A stretch of 64,000 bases of DNA from Blautia sp. Marseille-P3201T (GTDB lineage Bacteria > Bacillota > Clostridia > Lachnospirales > Lachnospiraceae): positions 248,001 through 312,000 of the forward strand of contig NZ_LT635468.1 in NCBI RefSeq assembly GCF_900120295.1, in the 5' to 3' direction. This document shows, in pieces, positions 1 to 64,000 of this stretch (position 1 is its first letter; every line of letters begins with the position of its first letter). The translations under genes were made by a program, and so were the position numbers. Below the pieces are notes generated by a model that was not told the origin of the DNA, ran no database searches, and was given only the letters and a program-made list of their open reading frames with translations.

Positions 1-348
1 AGAATGTTCATTGACTTTTTAAGCGCAAAAAGAGTAAACTATTAGCTACATACTCTATATTTCATCCCAACACATCCATTCTCCTATTCTTGTCCTTTAC
101 TTACAAAACACTAATCCTTATCTGCATTTCATCACATAACATGCTTTAAAATCCGCAATCATCAGCTTAATATCTCTTACATTTCCCTCTTTAATTCCTT
201 TCAGCTTTATTTCTTCCATTAACGTATAGCTATCTTCTCAGATACACACTCAGTATTCCAACAGCAAATGATTAGTCCTATTTTCGCAGTTTTTTCGAGT
301 ATAGTGATGTTTTGAAAGCCATGTTTGAGTGCATCTGCATAAGATACA
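1..348. other. intergenic stretch, no convincing gene
   Basis: No reading frame here has both a plausible ribosome binding site and a recognisable product. A short leftward frame starting at about 219 (about 33 codons) lacks a Shine-Dalgarno sequence and was not called. The sequence is AT-rich and may hold decayed remnants of a gene whose body lies left of the window. Confidence 0.4.
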
Positions 349-385
349 AAAAGCCACAATACCGCTCCCCCACAGCATCATGGCT
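349..385 (-). terminator. intrinsic terminator after the MATE gene
   Basis: Reading leftwards, the arms AAAGCCATGATGCT and AGCGGTATTGTGGCTTT form an imperfect stem followed by a short T run. It lies 15 bp beyond the stop codon of the MATE transporter. Confidence 0.5.
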
Positions 386-399
386 TTCTGACTTTTTCT

Positions 400-1731
400 C
401 TATCTGTTTTCTTTTTTCTTCATAATCCAGAAGTAATATGGTATCAGTGGTATCAGCGCTGCAATCCATGCCGCCGGGTCTGCCATACATACTCCTGCAA
501 AGCTGGTATTTCCTGCCACCAGAAAAACAATTCCGGCTCTGGCAACCAATTCGAATACGCCTCCCATCATAGGCACAAGTCCGTATCCCATACCCTGCAA
601 TGCGTTTCGGTAAAGGAAAATACTTCCTAAAAACGGATATGCCCATACAACGGTTTCGAAGTAAATTCCTGCTGCTTTTAAAACATCTGTCTCAGATGCT
701 TTCACGAAAATCAATATCAGATATTCTCCAAAGAAATGAACCAGCACCATCATAATCAAGCTGGTAACTAAAATCATTCCCTGTGTGAGATATACGCCCT
801 TTCTCACTCTGTCCATCTTGCCTGCTCCACGGTTCTGCCCTACATAAGTAGCAATGGTAGCGCCAAAGGACACGAATACGGTACAAATGATATTCTGAAT
901 TTTTCCTGCTGCGGAAAATCCCGCCATGCTCACTGCGCCGTATACGTTAATAGCTCCCTGCACAATAATGGTTCCGATAGCAGTAATGGAAAACTGTAAT
1001 GCCATAGGAATTCCAAGTCCAAGCAGCTTGTTGATTGTACTCATGGAGAAATGAAAATCTTCCTTTTTTAACTTCAAAACATCGAATTTTTTAAGAATAT
1101 ACAGGAAACACAAAAACGCAGATATTCCCTGTGCAATTACCGTAGCATAACCGCAGCCTTCCACACCCATGTGGAACACCACAATAAATACAATGTCAAG
1201 CACTACATTAATCACCGCAGATATAATCAAAAAATACAAGGGTGACTTACTGTCTCCCAACGCTCTTAGCACACCGGCAAGGGCATTGTAAGCACAGGTA
1301 ACTGCCAGACCGGCGTAAATAATTGCCATATAGCTGCTGATATCTCCCATAAGATGCTCCGGTGAATTCATCAGGCGCAAAATCGGCTCATTGGCAATTA
1401 AAAGCCCTCCTGTCATCACTACAACAAAGCCCACACAGATGTAGACGGACATAGCGATATAATGTCTCATTCTATCCAGCTTTCCGGCTCCAAACCATTG
1501 GGCAACCCATATAGAAAATCCACTGGTAAGCCCGTTTAACCAGCCTGTAACCAAAAAGATTAAAGAACCGGTACTTCCAATAGCTGCAAGAGCATCTACG
1601 CCCAAAAACTGTCCTGCAATAATGGAGTCCGCAATATTATAAAACTGCTGAAAAATATTTCCTAAACACATTGGAATCATAAATCTGATAATCAGCTTTA
1701 TGGGACTTCCCGATGTCATGTCATTTGTCAT
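400..1731 (-). CDS. MATE family multidrug/sodium efflux transporter
   Basis: A multidrug and toxin extrusion (MATE) family integral membrane transporter, expected to export organic compounds in exchange for Na+ or H+. About 443 residues with about twelve hydrophobic segments, which is the family size. The N-terminus MTNDMTSGSPIKLIIRFMIP and the following GNIFQQFYNIADSIIAG are typical of Clostridial MATE proteins. I chose the ATG at 1731 because AGGGG sits 7 nt upstream. An in-frame ATG at 1755 would add eight basic residues but has no good ribosome binding site. The gene is monocistronic, followed by a terminator at about 349-385. Substrate cannot be read from sequence. Confidence 0.9.
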   Translation of the reverse strand: MTNDMTSGSPIKLIIRFMIPMCLGNIFQQFYNIADSIIAGQFLGVDALAAIGSTGSLIFLVTGWLNGLTSGFSIWVAQWFGAGKLDRMRHYIAMSVYICVGFVVVMTGGLLIANEPILRLMNSPEHLMGDISSYMAIIYAGLAVTCAYNALAGVLRALGDSKSPLYFLIISAVINVVLDIVFIVVFHMGVEGCGYATVIAQGISAFLCFLYILKKFDVLKLKKEDFHFSMSTINKLLGLGIPMALQFSITAIGTIIVQGAINVYGAVSMAGFSAAGKIQNIICTVFVSFGATIATYVGQNRGAGKMDRVRKGVYLTQGMILVTSLIMMVLVHFFGEYLILIFVKASETDVLKAAGIYFETVVWAYPFLGSIFLYRNALQGMGYGLVPMMGGVFELVARAGIVFLVAGNTSFAGVCMADPAAWIAALIPLIPYYFWIMKKKENR

Positions 1732-1887
1732 CCTTCTTCCCCTTTCCTTCTTCATTCTTATTTCACGATTTTTTATTTTATCACGCTTTTTTTTATAATT
1801 CCAGAGATGTTTTTCACATATTTTCCCTTTATTTACATATCCTATTGTTAAGATTGAAAAGTATTTTTATGTATCGGAGGTGTTTTT

Positions 1888-2043
1888 ATGCTTTTTTTAT
1901 TATTCCTTCTCCTTATTCTTTTTACTCTTTGTATCCTTTGCCTCCCCATGGCAAAGACAAGCTTTGACAAAGAGCTTTCAGACAAGGAGCAAGAAGCATT
2001 TCTTCAAGCTTACAAAGACAAGAACTCCAAGCCTTCTTCCTGA
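1888..2043 (+). CDS. small single-pass membrane protein, 51 aa
   Basis: ATG at 1888 is preceded by a perfect GGAGG (1876-1880) with 7-nt spacing. The frame encodes 51 residues. A strongly hydrophobic N-terminus (MLFLLFLLLILFTLCILCLP) would be one membrane span or an uncleaved signal, and is followed by a charged tail containing LSDKEQEAFLQAY. It stops with TGA at 2041-2043. The gene runs opposite to its neighbours and its 3' end overlaps the 3' end of the GH29 remnant by 34 bp. I do not recognise the family. The start signal and the split into hydrophobic head and charged tail argue for a real gene. Confidence 0.6.
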   Translation: MLFLLFLLLILFTLCILCLPMAKTSFDKELSDKEQEAFLQAYKDKNSKPSS

Positions 2044-2789
2044 AGAGTAATCTCCACACAGTAATTGGTTTCTTTCCATAAATCTTTTGGCAAATGAATG
2101 ACAATCGTAGATATTTCCTCACAGTTTAACGTATTTTGCGGTTCTAAAGCTCTGTCATTCTTTAAAACTTTAGCACTTACAGAATAATTGGCAATGTTTG
2201 GAAGCTCAATATATTCTCTTTTCTTCAATACGTGCACATAGAGCTTATGCTCCTTTCTGGTAAGCTCTGCCCAGTCCAGCTCATAAGGGTAATATGGCAT
2301 TGCCTTTGTTCCGAAAATCCCTTCGCCGTTTTCCTTTACGTATTTACCCACTTCATTTAAAACGTCCAGACTTCCCTTTGGCACTGCTCCTGTTCCGTCA
2401 GGACCGATATTCAGCAAATAATTTCCCCCTCTGCTTACTACTTTTAAGAGCAGACGGATAACCTCATCCGGACTTTTAAAGTTTTCGTCTCCTATTTTAT
2501 ACCCCCATGTGTCGTTTAAGGTAGCGGGAAGCTCCCAGTCTCCTTCATAGGAAAGACGTGGAAGGAAGTTGTCGCTGGTTGTCATATATTCTCCTAAATC
2601 ATTTCCTATTCTTCCACTTACAATACAATCCGGCTGAAGGGATTTTACCGTATCAAACAATTCACGGCTGTAAACACTGTAAAGAAAATCAAATATGGTA
2701 TAATAAACATCCATCCACTTCTGTTTTCCTTCTTTTGTGCTACGGAGGTTTTCACTTTTACTGCTGAATTCTTTTTCATAAAATTCCAC
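2010..2789 (-). pseudogene. GH29 alpha-L-fucosidase remnant (N-terminus missing)
   Basis: From about residue 38 the 259-aa frame matches the C-terminal part of GH29 alpha-L-fucosidases: VYSRELFDTVKSLQPDCIVS, RIGNDLGEY, GDWELPATLNDTWGY and SRGGNYLLNIGPDGTG. Family members of this type are about 430-480 aa. The missing N-terminal part holds the (beta/alpha)8 strand with the nucleophile Asp, so no fucosidase activity is expected. The first ~37 residues look unrelated to GH29. A good ribosome binding site (GAGGTGG, 7 nt before the ATG at 2789) is kept, which suggests an internal deletion rather than a random fragment. It is the last gene of the operon GH95, lyase, regulator, kinase, GH29. Confidence 0.75.
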
Positions 2790-2837
2790 CTCTCACTTCT
2801 TTTCTGATATCTTTATTTTATCTTGTGAAGCCTAGAA

Positions 2838-2856
2838 TTTATATAGGTGGTTTTTT
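2838..2856. promoter_or_regulatory. candidate AraC-type operator half-site upstream of GH29
   Basis: TATAGGTGGTTTT at 2842-2854, in the gap between the kinase stop and the GH29 start, matches TATAGGTAGTTTT at 10571-10583 upstream of the GH95 gene in 12 of 13 positions. Both lie 50-90 bp from a fucosidase start codon. A target for the adjacent YesN/AraC-type regulator is inferred. Confidence 0.3.
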
Positions 2857-2867
2857 ATATCCATTGG

Positions 2868-4730
2868 TTATTTTTGTTTTTCTTTCAAATTTCCGCTCTC
2901 GTCCACATCCTCTTTGGTAATCACAGGAATTTTTACAACGACCAGTGTTCCCATACCCTTTTTGCTGTATATAGACACAGCATCCTCTATGCCAAAGTAA
3001 AGACGAATACGCATTTGTGCGCTGTGAAGTCCAATTCCCGTACTTCTGGGCGCTTTTTCTTCTGTGTTTTTTCTGCCTTTTTTAATCTGGCTTCGCACCT
3101 GTGCCAAACGTTCCTTATCCATTCCGCAGCCGTTATCTACCACTCTTATCCAAACCCATCCGTCTCTTTCGTGAATAGAAAGACGAACCTTCATAGGTCT
3201 TTCCAGACCTTCCGTTCCGTATAAGAAAGAATTTTCCACAATGGGCTGAAGAAGAATTTTCAGGGAATACAGCTCGTGAACCTGTGCCATATCTGTCTGC
3301 AATTCAAATTCCACACTGTCTCCATAACGGTTTTTCTGGATTTTCACATACGCCATGAGATGTTCTATTTCATGCTCCATAGGCACGATAACCTGTCCTC
3401 CGCTTATGGAAAGGCGATACATTCTGCCAAGACTTGCCGCCATTCTGCCAATATCCGGACGACGGGCTTCGTTGGATTTCCACACAATATTTTCCAATGT
3501 GTTATACAGGAAATGAGGATTTATCTGACTCATCAATACCTCAAGTTCCAGCTCTTTCTTTTTCCTGTCTGCCTTTAATCCCTCAATGATGTGGGTATTA
3601 ATCCGCTTCAGCATGGAGTTATAATAGACCATCATGTCATAGATTTCATTTTTTCTGGGGTGCTCCTTTAACTCTACATAAGCATTTAAGTTGCCGTTAT
3701 AAACCTCTTTCATGGAAATATTCAGCTTGTTAATCGGCTCCATAAAACTTCTGTAAAGGTAAACAATCAGCAAGGCGCTGATACCCATAGAAACCAGAAG
3801 GATAATAAAAAATTTCAGATACAAACTATCCACGGAAGCCGTTATCTGTGTTTCGGGAACGGCCATAATCGTACGCCAGTCGTTGATTTCTGATTTTTTG
3901 ATATCTACCAGATAACTCTTTCCCTTTTTACCGATTTCAAAGAATTTTTTCGTATTGTCCCGCACCTTTACAAATAAATTTTCGGGAATTTTTCCTTCTT
4001 TTAAAGTTTCTTCGTCACTGCTGGAAATAATATTTCCCTCTCCGTCTACAATGTAGATTTCCCCTCTTAATACCTTTGCCTTATCTTTATATAAATCATA
4101 AAAAACACCTTCATCAAGAGCAAAAATCTGCACATATTCATAACGGTTATGTTCACGGGAAAACACACGTCTGGAAACAAAAACTGCCATTTTTTCATGA
4201 ATATCCTCAGGCATATCGCTGAGCAAAAAGTTCTCCCTTACGGGATACCAGATAAACCGCATCAAATTTGCCGGATCATTTACCTGCATTTTTTCCAGCT
4301 CATGCTTTGTTTCCTCTGTATCCTGATTGGGATCTCTGAAATTTAAAAGCTCCCCTCTCCAAGTATACATGGCGCTGAGCTTTTCACGGCGGTTCAGCCT
4401 GTCCAATGGCTCTAATATCTGCTCATGAATACGGACAATCGCTCCTTTTTTATAAGAACTGCTCCTTTTGCTGTAAATGGTTTCCGCATAATCCTCGAAC
4501 TCATCTGTCCCTGCATACACATCGGACATGGCATACACTTCATCTACCTTCTCATCAACATTTCAGCTCACTTCTCTTAAATCATGATGGGCAGTACGAA
4601 TATACTCCTCTTTTAAAGCAGACCTTGTCTGCCAGAATAAAAGAGTCACCACGCCCAGCACCGGAATTAAAATCAACAGCATGCCAAAGAGCATTTTCCG
4701 CTTTAACGCTCCTGTTTTTTTCTTTTTCAT
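2868..4730 (-). pseudogene. YesM-like sensor histidine kinase, interrupted by in-frame TGA
   Basis: The complete frame starts at ATG 4730, overlapping the regulator stop by 4 nt (ATGA). It runs for 620 codons but carries a TGA at 4563-4565 (codon 56), shortly after the first membrane span (about residues 12-32). After the stop come an extracellular sensor region, a second span near 3840-3770, a HAMP-like linker, the His_kinase region with QINPHFLYNTLENIVWKS (phospho-acceptor His) and an ATPase domain with VVDNGCGMD and TGIGLHS. Without the first span and signal the remaining 556-aa frame cannot be inserted normally, so the kinase is probably non-functional. This family pairs with AraC-type regulators to control carbohydrate genes. 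Confidence 0.85.
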
Positions 4731-6243
4731 TCCCTTCCTGACCTCGCACCTTCTACAAAGTTTCTGTATTCATTGGGGCTCATGCCACAGCTCTTTTTAA
4801 ACACTTTAATGTAATTTGATACGTCTGCCCAGCCAAGAGCTTCCGCAATCTCATAGATTTTCAGGGATGGGTCAGACAAAAGCTCCTTGCTCTTCTCCAC
4901 TCGCTTTTGTGTTACATATTCACTAAAGTTACATTCAAATTCACTTTTAAAGATTTTGGAAATATAGGCAGTATTTTTATGCACCTTTCCCGCAATATAT
5001 TCCAGAGAAATTTTATTGGAGGTAAATTCCAAATCTACGATTTCCCGAATAGCAGATGCCAGACTGCTGCGCTTCTTATTCTCTCCCCTCATCTCTTTGC
5101 AGGCTTTGGAAGACTCTGACAGCACCAGATACAGAAAATCTCTTTTTTCCTTCAACGTATCCTTTTTATAAATATCCGAATATCTGCATCCCTGCTCTTT
5201 CATAACCTTTTCCATCTGCACACTGCATCGCAGAAGCTTTCTGGAAATGTGAAACAGCAATTCCAGACACAGACGGTTAATATAGCCATAATCGGAAATC
5301 ACCCTGTCATAAAAAACAGAAAAGGTGCTGTCCAAGGCTTCCATCAGTTTTTCCTTTTCCTGCTTTAAGATATATTCCATAATCTTTGCATCGTCAAAGG
5401 AAATAGTGTAATAATCAAAATCCGCTTCTCGAATTTCATCGTAATACATAATCAAATCTTTTTTCTCTTTAAAGATTTTCTGGCTGACACAGCACTTTGC
5501 CTGCTCATAGCACTGGGGCAGCATCTGATAATCCACACAAAAGCTGCTAATACCCACGGACACGCAAATCCCCGTACTTTCTTTTACATATTGCAGTAAT
5601 TTCTCTGTTTTTTCCCGTAAGGTTTCCTCTTTTTCATCAGGCGGAAGCATTAAAATTCCTGTCAGCCTTTCCTCGTAGTTCAAAAAAAATTTTCCTGAAA
5701 TGTCATCTAAATGTTGATATTCCCGCAAAGCCTTTAACACCTGTACCATCAGGTGATAATTGACATTCCTGTCCTTTTTCTGACTGTCTTCCAGATAAAA
5801 GAACATAACGCTGAAACGACATTCTCCTTCAAAAAGCTACTCCATTTCATCTTCGTTGTAGCCGTATCCTTTGATTAAGGCATTACATCTTTTCTGCTCT
5901 CTTAACTGTCTGGCTTCTTCGTCAGAAAGTCGGCGCTCTACATCCTCATCCAGCTTCTTTTTCATTTTGCGGAATACTTCCTCAAATTCATCAATATCCG
6001 TAGGTTTTAATAAGTATTCACTTACTCCGTTCTGAATTGCAGTCTGAAGATATTCAAAATCATTGTAACCGCTTAAAATTACAATTCTGATATGGGGATA
6101 TTCTTTATTCAGCCGCTTCATTAGCTCAAGCCCGTCCATCTTCGGCATACGGATATCGGAAAGCACCACTCTTCCCACGGCAGGCTGTTTGCAATACCCT
6201 GTGCGATTGCCTGCTCATCTTCTACTATCATTAGTCTGTACAT
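4727..6243 (-). pseudogene. YesN-like AraC-type response regulator, two lesions
   Basis: The gene starts at ATG 6243 with MYRLMIVEDEQAIAQGIANS, the receiver acidic pocket, and reads to LPWEEW at about 6166. The reading frame then changes: VVLSDIRMPKMDG, which holds the phospho-acceptor Asp, follows at once in another frame. About 25 residues of the receiver are therefore missing, an out-of-frame deletion of about 75 nt. A second lesion is an in-frame TAG at 5837-5839, after NEDEME; the same frame continues through MFFYLEDSQKK to a C-terminal AraC helix-turn-helix pair (IAGKVHKNTAYISKIFKSEF, EIAEALGWADVSNYIKVFKK). It sits 18 bp downstream of the lyase stop and overlaps the kinase start by 4 nt. 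Confidence 0.85.
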
Positions 6244-6261
6244 ATTTTCACCCTCTGTATA

Positions 6262-8265
6262 TTATGCGAAACTAATGGTATCTCCTTTATCTGCACAGAT
6301 TAACAGGCTTCCTATTCCCAGACACTCCTCCACCTGAAGTAAATCCTGCGGCCCTGTCAAATCACGGTATCGGAATATCAACTGATATTCGTGATTATCT
6401 GTGCGGATATACAAGCCCTGCGCCTGTTTCTCATCCAGCATACAATCCCGTACAGGATTATAAACCTGCTGCATACACACCTCTGCCTTCTGCTTCTGTC
6501 TGCCTGCCAGCACCGCAAGCATGGCTGTTGTTCCTTCTCCCTTTCTATCTGCCCAGATACTTTCGTTTTTCTCACACAGATTGTAATGGCGGGAAAGCTT
6601 GCTCTCAACCTTTTTAACGGATGTGTCTTTCTGAGGAAATACCAGTTCCATTTTTGCTTTCTCTCCATTATATACAATTCTGTTGTCTTCGTAAACAAGC
6701 TGTCCCTGATTATTGAAGTGGAAAATTCTGCTATATGTATGTGTTTCTCCTGTATACGCCATATCTGCAATCACATAAACCCCCGGTTCTAATACGACTA
6801 TTTTTCTATTCAGAAGCACCTGCGCTCCCCCTTGCAGATATCCTGTATGTGCACCCTCCAATACCAGATATCCGTTCTTTTCCTTTGGTGCAAATCGAAG
6901 CTCAGGCACAGCGTTTTGGCTGCCCCATGCGTCTGTATATTCCATAAAGTCCTGTCCGTCTACTAAAATCGTGTTGTGTGCATAAGCGCTTTTCAGCCAA
7001 ATCCTGTTTTCTTCGTGATAAGTATACTGATATCTTCCTGCATCCACCAGTACGTCCTCGCCTTCGCTGACCACATCAAGATGCAGCTTGTCATTATGTC
7101 CGTGTCCTCCGCCCAGGCAGCCGTTTCGGAAGTGAAGATATTCTCCGTCACGCTCCCAACTACTTCGCACATAATAATTTCCACTTTCCTCCAGCATAAA
7201 ATTCTTCTGCTTCGGCGTCTGTCCATTGATGTTGTCGTAAATATCTGCTCCTTTTTGACGTAAATCCCAGATACTCTCATAGTCCGGATATTCTCCTGCA
7301 CAGCCCTTTAAAGCCTCTGCCTCCTGACAGCCTTCCTTTGCCAGAATAATAGCAGAAGCAGCCAGCATATCCTCCAGACAAGTTTCGTCACTGTCTCCGG
7401 TAAGAGGCTGACAGTCATCCGGTTTTTTCCATGCCACATTTGCCATTGCCATACGGCGGGTAACTTCTAAAAGCTTTTCGGGAATTTCCCTTTCCCATAC
7501 CTGTAAAATATGAACGCTCTCTAAAAAGCAGTGCAGAACTTCATTGTGATACATACAGGACTGCTCCCAATGTACGCCGTCTGAAAATACCTGAATTTGC
7601 CCTTCCTGCTCCAGACGCTTTAAAGCCGTTTCCACATATTCCTCCTGATTAAGCGCCAGACCGATAAACAGCAAACCGTGGTTTTCAATAACACCCCAGT
7701 TGCTGGAAATCTGAAAGCCCCTTCTGGCATGAAGAAGATATTCTCCATGTTCCTCTAAGCTTTTTGTAAACATTTCCATAAAAGCGTCATCAATCAGCGG
7801 ACTGTTTTCAAAATATAAGATGCTCTTTGTCCAGTTTTCCCCACGAATACCTGCCTCAATTTCTCTCCATGTAACCTTTTTACTCTCCTCTGTCAGAGGT
7901 ACGCCTGTAATCCAGTCTGTTATCATATCTACAAAGGCTTTGGCATACTTTTCCTCTCCTGTCATGGCATAAGCCTGTCCCAGACAGATAAAATAACGAT
8001 GACGGTTCATCTGATAAATAAACTCCGGATCATCTGTGGGCATATACGTCCAGTTAATGGGATATGTAAACGTCTCCTTTTCGTAGGTACGCTCCATGTC
8101 CCAGGGTAAGTCAAAAATAAACTCTAAGCGCACAGCCTCATCTGCAATACGCATAATCTGGTCGGTGTTTTCCGAGCGATATTCTCTCGCCGCCTTTGCA
8201 CACCATTCCAACTCGCCCTTTTGATATCTGTTTTTCTGTCTTTCAAAATATTCTTTTTTATTCAT
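6262..8265 (-). CDS. heparinase II/III family polysaccharide lyase
   Basis: A 667-aa protein of the heparinase II/III-like lyase group. The N-terminal alpha/alpha toroid (about residues 60-330) includes the conserved SSNWGVIENHGLLFIGLAL segment, where the catalytic Asn is expected. The C-terminal beta-sandwich has the hallmark GGGHGHNDKLHLDVVSEGEDV and LVDAGRYQY. Family members cleave uronic-acid-containing glycans (heparin, heparan sulfate, alginate or similar) by beta-elimination; the exact substrate cannot be told. There is no obvious signal peptide, so it may act on imported oligosaccharides in the cytoplasm. The start overlaps the GH95 stop by 8 nt and has AAGGAG upstream, indicating translational coupling. 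Confidence 0.85.
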   Translation of the reverse strand: MNKKEYFERQKNRYQKGELEWCAKAAREYRSENTDQIMRIADEAVRLEFIFDLPWDMERTYEKETFTYPINWTYMPTDDPEFIYQMNRHRYFICLGQAYAMTGEEKYAKAFVDMITDWITGVPLTEESKKVTWREIEAGIRGENWTKSILYFENSPLIDDAFMEMFTKSLEEHGEYLLHARRGFQISSNWGVIENHGLLFIGLALNQEEYVETALKRLEQEGQIQVFSDGVHWEQSCMYHNEVLHCFLESVHILQVWEREIPEKLLEVTRRMAMANVAWKKPDDCQPLTGDSDETCLEDMLAASAIILAKEGCQEAEALKGCAGEYPDYESIWDLRQKGADIYDNINGQTPKQKNFMLEESGNYYVRSSWERDGEYLHFRNGCLGGGHGHNDKLHLDVVSEGEDVLVDAGRYQYTYHEENRIWLKSAYAHNTILVDGQDFMEYTDAWGSQNAVPELRFAPKEKNGYLVLEGAHTGYLQGGAQVLLNRKIVVLEPGVYVIADMAYTGETHTYSRIFHFNNQGQLVYEDNRIVYNGEKAKMELVFPQKDTSVKKVESKLSRHYNLCEKNESIWADRKGEGTTAMLAVLAGRQKQKAEVCMQQVYNPVRDCMLDEKQAQGLYIRTDNHEYQLIFRYRDLTGPQDLLQVEECLGIGSLLICADKGDTISFA

Positions 8266-10492
8266 AATTTTCCACTCCTTCTAGCTCTAATCTGCTGTTT
8301 TCTAAAAGAGTAACGCTCCTTCGTATCCCACAATAACGCAGCTCTATGGTTTGAGTTTTCCCCGAAGAAAGAGAAATTTTTGTAAGTTTTCCACATTTCC
8401 ATGCAAAATCCACCTTCAGCCTTCCTTCCAGACACAGACCTGTCACCATCCCTGTCTCCATTCCCTCAGGAATAATCCGAAGAAGCTCTACCACATCACC
8501 CCTTCGGGATGCCAATGCTTCCAATACTGCCTCTGCCATTCCGAAATTTCCGTCAATCTGAAACGGGGGATGAATATCCCACAGGTTTTCATCCACACTG
8601 TTTGCAAGAAATTGTCTCATCTGCTCATCAAATTTTTTCTTGTCCTTTAAGCGGGCATAAAAGCACATAATCCACGCTTTACTCCAGCCCGTATGACCGC
8701 CTCCATGCTCCAAACGATATTCCAGAGTTCTTTTTGCCGCCTCGAAAAGCGCAGGCGTATCCTCTGAAATTTCTCTTCCCGGGTGCAGCCCATATAAATG
8801 AGAAATATGACGGTGCCCCTTTTCTACTTCCTCGTATTCCTCCTGCCACTCCAAAATCCTGCCGGACTTCCCAATCTTGGTAGGCGGCAAATGTTCTAAT
8901 ATCTCCTGCGCCATTTTTTCTGTCTCATATTCCGGCAAACCTGTGCTATATTTTCGGCATCCTTCCAGATAATTCTCCGCAAGCTCACGAATAATCTGAT
9001 GGTCCATGGCAACTCCCATAGCCACACTGGCTTCCTGACCATCCAAAAGGCGATAAGTATTCTCCGGTGATACCGTAGGCCCGCTTATCCACATTTTATC
9101 AGATTTCCGATAAAGATAGTCATAGAAAAATAAAATACATTCTTTCATAACAGGCAGCACACGCTCTCTGATTTCCTTCTTATTTTCCTCAAACTCACTG
9201 TGATGATAAAGCTGATTTGCCATCCATGCGCCGCCCATAGGCCAGAGAAACGCCGGAAGCCACAGCCCTGTAATATCTGTATCTCCCCACAAATTTGTAT
9301 TGTGATGCGCTACAAATCCTCTGCAAGCATACACTTTTTTGGCTGTTTTTCGCCCATTTGGAAGCATTTTCTCTATCAAGTTGAAGAACGGCTCATAGCA
9401 TACGCCCAATCCTGCTTTGTCCGCCATCCAGTAATTCATCTGGAGGTTAATATTGATGGTATATCCGCTTTCCCACGGAGGAGTAAAGCTTCCATTCCAT
9501 ATTCCCTGAAGATTTGCAGGCAGCGCACAGCCATAGGAACTGCTGATAAGAAGATATCTGGCGTAGGAAAACATAAGCCAAGTTAAATAGCCCTGAACCT
9601 TTGGTTCTTCACAGCGTTTTAAAAGCTCATCCGCCGGAGTTTTTTCCAGCTCCTCTTCCCCTTCTATCTCCAGCTTCATGCTGTTGTAGAGCTTTCCATA
9701 CTCCTCAATGTGCGCCTTCTTAATTTCCTCAAATCCCGCTTTTGCTGCTTCTTGTAAAAGCCTGCCGCACGCACCTAAAGATTTTTCACCTTCATAATCT
9801 GTACGCACGCAAAAGAAAATTTCCACATAAGAGGCGTTTTCTACAAGAAGATATCCACCTTCTATACAGACTCTTCCATCTGTTTTCCCCACTCTGCACC
9901 TTATATCATAGCACACTCCGTCACCGCTGTGTCCATTTAAAGAAATTTCTCTGTCCTCTGCTTCGGCATTTTCTTCAAACGGTCTGCGGTTTAATCCCAA
10001 GGAAAAGCTCATGCCCTGTTCTTTGTCTGTTTCCATCCGCAGAGCAGTGGCCTGATACTTAACAGAAGAAAAAATCTCTCTTACTGTCTTGCAGTTGTCA
10101 AAGCAGATTTTCACCCCTGCTTCTCCTTTTTCTAAGTCAATTCCTCTAAAATACTCCTTTACTTTTCCAAAAGGCTCGAAAGTAAGAACTGCCTCTGCTG
10201 CCGGATGATAAGGATTGGTATATCTGGGATTTCCCACAAACCATCTGCTGCATAAAGTCTGTGCCTTGCTTGCCTCTCCTTTTTCTAAAAGCTCTCTCAC
10301 CTTTTCCAGTTTTTCCTTGCCTGCCTCTACGGCTCGCTCTCTTTTTCCTCCGTACCACAGACTTTCTTCATTTAAAACAATCTGTTCCTGCTGCACTCCG
10401 CCCAAAAGCACTGCTCCCTGTCTTCCATTTCCCACAGGAAGTCCCTGTTCCCAGCTTTTCGCCTCATGTGTTAAATAAAAACCTTTTCCCAT
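8258..10492 (-). CDS. GH95 alpha-L-fucosidase
   Basis: A 744-aa glycoside hydrolase of family 95, expected to remove alpha-1,2-linked fucose from mucin or milk-type glycans (some members act on L-galactose). The N-terminal beta domain begins LTHEAKSWEQGLPVGNGRQG. The alpha/alpha barrel carries the expected catalytic positions: Asn pair in TININLQMNYW (near residue 347), Glu in VSPENTYR (near 476) and Asp in FQIDGNFG (near 645), by analogy with bifidobacterial AfcA. No signal peptide is visible, so it is probably intracellular. It is the first gene of the fucosidase/lyase/two-component operon and appears intact, unlike the regulators downstream. Confidence 0.92.
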   Translation of the reverse strand: MGKGFYLTHEAKSWEQGLPVGNGRQGAVLLGGVQQEQIVLNEESLWYGGKRERAVEAGKEKLEKVRELLEKGEASKAQTLCSRWFVGNPRYTNPYHPAAEAVLTFEPFGKVKEYFRGIDLEKGEAGVKICFDNCKTVREIFSSVKYQATALRMETDKEQGMSFSLGLNRRPFEENAEAEDREISLNGHSGDGVCYDIRCRVGKTDGRVCIEGGYLLVENASYVEIFFCVRTDYEGEKSLGACGRLLQEAAKAGFEEIKKAHIEEYGKLYNSMKLEIEGEEELEKTPADELLKRCEEPKVQGYLTWLMFSYARYLLISSSYGCALPANLQGIWNGSFTPPWESGYTININLQMNYWMADKAGLGVCYEPFFNLIEKMLPNGRKTAKKVYACRGFVAHHNTNLWGDTDITGLWLPAFLWPMGGAWMANQLYHHSEFEENKKEIRERVLPVMKECILFFYDYLYRKSDKMWISGPTVSPENTYRLLDGQEASVAMGVAMDHQIIRELAENYLEGCRKYSTGLPEYETEKMAQEILEHLPPTKIGKSGRILEWQEEYEEVEKGHRHISHLYGLHPGREISEDTPALFEAAKRTLEYRLEHGGGHTGWSKAWIMCFYARLKDKKKFDEQMRQFLANSVDENLWDIHPPFQIDGNFGMAEAVLEALASRRGDVVELLRIIPEGMETGMVTGLCLEGRLKVDFAWKCGKLTKISLSSGKTQTIELRYCGIRRSVTLLENSRLELEGVENYE

Positions 10493-10566
10493 TTCTGTCT
10501 CCTATTTTCTATAAAAGCTTATACTATCCCTTATTTTATAACTATTGTAACCCTGACCTGTTTTTC

Positions 10567-10585
10567 GTGATATAGGTAGTTTTCG
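10567..10585. promoter_or_regulatory. candidate AraC-type operator upstream of GH95
   Basis: TATAGGTAGTTTT at 10571-10583 lies about 80 bp before the GH95 start and matches the site at 2842-2854 upstream of the GH29 remnant with one mismatch. Regulation by the neighbouring, now broken, regulator is inferred. Confidence 0.3.
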
Positions 10586-10614
10586 ACATTCATGGGCGAT
10601 ACTTGCCTGTGAAA

Positions 10615-10680
10615 TAAAAACTGCCGTAGAAATATATCTCAGATACAATGACCTGACTGCATTTTCTACGACAGTTTCTT
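10615..10680 (-). terminator. intrinsic terminator after the 1799-aa surface protein
   Basis: The arms AAACTGCCGTAGAAA (10618-10632) and TTTCTACGACAGTTT (10663-10677) are complementary except for one position. Read leftwards the stem is followed by TTTTTATTT. It separates the surface protein gene from the GH95 operon. Confidence 0.75.
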
Positions 10681-10686
10681 ATCTCT

Positions 10687-13600
10687 TTATTTTATATGTT
10701 TCTTTCTTCTGTACAAAGCTGTTATTGTTCCTAAGGATACAACACCGATGCACATCCAGAGCATGAGCTGTGCCTCATCTCCTGTTTTTATGCCACTGTT
10801 TGTACTACTGTTTGTGCCATTGTTCTGATTTCCGCTCTGATTATTCCCCTGTGAATTTGAAGGTGTATCTACCACTACTCCAAATCCTCCAAGACTTTTT
10901 ACAGAAACAGATACCATATCGTCTGCACTCTTACCATTCAGCTTTTCTACTTTTCCGTTTATGTAATGCAGTACAGTAAGCTGCTGTCCGTTATATTTTT
11001 CTCCTACCGGAATAGACAGCACTGCTTCCTTAGGAAGCTCTAAGTTCTTTCCATTCTGTCGGATAACAACATCATATAAACGGAATACAGATTTTGCGGA
11101 AGGAATTTCCTTTCTCATTGCTTTCACTGCTTCACTGTCTTTATCAAGAGGTGTTACCAAAAGCTCCATATCCTGCTCAAGACCTTTTCCTTTTAAAGAA
11201 ACTCCATACTTTTTATTTACCAATGTAATTTCTTTCTGCTCATCCGGATTTGGATTTGGCTCAGGATTTGGTTCCGGTTGTGGCTCAGGCTGTGAAGTCT
11301 TTTTCTGCTCTATGGTAAGAAGATACGTTTTGATGTCTTCTCCTCTTACTGTTTTTTTAGAAACAATTTCAATTTTTGTTCCGTCTTCCACAGGAATAGC
11401 CTGTCCGCTTTCATAAACCTTATCTGCTGACTTTATTACTGTTTCCGCATAGCGATTATAAGATTTCGGATTTAATGTAATTTCTTTTACCTTTTCTCCC
11501 ACTGAAAGCGTATATTCATAAGTATCTCTTGCATATTCCGGTGACAATTTACCGTCTGTAATTCCCAGTGTAGATAATTCGGCATTTTCTGTTACGTCTT
11601 TTCCCAGATTTTCCGTATATTCTACTGTAATTACGTCCTTATCTTTTAACTTGCCGTTTTCTACTGTAAAATCCGCAAAACCGGTTTTTGTAAATTCGTC
11701 ATTTAAAGTACCTACCCAGCCGCTGCCCGGTCCACGGTCAAATTCGCCAAGTCCGTCAATTTCTTCAATATATTCTCCGTTTCGAATAGAAATACTAAAG
11801 CCATTTTCCTTGCAGGCACGTTCAATTACGCTCATCATAGAGTCCGTCTGATAAATCGTTGCCTGTGTCTGAAGCATCATACCCTTTATTTCGTTTTCTT
11901 CCAGAAGGGACAACAGTTTTTCTTCCTTCTTTAAGCCGTCCATAATCGTTAAAGTAACTTTACCTACTTCTTCACCCAGCGTTTTTAATTCCTCAATGCG
12001 TTCAATAGCTTTCTGTAACTTCTCTGCATTATGTACAAGCTGCTGTTCATCTTCTGTAAGGCTTTCATACAACGCCTGAATGGAAAGCACAACTTCTGCA
12101 TCTTCCAATGTTAAATCTTTTATCGCCGGAAGGTTTTCAATAAGCTGAATAACTTCTTCTACTTCTGTTTTTTGATTTTCTTCTGTTAAATCCCAGTAAG
12201 TCTTTTCTCCTGCTTTTGCCTGTGTATAAGCTGTAAATGCCTGAAATACCTGAACACCGGACATTTCATTTAACTTTTTATTACTTTTATCGTGGCAGAA
12301 ACCATTTCCTTTTTCTGTTTCACAATAATAGTTGTCCATAAGACAGGTAATCATATTACTATAAGGAGTTCCAAAATCGGAATTTAAAGGGTCGATGCCT
12401 AAAATCGTCAAAGTAAGCAATACCTGCGCTGTACTTTCAGACGTTCCAAAGTCATAAGAGTCAGACATAGAATTCTTCAAATATTCTAATCCTGCTTCCA
12501 CTGCCTGATGAACTTTTACATTTGTATTTCTGTACGGAGCCAGCGCCTGCAAGCACATAGCTGTCATATCCACACTGACAGTCTGATTATCCACAAGTCC
12601 GAAACCGCCGTTTTCTTCATTCTGGAATTTCAAAAGTGCAGTTATGATACTCTCTCTGTTCCATTTTGCATCTGTGGGAATTTCCATTCCTTTTGCATCC
12701 GTTACCAGCAGCGCCCATGCCAGCTCATTTGCACCCATATCTAAGCTCGGATGATTATAAATCATTTCTACCAGATTTACACCGTCTACATCCGTAATGT
12801 CTTTGTTCATAATTAACAAGGACAATGCCACACGCTCCATATCTGTGGGTTTTTGCTTTTTACTCCATTTTTTCACTGTGTCTGCCACAGACTGATAATA
12901 AGCATCTAATTTTTCCTGTGAAATGGTTTCTCCTGCACGAAGACGTGCATACACAATCCAGTCGTTGTTGTTATACTGATAATTTTCTTCTGGATATTTG
13001 GATGCAAATTGCTCTTTTGCCCCCTGCAATCCTTTGTTTATCAACGCATCAATATCTACCTGCGGTGTTTCCCCGCCTGACACAGTAACGGTGAATTTTA
13101 TAGGCTCTACTTTATTTGTCTTGTCTATCGGAGTTCCTGTTACCGTTACAGTACCTTCTTTTAAAGACTGCACATAATACTTATCACTGGTAAGAAAAGA
13201 ACCTTTATCCGGTGCATTATCCCATTCCGGATTTCCTTTTTTCCAATATCCCTGCTCTTTACGGACAACCTTTACAATTCCCGCTTTATCATAAGACCAT
13301 TCCAACTGTGGATCTGTAACACTCCAGCCATCCTTGGAAAGCTCTCCCTCAAAAGTCAAGTCAAGAAGCTGTTCTGTGAAGTTTTCCATCTGGAGGTTGC
13401 TTTCATCTATCGTTATCTTTGTCAACGGATTTTTATACTTATAAGTAACCTCTGAAGTTCCGCTTACTACGCTTGTTTTCTTTGTCTCAGGATTTGTCTG
13501 TTCGATTTTTGCCGTATAAGTGACTGTACCCGCTTTATATGGCACATATCCCTTCACCATACTGTCTACATAGTCGGCAACAGACGGATTGCTGCTGGTT

Positions 13601-16086
13601 ACTGTCCAGTTACTTGCATAGCTGGCATTTTCCGGTGATACAATCACACCGCTGTAATCCGGCAAAAACGCATAATTGTCAGGATCATTGGCATTTCTGG
13701 AATGAATTTCTTTTTCTCCCGAAATGGCCGGCTTCACACTTTCAACAGGTACATAAGAAGAAGTTGCTTCTACCTCTGCTTTTATTTCAGGGTTTGCCTT
13801 TGCGGTCACTGTCATAGACGCTGTTCCCGGTTTGTTGAACTTAAATTCGCTGGATGAATTCAAGTTATAAATCAGCTTTTCATCACTTGGCGCATAAGTA
13901 AAACGAGAACTATGTACCGGTACAAATTCTTCACTTCCCTGATATTTTACCTGTACCTGAATGTTTTTCCATTCAGAGCCTGCCACTTTGATTTTACCGT
14001 TGGTCACATCCTGTCCGTCAATAAAGAGTTTGATTTCTTCCATCACCTGCGCTTTGGCAATTACTTTTATCCAAGCAACCGTTTCTGTGGAGGAGTCTTC
14101 TTTTATCTCTGTGGCAGATACAATAGCAGAACCTTCTCCGTCTACACGAAGACCTCCTTCATCTGCTCCGATTAATAAACAGCCTTCCGGCTTTACTTCT
14201 GTCATGTTCCAAGAGATTTTACTGGTAGACGGTACATCTTTTAATTGGAACGTTCCGGCTAAATTAAAAGCTCCTACTTCATCCGGTGATACATATAAGG
14301 TTTGATCTTCAATAGTTTCTTTCACACCGTCTGCAAAAGTAAATTCTACTTCGTATTTATTTTCCGGCAAATTTGGTTTGTCAGGATTATATTCCTGATT
14401 TTCTCCAAAATACGGATATCCGGCGCTGCTCTGTCCCCATGTAACGCCAAATTCGCCCTTATTGTCGTTTAGAAGCTGCACAAACTCTTTTGTCTTCATA
14501 TCTTCTTCTGTTTTTGCAGAAGAATTCACTAACGCATCTGCGGAAAAATCCACAGGATTTTTCATACTTTCACACCAATAAGAATTTATCAGTGTTCCTG
14601 CTTTGTATTCCTTAAATAAAGTACCTTTTTTTCCTTCGCTGACAGAATAGCTGTTAATCAGGTTTCCGCCGGAAAGTCTCTTTGCAAATCCACAGGCAGC
14701 ATCGCCCTTTACATCCGTATAGCAGTTGATAATCGCACCTTTTAAATCATAACCTGCCGGTCCGCTTTCTGCCCATGAAGCTAAAGTTCCTGTGAAATGA
14801 ATATTCTGAAGAACACCTTCTTCTCCTACATTCTGAAACAGCCATGTAGCATCATCAAGGGTAATGGTATGTCCGTTTCCATCCAGAATTCCGTTAAATT
14901 CAACGAAAGACATATACATTCCGTCTAACGTAATATCATTGTCCAGTACATAATAAGTACCTGTCTGTGCCGTATCTATTTTTTCCAAATCAGACTGGTT
15001 TTTGATATGCACAATCTGACTTTCATCTGTCGGAGGTGCAACCGGTTCTGTAACCTTTTTCTTCTCCAACTGTTCTTTTGCCTGATTTAAAGCTTTTAAC
15101 GCCTCGTCAATTTCTGTCTGTTTTACATCCGTTTTTTCTAAAATCTGCTCTGCTGTATTTAATGCTTCTGCAAATCCTCTCCAGCTTTCTTCTGTATATT
15201 TGTCCTGCTCCAGCTTCTTACCTTCATTTACAGCATTTTGAAGCGCTGTTTTATCCGGCTGTTCCGGATTTGGTATCTCTCCCTGCTGTGTCAAAACAGG
15301 AAGTCCGCTATTACTGCCGTCTGCCGGAGAAATCCATGTAAATCCTGTGTCGGGAATATCCTTATTTAATAATGCTGCTCCAGCCTTTAATTCCTCTAAG
15401 GTTTTTACACAATCACTTGCATTTTCCGGAATTTTTCCCATAGATACAGGACCGTAAACCCCCGGAATTTTATCCTTCGCATAATAACTGTTAGATAAAA
15501 TACTGTCATCTGTCTGGCGAATTCCAATAAGACCGCCTGCCATCATGGCCTCAATACTTCCTCCAAAGTAAGAATTCTTAATTGCACCTGACTGAAATAT
15601 TCCTACAAGACCGCCTGCATCATCTAATCCACTTAATTTTAATTTCGCTGTGGAATAACAATTTTGAATAGTTCCGCTTAAAGTAACTGCCATACTTCCA
15701 AAAGTTTTGTCACTTGCAATCACATTTTCGCTGGTTACTCCAAGGTTCTGAATAGTCCCTGTTACCTCGTTTGCCAATGGCTTATCTGCAAGAGTAATCG
15801 TGTGTCCGTTTCCATCTAAAGTTCCTGCAATACTCTCAAAATTTTGTTCCTGTTCAAACACAATGTCCTCTGTCAGAGTATACGTCGTTCCTGCTTCAAT
15901 AACTGTGGGAATTTCTGTTTCAGAAATTTCAGCTTCCTGCCCCGTCCCACTTAAAATTTCTCCTGCTTCTACAACCGGGGTTTCCATATCGCCTGTGGCA
16001 TGTACCGATACAGGCATTCCGGTAATAAGCAATGCCATTACCAGAAGCAGACTGAGAACACGGTTTGCATTTCTTCTTTTTTTCAT
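10687..16086 (-). CDS. large surface protein, probable corrinoid-binding (intrinsic-factor-like), B12-riboswitch controlled
   Basis: A 1799-aa secreted, membrane-anchored protein. Approximate order: signal peptide (1-30); two blocks of GLUG-like beta-helix repeats with LDGNGHTITL (62-272, 359-575), split by a FIVAR-type helical module (280-345); Ig-like regions (680-1000); an alpha/alpha-toroid-like region (1009-1299) with NEENGGFGLVDNQTVSVDMT; a DUF4430 domain (1375-1492) with RGPGSGWVGTLND and KDKDVITVEYTE; a cadherin-like beta-sandwich (1499-1595) with SPEYARDTYEYTLSV; a module shared with the PL8 lyase (1619-1739); KTGDE, a membrane span and a basic tail. In human intrinsic factor and transcobalamin an alpha6/alpha6 barrel plus a DUF4430-like beta domain clamp cobalamin. 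A cobalamin riboswitch lies upstream, so surface B12 capture is the best inference. It is not proven. Confidence 0.75.
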   Translation of the reverse strand: MKKRRNANRVLSLLLVMALLITGMPVSVHATGDMETPVVEAGEILSGTGQEAEISETEIPTVIEAGTTYTLTEDIVFEQEQNFESIAGTLDGNGHTITLADKPLANEVTGTIQNLGVTSENVIASDKTFGSMAVTLSGTIQNCYSTAKLKLSGLDDAGGLVGIFQSGAIKNSYFGGSIEAMMAGGLIGIRQTDDSILSNSYYAKDKIPGVYGPVSMGKIPENASDCVKTLEELKAGAALLNKDIPDTGFTWISPADGSNSGLPVLTQQGEIPNPEQPDKTALQNAVNEGKKLEQDKYTEESWRGFAEALNTAEQILEKTDVKQTEIDEALKALNQAKEQLEKKKVTEPVAPPTDESQIVHIKNQSDLEKIDTAQTGTYYVLDNDITLDGMYMSFVEFNGILDGNGHTITLDDATWLFQNVGEEGVLQNIHFTGTLASWAESGPAGYDLKGAIINCYTDVKGDAACGFAKRLSGGNLINSYSVSEGKKGTLFKEYKAGTLINSYWCESMKNPVDFSADALVNSSAKTEEDMKTKEFVQLLNDNKGEFGVTWGQSSAGYPYFGENQEYNPDKPNLPENKYEVEFTFADGVKETIEDQTLYVSPDEVGAFNLAGTFQLKDVPSTSKISWNMTEVKPEGCLLIGADEGGLRVDGEGSAIVSATEIKEDSSTETVAWIKVIAKAQVMEEIKLFIDGQDVTNGKIKVAGSEWKNIQVQVKYQGSEEFVPVHSSRFTYAPSDEKLIYNLNSSSEFKFNKPGTASMTVTAKANPEIKAEVEATSSYVPVESVKPAISGEKEIHSRNANDPDNYAFLPDYSGVIVSPENASYASNWTVTSSNPSVADYVDSMVKGYVPYKAGTVTYTAKIEQTNPETKKTSVVSGTSEVTYKYKNPLTKITIDESNLQMENFTEQLLDLTFEGELSKDGWSVTDPQLEWSYDKAGIVKVVRKEQGYWKKGNPEWDNAPDKGSFLTSDKYYVQSLKEGTVTVTGTPIDKTNKVEPIKFTVTVSGGETPQVDIDALINKGLQGAKEQFASKYPEENYQYNNNDWIVYARLRAGETISQEKLDAYYQSVADTVKKWSKKQKPTDMERVALSLLIMNKDITDVDGVNLVEMIYNHPSLDMGANELAWALLVTDAKGMEIPTDAKWNRESIITALLKFQNEENGGFGLVDNQTVSVDMTAMCLQALAPYRNTNVKVHQAVEAGLEYLKNSMSDSYDFGTSESTAQVLLTLTILGIDPLNSDFGTPYSNMITCLMDNYYCETEKGNGFCHDKSNKKLNEMSGVQVFQAFTAYTQAKAGEKTYWDLTEENQKTEVEEVIQLIENLPAIKDLTLEDAEVVLSIQALYESLTEDEQQLVHNAEKLQKAIERIEELKTLGEEVGKVTLTIMDGLKKEEKLLSLLEENEIKGMMLQTQATIYQTDSMMSVIERACKENGFSISIRNGEYIEEIDGLGEFDRGPGSGWVGTLNDEFTKTGFADFTVENGKLKDKDVITVEYTENLGKDVTENAELSTLGITDGKLSPEYARDTYEYTLSVGEKVKEITLNPKSYNRYAETVIKSADKVYESGQAIPVEDGTKIEIVSKKTVRGEDIKTYLLTIEQKKTSQPEPQPEPNPEPNPNPDEQKEITLVNKKYGVSLKGKGLEQDMELLVTPLDKDSEAVKAMRKEIPSAKSVFRLYDVVIRQNGKNLELPKEAVLSIPVGEKYNGQQLTVLHYINGKVEKLNGKSADDMVSVSVKSLGGFGVVVDTPSNSQGNNQSGNQNNGTNSSTNSGIKTGDEAQLMLWMCIGVVSLGTITALYRRKKHIK

Positions 16087-16156
16087 TTTCTTTCTCCTTT
16101 ACATTTTTCCTTACAGAGCATTTTTTATGAGACAGCCACATAAAAGAGAACTTCAG

Positions 16157-16248
16157 AATATTTATACATTTTTAGTGAATTTGTTGAGCACGCTTTGAGA
16201 TTACAAGCTCAAAGTGAGCGCAAACTGAACGTAAAATGTATAAATATT
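16157..16248 (+). repeat. 92-bp palindromic interspersed element, copy A
   Basis: It is bounded by a perfect 16-bp inverted repeat (AATATTTATACATTTT at 16157-16172, its complement at 16233-16248). Inside is a second hairpin, CGCTTTGAG with CTCAAAGTG around a short loop. The inner part aligns with copy B at 29878-29972 in reverse orientation at roughly 80% identity. It lies in the untranslated leader between the B12 riboswitch terminator and the start of the 1799-aa protein. It carries no coding capacity, so a MITE-like or RNA-structural element is inferred. Confidence 0.7.
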
Positions 16249-16282
16249 TTTGGCATTCCCTTAATGTAACAAGCTCACAAAA

Positions 16283-16316
16283 AAAGGTTCCTTTACACAC
16301 CGGTAAAGAAACCTTA
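16283..16316 (-). terminator. riboswitch expression-platform terminator
   Basis: Read leftwards, AAGGTTTCTTTAC pairs with GTAAAGGAACCTT and is followed by at least seven T residues. It lies about 80 nt downstream of the cobalamin aptamer and about 200 nt before the start codon. This fits premature termination when cobalamin is bound. Confidence 0.8.
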
Positions 16317-16394
16317 TCTATCTTCACTATGAAATTTTATCCTGCACATCTTTTTCTACACAAATAAAACTCCCTCAACCCGGAAATCTATTTC

Positions 16395-16503
16395 TCTGAT
16401 GGCAGATTTTCTGACTTAGCCGAAAAGCATTACAGTAGAGGTGACTGTATCGGATTTGCACCGATTTCCCTTTTAACCTTGGAGCAAGCTCCAACGACCA
16501 TCA
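16395..16503 (-). promoter_or_regulatory. cobalamin (adenosylcobalamin-class) riboswitch
   Basis: Read leftwards the region contains the core elements of the cobalamin riboswitch. These are TTAAAAGGGAA, the GGTGCAAATCC segment inside an ATCGGTG/CCGAT helix, CAGTCACCTCTACTGTAAT (the B12-box region) and AAGTCAGAAAATCTGCC at the 3' side. The closing helix P1 is TGATGG (about 16497-16502) with CCATCA (about 16395-16400). A TTGGAGC/GCTCCAA hairpin occupies the P2 position. Several otherwise common extension helices are short. The aptamer is followed by an intrinsic terminator and then the 1799-aa surface protein gene. Confidence 0.9.
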
Positions 16504-16527
16504 TGGATATGCAGTTTACACTCCTTT

Positions 16528-16556
16528 ATAGTACACAATTCAAAAAAGAATATCAA
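16528..16556 (-). promoter_or_regulatory. sigma-A promoter driving the riboswitch leader
   Basis: Read leftwards, -35 TTGATA (16556-16551), a 17-bp spacer and -10 TACTAT (16533-16528). The -35 overlaps the stop codon of the PL8 lyase gene, so the surface protein has a promoter of its own just upstream of the aptamer. Confidence 0.65.
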
Positions 16557-19500
16557 GCCTTTTTCTTCCTTTTTAATACAACAAACAGCGTTCCTCCGAC
16601 TACAAACATCACAGACAGCATTACAAGCGGTGTTTCATCTCCTGTTTTAACCTTATCCACACCGGAAGAAACTGCCTTATCCAATATCGTACCAAAGCTG
16701 TTTAAAGACTCTACTTCTACGGATACAAATCCGTCTTTTACCTTTCCTTTTAATTTTTTTACTTTTTCATTGTCACAGGAAAGTACCACAACTTCTTTGC
16801 CGTTATATTTTTCCGATACAGGAAGCTGAAGCTCTGCCTTATGAGGAAGGGCAATTTCTTTTCCGTCTTTTAAAAGCTGAATTTCAATAGGATTGTCAAG
16901 CTGCTGTTTCTTGGAAATTTCCTTTTCCATAAGCTTCACATCTGCATGTTTTTTATCCAGCTTCTCTACAGATAACTGCATATCTGATGTCAGACCTTCT
17001 CCTGTTAATTTGACACCATGCTCTTTATTTACCAGCATATCAATTTCCTGAATTTCCGGTGTACTTGGTTCTTCCGGATTTTCCGGCTTCTGAGGTGTCT
17101 CCGGTTCTTCCGGCTGCGGTGTTACAGGCGGCACAAGCTGAAGCTCTGCCATGGAAGCTGCTCCGTTTGTTCCTGCCATAGCAAAAGTCAAAACTGCTCC
17201 GTTTTCTGTTTTTTCACAAGTAACATTTTCATCCAACTGAACACAGTCTGCTATTTCTTCTTCAAGTGTAAGCTGAATATTTCCTTTATTTTTCATTGTG
17301 GGGTCGGAAACAGAAACTTTCACTGTTCCCTGCTCCGTTTCCTGAAGCATAACAGACGCAGCCTTATCACTTGTTATTCCGTCTATACTTCCTCCCTGCT
17401 CTTGCCAGAAATTTATGCCTGTGATTTTTAATGTCTCATGGCGCACTGCCTGAACCTCACTGCTGTTTTCCAGTATGGTTACCTTAGGTGCTTGTGCGTA
17501 ATTTTCTGTTTCTTCTGCACTTGTTTCGGGAAGCAATACATAACTGTAAGATGCGTTTTCCGGGTTCTGTCCGTGGTCTACCCACATTTCCAGATAATTC
17601 TCTGTGCTTTCCCCCTCAAAAGTTCCTACATCCTTCCAACTGCCTGTGGTTTGACCTCTGCGAACCTGAATTTCTGTATTTTCTTCAGGGAAATAATATC
17701 CTGTTCCCACAGACTGATTGCCTTCTAAATGTGCCCAATTTACCTGCTCAAAGCTTGTGCCTGATACGTCTGCTGTACGTTCAACCAACTCTTTTACATT
17801 CGCTTCTTTCACAGGTATTTCTGTTTTTTCTCCGTTGACAAGAAGCTGATTGCTTCCGTCTTTTCTTAACTTCTTATTCTCAATGGTAGTTTCCACCGGA
17901 AGTTCCATATTTTTATTGGTAATTCCTGCTCCAAGGCAGACCATTTCGTCATCAAACATAAACCATGACTTCTTGCCTTTTAAATCCGGCGCATAAGAAA
18001 CCGGTGCATCTCCTGCAATTCCCTGCGTTTCTCCTGAAAATGACATACCGCTGACGCCATAATTTCCTATGGAAGTTCCTCCTACCCAGCTCTCCTTGGA
18101 ACAGAAATCTCCGCCCTGTGCAAAACCTGAGCCATCCGGTTTCCCTGTACCGATATTTACCGGAACCACGGTCGTTCCTGGCAGTCTTAACGGATTTACT
18201 GTATTCCAATAATTCTCTGTATACTGGTTGTCCTCATCATAAATATAGGTCATCCCGTTATTCTGATGCCATCCAAAACGATTTTCATCATTCATAATTT
18301 CTGTGTTCTGAATACGTTCCGAATACATAGACAATGCAAAAAGATAGTCTTCTGTTCTGTGAACTACACGGTCCATAAGGGGATAAGATTTATGTACCGG
18401 CGCTATGTTACTTTGGATGGAGGTATCTTCCAAAATTTCCTTGGCTTTCTTTTTAATTGCCATATTTTCCGCACCAACAAGACTGTCAATAAATCCTTCA
18501 TCTTCTTCCAGCCAAGCTTTCAGCGCAGAAAGCGTTGTCTCTTTTGCCTCTTGGCTAAAGGAGTCTACAATTTGCAGAATAATCATCATTGCCTCACGTC
18601 CTGCTGCCTGATTGCTGCTTGCTGGTCTGGATACAGAACGCCCTTTCAGACAATCCAGCATCATTCCCTTATACATGCCGTTTCCAAAGCCTTCCACAAT
18701 ATAGCTTTCCAGATTGTCCTGAACCTGTTCCGGATATTTCCAGGGTGTTCCAGCAAGGAGAGACGGAATTTTAGCGCCACCCTTCATAAACTCAATCCCA
18801 TAAGCGCCTAAATACGGCACTTTTATATGGTCGAGATAAGAACCGTCCGGATAAAAACCGCTGTTATATCCGTTCGCTGCAATTTGAGCGCTGTCTTCTA
18901 CATTTTGAATAACAAAGGTCTGGGAAGACGCCAGCATCCCCAAATACACCAGCTCATTATCTTCTCTCAATGCTCCCAGTCCCACTGCCGTTGTGGAACA
19001 GTCGATAATATTCGCTCCCTGCGCCTCACGATATCCCTGCCCATGGGTGCTTGCCGTATTGATAACGCCTTCATGGAACGGATCAGGCTGGAAAAAGTAA
19101 AGTGTTTCTGTGTACGCCATAACCTGTTCTTCTGTCAGTCCGTCATAAATCAATATTAAAGCAGGAATTAAATCCTTGGGAATACCAATTTCCCATGTCC
19201 ACCAGTTATCCGTCTGGCTTTTTGCCGTATAACAAGAGCCGCACAGGAAATCTAAAATATTGGTAATATCCTTTAGCATATCCTGATTTTGATAGAGAGC
19301 TCCGCCTTCTGCTGCGTAAGCTTTACACATAGAAAGCACCTTTTTAAAAGAAACACGAAATTCCACTGCATCATCTTCATAAGGAATATTCTTATTGCCT
19401 TTTGCTCCCTCATCCTCTGCCCAAGGAATACCGCCACATTCTTCCTGTCCCTTATAAACATAAGCGTTCCAAAGCGCTTCTGCCTCCTGATTGATTTCTT

Positions 19501-20113
19501 CTAAGACTTCCGCTCCGCCTTCTTCTGATACTAAATCTTTGCCAATTAAAGACTCTTTCCATGCCTGACGAATTTTTCCGTAATCTTCTGCCGTTGCAGA
19601 GGGCAGTTTTGAAGGAGACTGATATAAAATTTCTACCTTCCACTGTGCTGTTTTTCCTTGGTCATCCTGTGCCACCACTACGGCATTGCCCTTATTCTCT
19701 CCTGTAATCACTGCGTTTCCGTTTTCATCCGCTTCAACCTTCAATAAATGTTCCGCACTTGCATCTCCTGCCTTACGTGTTCCGTCTGTTTCGCCCTCCT
19801 TTAATTCTCTTTTAATTTTAGAATATCCTGCATTTCGTAAGAAAGTCCCATCCTTCTTTAAAAATTTTGCACTCCATGTAACATTCTCGGAGAAGCCCTC
19901 CGGTTTGTCCAGTTGCAAGCTTTCACCTCTGACAATAGAAATTTCCTGATTTTCTGTTGGCACGGCTGTTTCCAAAACCTCACGCTCCTGTTCTTCATTC
20001 ACTGCAACAACATTTACAGGCTCTGCCAAGACTCCCGTCACATTTCCCATACTCATAGCTGCAATTAACATTGCACTTATGTACTTTTGATTTTTTCTTT
20101 TACCTGTCTTCAT
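16553..20113 (-). CDS. PL8 polysaccharide lyase (hyaluronate/chondroitin lyase type), cell-surface
   Basis: A secreted lyase of about 1186 aa. A signal peptide is followed by an Ig-like region, then the alpha/alpha toroid with the aromatic patch DNWWTWEIGIPKDLIPAL (about 303), an Asn in GANIIDCS (about 369), His and Tyr in YLDHIKVPYLGAYG (about 426) and the Arg motif GRSVSR (about 490). The beta-sandwich domains follow. These match the catalytic set of streptococcal hyaluronate lyase. The C-terminal module (LVNKEHGVKL... GEKYNG-like) matches the one in the 1799-aa neighbour, followed by VKTGDE, a membrane span and KRKKKA. I chose ATG 20113 (AAGGAGG upstream) over 20164, whose Shine-Dalgarno is only 1 nt away. 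Substrate choice between hyaluronan and chondroitin is open. Confidence 0.88.
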   Translation of the reverse strand: MKTGKRKNQKYISAMLIAAMSMGNVTGVLAEPVNVVAVNEEQEREVLETAVPTENQEISIVRGESLQLDKPEGFSENVTWSAKFLKKDGTFLRNAGYSKIKRELKEGETDGTRKAGDASAEHLLKVEADENGNAVITGENKGNAVVVAQDDQGKTAQWKVEILYQSPSKLPSATAEDYGKIRQAWKESLIGKDLVSEEGGAEVLEEINQEAEALWNAYVYKGQEECGGIPWAEDEGAKGNKNIPYEDDAVEFRVSFKKVLSMCKAYAAEGGALYQNQDMLKDITNILDFLCGSCYTAKSQTDNWWTWEIGIPKDLIPALILIYDGLTEEQVMAYTETLYFFQPDPFHEGVINTASTHGQGYREAQGANIIDCSTTAVGLGALREDNELVYLGMLASSQTFVIQNVEDSAQIAANGYNSGFYPDGSYLDHIKVPYLGAYGIEFMKGGAKIPSLLAGTPWKYPEQVQDNLESYIVEGFGNGMYKGMMLDCLKGRSVSRPASSNQAAGREAMMIILQIVDSFSQEAKETTLSALKAWLEEDEGFIDSLVGAENMAIKKKAKEILEDTSIQSNIAPVHKSYPLMDRVVHRTEDYLFALSMYSERIQNTEIMNDENRFGWHQNNGMTYIYDEDNQYTENYWNTVNPLRLPGTTVVPVNIGTGKPDGSGFAQGGDFCSKESWVGGTSIGNYGVSGMSFSGETQGIAGDAPVSYAPDLKGKKSWFMFDDEMVCLGAGITNKNMELPVETTIENKKLRKDGSNQLLVNGEKTEIPVKEANVKELVERTADVSGTSFEQVNWAHLEGNQSVGTGYYFPEENTEIQVRRGQTTGSWKDVGTFEGESTENYLEMWVDHGQNPENASYSYVLLPETSAEETENYAQAPKVTILENSSEVQAVRHETLKITGINFWQEQGGSIDGITSDKAASVMLQETEQGTVKVSVSDPTMKNKGNIQLTLEEEIADCVQLDENVTCEKTENGAVLTFAMAGTNGAASMAELQLVPPVTPQPEEPETPQKPENPEEPSTPEIQEIDMLVNKEHGVKLTGEGLTSDMQLSVEKLDKKHADVKLMEKEISKKQQLDNPIEIQLLKDGKEIALPHKAELQLPVSEKYNGKEVVVLSCDNEKVKKLKGKVKDGFVSVEVESLNSFGTILDKAVSSGVDKVKTGDETPLVMLSVMFVVGGTLFVVLKRKKKA

Positions 20114-20310
20114 ACCTCCTCCTTCTTTCAAAAGTTCTCCATTCTTATTCCTATAAGTTACCATTCCTCCTTTGCTTTATAAATACAATATTTGAATTTT
20201 TCTGTTACTATTTATAGATTATGTATTTTTTAGTATTATTTTTTCAATATTCTGTTATTTTCTTTTACTTTTTCATTCAATATAAATACAATATAATATT
20301 CATTTGTCAT

Positions 20311-20339
20311 TTGAATTTCCAAATAATGTTTGTTATGAT
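20311..20339 (+). promoter_or_regulatory. sigma-A promoter of the YcxB-like operon
   Basis: -35 TTGAAT (20311-20316), 17-bp spacer, -10 TATGAT (20334-20339). It lies 36 bp before the first YcxB-like start codon, in a very AT-rich divergent intergenic region. Confidence 0.6.
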
Positions 20340-20374
20340 GTAATTATTGATAATATTATTAGACAGGTGAGACT

Positions 20375-20938
20375 ATGGATACAGAAAATTTTCCTTTCGA
20401 TACAAAACTTTTCCTTTCTGATCTCCAGCAGAAGGATTACTTACTCCTTTTTAAGCATTATGTAAAAAAACATATTCCAGAGTTTAAAACAATAAAATAC
20501 CGATGTTTTATTATCGGCAATATTCTCAACTTTATATTATCTACTGTACTCTATATCGCTTTTGATATTAACTGGATGAAATGGTTTCTTATCGCATTTA
20601 TCATAGTCTGCATTCATACACTACTATATGTTACGACACATGCAGCTTTATATTTCGATTTATACTGGGATGCTCAAAGCACTTTAAAAAGAAAAGGCTA
20701 CTATATTCATTCTTTACAGTTTACTGAAGAAAAAATCATTATAGAACGCTATAAAAATTTCGAACCGGTAATTTCTACATATAATTGGCAAGATATAAAT
20801 ATATCAGATATAAGTCTTTATGGTATTGCTATAAAAGATTTTGAAATTATATATATACCAGATTGTGTATTCCCTGATTATAAAGTTTTTAAAAATTTTT
20901 GTAATTGGTATAGGAGAAAATATTTATGCAAAAAATAA
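20375..20938 (+). CDS. YcxB-like membrane protein, copy 1
   Basis: 187 aa. A cytoplasmic N-terminal segment is followed by two membrane spans (about residues 45-65 and 70-95) and a C-terminal beta-rich domain. That domain has the pattern GYYIHSLQFTEEKIIIERY and YNWQDINISDISLYGIAI, as in YcxB-like (PF14317-type) proteins. Function of the family is not established. It is the first of four tandem homologues, with AGGTGAG before the ATG. It overlaps the next gene by 13 bp. The DNA is clearly more AT-rich than neighbouring genes. Confidence 0.7.
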   Translation: MDTENFPFDTKLFLSDLQQKDYLLLFKHYVKKHIPEFKTIKYRCFIIGNILNFILSTVLYIAFDINWMKWFLIAFIIVCIHTLLYVTTHAALYFDLYWDAQSTLKRKGYYIHSLQFTEEKIIIERYKNFEPVISTYNWQDINISDISLYGIAIKDFEIIYIPDCVFPDYKVFKNFCNWYRRKYLCKK

Positions 20939-21486
20939 ACACAGAAATTTATTTTGAATTTCCCAAATACCGTCGTCTAATTATGTGGTGGGGTAATCGC
21001 CAAAAAAGGGCTCGGGATATCCGTATCAGAATATTCATAGGACTTATTCCTACCATAGGAATTTTTATAGCATATTGGTATATGGGTTCACGTGATGTTT
21101 TATTAGAAAATAATGCAGGCATTTTTTTTATTCTTACAATTATATTTCTTATAATAGCAGAAACATACGCTATACTAATCGGAACTCCATATAAATTTGC
21201 AAAAGTATACTGGAAAGTTTTAAGATGGAAAAAAGAAATGGGTACATATATAAAAAGTATTTCTTTTTTTTCAGATTGTATGAATATAGAATATAGTCTT
21301 CTAAATATTCCTTTTCAGGAAACTATTTTATACAATCAGCCAACAGATATCAACGTATCCCCTTTTGGCATTATTATTGAAATGGAAGGTGAACGCAATT
21401 TAATCTTCTTGCCTAAAGAACTTTTTTCAGATAATGAGCAATACATGACTTGTAAAAAATATATTGAGCAAAATTTTGACTGTTAA
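20926..21486 (+). CDS. YcxB-like membrane protein, copy 2
   Basis: 186 aa, same layout as the neighbours: basic N-terminus, two membrane spans (about 40-60 and 65-85), then a beta-rich tail with GTYIKSISFFSDCMNIEYSL and INVSPFGIIIEM. The start (TAGGAGA, then ATG at 20926) overlaps copy 1 by 13 bp, which suggests coupled translation. It is well diverged from the other copies, so the duplication is not recent. Confidence 0.65.
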   Translation: MQKINTEIYFEFPKYRRLIMWWGNRQKRARDIRIRIFIGLIPTIGIFIAYWYMGSRDVLLENNAGIFFILTIIFLIIAETYAILIGTPYKFAKVYWKVLRWKKEMGTYIKSISFFSDCMNIEYSLLNIPFQETILYNQPTDINVSPFGIIIEMEGERNLIFLPKELFSDNEQYMTCKKYIEQNFDC

Positions 21487-21590
21487 GTTGGAGCTTAATC
21501 TCTAAGCGTACACATCATAATAAGTATAAATTCTTTTTAATATAGATTTTTGTAGATTATACAACTAAATTTAACAAAAGGAAACGAAAT

Positions 21591-22172
21591 ATGGAAAAGC
21601 AATACGAATTTGAAGTTAAAGAAAACCCAAATGAATACCTAAAAATATTTTGGGAACATTATAAAAATCATCAAATATTTTTTCGGAAGAAGATAATATT
21701 TGCACTAATTTCCTTGGTTGCATTTATTCTTTTACTCTTTATAACCTATATAGATTTTGGAAAAATAATCTTTTCAGATAGTCTATTCTTGTTAGAAATG
21801 GTCATTCTATTTTGTTGTATTGGATATGTTGTTCCATCCGTAGCTGTTTTTCTCGAAATAAAGCAAATATATCAGCAATATTGGACAGCCCGTAAAATTT
21901 TATATAAAACCGGTACATACACACAGAACATTTGCTTTTTACCAAATGGATTAAAAATATCAGGATATAGAAAAGAAAAACCAGTAGCTCAACATATAGA
22001 TTATACAGACGTGGCACAAATACGCTTTTATAGAAATGGAATAATCATACAACCACAGAAATCTCAGGATTACATTTACATTACAAAAAAACAACTGAAA
22101 GAAAAAAGTGCTCTTAACGTAATTAAAAATTGGTACAAGGAGTATACAAAGAATGGTAAAAATCAACTATAA
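21591..22172 (+). CDS. YcxB-like membrane protein, copy 3
   Basis: 193 aa with two membrane spans (about 38-60 and 65-90) and a beta-rich C-terminus containing GTYTQNICFLPNGLKISGY and YTDVAQIRFYRNGIII. It starts at ATG 21591 after AAAGGAAA, 104 bp after copy 2. This is the only sizeable gap in the operon and may contain a secondary promoter. Function unknown. Confidence 0.65.
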   Translation: MEKQYEFEVKENPNEYLKIFWEHYKNHQIFFRKKIIFALISLVAFILLLFITYIDFGKIIFSDSLFLLEMVILFCCIGYVVPSVAVFLEIKQIYQQYWTARKILYKTGTYTQNICFLPNGLKISGYRKEKPVAQHIDYTDVAQIRFYRNGIIIQPQKSQDYIYITKKQLKEKSALNVIKNWYKEYTKNGKNQL

Positions 22173-22701
22173 CTATGATAAAAAAGAGTTTACCCAATTA
22201 TTCAGAAAATGGTATAAACGAACCTTAAAAGGAAATTGTATAAGAATATATTTTTTATTGCTCTTTTTAATATTAGGATATATTACTTACAAAGCCGGAA
22301 ATGAATTACTTTATACATCTCAGGGAAAAATACAAAAATCTATTTTGATAGTAATGAGCATTCCCTATTTAATTGTATTTCTACTGTTTTTATTATTTCT
22401 ATTTTATAATTACATCGTCGCTTACAGATGCTGGAAAAGAACAAATTTTATGAAAGAAATTTTAGGTACTTACATAGAGTCAATATCCTTTTATGATACT
22501 TATGTTGTATTCGAAGAAACTGTTTTGCATGAAAAAATCCAAAAAAACTTCAATTATTCCGACATCCAAAAGATAACTATCTGTAAAAACGGTATAATTT
22601 TCTTCTTAGAAAAAGCTCCTCTTTTTATCTGCCAAAAGAGCTTTTCTGTTCAAGAAGAATATGACATTGTATGTAAATGGATAAAAGACAGAACAGCTTA
22701 A
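22153..22701 (+). CDS. YcxB-like membrane protein, copy 4
   Basis: 182 aa with two membrane spans (about 30-48 and 65-90) and a beta-rich tail with GTYIESISFYDTYVVFEETV and YSDIQKITICKNGIIFF. The start overlaps copy 3 by 20 bp, with AAGGAG upstream. It is the last gene of the operon and faces a lipoprotein gene on the other strand across a hairpin. Function unknown. Confidence 0.65.
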   Translation: MVKINYNYDKKEFTQLFRKWYKRTLKGNCIRIYFLLLFLILGYITYKAGNELLYTSQGKIQKSILIVMSIPYLIVFLLFLLFLFYNYIVAYRCWKRTNFMKEILGTYIESISFYDTYVVFEETVLHEKIQKNFNYSDIQKITICKNGIIFFLEKAPLFICQKSFSVQEEYDIVCKWIKDRTA

Positions 22702-22711
22702 TTATACTAAT

Positions 22712-22766
22712 AAAGGCTATTGCTTTAAACATTATTCAAGAATATTTACTTAATGCAACAGCCTTT
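22712..22766. terminator. bidirectional hairpin between convergent genes
   Basis: AAAGGCTATTGCTTTAA (22712-22728) pairs with TTAATGCAACAGCCTTT (22750-22766) apart from two positions. It lies between the convergent YcxB-like and lipoprotein genes. T runs are weak in both directions. Confidence 0.5.
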
Positions 22767-22783
22767 CTAAGTTATATATCTTT

Positions 22784-23536
22784 CTACAAATCATCAAAAA
22801 TAAAAGAAAGTGCATAATATGTGTTTTCTTTTAAATAATATGTAACCGTTACCGTAGAATTCACACTTGCTTCCTCCGGTATTGAAGTCTCTGTTGTATC
22901 AAATACCAAGCTTTCTCCGCTATAATCACCTTCACGAACATGGATTTTCATGGTTTTGTCAGTAATTTCCTCTATTTCTCCAGAAGAAACATATACAACA
23001 ATTTCTTTCTCGTCATTATCGGTAGAAATTTTTGTTACAATATTTTTCCCATTTTCCTCATAATAAGTAATCAAAACCGTTATTCCTGTTTTAATTCTAC
23101 ATTCTCTGTTTTCTGAATAACCTGAAGTCGGAATAACCTCTTTTTCTGCATTTGTAATATCAAATTCTACTCCACGGTCAAGACCTTCTTCCGGATAATT
23201 TCTTCCTTCAGGATTTTCTAAATCCACAGTAATTGTATTTCCTTCCACATCTAAGACATAACCTTCTACTGTTTTCTCCTGTCTAACAACATCTTCTTCC
23301 CCTTGGCTTTCTGCGTAACTTTCTTCATCATTTTGTTCCATAGAATTGGCAGCAGGCTCGTTTTCTGTTTCATGTTCCACAGAATTCCCCTGTAATACTT
23401 CCTCGTCTAATTTTTCTTCTTCAACTGTATTCTTATCACTCTGAATTGTTTCTTCTGTTTTTGCAGGTGTACAGCCTCCCAGTAAAGAAGTCATCATCAG
23501 CAAATTTAATGCCAGCAGTAATGATTTTTTCACCAT
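22784..23536 (-). CDS. acidic lipoprotein of unknown function
   Basis: 250 aa starting at ATG 23536 (GAGGGGG, 5 nt upstream). It has a lipoprotein signal with lipobox LLGGC followed by a long acidic, probably disordered linker (about 25-95). Two short beta-rich segments follow, VEGYVLDVEGNTITVDL and the region around EIEEITDKTMKIHVREG, which resemble the small OB-like repeats found in many secreted Firmicute proteins. It is probably tethered to the outer face of the membrane. No family name can be given safely. Confidence 0.7.
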   Translation of the reverse strand: MVKKSLLLALNLLMMTSLLGGCTPAKTEETIQSDKNTVEEEKLDEEVLQGNSVEHETENEPAANSMEQNDEESYAESQGEEDVVRQEKTVEGYVLDVEGNTITVDLENPEGRNYPEEGLDRGVEFDITNAEKEVIPTSGYSENRECRIKTGITVLITYYEENGKNIVTKISTDNDEKEIVVYVSSGEIEEITDKTMKIHVREGDYSGESLVFDTTETSIPEEASVNSTVTVTYYLKENTYYALSFIFDDL

Positions 23537-23720
23537 TTTATCCCCCTCATTTTGCAAAAATTCTATAACAATTATAATACAACGTACGCTAAAAAGGAAG
23601 CACTTACAAAAATGTTTGTTTTTCCATTCATAAATCTATTTACAACCTTGCACCTTTCTGTAAACATGAGATATAATTGCCTTAACTTTTAGCAAGCGCT
23701 ATGCACAGAAAGAGGAAATT

Positions 23721-24125
23721 ATGCGAAAAAATCTAAAGAAATTATTTACATTCATTGTTTATGCTTTTTTTATCATTGGTATTCACTACTATGTAGAAGT
23801 TGGAAGTATTTTACCAGCTATGACACTTTATTTTATTTATGTATTAGGTGGATGCAGTATAATCAATTTTTTTGCCGGAAGAATTTTTCAAAAACTGAAT
23901 GGCATTAAAACATTCTTAGGAAGAATTTTTTATGCTCTTTTAGTCTGTTTTGTAGTGTTTTTTGCATGCTACCTTTTATATAATCATTTCGGTCACACAT
24001 GGCACCTTAGTACAGCATTTCGCTCCGACACATATATCATAGTTTCATTATCAACATTGGGATTTTTCTTAGGTGAACTATATCAATACAAGAAGGAAAA
24101 GAAGAATACCTTAACAGACTCTTAA
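23721..24125 (+). CDS. four-span integral membrane protein, unknown function
   Basis: 134 aa with about four hydrophobic segments (residues 8-25, 30-50, 68-90, 102-122) and a lysine-rich C-terminus (YKKEKKNTLTDS). The ATG at 23721 follows AGAGGAAATT. The layout recalls small DUF3021-like membrane proteins but I cannot confirm that. Monocistronic, convergent with glgP. Confidence 0.6.
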   Translation: MRKNLKKLFTFIVYAFFIIGIHYYVEVGSILPAMTLYFIYVLGGCSIINFFAGRIFQKLNGIKTFLGRIFYALLVCFVVFFACYLLYNHFGHTWHLSTAFRSDTYIIVSLSTLGFFLGELYQYKKEKKNTLTDS

Positions 24126-24145
24126 AATTTGCAGAAAAAATTTTC

Positions 24146-24202
24146 GGAGCTGTCGCTTTAAACATTCTTCCGAAATATCTATATGCTTAAAGCAACCGCT
24201 CC
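24146..24202 (-). terminator. intrinsic terminator after glgP
   Basis: GGAGCTGTCGCTTTAA and TTAAAGCAACCGCTCC are complementary apart from two positions. Read leftwards the stem is followed by GAAAATTTTTT. It ends the ileS-glgP transcript and may also serve the convergent membrane protein gene. Confidence 0.6.
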
Positions 24203-24224
24203 TCATATTCAAAATTCTTATTTA

Positions 24225-26690
24225 TTATTTCCCAATTACAACCTTATCCAGATGCCAAATCTCATCCACATACTGCTGAATAGTTCTGTCAGATGTAAAT
24301 TTACCTGAACAAGCAGTATTCAAAAGCGCCATCTTCGCCCATCTTGCTTCATCCTGATAAGCTTCTTCTACTTTTTCCTGTGCTGCTGCATAAGATTTGA
24401 AGTCAGCCAGAATAAAGTAAGTATCCGCTCTGTCACTGCTGTTTGTATTCAGCAGAGAGTCATAGATTTCTCTGAACATATTGAAATCTCCGTTAGAATA
24501 TGTTCCGTTAATGAGCTGCATCAGTACGTTTCTGATATCAGGGTCATTGTTGAAATACTGCATTGGGTCATAACCGCCGTTATTTTCGTAGTTAATAACT
24601 TCATCAGAAGATAAACCGAAGATAAAGGCATTTTCTGCTCCTACTTCTTCCACGATTTCCACGTTTGCACCGTCCATGGTACCGATTGTAGGCGCACCGT
24701 TTAACATAAATTTCATGTTTCCTGTTCCGGAAGCTTCTTTACTTGCAGTGGAAATCTGCTCAGATACATCTGCTGCCGCAAAAATCATTTCCGCATTGGA
24801 TACACGGTAGTTTTCAATAAAAATAACTTTAATCTTTCCGTCAATAGATTTATCATTGTTAATCACATCTGCCACTGCATTAATCAGCTTAATGGTCTGT
24901 TTTGCACGTCTGTAACCTGCTGCTGCCTTTGCTCCAAAGATGAAAGTTCTTGGATAGAATGGCATTTCCGGATGTTCTTTAATCTTGTTGTACAGATACA
25001 TAACATGCAGAATATTCATTAACTGACGTTTGTATTCATGCAGACGTTTTACCTGAACATCAAAGATAGAATTTGGATTTACTTCAATTCCGTTGTGCTC
25101 CAGAATATATTTTGCCAGACGTACCTTATTCTGGTATTTGATATTCATGAATTCCTGCTGTGCCTTTTTATCATCTGCATACACTTTCAATTTAGAAAGC
25201 TGTGATAAATCAGTAATCCATCCATCTCCGATATGTGCAGTTACCCAAGATGCCAACAGTGGATTTCCGTGTAACAGGAAACGTCTCTGAGTAATACCGT
25301 TTGTTTTGTTGTTAAATTTATCAGGATACATTTCGTAGAAATCTTTTAATTCCTGTTTTTTCAGAATTTCCGTATGCAGTCTGGCAACACCATTTACAGA
25401 ATGACCTCCGGCAATAGCCAGATGAGCCATTTTTACCTGTCCGTCATAGATAATTGCCATTTTACGGATTTTTTCCTGATTTCCCGGATATTTCTGCTGA
25501 ATTTCCAGTAAAAATCTACGGTTAATTTCTTCGATAATCTGATAAATTCTGGGAAGCAGTCTGGAGAACAGCTCAATCGGCCATTTTTCCAATGCTTCTG
25601 ACATAATTGTATGGTTTGTATAAGCACAAGTCTGTGTTGTAATATTCCATGCGTCTTCCCATTCTAAGTTTTCTTCATCCACTAAAATACGCATAAGCTC
25701 TGCTACTGTCATAGTCGGATGAGTATCGTTTAACTGGAAAGCCACTTTCTTTGGCAAATCATGTAAGTCACTGTGTGTCTTCTTAAATTTTGCAATTGCT
25801 TCCTGAATACTTGCAGAAATAAAGAAATACTGCTGTTTTAAGCGCAGCTCTTTTCCTGCATAATGATTATCGTTTGGATAAAGAACTTCTACAATGTTCT
25901 TTGCAAGGTTTTCCTGCTCTACCGCTTTATGATACTCGCCTTTATCAAACAAATCCAGACGGAAGTCATTGATTGCTTCTGCATCCCAGATACGCAGTGT
26001 ATTTACAACATTATTGTTGTATCCTACGATTGGCATATCATAAGGTACTGCAAGCACAGACTGATAACCTTCCTGAATAAAATGATTTCTGCCTGTTGCA
26101 GGGTCGTATTCTACTTTTACGTAACCGCCGAATTTTACCTCTTTGGCATATTCCGGACGGCGAAGCTCAAACGGATATCCGTTTTTCAGCCAGTTATCAG
26201 GCACTTCTACCTGATATCCGTCTTCAATTTTCTGTTTAAACAATCCATAATGATAACGAATACCGCAGCCGTAAGCACAATATCCCAATGTTGCCAGAGA
26301 GTCTAAGAAGCAGGCAGCCAGTCTTCCCAAACCACCGTTTCCAAGAGCCGGATCCGGCTCCTGGTCTTCAATTACATTTATGTCAAATCCAAGCTCGTCC
26401 AAAGCTTCTTTTACTTCATCATAAGCACATAAATTGATTAAGTTATTTCCAAGGGCTCTGCCCATGAGAAACTCCATGGACAGGTAATAAACAATCTTCG
26501 GGTCGTCCTTCTCATACTGTTTCTGTGTCAAGAGCCAGTTGTCAATAATTACGTCCTTTACAGCAAGAGAAACCGCCTGAAAAACTTGTTCCTGGGTTGC
26601 TTCTTCTATTGTTTTTCTGTAAAGCATTTTTACATTTTCTTTAACGCTTTTTTTGAATTCCTCTTTTTTAAAATGATTGTCTAACATTCC
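24225..26690 (-). CDS. glgP: glycogen/starch (alpha-glucan) phosphorylase
   Basis: 821-aa alpha-glucan phosphorylase (GT35). It releases glucose-1-phosphate from storage glycogen or imported maltodextrin using pyridoxal phosphate. The PLP-binding signature EASGTGNMKFMLNGAPTIGT is complete, as are GNGGLGRLAACFLDS and GYCAYGCGIRYHYGLF near the N-terminus. Length is normal for the family. I chose ATG 26690 (MLDNHFKKEE) because GGGAGG lies 9 nt upstream; the longer frame to 26705 would need a TTG. It follows ileS by 18 bp and is probably co-transcribed, an uncommon pairing for a storage-carbon enzyme. Confidence 0.95.
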   Translation of the reverse strand, partial: GMLDNHFKKEEFKKSVKENVKMLYRKTIEEATQEQVFQAVSLAVKDVIIDNWLLTQKQYEKDDPKIVYYLSMEFLMGRALGNNLINLCAYDEVKEALDELGFDINVIEDQEPDPALGNGGLGRLAACFLDSLATLGYCAYGCGIRYHYGLFKQKIEDGYQVEVPDNWLKNGYPFELRRPEYAKEVKFGGYVKVEYDPATGRNHFIQEGYQSVLAVPYDMPIVGYNNNVVNTLRIWDAEAINDFRLDLFDKGEYHKAVEQENLAKNIVEVLYPNDNHYAGKELRLKQQYFFISASIQEAIAKFKKTHSDLHDLPKKVAFQLNDTHPTMTVAELMRILVDEENLEWEDAWNITTQTCAYTNHTIMSEALEKWPIELFSRLLPRIYQIIEEINRRFLLEIQQKYPGNQEKIRKMAIIYDGQVKMAHLAIAGGHSVNGVARLHTEILKKQELKDFYEMYPDKFNNKTNGITQRRFLLHGNPLLASWVTAHIGDGWITDLSQLSKLKVYADDKKAQQEFMNIKYQNKVRLAKYILEHNGIEVNPNSIFDVQVKRLHEYKRQLMNILHVMYLYNKIKEHPEMPFYPRTFIFGAKAAAGYRRAKQTIKLINAVADVINNDKSIDGKIKVIFIENYRVSNAEMIFAAADVSEQISTASKEASGTGNMKFMLNGAPTIGTMDGANVEIVEEVGAENAFIFGLSSDEVINYENNGGYDPMQYFNNDPDIRNVLMQLINGTYSNGDFNMFREIYDSLLNTNSSDRADTYFILADFKSYAAAQEKVEEAYQDEARWAKMALLNTACSGKFTSDRTIQQYVDEIWHLDKVVIGK

Positions 26691-26708
26691 CTTTTTCCTC
26701 CCCAACTC

Positions 26709-29700
26709 TTATGAAAGCTTTTCTACACCTAATTTTACATTTTCGGAGTTAATCTTCCATTCTTTTGTATAACCACTCACTTCATTATATACCACATTTT
26801 CTGCCAGAACTTCTGATTTGATTTCTTTTTCATGTACACGGAAAATTCCTTCAATTACCTGATTATCTGCAAGAGAAATCTGGATTTTATCCATAACTTC
26901 AAATCCTGCTTCCTTACGCATTGTCTGGATTTTACTGATAATTTCACGAACAAATCCCTCTTCAATAAGCTCTGGTGTAAGGTTTGTATCCAGTACAACA
27001 GTGACGTCATTATCTGCTTCTGAAACATATCCTTCCATCTGTGCCATATCAATTAAAAGGTCATCTTCTGTGAGAACGATTTCCTGTCCGTTCACTTCAA
27101 AAGTAAGCGCACCTTTCTCCTTTAATTCGTCCATCGCTTTATTACCGTCAAGTTTAGAAAGTGTCTCTTTAATGCCCCCTAAGAATTTTCCATATTTCGG
27201 TCCAACTGTCTTTAACTGCGGTTTAAAACTATAAGATGTAAATTCTCTTACATCATCTGTGAATACCACTTCTTTCACGTTCAGCTCGTCTGCAATGATT
27301 TCTTTATAGAATTCAGATAATTCAAATGGAGCTTTTACGAACATCTTACCGATTGGCTGACGGTTCTTAATGTTTGCCGCATTTCTGCACGCACGACCCA
27401 TAACAACTGCTTTCAGTAAGTTATCCATGTTCTGCTCTAATTCTTTATCAATCCACTCTTCTTTTACTTCCGGGAAGTCGCATAAGTGAATACTTTCCGG
27501 TGCATTTTTATCAAGGCTTCTTACTAAGTTCTGATAAATATCTTCTGTCATGAATGGCACCATTGGAGCTGCAGCCTTGGAAATTGTCACTAATGCAGTG
27601 TACAGAGTCATGTAAGCATTAATCTTATCCTGCTCCATTCCCTTTGCCCAGAAACGTTCACGGCTTCTTCTTACATACCAGTTACTCATATCATCTACAA
27701 ATTCCTGAAGCGCTCTTGCTGTTTCCGGAATTCTGTAATTTTCCAGATTTTCATCTACGGCTTTTACTACGGTATTTAATTTCGATAACAGCCATTTATC
27801 CATTACAGGGAGTTTATCGTATTCTAATGTATATTTTGTTGCATCAAATTCATCAATATTTGCATAGAGTACAAAGAACGCATAAGTATTCCACAGTGTA
27901 CCCATGAATTTACGCTGTCCTTCCTGTACAGCCTTTCCATGGAAACGATTTGGCAGCCATGGCGCACTGTTTACATAGAAATACCAGCGAATTGCATCTG
28001 CACCGTATTTTTCCAATGCTTCAAATGGGTCTACAGCATTGCCTTTGGACTTACTCATTTTCTGTCCGTTCTCATCCTGTACGTGTCCCAAAACAATAAC
28101 GTTTTTATATGGCGCTTTATTAAATAACAGAGTGGACTCTGCCAGAAGAGAATAGAACCATCCACGAGTCTGGTCTACTGCCTCTGAAATAAAGTCAGCC
28201 GGGAACTGCTGTTCAAATAAGTCTTTATTTTCAAATGGATAATGATGCTGTGCAAATGGCATTGCACCGGAGTCAAACCAGCAGTCAATTACTTCCGGTA
28301 CTCTGTGCATTGGTTTTCCACATTTTGGACAGGTAATTGTAATTTCATCAATATATGGTCTGTGCAGCTCAACAGTCTTAGCAGCTTCATTTCCACTCAT
28401 TTCATAGAGTTCCTGTCTGCTGCCGATAGAATGCTGATGTCCACATTCACATTCCCATACGTTTAATGGTGTTCCCCAGTAACGGTTACGGCTGATACCC
28501 CAGTCCTGAACGTTTTCCAGCCAGTCTCCGAAACGGCCTTTTCCAATACTTTCCGGAATCCAGTTAATTGTATTATTATTGCGAATTAAGTCATCTTTTA
28601 CTGCTGTCATCTTAATGAACCAGGACTCTCTTGCATAATAAATCAGAGGAGTATCACATCTCCAGCAGTGTGGGTAACTATGCTCAAACTTCGGTGCAGA
28701 GAATAATAATCCTCTTTCATCTAAGTCTTTTAACACTTCAGGGTCTGCTTTTTTGCAGAAAGTTCCTGCCCATTTTGTTTCTGCTGTCATTTCACCTTTT
28801 TCGTCTACAAGCTGAAGGAATGGCAGATCGTATTTTCTTCCTACTTTACTGTCATCTTCACCAAATGCAGGTGCAATATGAACAACTCCTGTACCATCTG
28901 TTAAAGTTACATAGCTGTCGCATACAACATAGTGAGCTTTTTTGTTCAGTTCTTTAAAGTTATATAATGGCTCATATTCTTTATATTCCAAATCTTTTCC
29001 AACATAAGTTTCCAGAACCTCATAAGCAGGTGTTCCTTCTTCTCTTTCCAAAGAACCAAGAACAGTATCAAGAAGCGCTTCTGCCATATAATAAGTATAT
29101 CCGTCAGCAGCTTTTACTTTTACATACTGCTCATCAGGATTTACACAAAGCGCAACGTTAGATGGAAGTGTCCATGGTGTTGTTGTCCATGCCAGAATAT
29201 AAGCGTCTTCGCCTACTACTTTGAAACGTGCAATAGCGGAACGTTCTTTTACATCCTTATATCCCTGTGCCACTTCCTGCGCAGACAAAGGAGTTCCACA
29301 ACGTGGACAGTAAGGAACAATCTTAAATCCTTTATAAAGAAGTCCTTTGTTCCAGATTTCTTTTAATGCCCACCATTCAGACTCAATATAATTGTCATCA
29401 TAAGTAACATAAGGATTATCCATATCAGCCCAGAAACCTACCGTAGAGGAGAAATCCTCCCACATTCCTTTATATTTCCAAACACTTTCCTTACATTTAT
29501 CAATAAACGGAATTAAACCATATTCTTCAATCTGTTCCTTTCCGTCAAGGCCTAACAGCTTTTCTACTTCAAGCTCTACAGGAAGTCCATGTGTATCCCA
29601 TCCAGCCTTACGTGGAACCATTTTTCCTTTCATAGTACGGTATCTTGGGATCATATCTTTGATAACACGTGTAAGCACGTGTCCGATATGCGGTTTACCA

Positions 29701-29852
29701 TTCGCTGTAGGAGGACCATCATAGAAAGTATATGTTTCTCCCTGTTTTTTCTGTTCCATACTCTTTTTGAAAATATCATTATCTTTCCAGAATTTTTCGA
29801 TATTTTTCTCGCGTTCTACAAAATTTAAATCTGTAGTGACTTTTTGATACAT
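26709..29852 (-). CDS. ileS: isoleucyl-tRNA synthetase (long, IleS2-like type)
   Basis: 1047 aa. It charges tRNA-Ile with isoleucine. The HIGH motif is in TANGKPHIGHVLTRVIKDM and the KMSKS motif is in GQKMSKSKGNAVD. The editing domain and the C-terminal anticodon-binding region are present. The length, the TANGKPHIGH form and the PYCPRCGTPLSAQEVAQGY segment fit the eukaryote-like IleS2 group rather than the ~930-aa bacterial IleS1. IleS2 enzymes are known to be less sensitive to mupirocin. The leader holds a T-box and a palindromic repeat. Start ATG 29852 follows GAGAGGAGA. Confidence 0.96.
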   Translation of the reverse strand: MYQKVTTDLNFVEREKNIEKFWKDNDIFKKSMEQKKQGETYTFYDGPPTANGKPHIGHVLTRVIKDMIPRYRTMKGKMVPRKAGWDTHGLPVELEVEKLLGLDGKEQIEEYGLIPFIDKCKESVWKYKGMWEDFSSTVGFWADMDNPYVTYDDNYIESEWWALKEIWNKGLLYKGFKIVPYCPRCGTPLSAQEVAQGYKDVKERSAIARFKVVGEDAYILAWTTTPWTLPSNVALCVNPDEQYVKVKAADGYTYYMAEALLDTVLGSLEREEGTPAYEVLETYVGKDLEYKEYEPLYNFKELNKKAHYVVCDSYVTLTDGTGVVHIAPAFGEDDSKVGRKYDLPFLQLVDEKGEMTAETKWAGTFCKKADPEVLKDLDERGLLFSAPKFEHSYPHCWRCDTPLIYYARESWFIKMTAVKDDLIRNNNTINWIPESIGKGRFGDWLENVQDWGISRNRYWGTPLNVWECECGHQHSIGSRQELYEMSGNEAAKTVELHRPYIDEITITCPKCGKPMHRVPEVIDCWFDSGAMPFAQHHYPFENKDLFEQQFPADFISEAVDQTRGWFYSLLAESTLLFNKAPYKNVIVLGHVQDENGQKMSKSKGNAVDPFEALEKYGADAIRWYFYVNSAPWLPNRFHGKAVQEGQRKFMGTLWNTYAFFVLYANIDEFDATKYTLEYDKLPVMDKWLLSKLNTVVKAVDENLENYRIPETARALQEFVDDMSNWYVRRSRERFWAKGMEQDKINAYMTLYTALVTISKAAAPMVPFMTEDIYQNLVRSLDKNAPESIHLCDFPEVKEEWIDKELEQNMDNLLKAVVMGRACRNAANIKNRQPIGKMFVKAPFELSEFYKEIIADELNVKEVVFTDDVREFTSYSFKPQLKTVGPKYGKFLGGIKETLSKLDGNKAMDELKEKGALTFEVNGQEIVLTEDDLLIDMAQMEGYVSEADNDVTVVLDTNLTPELIEEGFVREIISKIQTMRKEAGFEVMDKIQISLADNQVIEGIFRVHEKEIKSEVLAENVVYNEVSGYTKEWKINSENVKLGVEKLS

Positions 29853-29877
29853 TTATATTCTCCTCTCTTGAATTTCG

Positions 29878-29972
29878 GAATACTCATATATCTGACGCTC
29901 AGTCTGCGTTCGCTTTGAGCCTGTAGTCTCAAAGTGTACTCGACAAATTCGCTCAAGCTATATGAATATTCC
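29878..29972 (-). repeat. 95-bp palindromic interspersed element, copy B
   Basis: The ends GGAATACTCATATA and TATATGAATATTCC are inverted repeats (13 of 14). The centre CGCTTTGAG...CTCAAAGTG is shared with copy A at 16157-16248, to which the whole element aligns in reverse complement at roughly 80%. As with copy A, it lies between a riboswitch terminator (here a T-box) and the start codon. Confidence 0.7.
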
Positions 29973-30077
29973 TAATATAGATTTCATTGTATAGAGCATA
30001 ATTGTGATATATTCCTGTCCGCCGCAGTGCGATCCTCGCGGAGCGTTTTTCTTTCACAAGACGCAGTTTCCTATGAA

Positions 30078-30112
30078 AGAAAAACTCCCGCCCTGTAACA
30101 GGACGAGAGTAA
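30078..30112 (-). terminator. T-box intrinsic terminator
   Basis: Read leftwards, ACTCTCGTCCTG and CAGGGCGGGAGT form the stem, followed by TTTTTCTTTC. It is the terminator half of the ileS T-box expression platform. Confidence 0.85.
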
Positions 30113-30326
30113 AATTCACTTCGTTATACCACCTCTTACAACATACAAAGTATTATGACTTTTATATGCGCTCCCTTTAACGGAGGAAACCCGGCATCTC
30201 CTACTTTATTCAGATAGCAACTCCGGAGTGATTTTCTTTCACCTCTACTGGTATCAGGCTTTCACCATCCCTGACTCGCTGAAACTTTCGACAGTCAAAT
30301 ACTCTCTCCATCACAGTTTTTCATAT
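30078..30326 (-). promoter_or_regulatory. T-box leader of ileS (isoleucine-responsive)
   Basis: The leftward leader contains AGCGAG followed by the distal loop GGGATGGTG (30262-30280). A specifier-loop segment GAAAATCAC has a candidate ATC isoleucine codon at 30230-30232. The T-box sequence AAGAGGTGGTATAACGA (30121-30138) overlaps an antiterminator, and the terminator lies at 30078-30112. Uncharged tRNA-Ile is expected to stabilise the antiterminator and switch on ileS and probably glgP. Confidence 0.88.
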
Positions 30327-30332
30327 AGATTT

Positions 30333-30362
30333 ATTATACTTAGTATATTCCAAATTTGTCAA
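30333..30362 (-). promoter_or_regulatory. sigma-A promoter of the ileS T-box leader
   Basis: Read leftwards, -35 TTGACA (30362-30357), 18-bp spacer and a consensus -10 TATAAT (30338-30333). A near-copy of the -35 neighbourhood, GCCTAGCC(T/C)TTGACAAA, occurs about 40 bp further upstream. Confidence 0.75.
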
Positions 30363-30471
30363 GGGCTAGGCAGGATTTCTTTACAAAACGTTTTGTCAAA
30401 GGCTAGGCTTTTTAAGCTGTCACCCCTAAACAGGTAGAGAAAGTTTTCTGCATTTCTTATTTTCAAATTTA

Positions 30472-30500
30472 TTGATATAATTTTGTAAATCGCTTATAAT
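30472..30500 (+). promoter_or_regulatory. sigma-A promoter of the D,D-carboxypeptidase gene
   Basis: -35 TTGATA (30472-30477), 17-bp spacer, -10 TATAAT (30495-30500), 39 bp before the start codon. Confidence 0.75.
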
Positions 30501-30538
30501 GTACAGTAGTTTACGTAATGAAAAAGTGAGGATTTTTT

Positions 30539-31975
30539 ATGAAAAAGAGGGGATTATCTTTGTTCTGTGCTCTTTTGGCCAGTACAATCATTACTATAAG
30601 CAATGGAACAACTCTTGTTTTGGCAACAGAAACCACACCGGAAGCTTCTGCTACAGCACCGGAAACACCTGAAGAGCCGGCTGTTCCTGAAAGTTATGAA
30701 TGGGAAATTCAGTCAAACAATATACCCGGCTGGCCGGAAGGTCCAAAAGTCATGGCTGAAACAGCTATTGTCATGGATATTGACACAGGCGAAATACTCT
30801 ATGCAAAAGGAATTGATGAAAAACGCGCTCCTGCCAGCACAACAAAAATTATGACAGCTATGCTGGCAATTGAAAAAGTTCCTTTTGAAACCCAGATTAC
30901 TTTCACGAATGAGGTCAATAATATTGAGGCCGGAAGCACTCATATCGGCATTAAACCAGGGGAAACATTAACTATGAAAGACTGCGCTTATGCTATTTTA
31001 CTTGCATCAGCCAATGAAGTCTCTTCCGGTGTCGCAGAATATATCGGCACAACCGTTCCTGCCTTTGTGGACATGATGAACCAACGCGCAAAAGAGCTGG
31101 GCTGCACCAATACCAACTTTGTCAATGCCAATGGTTTGTATGATGAAAATCACTATACAACAGCCCGTGATTTAGCAATCATAGCAAAAGCAGCTTTCCA
31201 AAATGAAACTTTCCGTGAAATTGTGAAAACACCTTATTATATTGTTCCTAAAACAAATCTGACTGACGAAGAGCGTTGGCTTAATAATCATCATAAAATG
31301 ATTTTACAAGGACCTGAATATTATGAGGGATGCCTGGGTGGCAAAACGGGTTATACAGAAAAAGCAGGAAACACTCTGGTCACTTACGCAGAAAGAAATG
31401 GTCGCAAACTGGTCTGTGTTGTGCTGGCAGATATTAATATTGCTGCACAGTATACAGATACCAGTGCCCTTTTAAACTATGGATTTGATTACTTCCAACG
31501 TCTTGACACTGCTATCGTTTCCCTCTCCCCTGCACAGTCCGATGAACTGGGAAAACGATTAGAAGAAAAAGGTCTTTTATCCACAGCTTTTGAAACATCT
31601 TCTATTAGTATTCCAAAAGAGCCGGAAGAAGACTTAACCTGTAAAGTCGCTTTAGAAAACAATATGCTTAATATCGATTATTATTATGGAAAGCAGCAGA
31701 TTGGTAACTCATCTATACAAGCTTCTGACGATGTCCTAAAAGTTGCTCAAGAACTATCTCTGAACGAAACAGCAAAAACAGACGCAGCTGTTTCTCAGAG
31801 CCCTTCAAAAGACAGTAATACTTCCGAGAAAGATAGTATTCTTCCATCATGGAAATATATTGCATTGTTTTTATTGATAACAGGAGTTCTTTTCTATATT
31901 ATTGTTTTAATTGTAAATATAAAACGAAGAATTAAAAGACGGAAACGTAAGAAAGCAAAATTACACAAATACTAA
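30539..31975 (+). CDS. D-alanyl-D-alanine carboxypeptidase (DacF/PBP5 type)
   Basis: 478 aa. It trims the terminal D-Ala from peptidoglycan stem peptides at the outer face of the membrane. It has a signal peptide (1-30), a short acidic proline-rich linker and the peptidase S11 domain. The active-site motifs are STTK in PASTTKIMTAMLAIE (near residue 100), SAN in LASANEVSSG (near 160) and KTG in GGKTGYTEKAGN (near 270). A C-terminal domain and an unusual C-terminal membrane span (about 440-462) with a very basic tail follow. S11 enzymes more often end in an amphipathic helix, so this one looks firmly anchored. Confidence 0.92.
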   Translation: MKKRGLSLFCALLASTIITISNGTTLVLATETTPEASATAPETPEEPAVPESYEWEIQSNNIPGWPEGPKVMAETAIVMDIDTGEILYAKGIDEKRAPASTTKIMTAMLAIEKVPFETQITFTNEVNNIEAGSTHIGIKPGETLTMKDCAYAILLASANEVSSGVAEYIGTTVPAFVDMMNQRAKELGCTNTNFVNANGLYDENHYTTARDLAIIAKAAFQNETFREIVKTPYYIVPKTNLTDEERWLNNHHKMILQGPEYYEGCLGGKTGYTEKAGNTLVTYAERNGRKLVCVVLADINIAAQYTDTSALLNYGFDYFQRLDTAIVSLSPAQSDELGKRLEEKGLLSTAFETSSISIPKEPEEDLTCKVALENNMLNIDYYYGKQQIGNSSIQASDDVLKVAQELSLNETAKTDAAVSQSPSKDSNTSEKDSILPSWKYIALFLLITGVLFYIIVLIVNIKRRIKRRKRKKAKLHKY

Positions 31976-31981
31976 AAAAAT

Positions 31982-32021
31982 GCAGTTGAATTTCGCAAAA
32001 TGCTAAGTTCAACTGCTTTTT
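31982..32021 (+). terminator. intrinsic terminator after the carboxypeptidase gene
   Basis: GCAGTTGAA (31982-31990) pairs perfectly with TTCAACTGC (32008-32016), followed by TTTTT. Confidence 0.8.
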
Positions 32022-32180
32022 GTATATTTTCGCCTATGTAGATAATTATATTCTGTATATTTTGTACAATCTTTATATTTATTCGCTATTTTAAGTAATT
32101 TATATGTATATTTTGACGTTTTTTAGTCGTATATCACTGTATTATAATAGCATAATATATTTCACAAGGGGGTGTCGAAC

Positions 32181-33695
32181 ATGAAACGGAAATGGATTTT
32201 AATGCTTCTGACTTCAATTCTTGCATCATCTACAATTTTAAGCGCATGCTCCACTTCTAACGAAACAGTTGCGACAAAAAAAGAAAACAAAGAGGAGGGA
32301 CCTGTTGATTTAGGTACACCACCGGGAAATCCAAAAGAAATCCCGGAAAACCTAAATATCGATTGGAATTATAGGTATCATTTTAATGAGCTGGAAGACC
32401 AGCTTACTGCCATGGCAGATACCTATCCAGATTTAACAGAAAAATATTCCATTGGCACTTCATGGAGAGAACGTGATTTATGGTGTCTTGAAATCACAAA
32501 TGAAAAATCAAAAAACGAAAACAAAACAGGCATTGGCATCTTTGCCAACATCCACGGCGGAGAGCGTGAATCAGCATCCTCAGCTATGTATACTGCATGG
32601 TGGACTTTGCTGAATTCCAAAGAGGATTATGTAAAAAAGATGCTGGATAACTATATTCTTTACGTTATCCCTGTTATCAATCCAGACGGATATGAAGAAT
32701 CCTTTGTTATTAATACTCGTGAAAACCTCCGTCCAAGAGATAAAAACGGTGATGACACTTATTTCAGCGATCCATACACTGACATTGATGGTGACGGCTT
32801 TATTGCCACTTTATATCGCGGTACTGCGGATATGCAGCCAGATCCTTATGGCGATTTACCTGAAGGTATGAAACGTTTCGGTCGTGAGTCCAAAGATTGG
32901 GATAAAAACGGTATTTTAGGTGATGATCCAAGAAACAGCGGTATTGACATGAACCGAACCTTTGATTACCAGTGGAATCGTTTTGATATTGATACCGTAG
33001 GAACCACGAATATTGGCGGCGAAACATGGGGCGGCGCAGGAGATGGTCCTGCCACAGAACCAGAGGTACAGGCAGTTCAAAACTTCCTGAAAAAAACACC
33101 TATGCACGCATTAGTTTCCCTGCATACGTATATTCAGGCAGTTCTTTACCCATGGTGTTACAGAGACTATGATCCTGAAAATCCAATCGATAAAGATTTA
33201 CCATTTATAAAAGAAACTTCCGAAAAAATGGCTGCAAAATTCTCGGAAACAACAGGAAGAAAATATTACAGCAAAGACTCTCATAATGACTATCCTACTT
33301 CCGCAGAGCTTATTGACTATGCTTATGGAAAATTCGGCATTCATGCTTATACCATAGAAGTTTACTGCGCCGGTACTTCTGAACAAAATGAGGGTAGCGA
33401 ATATGTATGGGGTAATCAATTACCTGATCCAAAATGGGTATTTTACGATCAAACGCAGTTAAAAGCAATGTGTGAAAAAGAAGGTATCGACTTTGCATCT
33501 CTTACAGACACTAAAGGCGAACCTTTAAAAGAAAATGAAGGACTGTGGTTCTGCACAAGTTCTGATAACCAGATGGTAAATCGCACTCCTGAAGACCAAG
33601 ACAAAGTAGTTGAAGGAGCAAAAGATGCCATTCTTACTATGATCGAGTCCGAACCTTACGGCGATGGAAGTAAAGTTCCTGATTATATGAAATAA
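32181..33695 (+). CDS. M14 family zinc carboxypeptidase lipoprotein
   Basis: 504 aa. It has a lipoprotein signal ending LSACS, so it is tethered outside the membrane, followed by an M14 carboxypeptidase domain. Zinc ligands are HxxE in NIHGGERES (near residue 125) and the later His in LVSLHTYIQ; the catalytic Glu is in YTIEVYCAG. INPDGYE and DMNRTFDYQW are standard M14 motifs. An aspartate-rich insert (DKNGDD, DIDGDGF) looks like a calcium-binding loop. It probably trims peptides or cell-wall peptides. Start is ATG 32181 (GGGGGTG upstream); a GTG nine bases earlier is also in frame. Confidence 0.9.
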   Translation: MKRKWILMLLTSILASSTILSACSTSNETVATKKENKEEGPVDLGTPPGNPKEIPENLNIDWNYRYHFNELEDQLTAMADTYPDLTEKYSIGTSWRERDLWCLEITNEKSKNENKTGIGIFANIHGGERESASSAMYTAWWTLLNSKEDYVKKMLDNYILYVIPVINPDGYEESFVINTRENLRPRDKNGDDTYFSDPYTDIDGDGFIATLYRGTADMQPDPYGDLPEGMKRFGRESKDWDKNGILGDDPRNSGIDMNRTFDYQWNRFDIDTVGTTNIGGETWGGAGDGPATEPEVQAVQNFLKKTPMHALVSLHTYIQAVLYPWCYRDYDPENPIDKDLPFIKETSEKMAAKFSETTGRKYYSKDSHNDYPTSAELIDYAYGKFGIHAYTIEVYCAGTSEQNEGSEYVWGNQLPDPKWVFYDQTQLKAMCEKEGIDFASLTDTKGEPLKENEGLWFCTSSDNQMVNRTPEDQDKVVEGAKDAILTMIESEPYGDGSKVPDYMK

Positions 33696-33715
33696 AATAA
33701 TTTCCTATAAAACAA

Positions 33716-33757
33716 GAATAGGGATACGCATACAAATCTCATGCGCATCCCTATTTT
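33716..33757. terminator. bidirectional intrinsic terminator
   Basis: AATAGGGATACGCAT pairs with ATGCGCATCCCTATT (one mismatch) and is followed by TTTTTT rightwards. It lies between the convergent M14 peptidase and exonuclease genes. Confidence 0.8.
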
Positions 33758-34713
33758 TTCTTCTTTTCTTGATGTCTTTTCATACGGCGCTTTTTTCTCA
33801 AAGCTTCCTTCTTCTCACGAATTTCCAATGCCTCTGCTTCATCAATTCGCTTTAAGGTTTTTACCACATAATATTTCCCTTCATCTGTCTTTTTAATTCT
33901 TGCCTTTCCTTTAAAATAGCCATGTTCCGGACAATAAGCAAGGCATAAATGAGATTTCGTATTAACGGCAAACCAACGAATTTTCTTTTTCGCCGTTCTT
34001 TTACAAAGGAAACACTGAGTTTTCGTCACTTCCTTATCCAGCATTGCTTCTTCCTTGGAGTAAAATTCTCTGGATATAAACTTAGAATAATCCTTAAATA
34101 CCGTATAAATCTCGCTGTTCTTATCTTTTGGGTTTTGATAGCAGTCAATAGAATAATTTCTTTTCATGAAATTTTCCGGTATTTTTTTCAATATTTCTGC
34201 TGTATAATGCGCATCATTTAATGCCTGATGAAAAGTATCTCCTTTATCCATCTTCAAAAAGTCAATGGCATACTCTAAGGAACGAGTTGTTTTTTCATTC
34301 TCATAAATCAATCCAAATAATTTTTGCACATCGTAGTAAAAAACAGGTCCTTTCAGCAAAGAAAGCATTCTGTAATATTTCAAATTCCGCTGCAATTCCA
34401 CCAAATCCGCCGAACCCCATGTGCAAAATTTTACGTCTGTCCCGCACCACTCCAGAAATTTCTTTACAGCAGCTTTAAAAGGAATACCTTCCTCCAATCT
34501 ATTTGAAGTAATTCCCAGAATTTCCTTGGTTCGAAAATGCAGCCGATGATAAACTGCCGGTTTTACAATTTCCTGAAAGGAGTCTATCACGTTTCTGTTC
34601 TCATCCAGCTTTACCGCACCAATTTCAATAATTTCAAAAGGCAGTTTTTTATTCTCTTTTTCTTTTCCGTAAGGGCATTGGTTCCATTCTAGGTCAAAAA
34701 CAATATAATTCAT
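33751..34713 (-). CDS. DnaQ-like 3'-5' exonuclease family protein
   Basis: 320 aa. The DEDD exonuclease motifs are DLEWNQ (FDLEW) with EIIEIGAVKLDE, then WGSADLVEL, and finally LNDAHYTAEIL, which gives the last Asp and its preceding His. This is the KapD/ExoX-like group acting on RNA or DNA 3' ends. The C-terminal third is basic with a CFLCKR...CLAYCPEH cysteine cluster that may bind zinc, ending in a lysine/arginine-rich tail. Start ATG 34713 is preceded by GGAGAGG; the frame extends upstream but without another ribosome binding site. Exact substrate unknown. Confidence 0.85.
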   Translation of the reverse strand: MNYIVFDLEWNQCPYGKEKENKKLPFEIIEIGAVKLDENRNVIDSFQEIVKPAVYHRLHFRTKEILGITSNRLEEGIPFKAAVKKFLEWCGTDVKFCTWGSADLVELQRNLKYYRMLSLLKGPVFYYDVQKLFGLIYENEKTTRSLEYAIDFLKMDKGDTFHQALNDAHYTAEILKKIPENFMKRNYSIDCYQNPKDKNSEIYTVFKDYSKFISREFYSKEEAMLDKEVTKTQCFLCKRTAKKKIRWFAVNTKSHLCLAYCPEHGYFKGKARIKKTDEGKYYVVKTLKRIDEAEALEIREKKEALRKKRRMKRHQEKKKK

Positions 34714-34809
34714 ATCAGTACCTCTCCCTGCCAGCCATTGGCTTGGCAAAACAATTCTAGCAAAATATCATTTACAAGTCAACGACAGAACAAGCACCTT
34801 CCTAAAACA

Positions 34810-34850
34810 CAAAAAGAGACTGTCCACTAATCTCTAGTGCAACAGCCTCT
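34810..34850 (-). terminator. intrinsic terminator after rplA
   Basis: Read leftwards, AGAGGCTGTTGCACTA pairs with TAGTGGACAGTCTCT and is followed by TTTTTGTGTTTT. It ends the rpmG-secE-nusG-rplK-rplA transcript, so rplJ-rplL do not follow here. Confidence 0.8.
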
Positions 34851-34864
34851 TTTTTATTCATCTA

Positions 34865-35560
34865 TTACTGAGCTAATTTAACTGGGTTAACCTTTACGCT
34901 TGGTCCCATTGTGGAAGCCAGAGTTACGCTCTTTAAGAACACACCCTTTAATGCGCTTGGTCTAGCTTTGTTAATAGCTCCCATAAGCGTCTGGAAGTTG
35001 TCCGCTAACTGCTCCTCTGTGAAAGAAGCTTTTCCGATTGGCACGTGAATGATATTTGTTTTATCAAGACGATATTCAATCTTACCAGCTTTGATATCCT
35101 GAACAGCTTTTGTAACGTCCATTGTTACTGTACCAGCTTTTGGGTTTGGCATTAAGCCTTTAGGTCCGAGAACACGTCCCAGACGACCAACAACACCCAT
35201 CATATCTGGAGTTGCAACAACAACATCAAAATCTAACCATCCTTCGTTCTGGATCTTTGGAATTAAGTCCTCAGCTCCTACGAAATCTGCACCAGCTGCT
35301 AATGCTTCGTCAGCTTTTGCATTCTTAGCGAATACTAAAACACGAACAGTTTTTCCTGTTCCGTGAGGCAGTACAACTGCACCACGAATCTGCTGTTCAG
35401 CATGACGTCCATCACAGCCTGTTCTGATATGAGCTTCGATTGTTTCGTCAAATTTAGCTACGGCTGTTTTCTTTACTAAAGAAATTGCCTCTGCTGGATC
35501 ATATAAATTTGTACGGTCAACTGCTTTTGCAGCCTCTGCGTATTTCTTTCCGCGTTTCAT
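34865..35560 (-). CDS. rplA: 50S ribosomal protein L1
   Basis: 231 aa, the normal length of bacterial L1. The N-terminus [16 protein letters not shown], the central [15 protein letters not shown] signature and the ending [14 protein letters not shown] are characteristic. L1 binds the 23S rRNA stalk base and in many bacteria represses its own mRNA. TAGGAGGT precedes the ATG. A 29-bp leader motif identical to the one before rplK lies 16 bp upstream. Confidence 0.98.
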
Positions 35561-35575
35561 ATAAATAACCTCCTA

Positions 35576-35604
35576 GTGGTAATTGCGGGAATGTCCCTCC
35601 CACG
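35576..35604 (-). promoter_or_regulatory. L1/L11-type leader hairpin, copy before rplA
   Basis: A 29-bp sequence, identical base for base to 36062-36090. Read leftwards it starts CGTGGGAGGGACATTCCC and ends TACCAC. GTGG/CCAC and GGGA/TCCC pairings give a short hairpin directly in front of the rplA ribosome binding site. A ribosomal-protein autoregulatory element is inferred. Confidence 0.55.
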
Positions 35605-35616
35605 TTTGTTGATAGT

Positions 35617-36042
35617 TTAGTCTTCTACTTGAATACCCATACTTCTTGCAGTACCAGCAATCATGCTCATAGCTGCTTCTAAGGATGCTGCATTTAAGTC
35701 TGGCATTTTCATTTCTGCAATTTCCTGAATTTTAGCTTTGGAAATTGTAGCAACTTTTGTTTTATTCGGAACGCCTGAACCAGATTTGATGTTGCAAGCT
35801 TTCTTTAATAAAACAGCAGCCGGCGGAGTTTTTGTGATGAAGCTGAAGCTTCTGTCCGCATATACTGTAATAACAACAGGGATGATTAAATCTCCCTTAT
35901 CTGCTGTTCTTGCGTTAAATTCTTTTGTAAACTGAACAATGTTTACACCGTGCTGACCTAAAGCAGGACCAACTGGTGGAGCTGGTGTTGCCTTTCCAGC
36001 AGGAATTTGTAATTTAATATAACCTGTTACTTTCTTTGCCAT
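35617..36042 (-). CDS. rplK: 50S ribosomal protein L11
   Basis: 141 aa from ATG 36042, exactly the canonical L11 length; AGGAGGT lies 7 nt upstream. A GTG at 36051 is also in frame but would add a non-canonical MPK. The N-terminus [20 protein letters not shown] and [14 protein letters not shown] are diagnostic. L11 sits at the GTPase-associated centre of the large subunit. Confidence 0.98.
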
Positions 36043-36061
36043 TTTCGGCACCTCCTATAAT

Positions 36062-36090
36062 GTGGTAATTGCGGGAATGTCCCTCCCACG
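36062..36090 (-). promoter_or_regulatory. L1/L11-type leader hairpin, copy before rplK
   Basis: Identical over 29 bp to 35576-35604, located 20 bp upstream of the rplK start. Perfect conservation between two non-coding intergenic copies about 490 bp apart implies selection or gene conversion. Confidence 0.55.
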
Positions 36091-36138
36091 AGCCATGTGA
36101 CATTATGGCCCTTCGTCCTGTTATTTCTCTTGTCTGTC

Positions 36139-36660
36139 TTATGAAAGACTCTTTACTTCTGCGAAACTTAAATCTACTGGTGTTTCGCGACCAAACAGCT
36201 CAACATTAATTGTCACAATCTGTTTTGCTTCGTTAATACTCTGAACAACGCCCACAGTATCTTTCCAAACACCGCCTGTGACAACGACACTGTCGCCTTC
36301 TGTGAAGTCAATCTCAACATCTCCTGTAAAGGAAATACCAAGTGCTTCAATTTCTCCCTCTGTAAGAGGAACCGGCTTAGATCCCGGACCAACAAATCCT
36401 GTAACACCACGTGTGTTTCTCACGACATACCATGTATCGTCGTTCATTACCATGTGAATCAGAACATAGCCGGGGAACATCTTTTTCTGAACCTGTTTTT
36501 TCTCACCGTTCTTCAGCTCCACTACGTCCTGCATGGGTACTCGGACTTCTAAAATCTGATCCTCCAGGTGTCTGTTTTCAATTGTCTTATCAATGTTGGC
36601 CTTTACTTTGTTTTCATACCCTGAATAGGTATGAACAACATACCAATTTGCTTCTGACAT
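36139..36660 (-). CDS. nusG: transcription elongation/antitermination factor NusG
   Basis: 173 aa. The NGN domain begins SEANWYVVHTYSGYENKVKA and contains MFPGYVLIHMVMNDDTWYVV. The C-terminal KOW domain has GDSVVVTGGVWKDTVGVV. It binds RNA polymerase and links it to ribosomes or Rho. Start chosen at ATG 36660 (MSEANW); an in-frame GTG lies three codons upstream. It lies between secE and rplK as usual. Confidence 0.97.
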   Translation of the reverse strand: MSEANWYVVHTYSGYENKVKANIDKTIENRHLEDQILEVRVPMQDVVELKNGEKKQVQKKMFPGYVLIHMVMNDDTWYVVRNTRGVTGFVGPGSKPVPLTEGEIEALGISFTGDVEIDFTEGDSVVVTGGVWKDTVGVVQSINEAKQIVTINVELFGRETPVDLSFAEVKSLS

Positions 36661-36676
36661 CTTCTTCACCTTGTCC

Positions 36677-36880
36677 TTACTTAATTAATAAGTTAAGCAG
36701 CTGCAAAACTCCGCTGTCAATCACAGCAATCAACACTCCCACAACAGCAGTGATAGATACTACTGCAACCGTCTGTTTTACCAGAGTCTGCTTATCAGGC
36801 CAGATTACTTTCTTAAACTCAGCCTGAAGTCCTTTCCATCTGTTCTTCTTTGGAGCTTTCTGCTTTTTTTCTGCTTCCAT
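36677..36880 (-). CDS. secE: preprotein translocase subunit SecE
   Basis: 67 aa with a basic N-terminus (EKKQKAPKKNRWKGLQAEF), the amphipathic KKVIWPDKQTLVKQT helix that is the SecE signature, and one C-terminal membrane span. It is an essential clamp of the SecYEG channel. Preceded by GAGGTG and located between rpmG and nusG. Confidence 0.96.
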   Translation of the reverse strand: MEAEKKQKAPKKNRWKGLQAEFKKVIWPDKQTLVKQTVAVVSITAVVGVLIAVIDSGVLQLLNLLIK

Positions 36881-36900
36881 AATTCACCTCTTAAACCTTA

Positions 36901-37050
36901 TTATTTGGTTTCTTTGTGCAGTGTATGAGTCTTACAGAATTTGCAGTATTTCTTTGTCTCCAAACGTTCTGGGTGATTTTTCTTTTCTTTTGTCATGTTG
37001 TAATTACGCTGTTTACATTCTGTACATGCCAATGTGATTTTTACGCGCAC
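36901..37050 (-). CDS. rpmG: 50S ribosomal protein L33
   Basis: 49 aa with a GTG start at 37050 (GGAGGTGGAGAAGTC upstream). The sequence [17 protein letters not shown] followed by [13 protein letters not shown] contains both CxxC pairs, so this is the zinc-binding (C+) form of L33. First gene of the cluster. Confidence 0.95.
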
Positions 37051-37195
37051 GACTTCTCCACCTCCATGTGTCTTTTATCGCTGGCAGCTTCACGCAACCG
37101 CCATTTTGCAACGTCTTGTTACCGCAACAAAGGCTCTTTTTTATAAAACTAAAATTAGGCATAAAAAAAAGACCTACTTCCACTGTTGCCGTTAA

Positions 37196-37224
37196 AGCGT
37201 ACCATAGCACGCGAGTTTTGTCAA
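37196..37224 (-). promoter_or_regulatory. promoter of the rpmG-secE-nusG-rplK-rplA operon
   Basis: Read leftwards, consensus -35 TTGACA (37224-37219), 17-bp spacer and -10 TACGCT (37201-37196). It leaves a leader of about 140 nt before rpmG. Confidence 0.6.
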
Positions 37225-37226
37225 GT

Positions 37227-37553
37227 TTAAAAAACAAAATTAATCAGCAATATATATATCCCTGTTCCACCTGCAATTGACAGAAACATAGACCTTTTCC
37301 AAAAATGAAGGATACACACTGCCAGAATTGATAAAGTTTCCGGTATTCCATGTGTTCCTGCAAATACATTCACGTTTTTAAGACAATAAACAACCAGCAT
37401 TCCCAATGCTGCGGAAGGAAGTACCCTGCCCAAAAATTTCACATACTTTGGTCTTGGTTTGTCTGCAGGAAAAATGATAAAAGGAAGAAATCTGGTAACT
37501 ACGGTTCCTAAAACAACTGCTGCTATGGTTAATATCTGTTGTGTAATTGTCAT
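37227..37553 (-). CDS. azlD: AzlD family branched-chain amino acid exporter subunit
   Basis: 108 aa with three to four membrane spans and the AzlD-type segment [14 protein letters not shown]. It forms a two-component exporter of branched-chain amino acids with AzlC; the pair is known from Bacillus (azaleucine resistance) and as YgaZ/YgaH elsewhere. Its ATG overlaps the azlC stop by 4 nt (ATGA). Confidence 0.9.
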
Positions 37554-38257
37554 TCTTCCACTCTCCTCTGTAATTGATTTCGAAATAAAGTCAATACCCC
37601 CAGTATCATTATCATAGAAGGTATGATAAAATTATCAGCTCCAAAAATAATGCGGCATAAGATTGTTGCACCAATACCTATTACGGCACTTGTATGGTCT
37701 TTTTCTTTCAGACACTGTTCAAGAAATATAACAACGATTAATGCTGTCATTATAAAATCAATTCCTTCAATTTTTATATTGATAAAGGAACCGAATATTC
37801 CCCCAACAGAAGCTCCCAGCACCCAATACAGATAATTTAAAAGTGTCACGAAAAAATAAAACCAGCCCTTATCAACGCCTACAGGTATCTGCGCTGTACA
37901 ATTAATTGAAAAGGTTTCATCACACATACCAAATATAAGATACCATTTCTTCTTCCCCACATCTTTATACTTATCAAGCATAGAAATACCATAAAATAAA
38001 TGTCTTGCATTTACCATGAGCGTAAGCACAAACGCACCAACAGGGTTAAATGCCCCCAGAAGAAGATCTGCTGCCACAAATTCCATGGAACCGGCAAATA
38101 TTGTCATACTCATCAATATGGGATAAATAGCTGAAAATCCTGCAAGTTTCATATATATTCCATAGGCAATCCCCAAGAAAAGAAAACCGGCGAATATAGG
38201 GATTGTGTGGGGCAATGCCGCTTTAAACGCCTTTCTTACTTCCGATTTTTTATTCAC
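37550..38257 (-). CDS. azlC: AzlC family branched-chain amino acid exporter subunit
   Basis: 235 aa with six to seven membrane spans and family motifs [40 protein letters not shown] and GMCDETFSI. It starts at GTG 38257 after AGGAGGGG. It forms an operon with azlD and has no visible attenuator or T-box. Confidence 0.93.
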
Positions 38258-38326
38258 ATCTCTCCCCTCCTGTCTTTATCTCGAATTCTGTCGTGCGAGA
38301 TACTGATAATGTCCTTAACCTTTTAT

Positions 38327-39208
38327 TTACAAACCAAACTCCTGAAACAGCTGTTCCTGATACTCCTCATCAGACGCCGCCTTCAAAATATCCTCTATTC
38401 TTCCAAGCGCAGAAAGCTTTAACGTAAGTTCATTTACACGTTCTCTTCCCTGCTTTATGCCAATCTCTTTTCCAATCTCTTTCCCAATCTCCTCTCCGAT
38501 TTCCTGCCCTTCATTTTTCTTTGCTTCCAGCTCGTCTTTCATCAATTCTTCTAACGCCTTGCACATCTTTTTCGCCTCCTCGAATTTTTCCTCGTTTGCC
38601 CGCACAATAATGTCCATCACAGACTCATATAATGTGTTTTTCTTATGTTTTCTATAATCTTCGATTAATTCTTCTGCATCTTTTGTACTTTTAAGCTGAT
38701 TAGTCAGATTTCTAAGCCACAGACTTTCTTCTTTGGAAAGTTCACTGGTAATTATAATCTGAATAGGAAGTGTGTCATCAAGCACATAATAAATTCCTGC
38801 ATACATTTTCTCAATTTGTAGTTTTCTTTCCTCAATGATATGCCGAAAAAGTTCCCGTGGATAACTCTGGCATACAAAGGAAATCGTCAACTCCTCCAGC
38901 AAAATCGAATTCACAGGCGTCCTGTCTGCCTTATAAAAATACGTATACGCATATCCTTTATAAAAGTCATCAATACACAGATAATCGTCAGGACTTTTAT
39001 ATTCTACGATATTGTATTTCCTGAATATTTTCCCTATGCTTTTCTTTAGTATCCGTGTTTCTTTTTTCTTAATCAGCACGTCAATCATCATCGGCTTTGT
39101 TCCAAGCATGTATTCTGATTTGAATTCCAGGTACTTTGCCTCCTCCCCAAATTCAATCTGAATACCTGCAAAAAATGCCGGATGCCACTGTAATAGCTTT
39201 TCTGTCAT
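38327..39208 (-). CDS. Rpn-family recombination-promoting nuclease / PD-(D/E)XK transposase-like protein
   Basis: 293 aa. The N-terminal half has the PD-(D/E)XK layout, with an Asp in MMIDVLIKKK and NIVEYKSPDDY supplying the E-x-K. The C-terminus has the EIGxEIGKEIGKEIG tetrapeptide repeat typical of Rpn/YhgA-like proteins. Family members cleave DNA and promote recombination, and can behave as phage-defence or transposase-like genes. AAGGAGG precedes the ATG. It stands alone between azlC and the surface-fibre operon. Confidence 0.8.
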   Translation of the reverse strand: MTEKLLQWHPAFFAGIQIEFGEEAKYLEFKSEYMLGTKPMMIDVLIKKKETRILKKSIGKIFRKYNIVEYKSPDDYLCIDDFYKGYAYTYFYKADRTPVNSILLEELTISFVCQSYPRELFRHIIEERKLQIEKMYAGIYYVLDDTLPIQIIITSELSKEESLWLRNLTNQLKSTKDAEELIEDYRKHKKNTLYESVMDIIVRANEEKFEEAKKMCKALEELMKDELEAKKNEGQEIGEEIGKEIGKEIGIKQGRERVNELTLKLSALGRIEDILKAASDEEYQEQLFQEFGL

Positions 39209-39487
39209 AAAAACCTCCTTTTCTGTTTTTTCAGGAGGTTCCCTTTTGGGGAAACTCCTGCCTTTGTTATTGTGGATAAAAGCATGAATTTCCCGAATAC
39301 AGAATTGCTGTTAGATGAACAGGGTTTTCCCAATTTCCTGTTCTTAGAAATTTAAAGAAAAATAATGCTTTCTGTTATTTTATCACAGACCATATCTAAT
39401 TCAAACCGATTTTTACTAAAATTCTCACAATAAAATAATAAAGCAGAAAGAAGCCGTCACATCAAACAGCTCCTTCCTCTCCTAAAA
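39209..39487. other. intergenic region with a hairpin next to the Rpn gene
   Basis: AGGAGGTTCCC and GGGAAACTCCT (about 39228-39252) form a stem around TTTTG just upstream of the Rpn gene ribosome binding site, whose AGGAGG it partly repeats. The rest shows no gene or clear promoter. Confidence 0.4.
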
Positions 39488-40006
39488 CTATTCACGTCTT
39501 TTTTCAATCGCAGATGCTATAATCTGCAATACAAGAGCCACTAAAATAACGGCCCCCGCCACAATCTTCCCTTCTATACTGGTAATTAACTGTGCCACAT
39601 AGCCCAGCACAGGAAGAGAAAATTCTACCTTTCCAATAAAGTTCCCATAAGGAACAGCATTCATGTCATTGGTTTTATTGGCATCGCCTTTTGTAATAAA
39701 TTCACCCATTACGACACGATTTTCTACAACACGATGGGTAATAATGGCATTAGAGTCCTTAGCTCCGTAAAAAGCAATAACTTCATCCTTTTCAATGTTT
39801 TTGGGTTCTTCCCTGCCAATATAAACAAGACTTCCCACCGGCAGCGCCGGCTCCATGCTCCCACTGATTACTGAATAAATTTCATATCCCATCATTCTTG
39901 GAATTGTCAATGGTATACAGATTACTACAAGAATAAGGAGCATAGCAGTGCCCAGTGCACTGCAAATCACAGCCACCGGGCTTTTTTTACGTTTTCTTCT
40001 GCTCAA
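39488..40006 (-). CDS. sipW: SipW-type signal peptidase I
   Basis: 172 aa. The catalytic Ser is in SVISGSMEPALPVGS and a His replaces the usual Lys in AIITHRVVENR, which is the ER/archaeal-like SipW type. Membrane spans lie at both ends. SipW processes TasA-type precursors, and two such precursors lie in the same operon (41806-43100). It starts at TTG 40006 with AAAGGA upstream. Last gene of the surface-fibre operon. Confidence 0.9.
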   Translation of the reverse strand: MSRRKRKKSPVAVICSALGTAMLLILVVICIPLTIPRMMGYEIYSVISGSMEPALPVGSLVYIGREEPKNIEKDEVIAFYGAKDSNAIITHRVVENRVVMGEFITKGDANKTNDMNAVPYGNFIGKVEFSLPVLGYVAQLITSIEGKIVAGAVILVALVLQIIASAIEKRRE

Positions 40007-40033
40007 ATTTCCGTTCCTTTCTCCGCGTACAAA

Positions 40034-41017
40034 TTATTTTCTTCCTGCACGATTTTTTCTAAGGAAAATAAACAATCCTGCCAGCGCTGCTACTGCCGCT
40101 ACTGAAATGGCAATGCCGGCCGCAAGAGGAATTCCCTTCTTAACATCTTCTTTATCAAGATCCATATTTCCCAGCGGAGTTTCTTCATCATCAAGGTCTA
40201 CAAGATCCTGAGGAACTTCCTCACCTTGCACCTCTGTTACATTCTCATCTTCTTCAGGCTGAGCCTGACCAGCCTCTGTATCAACTTCAGGAGTCTGTGT
40301 TCCTGTCTGTCCTGCTGTCTGTCCTGTTGTCTGATCTGTCGGTCTGGTTGTTGTTCCTCCGTCAATATACTGAACAACTGTTTCTGTGGTCGTTTCTCCC
40401 GGCGTTTCTATCACCTGTGTTTCGCCCTTCCTATATTCAAAAGTAAACACATTCTCCGCCTCATTTGCTGACAATGTCTTTGTCAGAGCCAATGCCTTAG
40501 GAGAATACCCGGAAATATAAATATTCGCTACAACAGGCTTGTCACCGATATTACCATAATAAGTCTGACTGGGCGCAAGCTCATTTCCATTTCCATCCTG
40601 ATATCTGACTGTATAACTTACCAGATTTCCCTTAATTCCATAGGCAACCACATAATCAGAGTCCTCCGTAACACGGAAAGAAGATGATGCCATCTCCTCT
40701 GTATCCCGTCCGCTCCGGCGAATACCCTGAATATAATACTTACTGTCATCATTCATGCTTACAGCGCCCCTTTGTGCATCAAAAGAAACCACATCATTGG
40801 CTTTTAAATTGCGAATTACAATCTTGCCATCTTCCAGTGAAACATTTGCAGAAGCACTTTTCACTTCCATTCCTGCCATTCCTGCCAGTACACCCTGATT
40901 ACCGCCATCAATGGTTACCCTGTAAGTATATTCCTCTGCAAATACATTTACTGCTGAAAGACTAAGGAGCAATCCTGCAGTCAACACAGCCGCTAAAAGC
41001 TTTCTAATTTTCTTCAT
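40034..41017 (-). CDS. membrane-anchored surface protein with MucBP-like segment
   Basis: 327 aa with a signal peptide (1-27), a beta-rich N-terminal half and a MucBP-like stretch (YTVRYQDGNGNELAPSQTYY, then EAENVFTFEYRKGET). A threonine/glutamine-rich linker follows, then an acidic segment, one membrane span (about 297-318) and RKNRAGRK. No LPXTG motif is present, so it is held by its transmembrane segment. The start codon overlaps the ribosome binding region at the end of the previous gene. Confidence 0.75.
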   Translation of the reverse strand: MKKIRKLLAAVLTAGLLLSLSAVNVFAEEYTYRVTIDGGNQGVLAGMAGMEVKSASANVSLEDGKIVIRNLKANDVVSFDAQRGAVSMNDDSKYYIQGIRRSGRDTEEMASSSFRVTEDSDYVVAYGIKGNLVSYTVRYQDGNGNELAPSQTYYGNIGDKPVVANIYISGYSPKALALTKTLSANEAENVFTFEYRKGETQVIETPGETTTETVVQYIDGGTTTRPTDQTTGQTAGQTGTQTPEVDTEAGQAQPEEDENVTEVQGEEVPQDLVDLDDEETPLGNMDLDKEDVKKGIPLAAGIAISVAAVAALAGLFIFLRKNRAGRK

Positions 41018-41019
41018 GA

Positions 41020-41793
41020 CTACTGCTCCCCTTTCTTGTCCCTGCGGTTTTTACGCACTGCTCTGATACCAAAGAACAAAAGAATTAATCCACTGACAAG
41101 CGCCACCGCACATACAGCAAGAACTCTTGTTTCATCTCCTGTTTTAGGTCCTGACCGGATAATCTTCTTTATCTCTGTGATTTTCACCGGATCACCCGGC
41201 TCATATTTCACCTCTGCCGTTACCTTTTCCACTGCAAAATTAATCTGAAGCTTTGCCAGTGTATCCTGATAACCATTTCCCTGAGTTTCACCATCCAATG
41301 CAACAGTCAGGTGTACTTTTCCTGTTTCTCCCGCATCCAGACGGTCCAGATAAAAATAATCACCCATAGCGCTTGTCGCCTGTTCCAGACCTTCACCTGC
41401 CGCTCCAGAACCTTCACCGCCTACTTTATCACTACTGTACAATACCGTTTCTTCATTCTTATGATTTACATAAGTCAGACGATATGTATAAGCTCCGCCT
41501 TCCGCTGCATTCTGGCTTTCTTCCAGACTCTGAAGAATTTCATTCGTCATATACCAGTCTGTTTTTCCATCACTTGCATTCTTAATCCCTACCTGAAGCT
41601 CCATGCTGTCTCCCGGAAGGAGCTTATAAACTGCTGCATTTACATCAGAAGTATCAAAACTACTGTTCATCTTCTTCCCGTCAAATTCAACCGTCCAGTC
41701 TTTACTTCCCTGAATATTCTCTGCAAATACGTTTATGGAAGTGCCTACAGTCATGAACGCCGCCATAACAAGGCACAAAATTTTCTTTCCCAT
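41020..41793 (-). CDS. surface protein with PKTGDE anchor
   Basis: 257 aa. A signal peptide (1-25) precedes a beta-rich ectodomain resembling the TasA-associated 'KDWTVEFDGKK' type, and the C-terminus carries GPKTGDE, a membrane span and RKNRRDKK. The anchor belongs to the same KTGD class as the 1799-aa protein and the PL8 lyase, rather than classic LPXTG. It lies between the MucBP-like protein and a TasA-like protein. Binding partner unknown. Confidence 0.75.
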   Translation of the reverse strand: MGKKILCLVMAAFMTVGTSINVFAENIQGSKDWTVEFDGKKMNSSFDTSDVNAAVYKLLPGDSMELQVGIKNASDGKTDWYMTNEILQSLEESQNAAEGGAYTYRLTYVNHKNEETVLYSSDKVGGEGSGAAGEGLEQATSAMGDYFYLDRLDAGETGKVHLTVALDGETQGNGYQDTLAKLQINFAVEKVTAEVKYEPGDPVKITEIKKIIRSGPKTGDETRVLAVCAVALVSGLILLFFGIRAVRKNRRDKKGEQ

Positions 41794-41805
41794 TTTCTGT
41801 ACCTC

Positions 41806-42564
41806 CTACTGTAAACTAAGTATTCCATTTTCGGAAACAGTCACATCCACACCCCATGCACTCTTAATTGCATCCTGCGCGTTATGTGTCTGTACCGCAT
41901 TAACTTCTGCATCTACATGAAACTGATATCCATCATATTTATATACATGGCGAATAACTTCATTGCCATTTTCATCTTTGCCGGTTTCAACCTTTACCTT
42001 TTCAGCAATCTTATTATCAATTTTCAACGTATCTGTAAAATTCGGGGTACTCTTTCCTGCCGGAACAATTCCTGTATAATAAAGAACGGTACGCTCTGTT
42101 GTAGATGATTTCTCATCCACAATCCAGCCATTATCCTCCAGGAAATTCAATTTAATCAAATCCGGTGAAAGTGTGGTATCTTTATTTCCCTTTTTATCTG
42201 TCCAGCTTTTTGTCAGAATAACTCTCACATAACTGTCAATAGAACCACTATTCAAAACACTGAGCTTTTCCTCATAAGCCTTTCCCGGTACAACAGTTGT
42301 ATCTCCCTGCAAATCTTTGAAAAGCTCCCCTTTTGTCTCATCCCACTGATTATCGCCGTGACTATAATCTCTGGAAGAAATAGTTTTTCCATTTTCCGTA
42401 AGACTGACACCGATACTGGAAACTGACATATCTGCGGTATAATTATCACTATAATATGTCAAAGCTGCTCTCGTACTCCCTACAGTACTGCCAACCAATA
42501 AAAGCGCTGATGCCGAAAGCAGAATTACAGATCCGGCTGATAAAAATTTTCTTTTCTTTTTCAT
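41806..42564 (-). CDS. TasA-like SipW-dependent fibre protein, copy 2
   Basis: 252 aa. The signal segment (RKFLSAGSVILLSASALLLV, then GSTRAALTYYSDNYTADM) has the SipW-type cleavage context seen in TasA/CalY proteins. The rest is beta-rich with EEKLSVLNSGSIDSYVRVI, typical of the camelysin/TasA jelly-roll. The start overlaps the stop of the previous TasA-like gene by 1 nt. Extracellular matrix or fibre component inferred from family and the adjacent sipW. Confidence 0.8.
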   Translation of the reverse strand: MKKKRKFLSAGSVILLSASALLLVGSTVGSTRAALTYYSDNYTADMSVSSIGVSLTENGKTISSRDYSHGDNQWDETKGELFKDLQGDTTVVPGKAYEEKLSVLNSGSIDSYVRVILTKSWTDKKGNKDTTLSPDLIKLNFLEDNGWIVDEKSSTTERTVLYYTGIVPAGKSTPNFTDTLKIDNKIAEKVKVETGKDENGNEVIRHVYKYDGYQFHVDAEVNAVQTHNAQDAIKSAWGVDVTVSENGILSLQ

Positions 42565-43100
42565 TATTCATCAACCTCCCCGTTTCCATTGTAAGTATTT
42601 TCACTAAAATCCGCAATCCTGTTCCAATCGGCATACGGCTTTCCGTTTTCATCATAAAGCACTGCCGTACACTCCTGTACAACAATAACATTGAAATCAT
42701 CTTCACTATCCATATCATCAATCTTCACAGTAAATGTATTTGAAACTCCACCTTTCGGAACAACCTGACTGCAGTAATAATACCCATCATCTCCCTGACT
42801 CCATGTTCCCTCTGCATCAGGAGTAAATTTCAATCCCGGCTGATACTTATCTCCTGCAAATACCTTCACGCGGACAAAACAGTCAAAATCCCCTGTATTT
42901 TTTACTGCAATCTGCTTTTCCATGTTTACTACTTCTTCGTCCGGCACAATGGTACTCGTGCCAAGCTTAATTTCTGCTCCGCCGGAAGCCGTTGTGTAAG
43001 TTGTAAAATACGCCATGGTTCCGCCTACAGATACACCCGCTGCTAAAGTAAAGGCTGCCGCTGCCAGACAAAGAGATTTCTTATTCAAATTCTTTTTCAT
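42564..43100 (-). CDS. TasA-like SipW-dependent fibre protein, copy 1
   Basis: 178 aa. The signal region ends VSVGGTMAYFTTYTTASGG, the AYFTD-like SipW motif, followed by a jelly-roll with KQIAVKNTGDFDCFVRVKVF. It is shorter than copy 2 and only distantly similar. Processing by the SipW at 39488-40006 is inferred. Start ATG 43100. Confidence 0.82.
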   Translation of the reverse strand: MKKNLNKKSLCLAAAAFTLAAGVSVGGTMAYFTTYTTASGGAEIKLGTSTIVPDEEVVNMEKQIAVKNTGDFDCFVRVKVFAGDKYQPGLKFTPDAEGTWSQGDDGYYYCSQVVPKGGVSNTFTVKIDDMDSEDDFNVIVVQECTAVLYDENGKPYADWNRIADFSENTYNGNGEVDE

Positions 43101-43115
43101 TGTCCTGTACCTCCC

Positions 43116-44105
43116 TTACTCTCCTGCTTTTGTGCTGTCAGACTGCTGTTCTACCGTCCAGACACCTTCTTCATTGGCAAAATGGTTTACCACACTGGCA
43201 CCGCCGTTAAGCTTATTATTATAAGTATTTGTAAAAGTTACATGCACTGCTTCTTCCTCATCAGAAGCTTTAATTACAACGGTCTTAGAAGGCGCACTTG
43301 CCAAATCATAACTTGCACCGCTGTAAATCTCCGTTACAGTCACTTCCGTTCCTGCCGGAATTCCATCTATACGGATACTCTTCGTTCCCGCTGTATCAAA
43401 TACTGCTGAAACCACATCACTGTATACCTGCTCTCCATCTTTTACACCTTCAATCTGAAAGACAAATGTTGCACTGCCCAACGTTTCATTAAAAGATGTT
43501 ACCGTCTTATCAATAATCAGACTTCCCAGACGTTCTTCCTTACCTGGCTTTAAATCTGTTGTCACATCATACACCCAGTCGTCATTTCCTGTTGTACCAT
43601 GATAATTATTCGGCAAGGATAACAAATATGGTGTAAACTTATATTCATATTCCTCAGAAAGTGTGGTTTCTGCTGCTACCAGATACATTCCCACTGACAA
43701 ATCACTGATTTTCCCTTTTCCATTCTGGATTGTACCCTTATCTGTAGGTGTCTTCTTCTCATCTTCTATAATTTTCTGTGCCATCTGTGCTTTCTGCTCC
43801 CACTGAGCCGCTGTAGTTTCCGATGACACTGACGCAAAATCAAGAGACTCATAACCTTTTACCGCTGTATAAGAACCCGTTTCACTGATGTCCGCCACTT
43901 TATACAGATTTACCGGAATAGATAATTGCGAAAGCTCTGCAAAATCTCCGGCCAGGTCACCGCCCACTTCTAATGTAATGGAGCATTTACGATCTGTTTC
44001 AACCCCGCGGGCTGCTTTTACTTCTGACAATACTGCCCCTGAAAGCGCCAGTGACAATATAAGGATCCAAACACTGCTTTTCTTCATTTTTTTGATTATC
44101 TTCAA
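43116..44105 (-). CDS. secreted pilin-like protein without C-terminal anchor
   Basis: 329 aa starting at TTG 44105 (GGAGGAGGG, 6 nt upstream); an ATG five codons downstream has no good ribosome binding site. A signal peptide is followed by a pilin-like N-terminal domain (LSIPVNLYKVADISETGSY, KISDLSVGMYLVAAET) and a second Cna-B/DUF7601-like domain (LIIDKTVTSFNETLGSATFV to VHVTFTNTYNN). It ends in a short hydrophilic tail, with no sorting signal or membrane span. Being next to two sortases, it may be incorporated non-covalently or be a truncated minor pilin. Confidence 0.7.
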   Translation of the reverse strand: MKIIKKMKKSSVWILILSLALSGAVLSEVKAARGVETDRKCSITLEVGGDLAGDFAELSQLSIPVNLYKVADISETGSYTAVKGYESLDFASVSSETTAAQWEQKAQMAQKIIEDEKKTPTDKGTIQNGKGKISDLSVGMYLVAAETTLSEEYEYKFTPYLLSLPNNYHGTTGNDDWVYDVTTDLKPGKEERLGSLIIDKTVTSFNETLGSATFVFQIEGVKDGEQVYSDVVSAVFDTAGTKSIRIDGIPAGTEVTVTEIYSGASYDLASAPSKTVVIKASDEEEAVHVTFTNTYNNKLNGGASVVNHFANEEGVWTVEQQSDSTKAGE

Positions 44106-44125
44106 CGCTTACCCTCCTCCAAAAA

Positions 44126-44995
44126 TCATTTCTGTTTTCTGTCCTTCTTCTTAAACAGAAATCTCATGAAAAGTATAATTAAAAATGTGATAGACAATCC
44201 CAATATTAAATATATCATATAATAATTCTGTATTGTCTTCAACATGGTTTCTGCAACGGACGTTTCTGCCTCTTCTTCTCCATTATATGGAACTCTCGTC
44301 CCACGAACAAGAAGCCTGTGAGAATTTACTCCGTATGGAGTACATGTAAATAAAGTTACCTGATCCTTGCCTTCCTCAATCTGAAGAGCATTCTCAAGAG
44401 TTTCATGGTCATCTTTATCTACCATATCGAGAATTTGATCCACCTGATAAGCAAAGGTTTTATCTAACACATGAATATAAAACATATCACCCTTTTTCAG
44501 CTGGTCAATATCTGTAAACAATCTGGCTGTAGGAAGCCCTCTGTGAGCAGCCAGCACACTGTGTGTACTTTCACCGCCTATGGGAAGCTTCGTTCCATTT
44601 AAGTGTCCGATACCTGTCTGTAACACTTTATCGCCTGTTCCGTGGTAAATGGCATTTTTTACATTAATCTTCGGTATGGAAAGATACCCCATAATCCCAT
44701 CATCTGCCACATTTAACACTTGCCAGTATTCTGTATTTTCCAACTCTCCATCATCTTCGCCAAACACATCTCCGTACAAATTGTTCTGTACTAATGCTGC
44801 ATCAAAAGCCTCTGCCTTCTCCCATTCCTCTGAAAAATCCACTTCTGTCATTTCTTCCACAGTGGACTTATAATTAGAAATCAGTCGGTTTTGGCGATAT
44901 GTATTCCATTGATCCGATACCGTTGGATAGACCAGTACCCCAAATCCTATCAAAAACATCAGACCGAACAGAATATTTGAAATCTTTCGCTTCAT
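44126..44995 (-). CDS. class C (pilin-polymerising) sortase 2
   Basis: 289 aa. N-terminal membrane span, then the sortase beta-barrel with catalytic His in SVLAAHRGLP, Cys in LFTCTPYGVNSH and Arg in RLLVRGTRVPY, and a C-terminal membrane span with a basic tail. The C-terminal span and the TCTPYGVNSHRL signature mark class C. It starts 2 bp after the first sortase; the two are clearly paralogous. Confidence 0.93.
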   Translation of the reverse strand: MKRKISNILFGLMFLIGFGVLVYPTVSDQWNTYRQNRLISNYKSTVEEMTEVDFSEEWEKAEAFDAALVQNNLYGDVFGEDDGELENTEYWQVLNVADDGIMGYLSIPKINVKNAIYHGTGDKVLQTGIGHLNGTKLPIGGESTHSVLAAHRGLPTARLFTDIDQLKKGDMFYIHVLDKTFAYQVDQILDMVDKDDHETLENALQIEEGKDQVTLFTCTPYGVNSHRLLVRGTRVPYNGEEEAETSVAETMLKTIQNYYMIYLILGLSITFLIILFMRFLFKKKDRKQK

Positions 44996-44997
44996 AA

Positions 44998-45870
44998 TCA
45001 GTCCTCTTTCGGTTTATCTGAATTTTTTTTCTTATTATAAATATAAAGACCGGCTATAAAAAGTCCTGTTACTGCAAGTCCTACAATAACCCATAACAGA
45101 TAACTGGTGTAAAGGCTGGTTCCTCCAATCAGCCCTTTCGGCGCTTCTTCCATCTGCACTTCTTCATAAGGCACTCTGTGACCTCGCACAAGAAGTCTGT
45201 GGCTGTTCACTCCATAAGGAGTACAGGTAAGCAAGGTTACAAGATCCTGTCCTTCCTCCACCGCAAGTCCCTCTGTTTCTGTAGGCTCTACAACCTCAAT
45301 TCTATCCACCTCATAGCAGAGTGTATCATCCAACACTGAAATCAAGAAATGGTCTCCCTTTTCCAGTTTATCCAAATCTGTAAACAGTTTTGCACTTGGA
45401 AGTCCACGATGAGCTGAAATTACAGAATGTGTACTCTCTCCACCTATAGGAAGAGAACTTCCCTCCAAATGTCCTGCGGCCTTTTCCAGTACCTCTTTTT
45501 CCGTGGTATGGTAAACCGGAACTTTCACATCAATCTTAGGAATTTCCACATATCCCATCATGCCGTCACCATTTAAATTCAGGCTGGACATATATTCCTC
45601 ATCCTCTTCTTCTGCAGCTTCCGCTACAGCAAAAGAGTCAGGCAAGATACTGGGCAAAAGCGCTTCATTATAAGCTGCAGCTTCTGTCCATTCTTTCTTA
45701 TAGTCAATCTCTCCTGCTTCTTCTTTCCTGGCGACCTGTTCATCATAGCTGCTAATCAGTCTTTCCTGTCTGTAGGTATTCCACTGATTTGAAATAAACG
45801 GATACAGCAGCAAGGACAAACCGGCTAAAAACATTATGCAAATTGTTATAGTAGTTACTTTTTTCTTCAT
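44998..45870 (-). CDS. class C (pilin-polymerising) sortase 1
   Basis: 290 aa, same architecture as its neighbour: N-terminal span, His in SVISAHRGLPSAKLF, Cys in LLTCTPYGVNSH, Arg in RLLVRGHRVPY and a C-terminal span. It joins the pilin Lys to the LPXTG-type threonine. Preceded by AAGGAG. A GC-rich hairpin separates it from the backbone pilin gene, so it is probably expressed less. Confidence 0.93.
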   Translation of the reverse strand: MKKKVTTITICIMFLAGLSLLLYPFISNQWNTYRQERLISSYDEQVARKEEAGEIDYKKEWTEAAAYNEALLPSILPDSFAVAEAAEEEDEEYMSSLNLNGDGMMGYVEIPKIDVKVPVYHTTEKEVLEKAAGHLEGSSLPIGGESTHSVISAHRGLPSAKLFTDLDKLEKGDHFLISVLDDTLCYEVDRIEVVEPTETEGLAVEEGQDLVTLLTCTPYGVNSHRLLVRGHRVPYEEVQMEEAPKGLIGGTSLYTSYLLWVIVGLAVTGLFIAGLYIYNKKKNSDKPKED

Positions 45871-45902
45871 CCGGGTTCTCCTTATTGTTGTATTTTTTAT
45901 AA

Positions 45903-45930
45903 GAGCCGGGGCGGGTTACCGCCCCAGCTT
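45903..45930 (-). terminator. intra-operon attenuator-like hairpin
   Basis: AGCTGGGGCGG and CCGCCCCGGCT form a very stable stem around a 3-4-nt loop, followed leftwards by CTTATAAAAAAT, a weak T tract. It lies between the backbone pilin and the sortases. Partial termination is the likely effect. Confidence 0.55.
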
Positions 45931-45951
45931 ATGGTTTGTTAAAAGTTCTAA

Positions 45952-47355
45952 TTATTTATTTTCTTTTCTGCGGCTGGCAAAGAATAAACCTGCTGCTACA
46001 ATCATGATTACACAACCACCGATTGTGAAGATTGTTGTACCAATACCACCTGTAGATGGAAGGGAGGAAAGTTTAGTATCTGGCACATGAATATCTGTAA
46101 AATCTGTAAAATCATATTCTGTCTGCTCTACTAATGTTGCTCCTTCAAGTTTATAAACTGTTTCATTCAATGAATAACCTTCTGGTGCTTTTGTTTCTTT
46201 TACATAATATGTCTTCTGAGCATCTAAACCATCGAATATTGCTCCTCCCTTAGCATTTGTCACTTTAGTACCCACTACATTAACTTTAATCTTCTCACCA
46301 TTATAAGTAATTTCCTCTGTTCCCTTTACATCTGCTACATAAAGAGTGAACTCTGCTCCTGGAAGTTTTATGTTTGTGTCTTTTTCATCTTCTTTAATAA
46401 CTTTAACCTTCACTGTATCAGACTCAATTTCATCAGTTGTAAGACCTTTTTCTGTTTCAGATGTTACTGTGTTCTTTAAATGATTTTCAGAAATCACATC
46501 GCCTACTGTAGCCTTATATGTAATTGTTACAGTTTTACCTGCCAAACTTGCATCATAAGTTTTGCCAAAATCAATTGTAAGAACTGTCTTATTCTCACTT
46601 ACAGTAGCTGTATATTTGTTAGCATCAAGGTCTTGGCCATCCACTTTAACATGTAAATCCATTGTTGCTTTTTCAAATGTAGCATTTGTTAAAGTATCTT
46701 TCACTATAAATTTCCTACTTGTTGCATTTGCAGGGTAATATGGATATTCAACTGTTACCGTATAGGATACTAAATCTCCTTTTGATACAGACTGTCCGTC
46801 TTCACCAACTTCTTTCTTAATCTGGTCTTCTGAGCCTTTGGCCTCAACCTCTAAACCATTAAATTCTGTTCCAACATAAGCAGCCATAGGTACAAATGTA
46901 TAACCCTCTTTTTCTGCTGTAATTAAGTATAAACCAATTTTTCCCGGTGTAAATTCTCCATTTCCAGCCAGATTTGTTGCCGCAACACGAACAGCTTCTA
47001 ATGCTCTACTGTAAGCAACATTATCAGTAGTTAAACTATTTTCAATATTGTTATTTGTTATCTTTTCTAGTTTACCTGCTTTAATTAACGCTGCAATTAC
47101 TTGGTCTGCATCACCTGCGTCAATAACATCTTTATTTAAAAACGCCTTCACAAAATCATCTTTTACACTGTCAACGAATTTCCATCCGTATACAGACCCT
47201 CTGTCTTCTTCAACAATCTGCGCATATTTTACGTTAGTTCCTTCCGGTACTGTTACTTTAATAGTTCCTGTTGGAGCTGCCATTGTTGTTACTGTCATTC
47301 CCATAACCATTACCATTGCGACTAACAATGCTAATACTTTTTTAATTTTTTTCAT
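45952..47355 (-). CDS. major (backbone) pilin with LPSTG sorting signal
   Basis: 467 aa from ATG 47355 (GGAGAA upstream). It has a signal peptide (1-27), an N-terminal pilin domain (YAQIVEEDRGSVYGWKFVDS), a central isopeptide/SpaA-type domain (FIVKDTLTNATFEKATMDL), a Cna-B domain with the E-box YYVKETKAPEGYSL, and LPSTGGIGTTIFTIGG with a membrane span and RRKENK. This is the typical polymerised subunit. The region where a YPK-type pilin Lys is expected reads TVEYPYYPANATSRKF, so the linking lysine may differ. Confidence 0.88.
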   Translation of the reverse strand: MKKIKKVLALLVAMVMVMGMTVTTMAAPTGTIKVTVPEGTNVKYAQIVEEDRGSVYGWKFVDSVKDDFVKAFLNKDVIDAGDADQVIAALIKAGKLEKITNNNIENSLTTDNVAYSRALEAVRVAATNLAGNGEFTPGKIGLYLITAEKEGYTFVPMAAYVGTEFNGLEVEAKGSEDQIKKEVGEDGQSVSKGDLVSYTVTVEYPYYPANATSRKFIVKDTLTNATFEKATMDLHVKVDGQDLDANKYTATVSENKTVLTIDFGKTYDASLAGKTVTITYKATVGDVISENHLKNTVTSETEKGLTTDEIESDTVKVKVIKEDEKDTNIKLPGAEFTLYVADVKGTEEITYNGEKIKVNVVGTKVTNAKGGAIFDGLDAQKTYYVKETKAPEGYSLNETVYKLEGATLVEQTEYDFTDFTDIHVPDTKLSSLPSTGGIGTTIFTIGGCVIMIVAAGLFFASRRKENK

Positions 47356-47441
47356 AATTTTTCTCCTTTTCTTTGAGGTTCTCCCCATATATTTAATTTG
47401 CATTGTTTCTGCGACCAGAGGCCGCCGAAAAGTTTTATCAT

Positions 47442-50400
47442 TTAACTTTTCAGCACCTCCTCACGTTTCATTTTATATAAGAGAAGCGCTGCTGCCATTA
47501 AAAGCAGTGTACCGCCAATCGTATATACAAAAATTCCAGGACCACCAGCTGACGGAAGGTTATAAACGGGAGTATTTTTGTAATAGAAAACAATACTTCC
47601 ATCTTTCTCTATATCTTGATCAACTTTACCATTAAAATCTGACGATGTTACTGTCGGAACTCCTTGTTTAACAGAAATAATCCAGTTTTCTTTACTTAGT
47701 GAGTATCCGGAAGGTGCTTTAATTTCAGATAATCTATAAACACCGTCTGTGATTGCACCTTGATATTCATTGGAAACAGTGCCTGTGGTTTCCTCATACT
47801 CTGTATACCACTTAACCGCACCTTCTCCTTTTGTATTTCCGGACCAACCATAAAGAATATTTGGTGTACTTCCTTTACCATTATCTTCATTCTTTTCCAG
47901 CTTGAAAATCGCCCCTGACAGCTGAACTTGATTATTACCATTTTCACTTACTTTAACAATCTTCCAACCTTTGGTGTTTGTAATTGTAAATCCTTCTTCC
48001 TGATTACCTGACACACTGGACTGATAACCTGTATTAGGTTCATATCCGTTTATAACCTCATGATTGATAATTGTTTTTTCTACAACCGTGTACTCATTTT
48101 TTTTATATATGCCGTTTTCCTTTGTGAAATACTCAAGATCCGTAAAAGTATGTGTCCATTGCTTACTCTCGTCCAGTCTTACTGTATGCTCTGGTTTACC
48201 GGAAGGTTTCCCATTAATATAAAGCTGAACAGTAACGTACTTTTCCTGTCCGCCAAGCCATTGTTTATTCACTGCCACTTCTGTCCTGTCTTCCAAGTCA
48301 ATCCTATTTTCCAGAGCAATACTTTCTGAACGGGTATATTGTAGCATATAAAACCATGACCGAGCACTCGTAGCACCAAATTTTAATTTCCAGGCTCCAT
48401 CAGCAGCTTCCGTTATGCTAATTCCAGCTTTTTTAAGTACTTCTGCATCTTTACCATATTGATAACATAAGTCTTTTACATTTCCCTCAACAATTTTATC
48501 AATTTCACCTATAAGCGTTTTATCAAGAACTTTTGAATTCTCATCGACTTCAATCTGAAGATTATATTTTGTCCATAAATAATACTGGCCACCAGCTTTT
48601 ACTACTATGGCATTATTTTTCCCTAACGGAAATTCCATCTGAGAGCAAGGTGTTTCTCGCTTCCAACCGGTAAACTTTTCTATGACATTTGTGGTTTCCG
48701 TAATGTCCCATTTAAACCCTTCCGGACATTCTTCTTTTACCACATAGTCCACATCACCCGGCAAGTTTATCCAGGTATATGTCCACTTATTATCTGCTGT
48801 TAAATGTACGGAATCAAGAACACTTCCATCATTATCATACTTTACTTTTCTATCAATACCTTCTTCATATTTTCCGCTATGATCTACATCTTCATATAAA
48901 GTCACTTCAATGCTTTCCGGTATATATTCACTATACTTATCTTGGTCAACCCATTTTTTGTTTACCGTTACAGTTGTTGTTCCATGGCCAACTTGAAGTT
49001 CCTCATTTACTACTCTGACTTTACATTCCTCACCTGTAACTGTACCTGTAGCTCCTAAAACATCTGTTTCTTCGCCAGGAATTTTTACATCTTCTGCACC
49101 GGTGACTATATATGTTGGATGATAATTTCCTTCTATATATTCTCTCACCAGGAACTTATCACTCTCAAACACAGGAATTCTTGCTGTCTCATTATGCTCT
49201 AATTCAATTACTCCTGTCGTTGTTTCTTTTGGAGTATCTGCAACAGTATATTTACCCTGATATGGCTGTCCGTTTATCTCCACATAGATTTTAAATACAG
49301 CATCAGAGGGGATTTTTGAGCCCTTATCAAGCCTTTTCAGTTTCTTTGTTATTTCAAGCGATACTTGTTTCTTTTTCTGATTGAAAATTTCTCTTATCGG
49401 CTGAGCATCATCTACCTTCGTCAAAACAACGTTTGCACTTGTTCCTGCCGGATTTTCTGTTACAGTGATTTTATAAATGGTCTTATTTGGCTTATATCCT
49501 TCCAGAGCTTTTGTTTCTTTCATATAGTAAGTTCCGGCTCTTAAACTATTAAATGTCACTGTACCATTTTCATCTGACACTGCAACTTTATTCATTGACT
49601 CTTGACAGTCTTTATCACTATACAATGTAAACTCTACACCTTTAAGCAGTTCCTTTGTATCTGTATCTCTTTTTGTGAATATAAGGTCTGTCTTTGGTGT
49701 TATGGAAATAACCGGCTCACGCGGTGTGACGTTTGGCATTACAAATTCCATATCACAATTTGAATTATGTCCACCTCGTTCCATATAAAGAACGGTAACT
49801 GTATGCTCATCATCAGCATGTGTATTCAGATATGAAACCTTATCTTCCAACGTATATGTCGTCTTATCTAACAGCTTCTCCCATAAATCCACTGTATTCG
49901 GATATACCTTTAACCAATCAGTAAAATCAGCACTATCATTATTCTTTGGATACCCCGGGTGCATACCTCCCAAATCCAAAATCAACTCTCCGTCAAGAAA
50001 TACCCAGAGATCATCATCACCATTAAACTTATACTGAAGCTGTCCTACGTAATCTCCCAGTTTAAATTTGAAGTCATAGCGCATTCCAAAATACCAGTTA
50101 TTGTTACCGCCATTCTTGTCTCCATCTGTACCAAGATTACCTTTAAGTGGGTAAAAGCCAGAACCCGCTTTCGTAGTTTCCTTTCCATTCGGATCAAGCA
50201 CTCTCTTCAACTTATAAGTATTTCCAACACGAGAAAACTCAAGATCATATCCTTCTAAAATCCTCTTTCCCTTTTTCTCTTCTGATGAAAATAAACCAGG
50301 TTCTTTTGGAGCAAACTGAACATCTTCATAGTTATTACCGGACAATCCTTTTACAATTCCTTGTGTAATCGGTACACTGGCATGTTGCCAACTATTCTTA

Positions 50401-51935
50401 TTAATATTCACTCCTTTTCTATATTGTCCATCTTTATCTTTCACTTCCACATTATATTCATAACCTATGTTATTACCTTGTCCTACCTCAATCCTGTCAT
50501 AGGCTGATGAATTTGCCGGATAATTAGACTCTGCATTAATTCCCGCTTCCCAGGTTGCCTGTTTATATGAATATTTTCCATCGCCTTTATAAGTACAAGT
50601 GTGTGAATGTTTGTCATTCACCATTATTTCAAATTGTGTATCCGCTTTAAGCTGCTTCTGTATCTGACCAGAAGCCAAATTCTTGAAAGCCTCTTTCTCA
50701 CCATCATATTGAACTTTAACTTTTCCATCTTTGAGGGTATACTCTTTTCCGTCTATGAGTTCTTCCTCTACTGTCTTATTGTCTTCTGCATAACCTCTTC
50801 TGTCATAATCAAAGAAAGTAGTTTCATTTATAGTTGTTCCTTTTGTCGGTCTGTAATAACAGATAATAATCGCTTCTGTATCTACTACTGTTCCAACTGT
50901 AATTTCTTCTTTTTTGTCACCCGGTACAAATTCTTCAACGTCTGTTCCAATCCACTTTACAATCTTTGCCAACTCAAACTGTTCATCTTCCGCTGTAAAG
51001 TTCTTTAATTTTGTTTCATCTACGTCTTCATAAACTGGAAGTGTTACTTCATCATCTCTATATAATGGGGTAGACTCTCCTTCAAGATAATGCTTAATAG
51101 TAAGGTCTACTTCCTTTTCTCCTTTATTGATTACCACATATTTGGAAAAATGTGTCGTATCAAAAACAACATCTTCTGCTGTTTTATTTTCTACTGCCTG
51201 CATATCTGTCGCTTCTTTTTTCTTTTCATCAACATGATATACAGAAAGACCTTTTTCCTCTTTCAGGTTCATGTTCTGAATTTCCACCTGAACTTCACCA
51301 TTTGGCTGAATTTCATTCAATTCTTTGCCGTCCTGTACAAGGAATTTAATATCAAGAGCTATCATGTCCTTAATTGTACTTTTTTCTTTTATAAGTTCCG
51401 GTGCAATAGCTTCTTTGATTTCTTCAACTTCCTTTGCGTCTTCAATCTTTTCAACACTCAAAATCGCCTCTTCCGGAAGTACTGTATCTTTTTCTGCTGT
51501 AACAGTTACTTTCAGTCCGTCAATTTCTTTTTCAAATTTTACAGGCAATTTTTCTTCTTCCGGTGTCTTAGCCGGCTCTTCCGGTACCACTTCCTCCGGT
51601 TCTTCCGGTGTCTTAGCCGGCTCTTCTGGTACCACTTCCTCCGGTACTTCCGGTGTCTTAGCCGGCTCTTCCTGCACTACTTCCTCCGGTACTTCCGGTG
51701 TCTTGGTCGGCTCTTCCTGCACTACTTCCTCCGGTATTTCCGGTGTCTTGGCCGACTCCTCCGGCTCTGCTTCTTCCGGTATCACTTCCTCCGAAACTTC
51801 AGTTTCAGGAGTCTCTATTTCTGCTGTATTATCTACAGCCCCTGTTGTTTCTGCTAATATAGAAAAATTATTTGTCAACACCATTACCATGCAAAGTATG
51901 GCTGCTAATATTCTTTTCTTTCGGTTACTTTTCAT
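47442..51935 (-). CDS. tip pilin/adhesin with fibro-slime domain and LPSAG sorting signal
   Basis: 1497 aa. It has a signal peptide (1-29), an acidic proline-rich stalk with a 15-residue repeat (63-122), and a beta-rich region. A fibro-slime-type domain (about 500-750) contains FNGDDDLWVFLDGELILDLG and YMERGGHNSNCDMEF. Several Cna-B-like domains with E-box elements (GTYYMKETKALEGYKPN; YRLSEIKAPSGYSLS) follow, then LPSAGGPGIFVYTIGG with a membrane span. Large size, first position in the operon and sorting signal suggest the tip adhesin. The ATG follows GGGAGGAG, downstream of the SARP-type promoter. Confidence 0.85.
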   Translation of the reverse strand: MKSNRKKRILAAILCMVMVLTNNFSILAETTGAVDNTAEIETPETEVSEEVIPEEAEPEESAKTPEIPEEVVQEEPTKTPEVPEEVVQEEPAKTPEVPEEVVPEEPAKTPEEPEEVVPEEPAKTPEEEKLPVKFEKEIDGLKVTVTAEKDTVLPEEAILSVEKIEDAKEVEEIKEAIAPELIKEKSTIKDMIALDIKFLVQDGKELNEIQPNGEVQVEIQNMNLKEEKGLSVYHVDEKKKEATDMQAVENKTAEDVVFDTTHFSKYVVINKGEKEVDLTIKHYLEGESTPLYRDDEVTLPVYEDVDETKLKNFTAEDEQFELAKIVKWIGTDVEEFVPGDKKEEITVGTVVDTEAIIICYYRPTKGTTINETTFFDYDRRGYAEDNKTVEEELIDGKEYTLKDGKVKVQYDGEKEAFKNLASGQIQKQLKADTQFEIMVNDKHSHTCTYKGDGKYSYKQATWEAGINAESNYPANSSAYDRIEVGQGNNIGYEYNVEVKDKDGQYRKGVNINKNSWQHASVPITQGIVKGLSGNNYEDVQFAPKEPGLFSSEEKKGKRILEGYDLEFSRVGNTYKLKRVLDPNGKETTKAGSGFYPLKGNLGTDGDKNGGNNNWYFGMRYDFKFKLGDYVGQLQYKFNGDDDLWVFLDGELILDLGGMHPGYPKNNDSADFTDWLKVYPNTVDLWEKLLDKTTYTLEDKVSYLNTHADDEHTVTVLYMERGGHNSNCDMEFVMPNVTPREPVISITPKTDLIFTKRDTDTKELLKGVEFTLYSDKDCQESMNKVAVSDENGTVTFNSLRAGTYYMKETKALEGYKPNKTIYKITVTENPAGTSANVVLTKVDDAQPIREIFNQKKKQVSLEITKKLKRLDKGSKIPSDAVFKIYVEINGQPYQGKYTVADTPKETTTGVIELEHNETARIPVFESDKFLVREYIEGNYHPTYIVTGAEDVKIPGEETDVLGATGTVTGEECKVRVVNEELQVGHGTTTVTVNKKWVDQDKYSEYIPESIEVTLYEDVDHSGKYEEGIDRKVKYDNDGSVLDSVHLTADNKWTYTWINLPGDVDYVVKEECPEGFKWDITETTNVIEKFTGWKRETPCSQMEFPLGKNNAIVVKAGGQYYLWTKYNLQIEVDENSKVLDKTLIGEIDKIVEGNVKDLCYQYGKDAEVLKKAGISITEAADGAWKLKFGATSARSWFYMLQYTRSESIALENRIDLEDRTEVAVNKQWLGGQEKYVTVQLYINGKPSGKPEHTVRLDESKQWTHTFTDLEYFTKENGIYKKNEYTVVEKTIINHEVINGYEPNTGYQSSVSGNQEEGFTITNTKGWKIVKVSENGNNQVQLSGAIFKLEKNEDNGKGSTPNILYGWSGNTKGEGAVKWYTEYEETTGTVSNEYQGAITDGVYRLSEIKAPSGYSLSKENWIISVKQGVPTVTSSDFNGKVDQDIEKDGSIVFYYKNTPVYNLPSAGGPGIFVYTIGGTLLLMAAALLLYKMKREEVLKS
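51570..51749 (-). repeat. 45-bp tandem repeat (four units) in the tip pilin stalk
   Basis: Four 15-codon units encode KTPEIPEEVVQEEPT, KTPEVPEEVVQEEPA, KTPEVPEEVVPEEPA and KTPEEPEEVVPEEPA. A partial fifth begins KTPEEE. The unit length is a multiple of three, so copy-number change would alter stalk length without breaking the frame. Confidence 0.9.
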
Positions 51936-52020
51936 GGTCTATCTCCTCCCATTCACATTTCTCTATTGTCGATTTATTTTATCACTTGTAAAAGTGCCTG
52001 TCTTCGCAATTTCTACCCCT

Positions 52021-52052
52021 AGTATAGTTACCCTCAGTCACACATCAGTCAC
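52021..52052 (-). promoter_or_regulatory. SARP-type promoter of the surface-fibre operon
   Basis: Read leftwards: GTGACTG, 4 bp, GTGACTG (52052-52035), 8 bp, then -10 TATACT (52026-52021). The repeats have an 11-bp period and cover the place of the -35 box, which is otherwise absent. This is the arrangement described for SARP activators (for example ActII-ORF4 and DnrI). A SARP-like gene lies about 180 bp upstream on the same strand. Confidence 0.7.
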
Positions 52053-52180
52053 AAATACACTATTTAGATAAAAATTATTCACATTTTTTTCAAATTTAAC
52101 CAATCTAAAAAAATATATGCAGCTTGTTCGGAATTATGATAAAAAAGATTGTGTAACAGCGCAATTTCCTATGAAATCAA

Positions 52181-52226
52181 AAAAGACGTAACTCCGTAAA
52201 TTCACTTTACAAAGCTACGCCTTTTT
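52181..52226 (-). terminator. intrinsic terminator after the SARP-like gene
   Basis: Read leftwards, AAAAAGGCGTAGCTTTGTAAA pairs imperfectly with TTTACGGAGTTACGTCTTTT and is followed by TTTTGATTTC. It separates the regulator transcript from the fibre operon. Confidence 0.7.
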
Positions 52227-52230
52227 CAGA

Positions 52231-53448
52231 CTACATCACATTGATTTCATCAATATTATATTGTAGAATTACTTTTTTCGTTTTTCCTGACTGGTAAAAC
52301 CTGTCTTTCAGACGATTAACTACCATTTTTGCATCTTCGTACTGACAGGCAGGAAGCATAATCAGAAATTGATTTGCACTGTATCTGCAGACAATATCGC
52401 TGTTACGCAATCCATGAAGCAAAGTCTTTTCTAAAATATCCATGCCTTCCCTGAGGACACTCTGATATTTGTTCTGTTTCTCATAGGGACGCAAATCAAG
52501 ATACATACTTACCAGAGCCAGATGAATGGAAATGCCCATTCGCCTGCTGCTCCTTGCCTCCAACGCATAAATCTTCCGAAAAACTCCATATTCACAAAGA
52601 AATGCGCCTGTGGGAAGCTCCTTCTCTTTGAGCTGTTCCTGTATAATATCAATGTTGCTTTCATGCTCATGCTGACGTTTCTGCATCTCTTCATAAATTT
52701 CCTGCATTTCCTCAGAAGGCCTGACACCTAAAGTATCATACATATATTTCACAGTTCTTGTATAATGTTCTGCTGCCATTTGCTGCTTATTATCTGCAAC
52801 CAATGCGCGCATCAAATAACAATGAATTTCTTCATCTAAAGACTCAAAGCACAAGGCTTTTGTACAAAGCTGTTCCAGCTCCTGATACCTCTGTTCCTGT
52901 TCCAGCATTTCTGCCAGTTTTTTCACCGTTGCCAGGTAAACAGAATTCTGGTAAGTAGCTGTTGAAATAACCCAATATTCTCCTGAAAGCTCCGGCAAGA
53001 ACGTACCCTGATACAATTCAATTGCCTTTTCTCCCTTTTCAATCTGTGCCTCAATACTGCTTTCGCAAGTCATCTCTTTACAATACTGATGAAATTTCTC
53101 TGCATCTACCTCCAGTACGACTCTGGGGTTCCATTGATAAGTTCCCCGACCCGTTATAATAAAATCATAATCGCCCCATGTTTTCTTCAGCAGATTACGC
53201 AGACGATACATAAGATTTTTCAAAGCTCCTGCCGGATTATCACTTCCATCCTCCGACCATAACATCTCAATCAGTTCCTGCACTGTTAAACTTTTATCTC
53301 TGTGGTATACCATATAAGTCAGTAATCGGATTAACATATCGGAACGGATGTTTTCTGCAGTCAGTATCCCATTTTCATTTGCCATCTGGAATTTACCAAA
53401 TGTCTGTACGTTCAGTCTGGGATATTCTCCACCTTTAACTTTATTCAT
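52231..53448 (-). CDS. SARP/AfsR-like activator with BTAD domain and degenerate GGDEF tail
   Basis: 405 aa. The N-terminal OmpR-type winged helix (about 12-105) contains SLTVQELIEMLWSED and LKNLMYRLRNLLKK. The bacterial transcriptional activation (BTAD, TPR-like) domain (about 110-255) contains LEVDAEKFHQYCKEM and TRTVKYMYDTLGVRPS. The C-terminal part (285-400) aligns with GGDEF domains but has RYSANQF where RxGGDEF is expected, so it cannot make c-di-GMP and may be structural or a sensor. It lies upstream of two promoters with SARP-like repeats and probably activates the fibre operon. Start ATG 53448. Confidence 0.82.
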   Translation of the reverse strand: MNKVKGGEYPRLNVQTFGKFQMANENGILTAENIRSDMLIRLLTYMVYHRDKSLTVQELIEMLWSEDGSDNPAGALKNLMYRLRNLLKKTWGDYDFIITGRGTYQWNPRVVLEVDAEKFHQYCKEMTCESSIEAQIEKGEKAIELYQGTFLPELSGEYWVISTATYQNSVYLATVKKLAEMLEQEQRYQELEQLCTKALCFESLDEEIHCYLMRALVADNKQQMAAEHYTRTVKYMYDTLGVRPSEEMQEIYEEMQKRQHEHESNIDIIQEQLKEKELPTGAFLCEYGVFRKIYALEARSSRRMGISIHLALVSMYLDLRPYEKQNKYQSVLREGMDILEKTLLHGLRNSDIVCRYSANQFLIMLPACQYEDAKMVVNRLKDRFYQSGKTKKVILQYNIDEINVM

Positions 53449-53509
53449 AATCCTCTACTCTTCCCATAAATCTGGACTTATTTTATATAAATCACATAAT
53501 ATACCTATT

Positions 53510-53537
53510 ATTTTATATAGTTTTTGCCATTTTGCAA
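53510..53537 (-). promoter_or_regulatory. possible promoter of the SARP-like gene
   Basis: Read leftwards, a weak -35 TTGCAA (53537-53532), 16-bp spacer and -10 TAAAAT (53515-53510). No SARP-type repeat is seen here, so autoactivation is not suggested. Confidence 0.3.
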
Positions 53538-53544
53538 TACCTAA

Positions 53545-55333
53545 TTATACATTTATCCAGTCTTTCCTGTCTTCGTAGAAAGAATATCCTTTTTTTCCAT
53601 CCATTTTTACCGCATACAGGGCTTTATCCGCCTTTTCGTAAAGTTCCTCAAAGCTATTTCCTTCATAAGGCGCAAGCGCAATCCCAATGGATGCACTGAC
53701 TGCCACCTCTTTTTCTTCATATATATAAGTCTTCTGCATTTTTCTTGCCAGATTTGACGCACATTGCTGTACGTTTCCTCTGTTATTCGCATCCTTTAAA
53801 AAGACTACAAATTCATCCCCTCCAATTCGCACAATAATATCCGAAGCACGAAGGTTTTCTTTTAAAACAAGACTGCAGTTTTTCAGAACTTCATCGCCTC
53901 TTAAATGTCCCATGCGGTCATTAATCATTTTAAAATTATCTAAATCAATTAGCAGCAATGCTCCGTCCTGATGCTCACGCAGCTGTCTTTCTATCAGGCG
54001 TATACCACCTGTGCGGTTATATACTCCCGTGAGTCCGTCATTATTTGCTTCCTTTTTCGCAAGTGCAAATCGTTCCTGCTGTTTTTTCTTATAAGTATAT
54101 TCTTTTGTAATATCGTTTCTTTGAATTAATGCAATTTTATTTTCTTCATCGCAATAGCGGAATATGATTTCTTTTCTTCTATATTCTTTGTCGCCATTTA
54201 ACATTCCAAAAGAAATACAATACTCTCCCTCTCTGTCCAGACGCTCCATTGCATATTGTGGGTTCATACACTTTATGACTTTTTCCAGATCTTCCGAAAC
54301 CACGTACTTCTTTGCATAGGCTATCATTTCAGCGCAATATCCCCAGCCTTCCTGTGATGGCAGTGTATCATCATCTTCTTTTCCTGAATATCGGATATAA
54401 TAATCATTCTTTAAATCCAGATAATAAAAGTAATCGCTGTTTTTATATACGAATTTCTCAGCAATAGAATTTAAGATATGTTCCCTGTCTGTATTTCCAA
54501 ACACGATGTATATTTTATCGTCTTTTTTAGGAAGATATAATAACTTCATTTCAATCCACTGGAAAGGTTTGTTCGCTCTTTGAAAACGCAATTCTAAAGA
54601 TTTCTCTGTTTTTTCCAGAGCCAGCTGTTTTAAATAATTTATATCTAAGAGCTTTCTCACTTCTTCCTTTTCCGACTCTACGGTAAGTCTGTGAAAAAGC
54701 ACAGAAATCATATCCTCTATCCGGCAGATTTCTTCTTGATCTTCTTCCAGCGTCTTTAAAACATATACCTGTTTTGTATGCAAGTCCACTTCTACAATGG
54801 CTTTGTATAAATTAAGAAAGGCATCTAAAATATCATCTCTCTCTTTTTCCAGCAAAGATACTCTTTTCTTAGAGTCAATATCATAAGTAACAAATAACAG
54901 TGTTTTTCGTTCTCCTGCATCTACATAAAATATCTTTGCTTCTACCCAGACATTCTTCTTTAGAAAAAACAGCTGTGAACTTCTTCCTATCTTCAGGATG
55001 CACAATTCTGTGTGCAACTGAAAAAATATCCAATCCTTCCTCCAGCCTCAAATATTTGTCTTTTCTGTAAAATATAGGTTTCACTTGCAAACTGTCAATA
55101 TCAATCTCAAAAGCTTCTTCACACATTTCAACAAGGTAGGAAGAATATATTTTTAATTTTTTCAAGTCGATAATTTCATGCTTATCATCTTCACGAACTT
55201 CTCTTTCCATCTGGTCAGTTGCATCTTTGTGAAATCCCTCTATTCTCACCCCTGACTCAAATGTTTTCCCCCGATAAGCCCCACATCTTACAAAAGTCCA
55301 TCCCCTTTTCGGATGGTTCCACGGATAACGCAC
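53545..55333 (-). pseudogene. PAS-linked GGDEF diguanylate cyclase, frameshifted
   Basis: Two overlapping frames give one protein. The upstream frame (55333 to about 54965) starts inside a PAS-like domain (HPKRGWTFVRCGAYR, VRIEGFHKDATDQMERE) and reads HRIVHPEDRKKFTAVFS. The downstream frame continues KKNVWVEAKIFYVDAG through to a complete GGDEF domain with LIDLDNFKMINDRMGH, the RASD inhibitory site and VRIGGDEFVVFLKD. The switch falls at a run of six T residues (54964-54969 on the complementary strand); removing one T restores a single frame. The PAS N-terminus is also missing and the GTG at 55333 has no clear ribosome binding site. Slippage, true decay or a sequencing error are all possible. 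Confidence 0.75.
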
Positions 55334-55335
55334 TT

Positions 55336-55557
55336 CTATCTATTGTTCCAATCTGCATATCCCATATTCTCTTCTTCATCTGCCATTTCCATTGCAGAGT
55401 CCATCAGTTTAATCAGCTCAAGAGCGCTGCGAAAAGGAATTTCCTTCTGTCCTTCTATCCATTTCACAGTCCCCTGCCATGTATGATTTTGTCTGCATTT
55501 CATGTTTATGATAAATGTTTCTCCCGTATTCAGTCCCTTTTTATGTGGCAGTGACAT
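55336..55557 (-). CDS. small WQG-domain protein, unknown function
   Basis: 73 aa with a strong start (AAGGAGG, then ATG at 55557). The core FIINMKCRQNHTWQGTVKWI followed by FRSALELIKLMDSA resembles the C-terminus of the next gene upstream (TFISRLRSSWQGIVK, FESDLEFLHILYD). I recall similar small proteins from other Lachnospiraceae but know of no function. It sits directly downstream of the second SARP-type repeat and directly upstream of the broken GGDEF gene. Confidence 0.65.
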   Translation of the reverse strand: MSLPHKKGLNTGETFIINMKCRQNHTWQGTVKWIEGQKEIPFRSALELIKLMDSAMEMADEEENMGYADWNNR

Positions 55558-55592
55558 TTTATACCCTCCTTATATCTCAGTCTATTATTTCT

Positions 55593-55624
55593 ATTTTAAG
55601 TCTAAGCAGTCACACCACAGTCAT
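55593..55624 (-). promoter_or_regulatory. second SARP-type promoter, upstream of the WQG/GGDEF genes
   Basis: Read leftwards: ATGACTG, 4 bp, GTGACTG (55624-55607), 8 bp, -10 TAAAAT (55598-55593). Spacing is identical to the site at 52021-52052. It overlaps the last codons of the 146-aa WQG protein and lies 36 bp before the next start codon. Confidence 0.65.
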
Positions 55625-56042
55625 ACAAAATATGAAGAAATTCCAAATCACTTTCAAACGTGCCCAGCGTTCTTCCCTCTTCGTCTTTTACAATTCCCTG
55701 CCAGGAACTTCTCAATCTGGAAATAAAGGTCACGTCCCTTGTAACCACCTTTCCCTTTTCCTTTTGAATTTCCTCCTGATCATGGTACAGTTCCGGCTGA
55801 TGGCAATAAGAAGTCACCTGACTTTCTTCCTCTTTGCGGAAACTTCTGGACTTCCGGGAAGGCTGTGGTTTGCCGATGGTATCCAACAGTCTGTCTACTA
55901 AAACAAGAAGTTCTGAAACACCTGAAAATGCAGTCTCATTTTTCACTGCAATTCCGCAAATTCTCCCTTTCATATCCTTTTCATCTGTCTGCATTCCATC
56001 AATACATATTCGAAGTGTTGATACTGTATGTTCTACTCTCAT
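55602..56042 (-). CDS. WQG-domain protein, 146 aa, unknown function
   Basis: Start taken at ATG 56042 (AAAGGG, 6 nt upstream); the frame extends further but without a better ribosome binding site. The N-terminal half (RICIDGMQTDEKDMKGRIC, then SGVSELLVLVDRLLDTIGKP) and the C-terminal WQG motif (TFISRLRSSWQGIVKDEEG) are separated by a charged linker (about 65-100). The C-terminal part matches the 73-aa neighbour. The gene ends inside the second SARP-type operator. No catalytic motif is visible. Confidence 0.65.
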   Translation of the reverse strand: MRVEHTVSTLRICIDGMQTDEKDMKGRICGIAVKNETAFSGVSELLVLVDRLLDTIGKPQPSRKSRSFRKEEESQVTSYCHQPELYHDQEEIQKEKGKVVTRDVTFISRLRSSWQGIVKDEEGRTLGTFESDLEFLHILYDCGVTA

Positions 56043-56144
56043 AGTTTTCCCTTTCATCCCCTTTTTCCATAACATTCAATACTAGTAGCTTAACATGAAC
56101 GAAACATCTCTACAAGCTTATATTTCGACATTTTTCCTTTTGGA

Positions 56145-56173
56145 TTGACAAAGCAAATACAACATTAGATAAT
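56145..56173 (+). promoter_or_regulatory. sigma-A promoter of the type IV pilus-like operon
   Basis: Consensus -35 TTGACA (56145-56150), 17-bp spacer, -10 GATAAT (56168-56173), 33 bp before the first start codon. Confidence 0.75.
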
Positions 56174-56206
56174 AACTATATCATGACAAATCAGGAGGTG
56201 TACATA

Positions 56207-57133
56207 ATGAAAAAACAATCTGTATTTTTTCTTCTGTTCTGCTTTTTGATATGTGTATCCCTCCTTACTTCCTGCAGTAAATCGAAATCTTCCAAAAACA
56301 CGCAGGAAAACGAGCCCAGAGATTACACTCCAACAGTTCTGACTCCCCAGGCGGCGGGTACGTCAGTCTGGCAGGCTGAAAATGTGGTTGTTGATGTTTC
56401 CAATGCTTCTTCCGGTTACTTTATGGTGAAATATACCGGAGATATTCCCAAAGTCCGGGTACAGACCATTGCTCCGGACGGCACAAAAAATCAGCCTCTC
56501 CTTTCCATAGACGGAGGTTATCAGGTATTCCCCTTTTCAGGGGGCAACGGAAGCTATCAGATTAATATTTTAGAAAATACAACCGGCGATAAATATGCTG
56601 TCCTTCTTTCAGAAACCATTGAAGTAACTCTGTCCGATGAATTTTCTCCCTTCCTCTATCCCAACCAATATGTACACTTTACAGAAGAAAGCCAGGCTGT
56701 ACAAAAGGGAGCAGAGCTTGCAAAAGGAACTTCTTCAGATTTAGACGTAATTCAGAATATTTATACTTATGTTATTAAAAACATTACCTACGATGAGAAA
56801 AAGGCTTCTGAAGTTGTAGACGGATATCTCCCCAATGTAGATGACACCCTTTCTTCAGGCACAGGCATCTGTTTTGACTATGCCGCACTGATGACAGCAA
56901 TGATGCGTACCCAGCGAATTCCTACAAAGCTTGAAATCGGTTATTCCAAGGATGTCAAACATGCCTGGATCAGTGCATATATTGATGAAGTAGGCTGGGT
57001 TGATGACATCATTGAATTTGACGGTTCTTCGTGGACTTTAATGGACCCTACGCTTGCAGCCAACAACAGCCGAAAATCTGTCGGCAAATATATCGGGGAT
57101 GGAAGCAATTACACCTTGCAGTATTCCTATTAA
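56207..57133 (+). CDS. transglutaminase-like lipoprotein
   Basis: 308 aa from ATG 56207 (AGGAGG upstream). Lipoprotein signal with LLTSCS, a beta-rich region (about 45-155), then a transglutaminase-like cysteine protease core. Catalytic Cys is in SSGTGICFDYAALMTAMMR, His in DVKHAWISAY and Asp in TLMDPTLAAN. Such extracellular domains usually act as peptidases or cross-linkers of cell-wall or surface proteins. As the first gene of a pilus-like operon, it may process or cross-link the exported fibre; this is inference. Confidence 0.85.
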   Translation: MKKQSVFFLLFCFLICVSLLTSCSKSKSSKNTQENEPRDYTPTVLTPQAAGTSVWQAENVVVDVSNASSGYFMVKYTGDIPKVRVQTIAPDGTKNQPLLSIDGGYQVFPFSGGNGSYQINILENTTGDKYAVLLSETIEVTLSDEFSPFLYPNQYVHFTEESQAVQKGAELAKGTSSDLDVIQNIYTYVIKNITYDEKKASEVVDGYLPNVDDTLSSGTGICFDYAALMTAMMRTQRIPTKLEIGYSKDVKHAWISAYIDEVGWVDDIIEFDGSSWTLMDPTLAANNSRKSVGKYIGDGSNYTLQYSY

Positions 57134-57158
57134 AAATTTATCACAGGAGGCGAACTTT

Positions 57159-58211
57159 ATGAAACGCAGTACCTCACAAAAGCAGTTGTCTAATACAGAG
57201 CTTGCTTCTTTCTGTAATCAGATGGCGCTTATCTTAAAATCCGGTATTTCTTCCATTGAGGGCATTTCAATTATGTTGGAAGAGTCCGAAAACACCTCAG
57301 AAAAAGTAATTTTGCAGACCATTTATGATACTTTACTGGAAACAGGAAACTTATTTAAGGCGCTTGAGGTCTCCGGGGTATTTCCTTCTTATCTCCTTCA
57401 TATGGTGGAAATCGGAGAACAGACAGGACGTCTGGATGATGTAATGAAATCTCTTGCCCTCCACTATGAAAGAGAAGACAATATTTCCTATTCCATCCGA
57501 AGCGCAGTCACCTACCCTTTGATTATGATTTCCATGATGACTACTGTCATTCTCATATTAATTACAAAGGTTATGCCTATTTTCAATCAGGTATTTGCAC
57601 AGCTGGGACAGGAAATGACCGGCTTTTCCAAAGCTCTTTTATCCATCGGGACTGCCGTTAACCGGTATTCTGCCGTTCTCATTGCAGTACTTATGGTCTT
57701 TCTTATACTTGGAATTTATTTTGCCAAGACAACCGGCGGACGGAAAGCATTTGCTTCTTTTGCCAATCATATCCCTGCTGTACGCCGGCTCTATGATAAA
57801 ACTTCTTCCTGCCGCTTTGCAGATTGTATGGCGCTGACTCTGAGCAGCGGACTCAATCCTGATTACTGTACAGAACTTGCACAAAATCTCATTGAAGACG
57901 AACAGTTCCGTCAAAAGATTGATACCTGTCGTCAAATGTTAAGCGAAGGCAGCGAACTTTCTGCCGCACTTACCCGCACAGGCATCTTCTCCGGTGTCTA
58001 CGGACGCATGACAAATCTGGCTTCCCGTACCGGAGGTCTGGATACTGTTATGAGAGAAATTGCCGATAAGTACGAAGAAGAAATCGATAACCGTCTTACT
58101 TCCATGATTTCTATACTGGAACCGACACTTGTCATTATTTTATCTGTTATTGTAGGTATTATTTTGCTTTCTGTCATGCTTCCCCTCATGGGAATTATGT
58201 CCAGTCTGTAA
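57159..58211 (+). CDS. type II secretion/type IV pilus inner-membrane protein (GspF/PilC)
   Basis: 350 aa from ATG 57159 (AGGAGG 8 nt upstream). Two repeated T2SSF domains with AFCNQMALILKSGISSIEGI-like and CRFADCMALTLSSGLN segments, each followed by the EIGEQTGRLDDV / LASRTGGLDTVM motif, and three membrane spans. It is the platform protein through which the assembly ATPase works. The usual length is about 400 aa, so this is a slightly short member. The frame extends upstream into the transglutaminase gene but without a start signal. Confidence 0.9.
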   Translation: MKRSTSQKQLSNTELASFCNQMALILKSGISSIEGISIMLEESENTSEKVILQTIYDTLLETGNLFKALEVSGVFPSYLLHMVEIGEQTGRLDDVMKSLALHYEREDNISYSIRSAVTYPLIMISMMTTVILILITKVMPIFNQVFAQLGQEMTGFSKALLSIGTAVNRYSAVLIAVLMVFLILGIYFAKTTGGRKAFASFANHIPAVRRLYDKTSSCRFADCMALTLSSGLNPDYCTELAQNLIEDEQFRQKIDTCRQMLSEGSELSAALTRTGIFSGVYGRMTNLASRTGGLDTVMREIADKYEEEIDNRLTSMISILEPTLVIILSVIVGIILLSVMLPLMGIMSSL

Positions 58212-58223
58212 GGAGGAATATGT

Positions 58224-58553
58224 ATGAAGCGATTTCAAACGGACAGACAACCTTCTGTTTCACGAAACATTGTTTTATCTGTCTTCGTATTTTTCTTATT
58301 GATATTCTGCTTTTTTTATGGAATTCAGGCTGTATCCCGTACAGCAGACAAAACGGAAATGGAAACTCTCGAACAGGCAGTCAGAAGAAACGTAGTGCAG
58401 TGCTATGCCGCAGAGGGGCGTTATCCGGAAAGTCTGGAATATCTGGAAAAGCATTACCCGCTCCGCTACGATAAAGAAAAATATTTTATCGGATATGAAG
58501 CGCTGGGCGAAAATATTATGCCGGATATTACAATCATTTCCAGAAAGGATTGA
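58224..58553 (+). CDS. small pseudopilin-like membrane protein
   Basis: 109 aa with AAGGAGG before ATG 58224, one N-terminal membrane span (about 15-37) and a soluble tail (QAVRRNVVQCYAAEGRYP, ESLEYLEKHYPLRYDKEKYF) that resembles the extracellular part of GspG-type pseudopilins. There is no canonical prepilin cleavage site (G-F/L-xxx-E). Its position in the operon suggests a minor pilus component. Confidence 0.65.
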   Translation: MKRFQTDRQPSVSRNIVLSVFVFFLLIFCFFYGIQAVSRTADKTEMETLEQAVRRNVVQCYAAEGRYPESLEYLEKHYPLRYDKEKYFIGYEALGENIMPDITIISRKD

Positions 58554-58558
58554 TTTTT

Positions 58559-59041
58559 ATGAAATTACAGACACAGAAACGTCATGTGATTGATTTTATT
58601 TTTCCCATGGCATTGTTCTTTGTATTTGCGGTATCTGCTCTCATTGTTGTACTTCTGGCAACCCGTATTTACAAATCAACCACAGAAGAGTCTCAGGAAC
58701 ACTATACTTCTCGCACTGCGCTGTCTTATATCAGTGAAAAAGTACGGCAAAATGATGCGTCCGGCTCCGTTTCTATTGGGGAATTAGATGGGACAAGCTG
58801 TCTTATGCTGACATCCAATATAAATGATACAACATACACGACTTATATTTATGAACATGATGGAGCATTGAAAGAGCTTTCTGTAAAAGAGGGCACACCC
58901 CCCTCACCTTCTGCCGGAGAATTCATTCTGGAAACAGACAGCTTTCAGGCAGAAGCTCTTTCCCACAATTTATTCCGCTTTACCATTACCACAGAGAAAA
59001 ATAAGACGCACTCTGTGGTAGTAGGTGTAAAAAGCAATTAG
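58559..59041 (+). CDS. DUF4860-like membrane protein of the pilus-like operon
   Basis: 160 aa from ATG 58559 (AAAGGA upstream). One N-terminal membrane span (about 12-38) and an extracellular domain with SRTALSYISEKVRQND and FILETDSFQAEAL. It resembles DUF4860 proteins that I recall beside pilT-like genes in Clostridia. Function unknown; a minor pilin or assembly factor is inferred. Confidence 0.65.
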   Translation: MKLQTQKRHVIDFIFPMALFFVFAVSALIVVLLATRIYKSTTEESQEHYTSRTALSYISEKVRQNDASGSVSIGELDGTSCLMLTSNINDTTYTTYIYEHDGALKELSVKEGTPPSPSAGEFILETDSFQAEALSHNLFRFTITTEKNKTHSVVVGVKSN

Positions 59042-59059
59042 CAGAAGGAGAATGTGACT

Positions 59060-59452
59060 ATGAAAAATTATCGTACACATAAATCAAGTCTGTTCCTCAT
59101 TGAACTGATTTTGGCTATTGCCTTTTTTTCTCTGGCAAGCGCGATTTGTTTGCAGTTATTTGTAAAATCCCATCTTCTCAGTCAGGAAACAACCCAGCTG
59201 AATACCGGCATCAATCTTGCCTCTTCTGCTGCAGAAATTTTCCGCCAAAGTTATGGGGATATAAATTCTTATACGGAATTTTATGATGAAAATGGGGTAT
59301 CCTGCCAAAAATCAGATGCTGTATACACCGTAACACTTACTAAAAAAGAAACACCAGAGCTTGTTTCTGCCGTTATTGAGGTTCTGCTTTCAGAGGACAA
59401 TTCTTCTGTGTATAAACTTCCGGTACAGGTACACGTACCATATACATACTAA
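59060..59452 (+). CDS. type IV prepilin-like protein
   Basis: 130 aa from ATG 59060 (GAAGGAG upstream). The N-terminus HKSSLFLIELILAIAFFSLA has the prepilin pattern of a small residue followed by a hydrophobic helix with Glu at position +5, though Ser replaces the usual Gly before the cleavage site. The remainder is a short beta-rich domain. It is the best candidate for the pilus or pseudopilus subunit in the operon. No prepilin peptidase gene is present in the window. Confidence 0.7.
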   Translation: MKNYRTHKSSLFLIELILAIAFFSLASAICLQLFVKSHLLSQETTQLNTGINLASSAAEIFRQSYGDINSYTEFYDENGVSCQKSDAVYTVTLTKKETPELVSAVIEVLLSEDNSSVYKLPVQVHVPYTY

Positions 59453-59466
59453 GAAAGGAGAAAGAA

Positions 59467-59931
59467 ATGGAAAAGAAAAAATATCCTGCCGTTAATATCG
59501 GCTCTGCATCTATGCTTGTCATCTTTATTATTTTATGTCTTGTAACCTTTTCCGTACTCTCCGTGGCAAGTACCAACAATGACAGAACCTATGCCCAAAA
59601 TATTGCCAAACGAACTTCTGACTATTATGATGCCTCTAATAAGGCAGAAGAACAGCTTGCAAAAATTGATGAACTGCTTACAAAAGCTTATTCAGAACAG
59701 GGAATAACAGCCTTAGATAGCGAAGCAATGAAAAAGCTTACCTATCCTGTAGACGTTTCCGACTTTCCTGTTTTATCTTTCACAGTCCCCATAAACGATA
59801 CACAGGCATTGGCTGTTTCTCTCACCCTTCAGACCCCAAATGCCCCCGGAGATGGTTTTTATAAAATTACTTCCTGGAAAGAGATTTCTACAGACACCTG
59901 GGAAAATGATAAGCCTTTAAATCTTATGTAA
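59467..59931 (+). CDS. membrane-anchored protein of the pilus-like operon
   Basis: 154 aa with AAAGGAG before ATG 59467, an N-terminal membrane span (about 14-35) and a soluble domain with a helical segment (NKAEEQLAKIDELLTKAY) followed by beta strands. Not recognised by itself. Size, topology and position match the other three small proteins, so it is probably another structural component. Confidence 0.6.
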   Translation: MEKKKYPAVNIGSASMLVIFIILCLVTFSVLSVASTNNDRTYAQNIAKRTSDYYDASNKAEEQLAKIDELLTKAYSEQGITALDSEAMKKLTYPVDVSDFPVLSFTVPINDTQALAVSLTLQTPNAPGDGFYKITSWKEISTDTWENDKPLNLM

Positions 59932-59961
59932 CACATATACTTTACAAAGGAGATATTCTAT

Positions 59962-61017
59962 ATGAACGTAAAAGAAATGCTTCAATCCGCTTCACAATCC
60001 GGCGCTTCTGATATTTTTCTGGTTGCCGGACTTCCTCTTTCCTACCGTATACACGGCAGTATTAAGCGGGTAAACGAAGACAAACTGCTTCCAAATGACA
60101 CTCTGGACCTTGTTAATCAAATTTATGAACTGGCCAATAACAGAAGTACAGAGCGATTATTAACTACCGGAGATGATGACTTTTCCTTTGCACTGCGGGG
60201 TGTTTCCCGTTTTCGTGTCAATGCCTTTAAACAACGAGGTTCTATTGCCGCTGTTATCCGTGTTATCACCTTCACTCTGCCACAGCCACAGGATTTAGGA
60301 ATTCCCGACTCCGTTATCCGTTTTGGCAATCTGAATAAAGGACTTGTTCTGGTAACCGGCCCTGCCGGAAACGGAAAATCTACAACACTGGCATGTATTG
60401 TGGACCAGATTAATTCTAATCAGGAAAAACATATTATTACGCTGGAAGACCCTCTGGAATTTCTCCACCCACATAAAAAAAGTATTGTAAGCCAGCGTGA
60501 GGTTAATCTGGATACGGAAAGCTATGTAGTTGCCCTCAGAGCTGCTCTGCGCCAAAGTCCTGACGTTATCCTCCTTGGAGAAATGCGCGATTATGAAACA
60601 ACAAACGTGGCTATGACTGCCGCTGAAACAGGGCATCTCATCTTTTCCACACTGCATACCATTGGAGCTGCAAATACCATTGACAGGATTATTGATGTAT
60701 TTCCTCCGAACCAGCAAAAGCAGATTGCTATTCAGCTTTCTATGGTGCTGCAGGCAGTCGTTTCCCAGCAGCTCATCCCTTCTGCCGATGGCAAAATGGT
60801 AGCTGCCTTTGAAATTATGACTGTGACACCTGCCATCCGCAATATGATCCGTGACAATAAAACACCGCAAATTGACGGTATTCTCTATACCTCTAACAGC
60901 CCTACTATGATTTCTATGGACTCCAGCCTTTTAAATCTCTATCGGGCAGGACAGATTACAAAAGAAACGGCGCTTACTTATGCGTCAAATGTAGATATGT
61001 TAAGTAAAAAATTATGA
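59962..61017 (+). CDS. PilT-like type IV pilus/type II secretion ATPase
   Basis: 351 aa. Walker A GPAGNGKSTT, Asp box ITLEDPLEF, Walker B VILLGEMRD and His box TGHLIFSTLHT are all present, and the N-terminal PAS-like domain is of the PilT type. PilT normally powers retraction; here it is the only ATPase and no PilB-type assembly ATPase is present, so it may drive both steps or assembly only. AAAGGAGA precedes the ATG. Last gene of the operon, followed by a terminator. Confidence 0.92.
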   Translation: MNVKEMLQSASQSGASDIFLVAGLPLSYRIHGSIKRVNEDKLLPNDTLDLVNQIYELANNRSTERLLTTGDDDFSFALRGVSRFRVNAFKQRGSIAAVIRVITFTLPQPQDLGIPDSVIRFGNLNKGLVLVTGPAGNGKSTTLACIVDQINSNQEKHIITLEDPLEFLHPHKKSIVSQREVNLDTESYVVALRAALRQSPDVILLGEMRDYETTNVAMTAAETGHLIFSTLHTIGAANTIDRIIDVFPPNQQKQIAIQLSMVLQAVVSQQLIPSADGKMVAAFEIMTVTPAIRNMIRDNKTPQIDGILYTSNSPTMISMDSSLLNLYRAGQITKETALTYASNVDMLSKKL

Positions 61018-61053
61018 TTTTAAAGTGAACCAATTAATATTTTCGAGGATTTC

Positions 61054-61094
61054 CGGGGAGAAAACAACAATTTCAGGAGATATTCTCCCCGTTC
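61054..61094 (+). terminator. intrinsic terminator after the PilT-like gene
   Basis: CGGGGAGAA (61054-61062) pairs perfectly with TTCTCCCCG (61083-61091) and is followed by TTCTATTTTA. Confidence 0.7.
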
Positions 61095-61098
61095 TATT

Positions 61099-61308
61099 TT
61101 ATCCCTCCATAAGTTCAGAAAAAAGCTGGTCTGTCGTTCCATTAAATTTATGACCGCCACCGTTTTCCAGCTCTTCAAAAGCTTCTATTGTATCAGCATT
61201 CGGTGTTTCGTCTGGAACTGCCGCCCCTTGCAAGTAGGAGACTACATAAAATAAACGGCTTTCCGGAATTTGGTCTATAAGACTTTTGGCTAAATCTCTG
61301 TTGCTCAT
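61099..61308 (-). CDS. small antitoxin-like protein, 69 aa
   Basis: ATG 61308 overlaps the stop of the upstream RelB/DinJ gene (ATGA) and GGAAG lies 8 nt upstream. The N-terminal part (SNRDLAKSLIDQIPESRLFY) resembles small Clostridial antitoxin-type proteins. The end (GHKFNGTTDQLFSELMEG) resembles the C-terminal end of RelB-type antitoxins. No toxin gene follows. It could be a split or re-duplicated antitoxin. Confidence 0.6.
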   Translation of the reverse strand: MSNRDLAKSLIDQIPESRLFYVVSYLQGAAVPDETPNADTIEAFEELENGGGHKFNGTTDQLFSELMEG

Positions 61309-61553
61309 GGTATACACTTCCTTTCGTGATTATTATATGCAATCCTTTCCGCTTCCAGCATGGCAGCAGCCGTTGCTTTATTAGGCTGTTCCAGCCTTAC
61401 TTCAAAGGGAATGCCACCCTCGCGAAGCGACTGGCGTACAAAGATGTTAAACGCCGTAGTCAGGTTCATGCCAAGCTCAGTAAACAGTGCGTCCGCCTGT
61501 GCTTTCAAATCTGCATCCATACGGATACTGATGTTTGTGGTATTTCCAGCCAT
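61305..61553 (-). CDS. RelB/DinJ family antitoxin
   Basis: 82 aa. Ribbon-helix-helix N-terminus (TNISIRMDADLKAQADALFT, then ELGMNLTTAFNIFVRQSLRE) and GGIPFEVRLEQPN are characteristic of DinJ/RelB. Normally it neutralises a YafQ/RelE RNase toxin and represses its own operon. Here no toxin is present; the next gene is another antitoxin-like frame. Two direct repeats upstream (61594-61624) may be its operator. Confidence 0.85.
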   Translation of the reverse strand: MAGNTTNISIRMDADLKAQADALFTELGMNLTTAFNIFVRQSLREGGIPFEVRLEQPNKATAAAMLEAERIAYNNHERKCIP

Positions 61554-61593
61554 ACGATCAACTCCTTTCTGCTGGCAATTATAGTATATGCCA

Positions 61594-61624
61594 TTTGCAC
61601 GAAGAAAACAATGTTTTGCACGAA
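61594..61624. promoter_or_regulatory. direct repeats upstream of the antitoxin gene
   Basis: TTTGCACGAA occurs at 61594-61603 and 61615-61624, 21 bp apart (two helical turns). A TATAAT-like -10 for the leftward antitoxin gene lies just downstream (near 61580). An autoregulatory operator for the ribbon-helix-helix antitoxin is inferred. Confidence 0.45.
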
Positions 61625-61627
61625 TAT

Positions 61628-64000
61628 TTACTCAACTTTTATATACTGTTTCTCAAATTCTTCTTCTGTCAGCGGCTTATTTAAAAGGTATCCCTGTATC
61701 ACATCACAGTCCATTTCTTTTAAAACACCCAGATGTTCTTCTGTTTCCACCCCTTCTGCCACGCTCTCAATCTGCAGTTCTTTGCAGATATGAATAATGT
61801 TTTCTACTACAAATCGTGCGCGCTTATCGTGGTAAATATCGCTGACAATACGTCTGTCTAATTTTAAAGCGCTTAAATTCAAAGAATATAAAACATAAAT
61901 ATTGCTGTATTCTGCTCCAAAATCGTCCAACGCAATTTTATATCCTGCTTCTGTAAATTGCTCTACAATTTCTTTCAGACTGCTGGTATCAATACAGCCA
62001 ATTGTTTCTGTTACTTCAATCTGTATCAGTTCTTTCGGCACTCCGGCGCCTTCTACAATTTCATTGGTTTCTTCTAAAATTCCCGGTTCCAGAATGGTTG
62101 CCCTTGAAAAATTCAAAGATATAGGGAAAGGTGTCCAGCCGGATTTTATCCAGCCTTTCAAAATTCTGCACACATCTTTTAGCACAAATAAATCAATAAG
62201 GCGAATAAAACCCGCTTTTTCAATCTGAGGAAGAAAACGTGCCGGAGATATCGCTCCGTTTTCCTCATCATAATATCGTATTAAAGCTTCCGCACCACAG
62301 ATTTCTCCTGTTCTGACATTTGCCTTCGGCTGGAAAAAGGTACAGAATTTTCCCTGCTGTATCACTTCTTTTAATTTACGCAGGTTATCCGAAATTGTAT
62401 CCTGATTATTTTCCATCCTTACCATACGCTGTTTTGCAAGGGCAATCTGAAGCTTTTCTTCTACCTGCTGCTGGAGCTTTTCCACAGAAATCACCTGTTC
62501 TCCCCATACTCTGGCATCAGCAAACATTCCGTTATATTTATTTTCCAGACATTCTTTTACCCGCTCACATCGCTGCTGAAAATTCTCATAAGTAATATTA
62601 GGATACACTGCGAAAAAGCGCGCACCGCTTACACGGAAAGAATTATCTCTGCCAAAAAACTCTGCCAGAACATCTGCCACTGTTTTCAGCAAGTCATCTC
62701 CCGCACTTGTTCCATATCGTCTATTATAATCTTTTAATGCAACAATATGAATTCCGAAAATTCCAAAGGTAGAATAGTTATCCTCATTTATTTGCTCCAA
62801 ATATTCCATATAACTTTGATAATTCAAAATTCCTGTCTTCTGGTCATACTGCATGGCATCTTTATACTTTTTACGCAATTCAAAAACACGAGCTGTATGA
62901 TGCATAAATTCTGCAACTGCTTCCAATATTTTAAAAGAAGTCTGTTGTTCCTTCACATGTTCCAGCACAACCAGAGAAATCAATCTTCCGGATTTATAAT
63001 TTCCGTTTAAAATTAGTGGAAGAGGCACTCCCCTCTCTCCGTAAATTTCCTTCACCTGCAAATATCCCACACTGTTTTCATCTTCAACAAAAATCGTTTC
63101 TTTAGGAAAAACCGTCTGAAAAGCAGCTTCTACTTTATGAACATCCAACTCCAAATGTTCCTGACCTGAATAATTCTTCTCTTTCCAGTCCTGCTCCAAT
63201 CGCAGCCTGCCCCTGGACTTTTCCCTTTCATACAAAGCTACATGGTCTGCCTGAAAAGCAGCTGCTATATAATTCATAAAAGTAAGGACTACAGAAAAGC
63301 GGCTTTCTCCACGCTCAAGCTGTTTGTAGCTTTCCCTTAACAAATTCAGCACAAACATACTTTCCGTTTCTGCATCTTCTATAAACTTTCTTTCTCCATC
63401 TTTTCCCTGCTCTATCGTTTCCACCTCGCGGAACATTTTCAGCTTGTTCTTTCCTTCCCGCTTTGCCACCTGCAATGCATAACTGGCACATTGGTACATT
63501 TGCTCATAAGACATCTCTTCAATAAAATTCAAAGACATACCCGCTGAAATTGTAACCTGAAACTCCTGTCCCTCAGCAGTATATTTCTGGCTGACATTTT
63601 TTCGAATATTTTCAATTGTTTCACGTATACGACTTTGTTCATTTAAATCATAGCAGAACAATAAAAAAGTATCTCCGCTCACGCGGGCTTTAATACAGGA
63701 AAACAATATATTTTTGGCAATCTGGCTGCTAAGTTCTTTTAAAATTTCATCTCCTGATAAAAATCCACCATCCTGATTAATTTTTCTGAAGTTATCCACA
63801 TCGAAAAGCACTAATGCACATTTATCCTTTTGTGATTTCGCAAGACTTTCATCAATCAAAAGCTTGGCTGTCTTAAAGTTATAAAATCCACTTAATTCAT
63901 CCATCTCCGCTTTCTGTTTTAAGGATAATTCTCTTCTTTTCAGAGAGTCAATGTTTTTCAAATATCCAAATAAAAAGAACTCTCTCGACTCCGGTGAAAG
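61628..64000 (-). CDS. GGDEF-EAL domain protein (probable c-di-GMP phosphodiesterase), 5' end outside the window
   Basis: The frame stays open to the right edge of the window (upstream codons read ESREFFLFGYLKNIDSLK), so the N-terminus, probably a PAS domain, is missing here. Visible order: GGDEF-like domain 1 with RVSGDTFLLF instead of GGDEF, a GAF-like region (about 200-370 from the TTG at 63961), GGDEF-like domain 2 with RVSGARFFAV, and an EAL domain with GAEALIRYYDE, IQIEVTETI, ALDDFGAEYSN and ESVAEGVETEEH. The EAL motifs look complete while both GGDEF motifs are degenerate. That fits a phosphodiesterase. Confidence 0.88.
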   Translation of the reverse strand, partial: LSPESREFFLFGYLKNIDSLKRRELSLKQKAEMDELSGFYNFKTAKLLIDESLAKSQKDKCALVLFDVDNFRKINQDGGFLSGDEILKELSSQIAKNILFSCIKARVSGDTFLLFCYDLNEQSRIRETIENIRKNVSQKYTAEGQEFQVTISAGMSLNFIEEMSYEQMYQCASYALQVAKREGKNKLKMFREVETIEQGKDGERKFIEDAETESMFVLNLLRESYKQLERGESRFSVVLTFMNYIAAAFQADHVALYEREKSRGRLRLEQDWKEKNYSGQEHLELDVHKVEAAFQTVFPKETIFVEDENSVGYLQVKEIYGERGVPLPLILNGNYKSGRLISLVVLEHVKEQQTSFKILEAVAEFMHHTARVFELRKKYKDAMQYDQKTGILNYQSYMEYLEQINEDNYSTFGIFGIHIVALKDYNRRYGTSAGDDLLKTVADVLAEFFGRDNSFRVSGARFFAVYPNITYENFQQRCERVKECLENKYNGMFADARVWGEQVISVEKLQQQVEEKLQIALAKQRMVRMENNQDTISDNLRKLKEVIQQGKFCTFFQPKANVRTGEICGAEALIRYYDEENGAISPARFLPQIEKAGFIRLIDLFVLKDVCRILKGWIKSGWTPFPISLNFSRATILEPGILEETNEIVEGAGVPKELIQIEVTETIGCIDTSSLKEIVEQFTEAGYKIALDDFGAEYSNIYVLYSLNLSALKLDRRIVSDIYHDKRARFVVENIIHICKELQIESVAEGVETEEHLGVLKEMDCDVIQGYLLNKPLTEEEFEKQYIKVE

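Follow-up and report, generated by a model that had tools for sequence, protein, structure and literature searches.

A riboswitch-led putative surface protein with a toroid and a DUF4430 domain as a probable B12 catcher apart from its probable importer

Introduction

Secreted, sometimes cell-anchored bacterial proteins that combine a toroid with an SLBB domain were predicted in 2007 to bind B12 (Burroughs et al. 2007, PMC1796856), and the general idea of bacterial toroid-SLBB B12 binders is thus already published. As far as the parts of that paper covered here go, it includes both domain orders, additions of FIVAR and Ig-like domains and CbiO/CbiQ-like genes in predicted operons, it states that the bearers are usually without key enzymes of B12 synthesis, and it proposes that the B12 carriers of animals were acquired from bacteria of this kind. 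The text of PMC1796856 makes no use of the word "riboswitch". An importer that could stand behind such a binder is ECF-CbrT; its cluster, nrdJ-cbrS-cbrT-pduO, is without a surface clamp in the sections of PMC5997447 covered. ECF-type uptake is also the likely downstream step in the genome studied here, whose own S component is of the ECF type by sequence only. A search of titles and abstracts, with bioRxiv and most subscription papers outside its scope, yielded no pairing of a cobalamin riboswitch with DUF4430.

BtuH and BtuG have another architecture and are found on Gram-negative cells. As would be the case for the protein described here, these proteins of Bacteroidetes are B12-binding accessory proteins of gut bacteria, but no toroid-DUF4430 pair is described for them in the parts of PMC8941943 covered, and they were compared by description only.

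Here, we analyse a 1,799-aa protein (P0001) from a 64-kb window, i.e., the whole stretch of DNA that was studied. P0001 resembles the SLBB transcobalamin-like clade of PMC1796856 in its alpha/alpha toroid, its DUF4430-type beta-grasp domain and its predicted secreted/anchored type; it differs from the clade, as portrayed in the parts covered, in being riboswitch-led, in standing apart from an importer and in having a host with most of the cobamide pathway. With animal transcobalamin, haptocorrin and intrinsic factor it shares both folds and their succession, the toroid preceding the beta domain, but the identity is 12-16%, P0001 has 1,799 aa, an anchor signal and a helical spacer, and the predicted placement of the domains differs. 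Within the literature searched, the riboswitch link and the free-standing satellite in a predicted cobamide producer appear to be new.

Results

A cobalamin riboswitch and terminator precede the P0001 gene

A sequence-only reading of the window had described a cobalamin riboswitch with its own promoter and terminator and had given 16283-16503 as the riboswitch interval. The Rfam covariance model RF00174 indeed matched an aptamer at 16384..16517 on the minus strand with 66.4 bits (gathering score, 31.5; E 3.3e-14), and this was the only Rfam match at the gathering threshold within the window. The proposed interval corresponds to the aptamer plus the terminator, off by about 15 bases. The aptamer is compact (134 nt vs 189 model positions), with a short peripheral part. 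An expression platform is present 3' of it: an intrinsic terminator with a 13-bp stem, a 6-nt loop and a T run lies at 16284..16315 (16315-16284 in the direction of the minus strand), as had been read, and the post-aptamer stretch folds more stably than 200 of 200 shuffles (z -3.55). Folding of truncated leaders gave no clear antiterminator; the sole competing structure was a weak hairpin 3' of the aptamer. The combination of aptamer and terminator suggests that P0001 would be made when B12 is scarce. The promoter part of the reading did not hold up: the search returned one 9-of-12 sigma-70-like site on the gene strand (16556-16528, minus strand), and the 2 sites in the region on both strands, compared to 1.5 expected in shuffles, are at chance level.

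Between the terminator and the start codon lies a palindromic repeat of about 92 bp (16157..16248, minus strand; arms read from the sequence), and the leader around it has a fold z-score of -4.90. Since the palindrome matches many other places in the genome (52 matches; 38 places by hand count, 40 of 60 candidates scored), the long leader consists in part of repeat sequence, and the palindrome is probably a passenger.

P0001 has a toroid and a DUF4430 domain joined by a helical spacer

The gene for P0001 (10687..16086, minus strand) had been described as encoding a secreted, anchored protein of 1,799 aa. The open reading frame is as claimed; the signal-peptide-like N terminus and the sorting-signal-like C terminus (KTGD, a hydrophobic stretch and RRKK; residues about 1761-1799, 10690..10806, minus strand) were both read by eye, and Pfam matched no wall-anchor family in P0001. 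N-terminal beta-helix/GLUG-like repeats were likewise seen by eye only. Pfam identified a FIVAR domain (residues 278-340; 15067..15255, minus strand), a Cadherin-like domain (residues 1506-1593; 11308..11571, minus strand) and DUF4430 (PF14478; residues 1415-1491), the last with 33.2 bits against a curated cut-off of 23.8. Together with the structure model and Foldseek, the DUF4430 match delimits a transcobalamin-C-terminal-like beta-grasp domain at residues about 1372-1491 (11614..11973, minus strand). It is preceded by a helical spacer (residues about 1303-1370; 11977..12180, minus strand; helices 300-367 of the modelled segment) and an alpha/alpha toroid (residues about 1035-1305; 12172..12984, minus strand), the latter placed by the structure model, Foldseek and PF00432 in relatives. 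Full-length P0001 gave no Pfam call for the toroid at E 0.001, the segment 1004-1500 alone matched Prenyltrans (PF00432) at E 0.064, and within alignment A2, which has 41 members, 35 sequences matched PF00432 at E up to 0.1. The motifs GPGSGWVGTLND and KDKDVITVEYTE, quoted in the sequence-only reading, are both found in P0001, and the toroid-DUF4430 pair was confirmed by the DUF4430 match and a modelled all-helical domain.

The flanking genes encode PL8, GH95 and heparinase-type proteins according to Pfam. The PL8 polysaccharide lyase gene (16553-20164, minus strand) stops 35 bases ahead of the riboswitch, and its product is 39% identical to P0001 over stalk and tail, with the same type of tail. 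Another locus of the same genome, on contig C10, encodes a toroid protein with 30% identity to P0001 residues 569-1318.

Sequence matches to the animal B12 carriers are weak

A search for a solved relative of residues 1003-1799 by sequence alone gave nothing convincing (best E 0.12). When the segment profile was compared to the PDB, squalene/terpene cyclases came first, squalene-hopene cyclases being nearest to the toroid. A profile of 26 toroid-first segments reached haptocorrin (4kki, positions 200-422) at E 0.0054 and rank 23 of 57, the DUF4430-only profile reached haptocorrin at E 0.71, and the second half of the segment reached transcobalamin-2 at E 0.18. Because these matches are weak, the link to the animal carriers rests more on structure than on sequence. 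The Pfam family Cobalamin_bind (PF01122) was absent from P0001 at E 0.001 and from the segment at E 0.1; it was matched in 2 of the 41 members of A2. DxDD is the catalytic motif of squalene-hopene cyclase; the pattern was not found in the toroid of the window and was present in 3 of 112 toroids of relatives.

Ten residues are invariant in A2 (W40, N117, G157, D170, T172, A173, Q177, L179, Q218 and Q276 in segment numbering; no role in cobalamin contact is claimed for them), and A173 and Q177 are kept in 15 and 14, respectively, of the 26 toroid-first segments. Since A2 includes several rows from Bacilli with DUF4430 ahead of the toroid, the beta domains of these rows are misaligned there; A3 was dropped because of such misalignment, and alignment A4 contains the toroid-first rows.

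The modelled segment has the folds of the animal B12 carriers in a different placement

The model of segment 1004-1500, built with 41 sequences, has a mean pLDDT of 91.2 and a pTM of 0.69. It consists of the toroid, which is all-helical with pLDDT blocks mostly of 92-99, a helical spacer of ~65 residues and the beta-grasp domain. In the latter, helix 414-424 is followed by strands 429-432 and 436-440 (segment numbering), and such a hairpin after the helix of the beta-grasp domain is the mark of the transcobalamin-like clade in the sections of PMC1796856 covered. We compared the model to 350,542 PDB chains by Foldseek. Each of ranks 1-15 of 825 was a chain of transcobalamin, haptocorrin or intrinsic factor, with E values from 4.1e-10 to 1.5e-7, followed by E 2.4e-4 at rank 16, and the alignments of these 15 chains comprise 512-537 columns, a length that only both domains jointly can fill. 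The same 15 chains led the 874 matches, with E values from 1.1e-10 to 1.9e-9, for a second model, that of a Hominisplanchenecus faecis relative with a short linker (26 sequences; pLDDT 92.0; pTM 0.86).

The rmsd values were 27.3-28.8 A for the segment (query TM-score 0.29-0.41) and 22.2-22.9 A for the H. faecis model (TM-score 0.36-0.44). An rmsd of 22-29 A together with low TM-scores indicates that the domains match individually and that their relative placement differs from that in the B12 carriers; both models therefore speak for the family, and neither displays a closed clamp. Of the earlier proposal of an intrinsic-factor/transcobalamin-like domain pair, the folds stand, but the clamp-like placement is not seen in the models. 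In transcobalamin, the association of the domains depends on cobalamin, and each domain binds cobalamin singly, according to the parts of PMC11107200 covered. Apo models are therefore a weak test of the clamp, neither proof nor refutation, and a shared corrinoid pocket between toroid and DUF4430 is no more than plausible. The ~65-residue spacer is missing in five of the closest relatives (L049, L052, L053, L058 and L062), and repeats similar to it are present in other relatives, e.g., L021.

Riboswitch and DUF4430 are coupled across genomes

The genome (2.94 Mb) has 5 DUF4430 matches and 7 cobalamin riboswitches, and all 5 DUF4430 matches lie 0.4-10.9 kb downstream of a cobalamin riboswitch on the same strand, 4 of them within 10 kb. 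Relatives of the segment were found in 43 of 200 genomes of the family, the own genome included; none was found in the other 157, among them the one other genome of the same genus among those listed. In the 43 genomes, 46 of 88 DUF4430 matches have a same-strand RF00174 match within 10 kb upstream, compared to 0.30 expected under uniform placement, and 42 have none within that distance; this count kept 2 of the 88 DUF4430 matches under the Pfam cut-off and 1 of 77 riboswitches (76 from one scan and 1 from another) under the gathering score. On the downstream side, 4 of the 88 have a riboswitch within 10 kb, both strands being counted. Wall anchors (PF00746) served as the control: 1 of 73 had an upstream riboswitch, and that one is itself a toroid/DUF4430 protein (Fisher p 2e-14 for DUF4430 vs control). 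Riboswitches were absent from 10 of the 43 genomes under filters that lose weak matches. The pairing, which the sequence-only reading had expected to recur in relatives, goes beyond chance.

A collection of 84,980 species genomes was also scanned with two short toroid motifs, which gave 116 confirmed stretches; the best 80 of these make up 79 loci, ranked by tblastn with a query that included DUF4430, a ranking that may favour DUF4430-bearing loci. DUF4430 is also encoded in 74 of these 79 loci (best 80 of 116 stretches). Toroid-first fusions occur in 25, DUF4430-first fusions in 18 and a separate adjacent DUF4430 gene in 57, the categories overlapping, and 51 of the 79 loci, again from the best 80 of 116, have both domains in one reading frame. 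A same-strand upstream riboswitch was found in 19 of the 34 loci scanned for RNA, which were best-scoring loci or named isolates and not a random sample. L053 and L058, which have the riboswitch upstream on the opposite strand, were left out of the 19. Among the 15 RNA-scanned loci that we take to belong to the class Bacilli, 14 have a same-strand upstream riboswitch, in each case no further than about 210 bases from where the first toroid/DUF4430 frame opens.

An ECF operon on another contig probably encodes the importer

An operon on contig C6 is preceded by two cobalamin riboswitches in tandem, and two other frames separate these from a third riboswitch located about 2.7 kb further upstream. 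The genes of the operon encode, in order, a 273-aa DUF4430 protein, a 1,545-aa toroid protein and a 1,354-aa protein with DUF4430 and toroid (both toroids recognised as matches to the segment), a 400-aa DUF4430 lipoprotein (lipobox by eye), a 324-aa EcfT-like membrane protein assigned by position and look, with no Pfam or NCBIfam match, a fused ECF ATPase that scores above the TIGR04520 cut-off, an ECF S component and a sortase. The importer serving P0001 is probably this one. Indeed, the importer had been expected to be encoded elsewhere, which is likely so, but its type is corrected to ECF. At C10, toroid and DUF4430 are split over two choline-binding proteins, the first of them about 1.7 kb behind a riboswitch, and two FecCD permeases are encoded elsewhere in the genome. 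A megablast search for a plasmid match returned none.

Relatives of EcfT-like protein and EcfA were found in 45 of the 79 loci (best 80 of 116), and in 43 the S component as well; the search used the proteins of the own genome, EcfA matches alone could be other ABC ATPases, and many of the loci are cut by a contig end. The first 15 loci listed, L048-L062, include the nearest relatives of P0001; only 3 of them have ECF genes (L050, L051 and L060), so P0001-like proteins are mostly apart from the importer.

The host is a predicted cobamide maker

Matches were obtained for CbiD, CbiL, CbiF, CbiG, CbiH, a CbiJ-E-T fusion, CbiA, CobT, CobU, CbiB and CobD as well as for a CbiP-CbiC fusion, uroporphyrinogen-III methyltransferase, HemC and HemL, those to CbiG, CobU, CobD and CbiC being under their NCBIfam cut-offs. 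CbiK, CbiQ, CbiM and glutamyl-tRNA reductase are encoded beside another cobalamin riboswitch of the genome. Since most of the anaerobic cobamide pathway is present, the host is a predicted cobamide maker and might do without scavenging. Corrinoid-dependent proteins are suggested by three B12-binding domain matches, 2 of them over cut-off. Capture by a producer could mean recapture, a preference for foreign cobamides or use in cobalt-free periods.

Discussion

P0001 is probably a B12 catcher of the kind predicted in 2007 and is probably switched on by its riboswitch at low B12. We consider it likely that P0001 belongs, as a satellite, to a cobalamin-uptake system widespread among Gram-positive bacteria that captures corrinoid at the surface and hands it over to an ECF importer. 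At low intracellular corrinoid, the riboswitch would let transcription pass the terminator; P0001 would be synthesised, exported and attached to the wall by a sortase. Toroid and DUF4430 would then bind corrinoid outside the cell, most likely in the manner of transcobalamin and intrinsic factor, whose two domains close over the ligand, and the corrinoid would be passed to the membrane, probably via the DUF4430 lipoprotein, to the C6 ECF importer, which is encoded together with paralogous surface proteins. With plentiful corrinoid, the aptamer would bind it and the terminator would halt transcription. Aptamer, terminator, domains, fold resemblance and the recurrent coupling of riboswitch, toroid, DUF4430 and ECF genes are established; export, anchoring, corrinoid binding, a closed clamp, hand-over and the direction of regulation are what we infer for P0001. 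Several observations speak against this reading: the unlike domain placement in both models, the ~65-residue spacer, the greater sequence likeness of the toroid to squalene-hopene cyclases, with Cobalamin_bind matched in just 2 of 41 members of A2, the patchy occurrence (157 of 200 sampled genomes of the family lack a relative), the 42 of 88 DUF4430 matches that have no riboswitch within 10 kb upstream, and the cobamide pathway of the host.

The two domains of P0001 might also work without a mutual clamp, each binding corrinoid alone or pairing with a domain of another surface protein, e.g., the C6 DUF4430 lipoprotein, in a relay through the wall. The unlike placement in both models, the capacity of isolated transcobalamin domains to bind cobalamin (PMC11107200, parts covered) and the variable arrangement in relatives (toroid-first in 25, DUF4430-first in 18 and a separate adjacent gene in 57 of the 79 loci from the best 80 of 116, with overlap; split at the own C10 locus) are in line with this, whereas the single frame for both domains in 51 of these 79 loci and the intramolecular clamp of the animal proteins argue against it, and we regard a relay as possible but rather unlikely. 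It would be compatible with the rest of the satellite-uptake explanation. Similarly, the ligand could be a corrinoid other than complete cobalamin, such as cobinamide, pseudo-B12 or cobamide that has leaked from the cell itself, and P0001 would then serve recapture by a producer and not B12 scavenging. Most of the anaerobic cobamide pathway in the same genome fits with this, but nothing in the sequence fixes the choice of ligand, and this alternative seems doubtful to us; it is compatible with the clamp.

A glycan-active toroid, resembling unsaturated glucuronyl hydrolases and serving the adjoining PL8 lyase locus with the riboswitch being incidental, would account for the PL8, GH95 and heparinase-type neighbours and for the C-terminal stalk shared with the PL8 protein (39% identity), and glucuronyl hydrolases do appear at Foldseek ranks 19, 21 and 22 (E about 6e-4). 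However, the 15 B12-carrier chains are better by at least 3 orders of magnitude in E, relatives in other genera adjoin riboswitches and ECF genes, and the common stalk adjoins the anchor and may be generic, which makes this function very improbable. Even less credit can be given to a terpene-cyclase/prenyltransferase-type enzyme: although squalene/terpene cyclases are the best PDB matches by sequence, DxDD is missing in the toroid of the window and present in just 3 of 112 toroids of relatives, and the toroid shares its polypeptide with DUF4430 and with signals for secretion and anchoring. On weighing the Foldseek ranking, the absence of DxDD and the flanking-gene and stalk evidence, the enzyme and glycan readings were set aside.

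For surface capture with ECF hand-over, a broader picture can be drawn, for and against which we see the chances as balanced. Gram-positives may run riboswitch-controlled, modular "bacterial transcobalamins", in which toroid and DUF4430 are either fused, in one order or the other, or encoded by adjacent genes, and which deliver cobamides to an ECF importer of their own; they would correspond in Firmicutes to BtuB/BtuG capture, and animal intrinsic factor and transcobalamin might derive from them. P0001 would then be a free-standing, separately switched satellite by which a cobamide maker retakes corrinoid at the surface during degradation of host-type glycans. As separate lines of genomic evidence connect the regulator with the binder and the importer, the 2007 predictions, B12 binding by bacterial toroid-SLBB proteins and a bacterial origin of the animal carriers, become directly testable with the 500-residue segment. 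If true, this adds a capture system of Firmicutes to that of BtuB/BtuG, and gut bacteria could compete for B12 at this point. The host bacterium is related to gut species, and the likeness at the protein level is to the human B12 carriers transcobalamin and intrinsic factor.

Genomic context of the 1,799-aa protein gene

The gene for the 1,799-aa toroid/DUF4430 protein is surrounded by a glycan locus (window 2010-20164) that encodes a PL8 lyase, a GH95 protein, a heparinase II/III-type protein, an AraC regulator and a histidine kinase, together with a partial alpha-L-fucosidase match. Its gene content suggests breakdown of a glycosaminoglycan- or mucin-type glycan. The C-terminal part of the PL8 protein (gene at 16553-20164; residues 1074-1202) matched the NCBIfam IsdC model weakly, with an E value of 0.00095 and a score of 19 bits where the cut-off is 155.85, a match that is probably due to the anchor region.

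Between the terminator and the start codon, the riboswitch leader carries a palindromic repeat of ~92 bp (16157-16248). It had 52 matches across the Blautia genome, corresponding to 38 places when counted by hand (40 of 60 candidates scored), and most of the long copies were 80 to 95% identical. The palindrome is MITE-like.

Cobalamin riboswitches, cobamide synthesis and related architectures

Elsewhere in the genome, on contig C9 (C9:452399-454828; L129 6400-8829), a strong cobalamin riboswitch (103 bits) lies upstream of an exporter-type pair of ABC ATPase and ABC-2 permease, genes of a kind that B12 riboswitches do not usually control. On contig C6, a tandem pair of cobalamin riboswitches (C6:29032-29523; L014 1132-1623) precedes a 273-aa DUF4430 gene, and a third, ~2.7 kb further upstream, is followed by HNH-repeat and leucine-rich-repeat genes. 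The genome combines three riboswitch-led toroid/DUF4430 loci with most of the anaerobic cobamide synthesis pathway (C10:471700-500500; L127 and L128).

In seven loci from Bacilli (L071, L075, L076, L077, L079, L099 and L101), single proteins have the mirror-like order toroid-DUF4430-DUF4430-toroid, and their genes are followed by a separate DUF4430 gene and by ECF-type genes.
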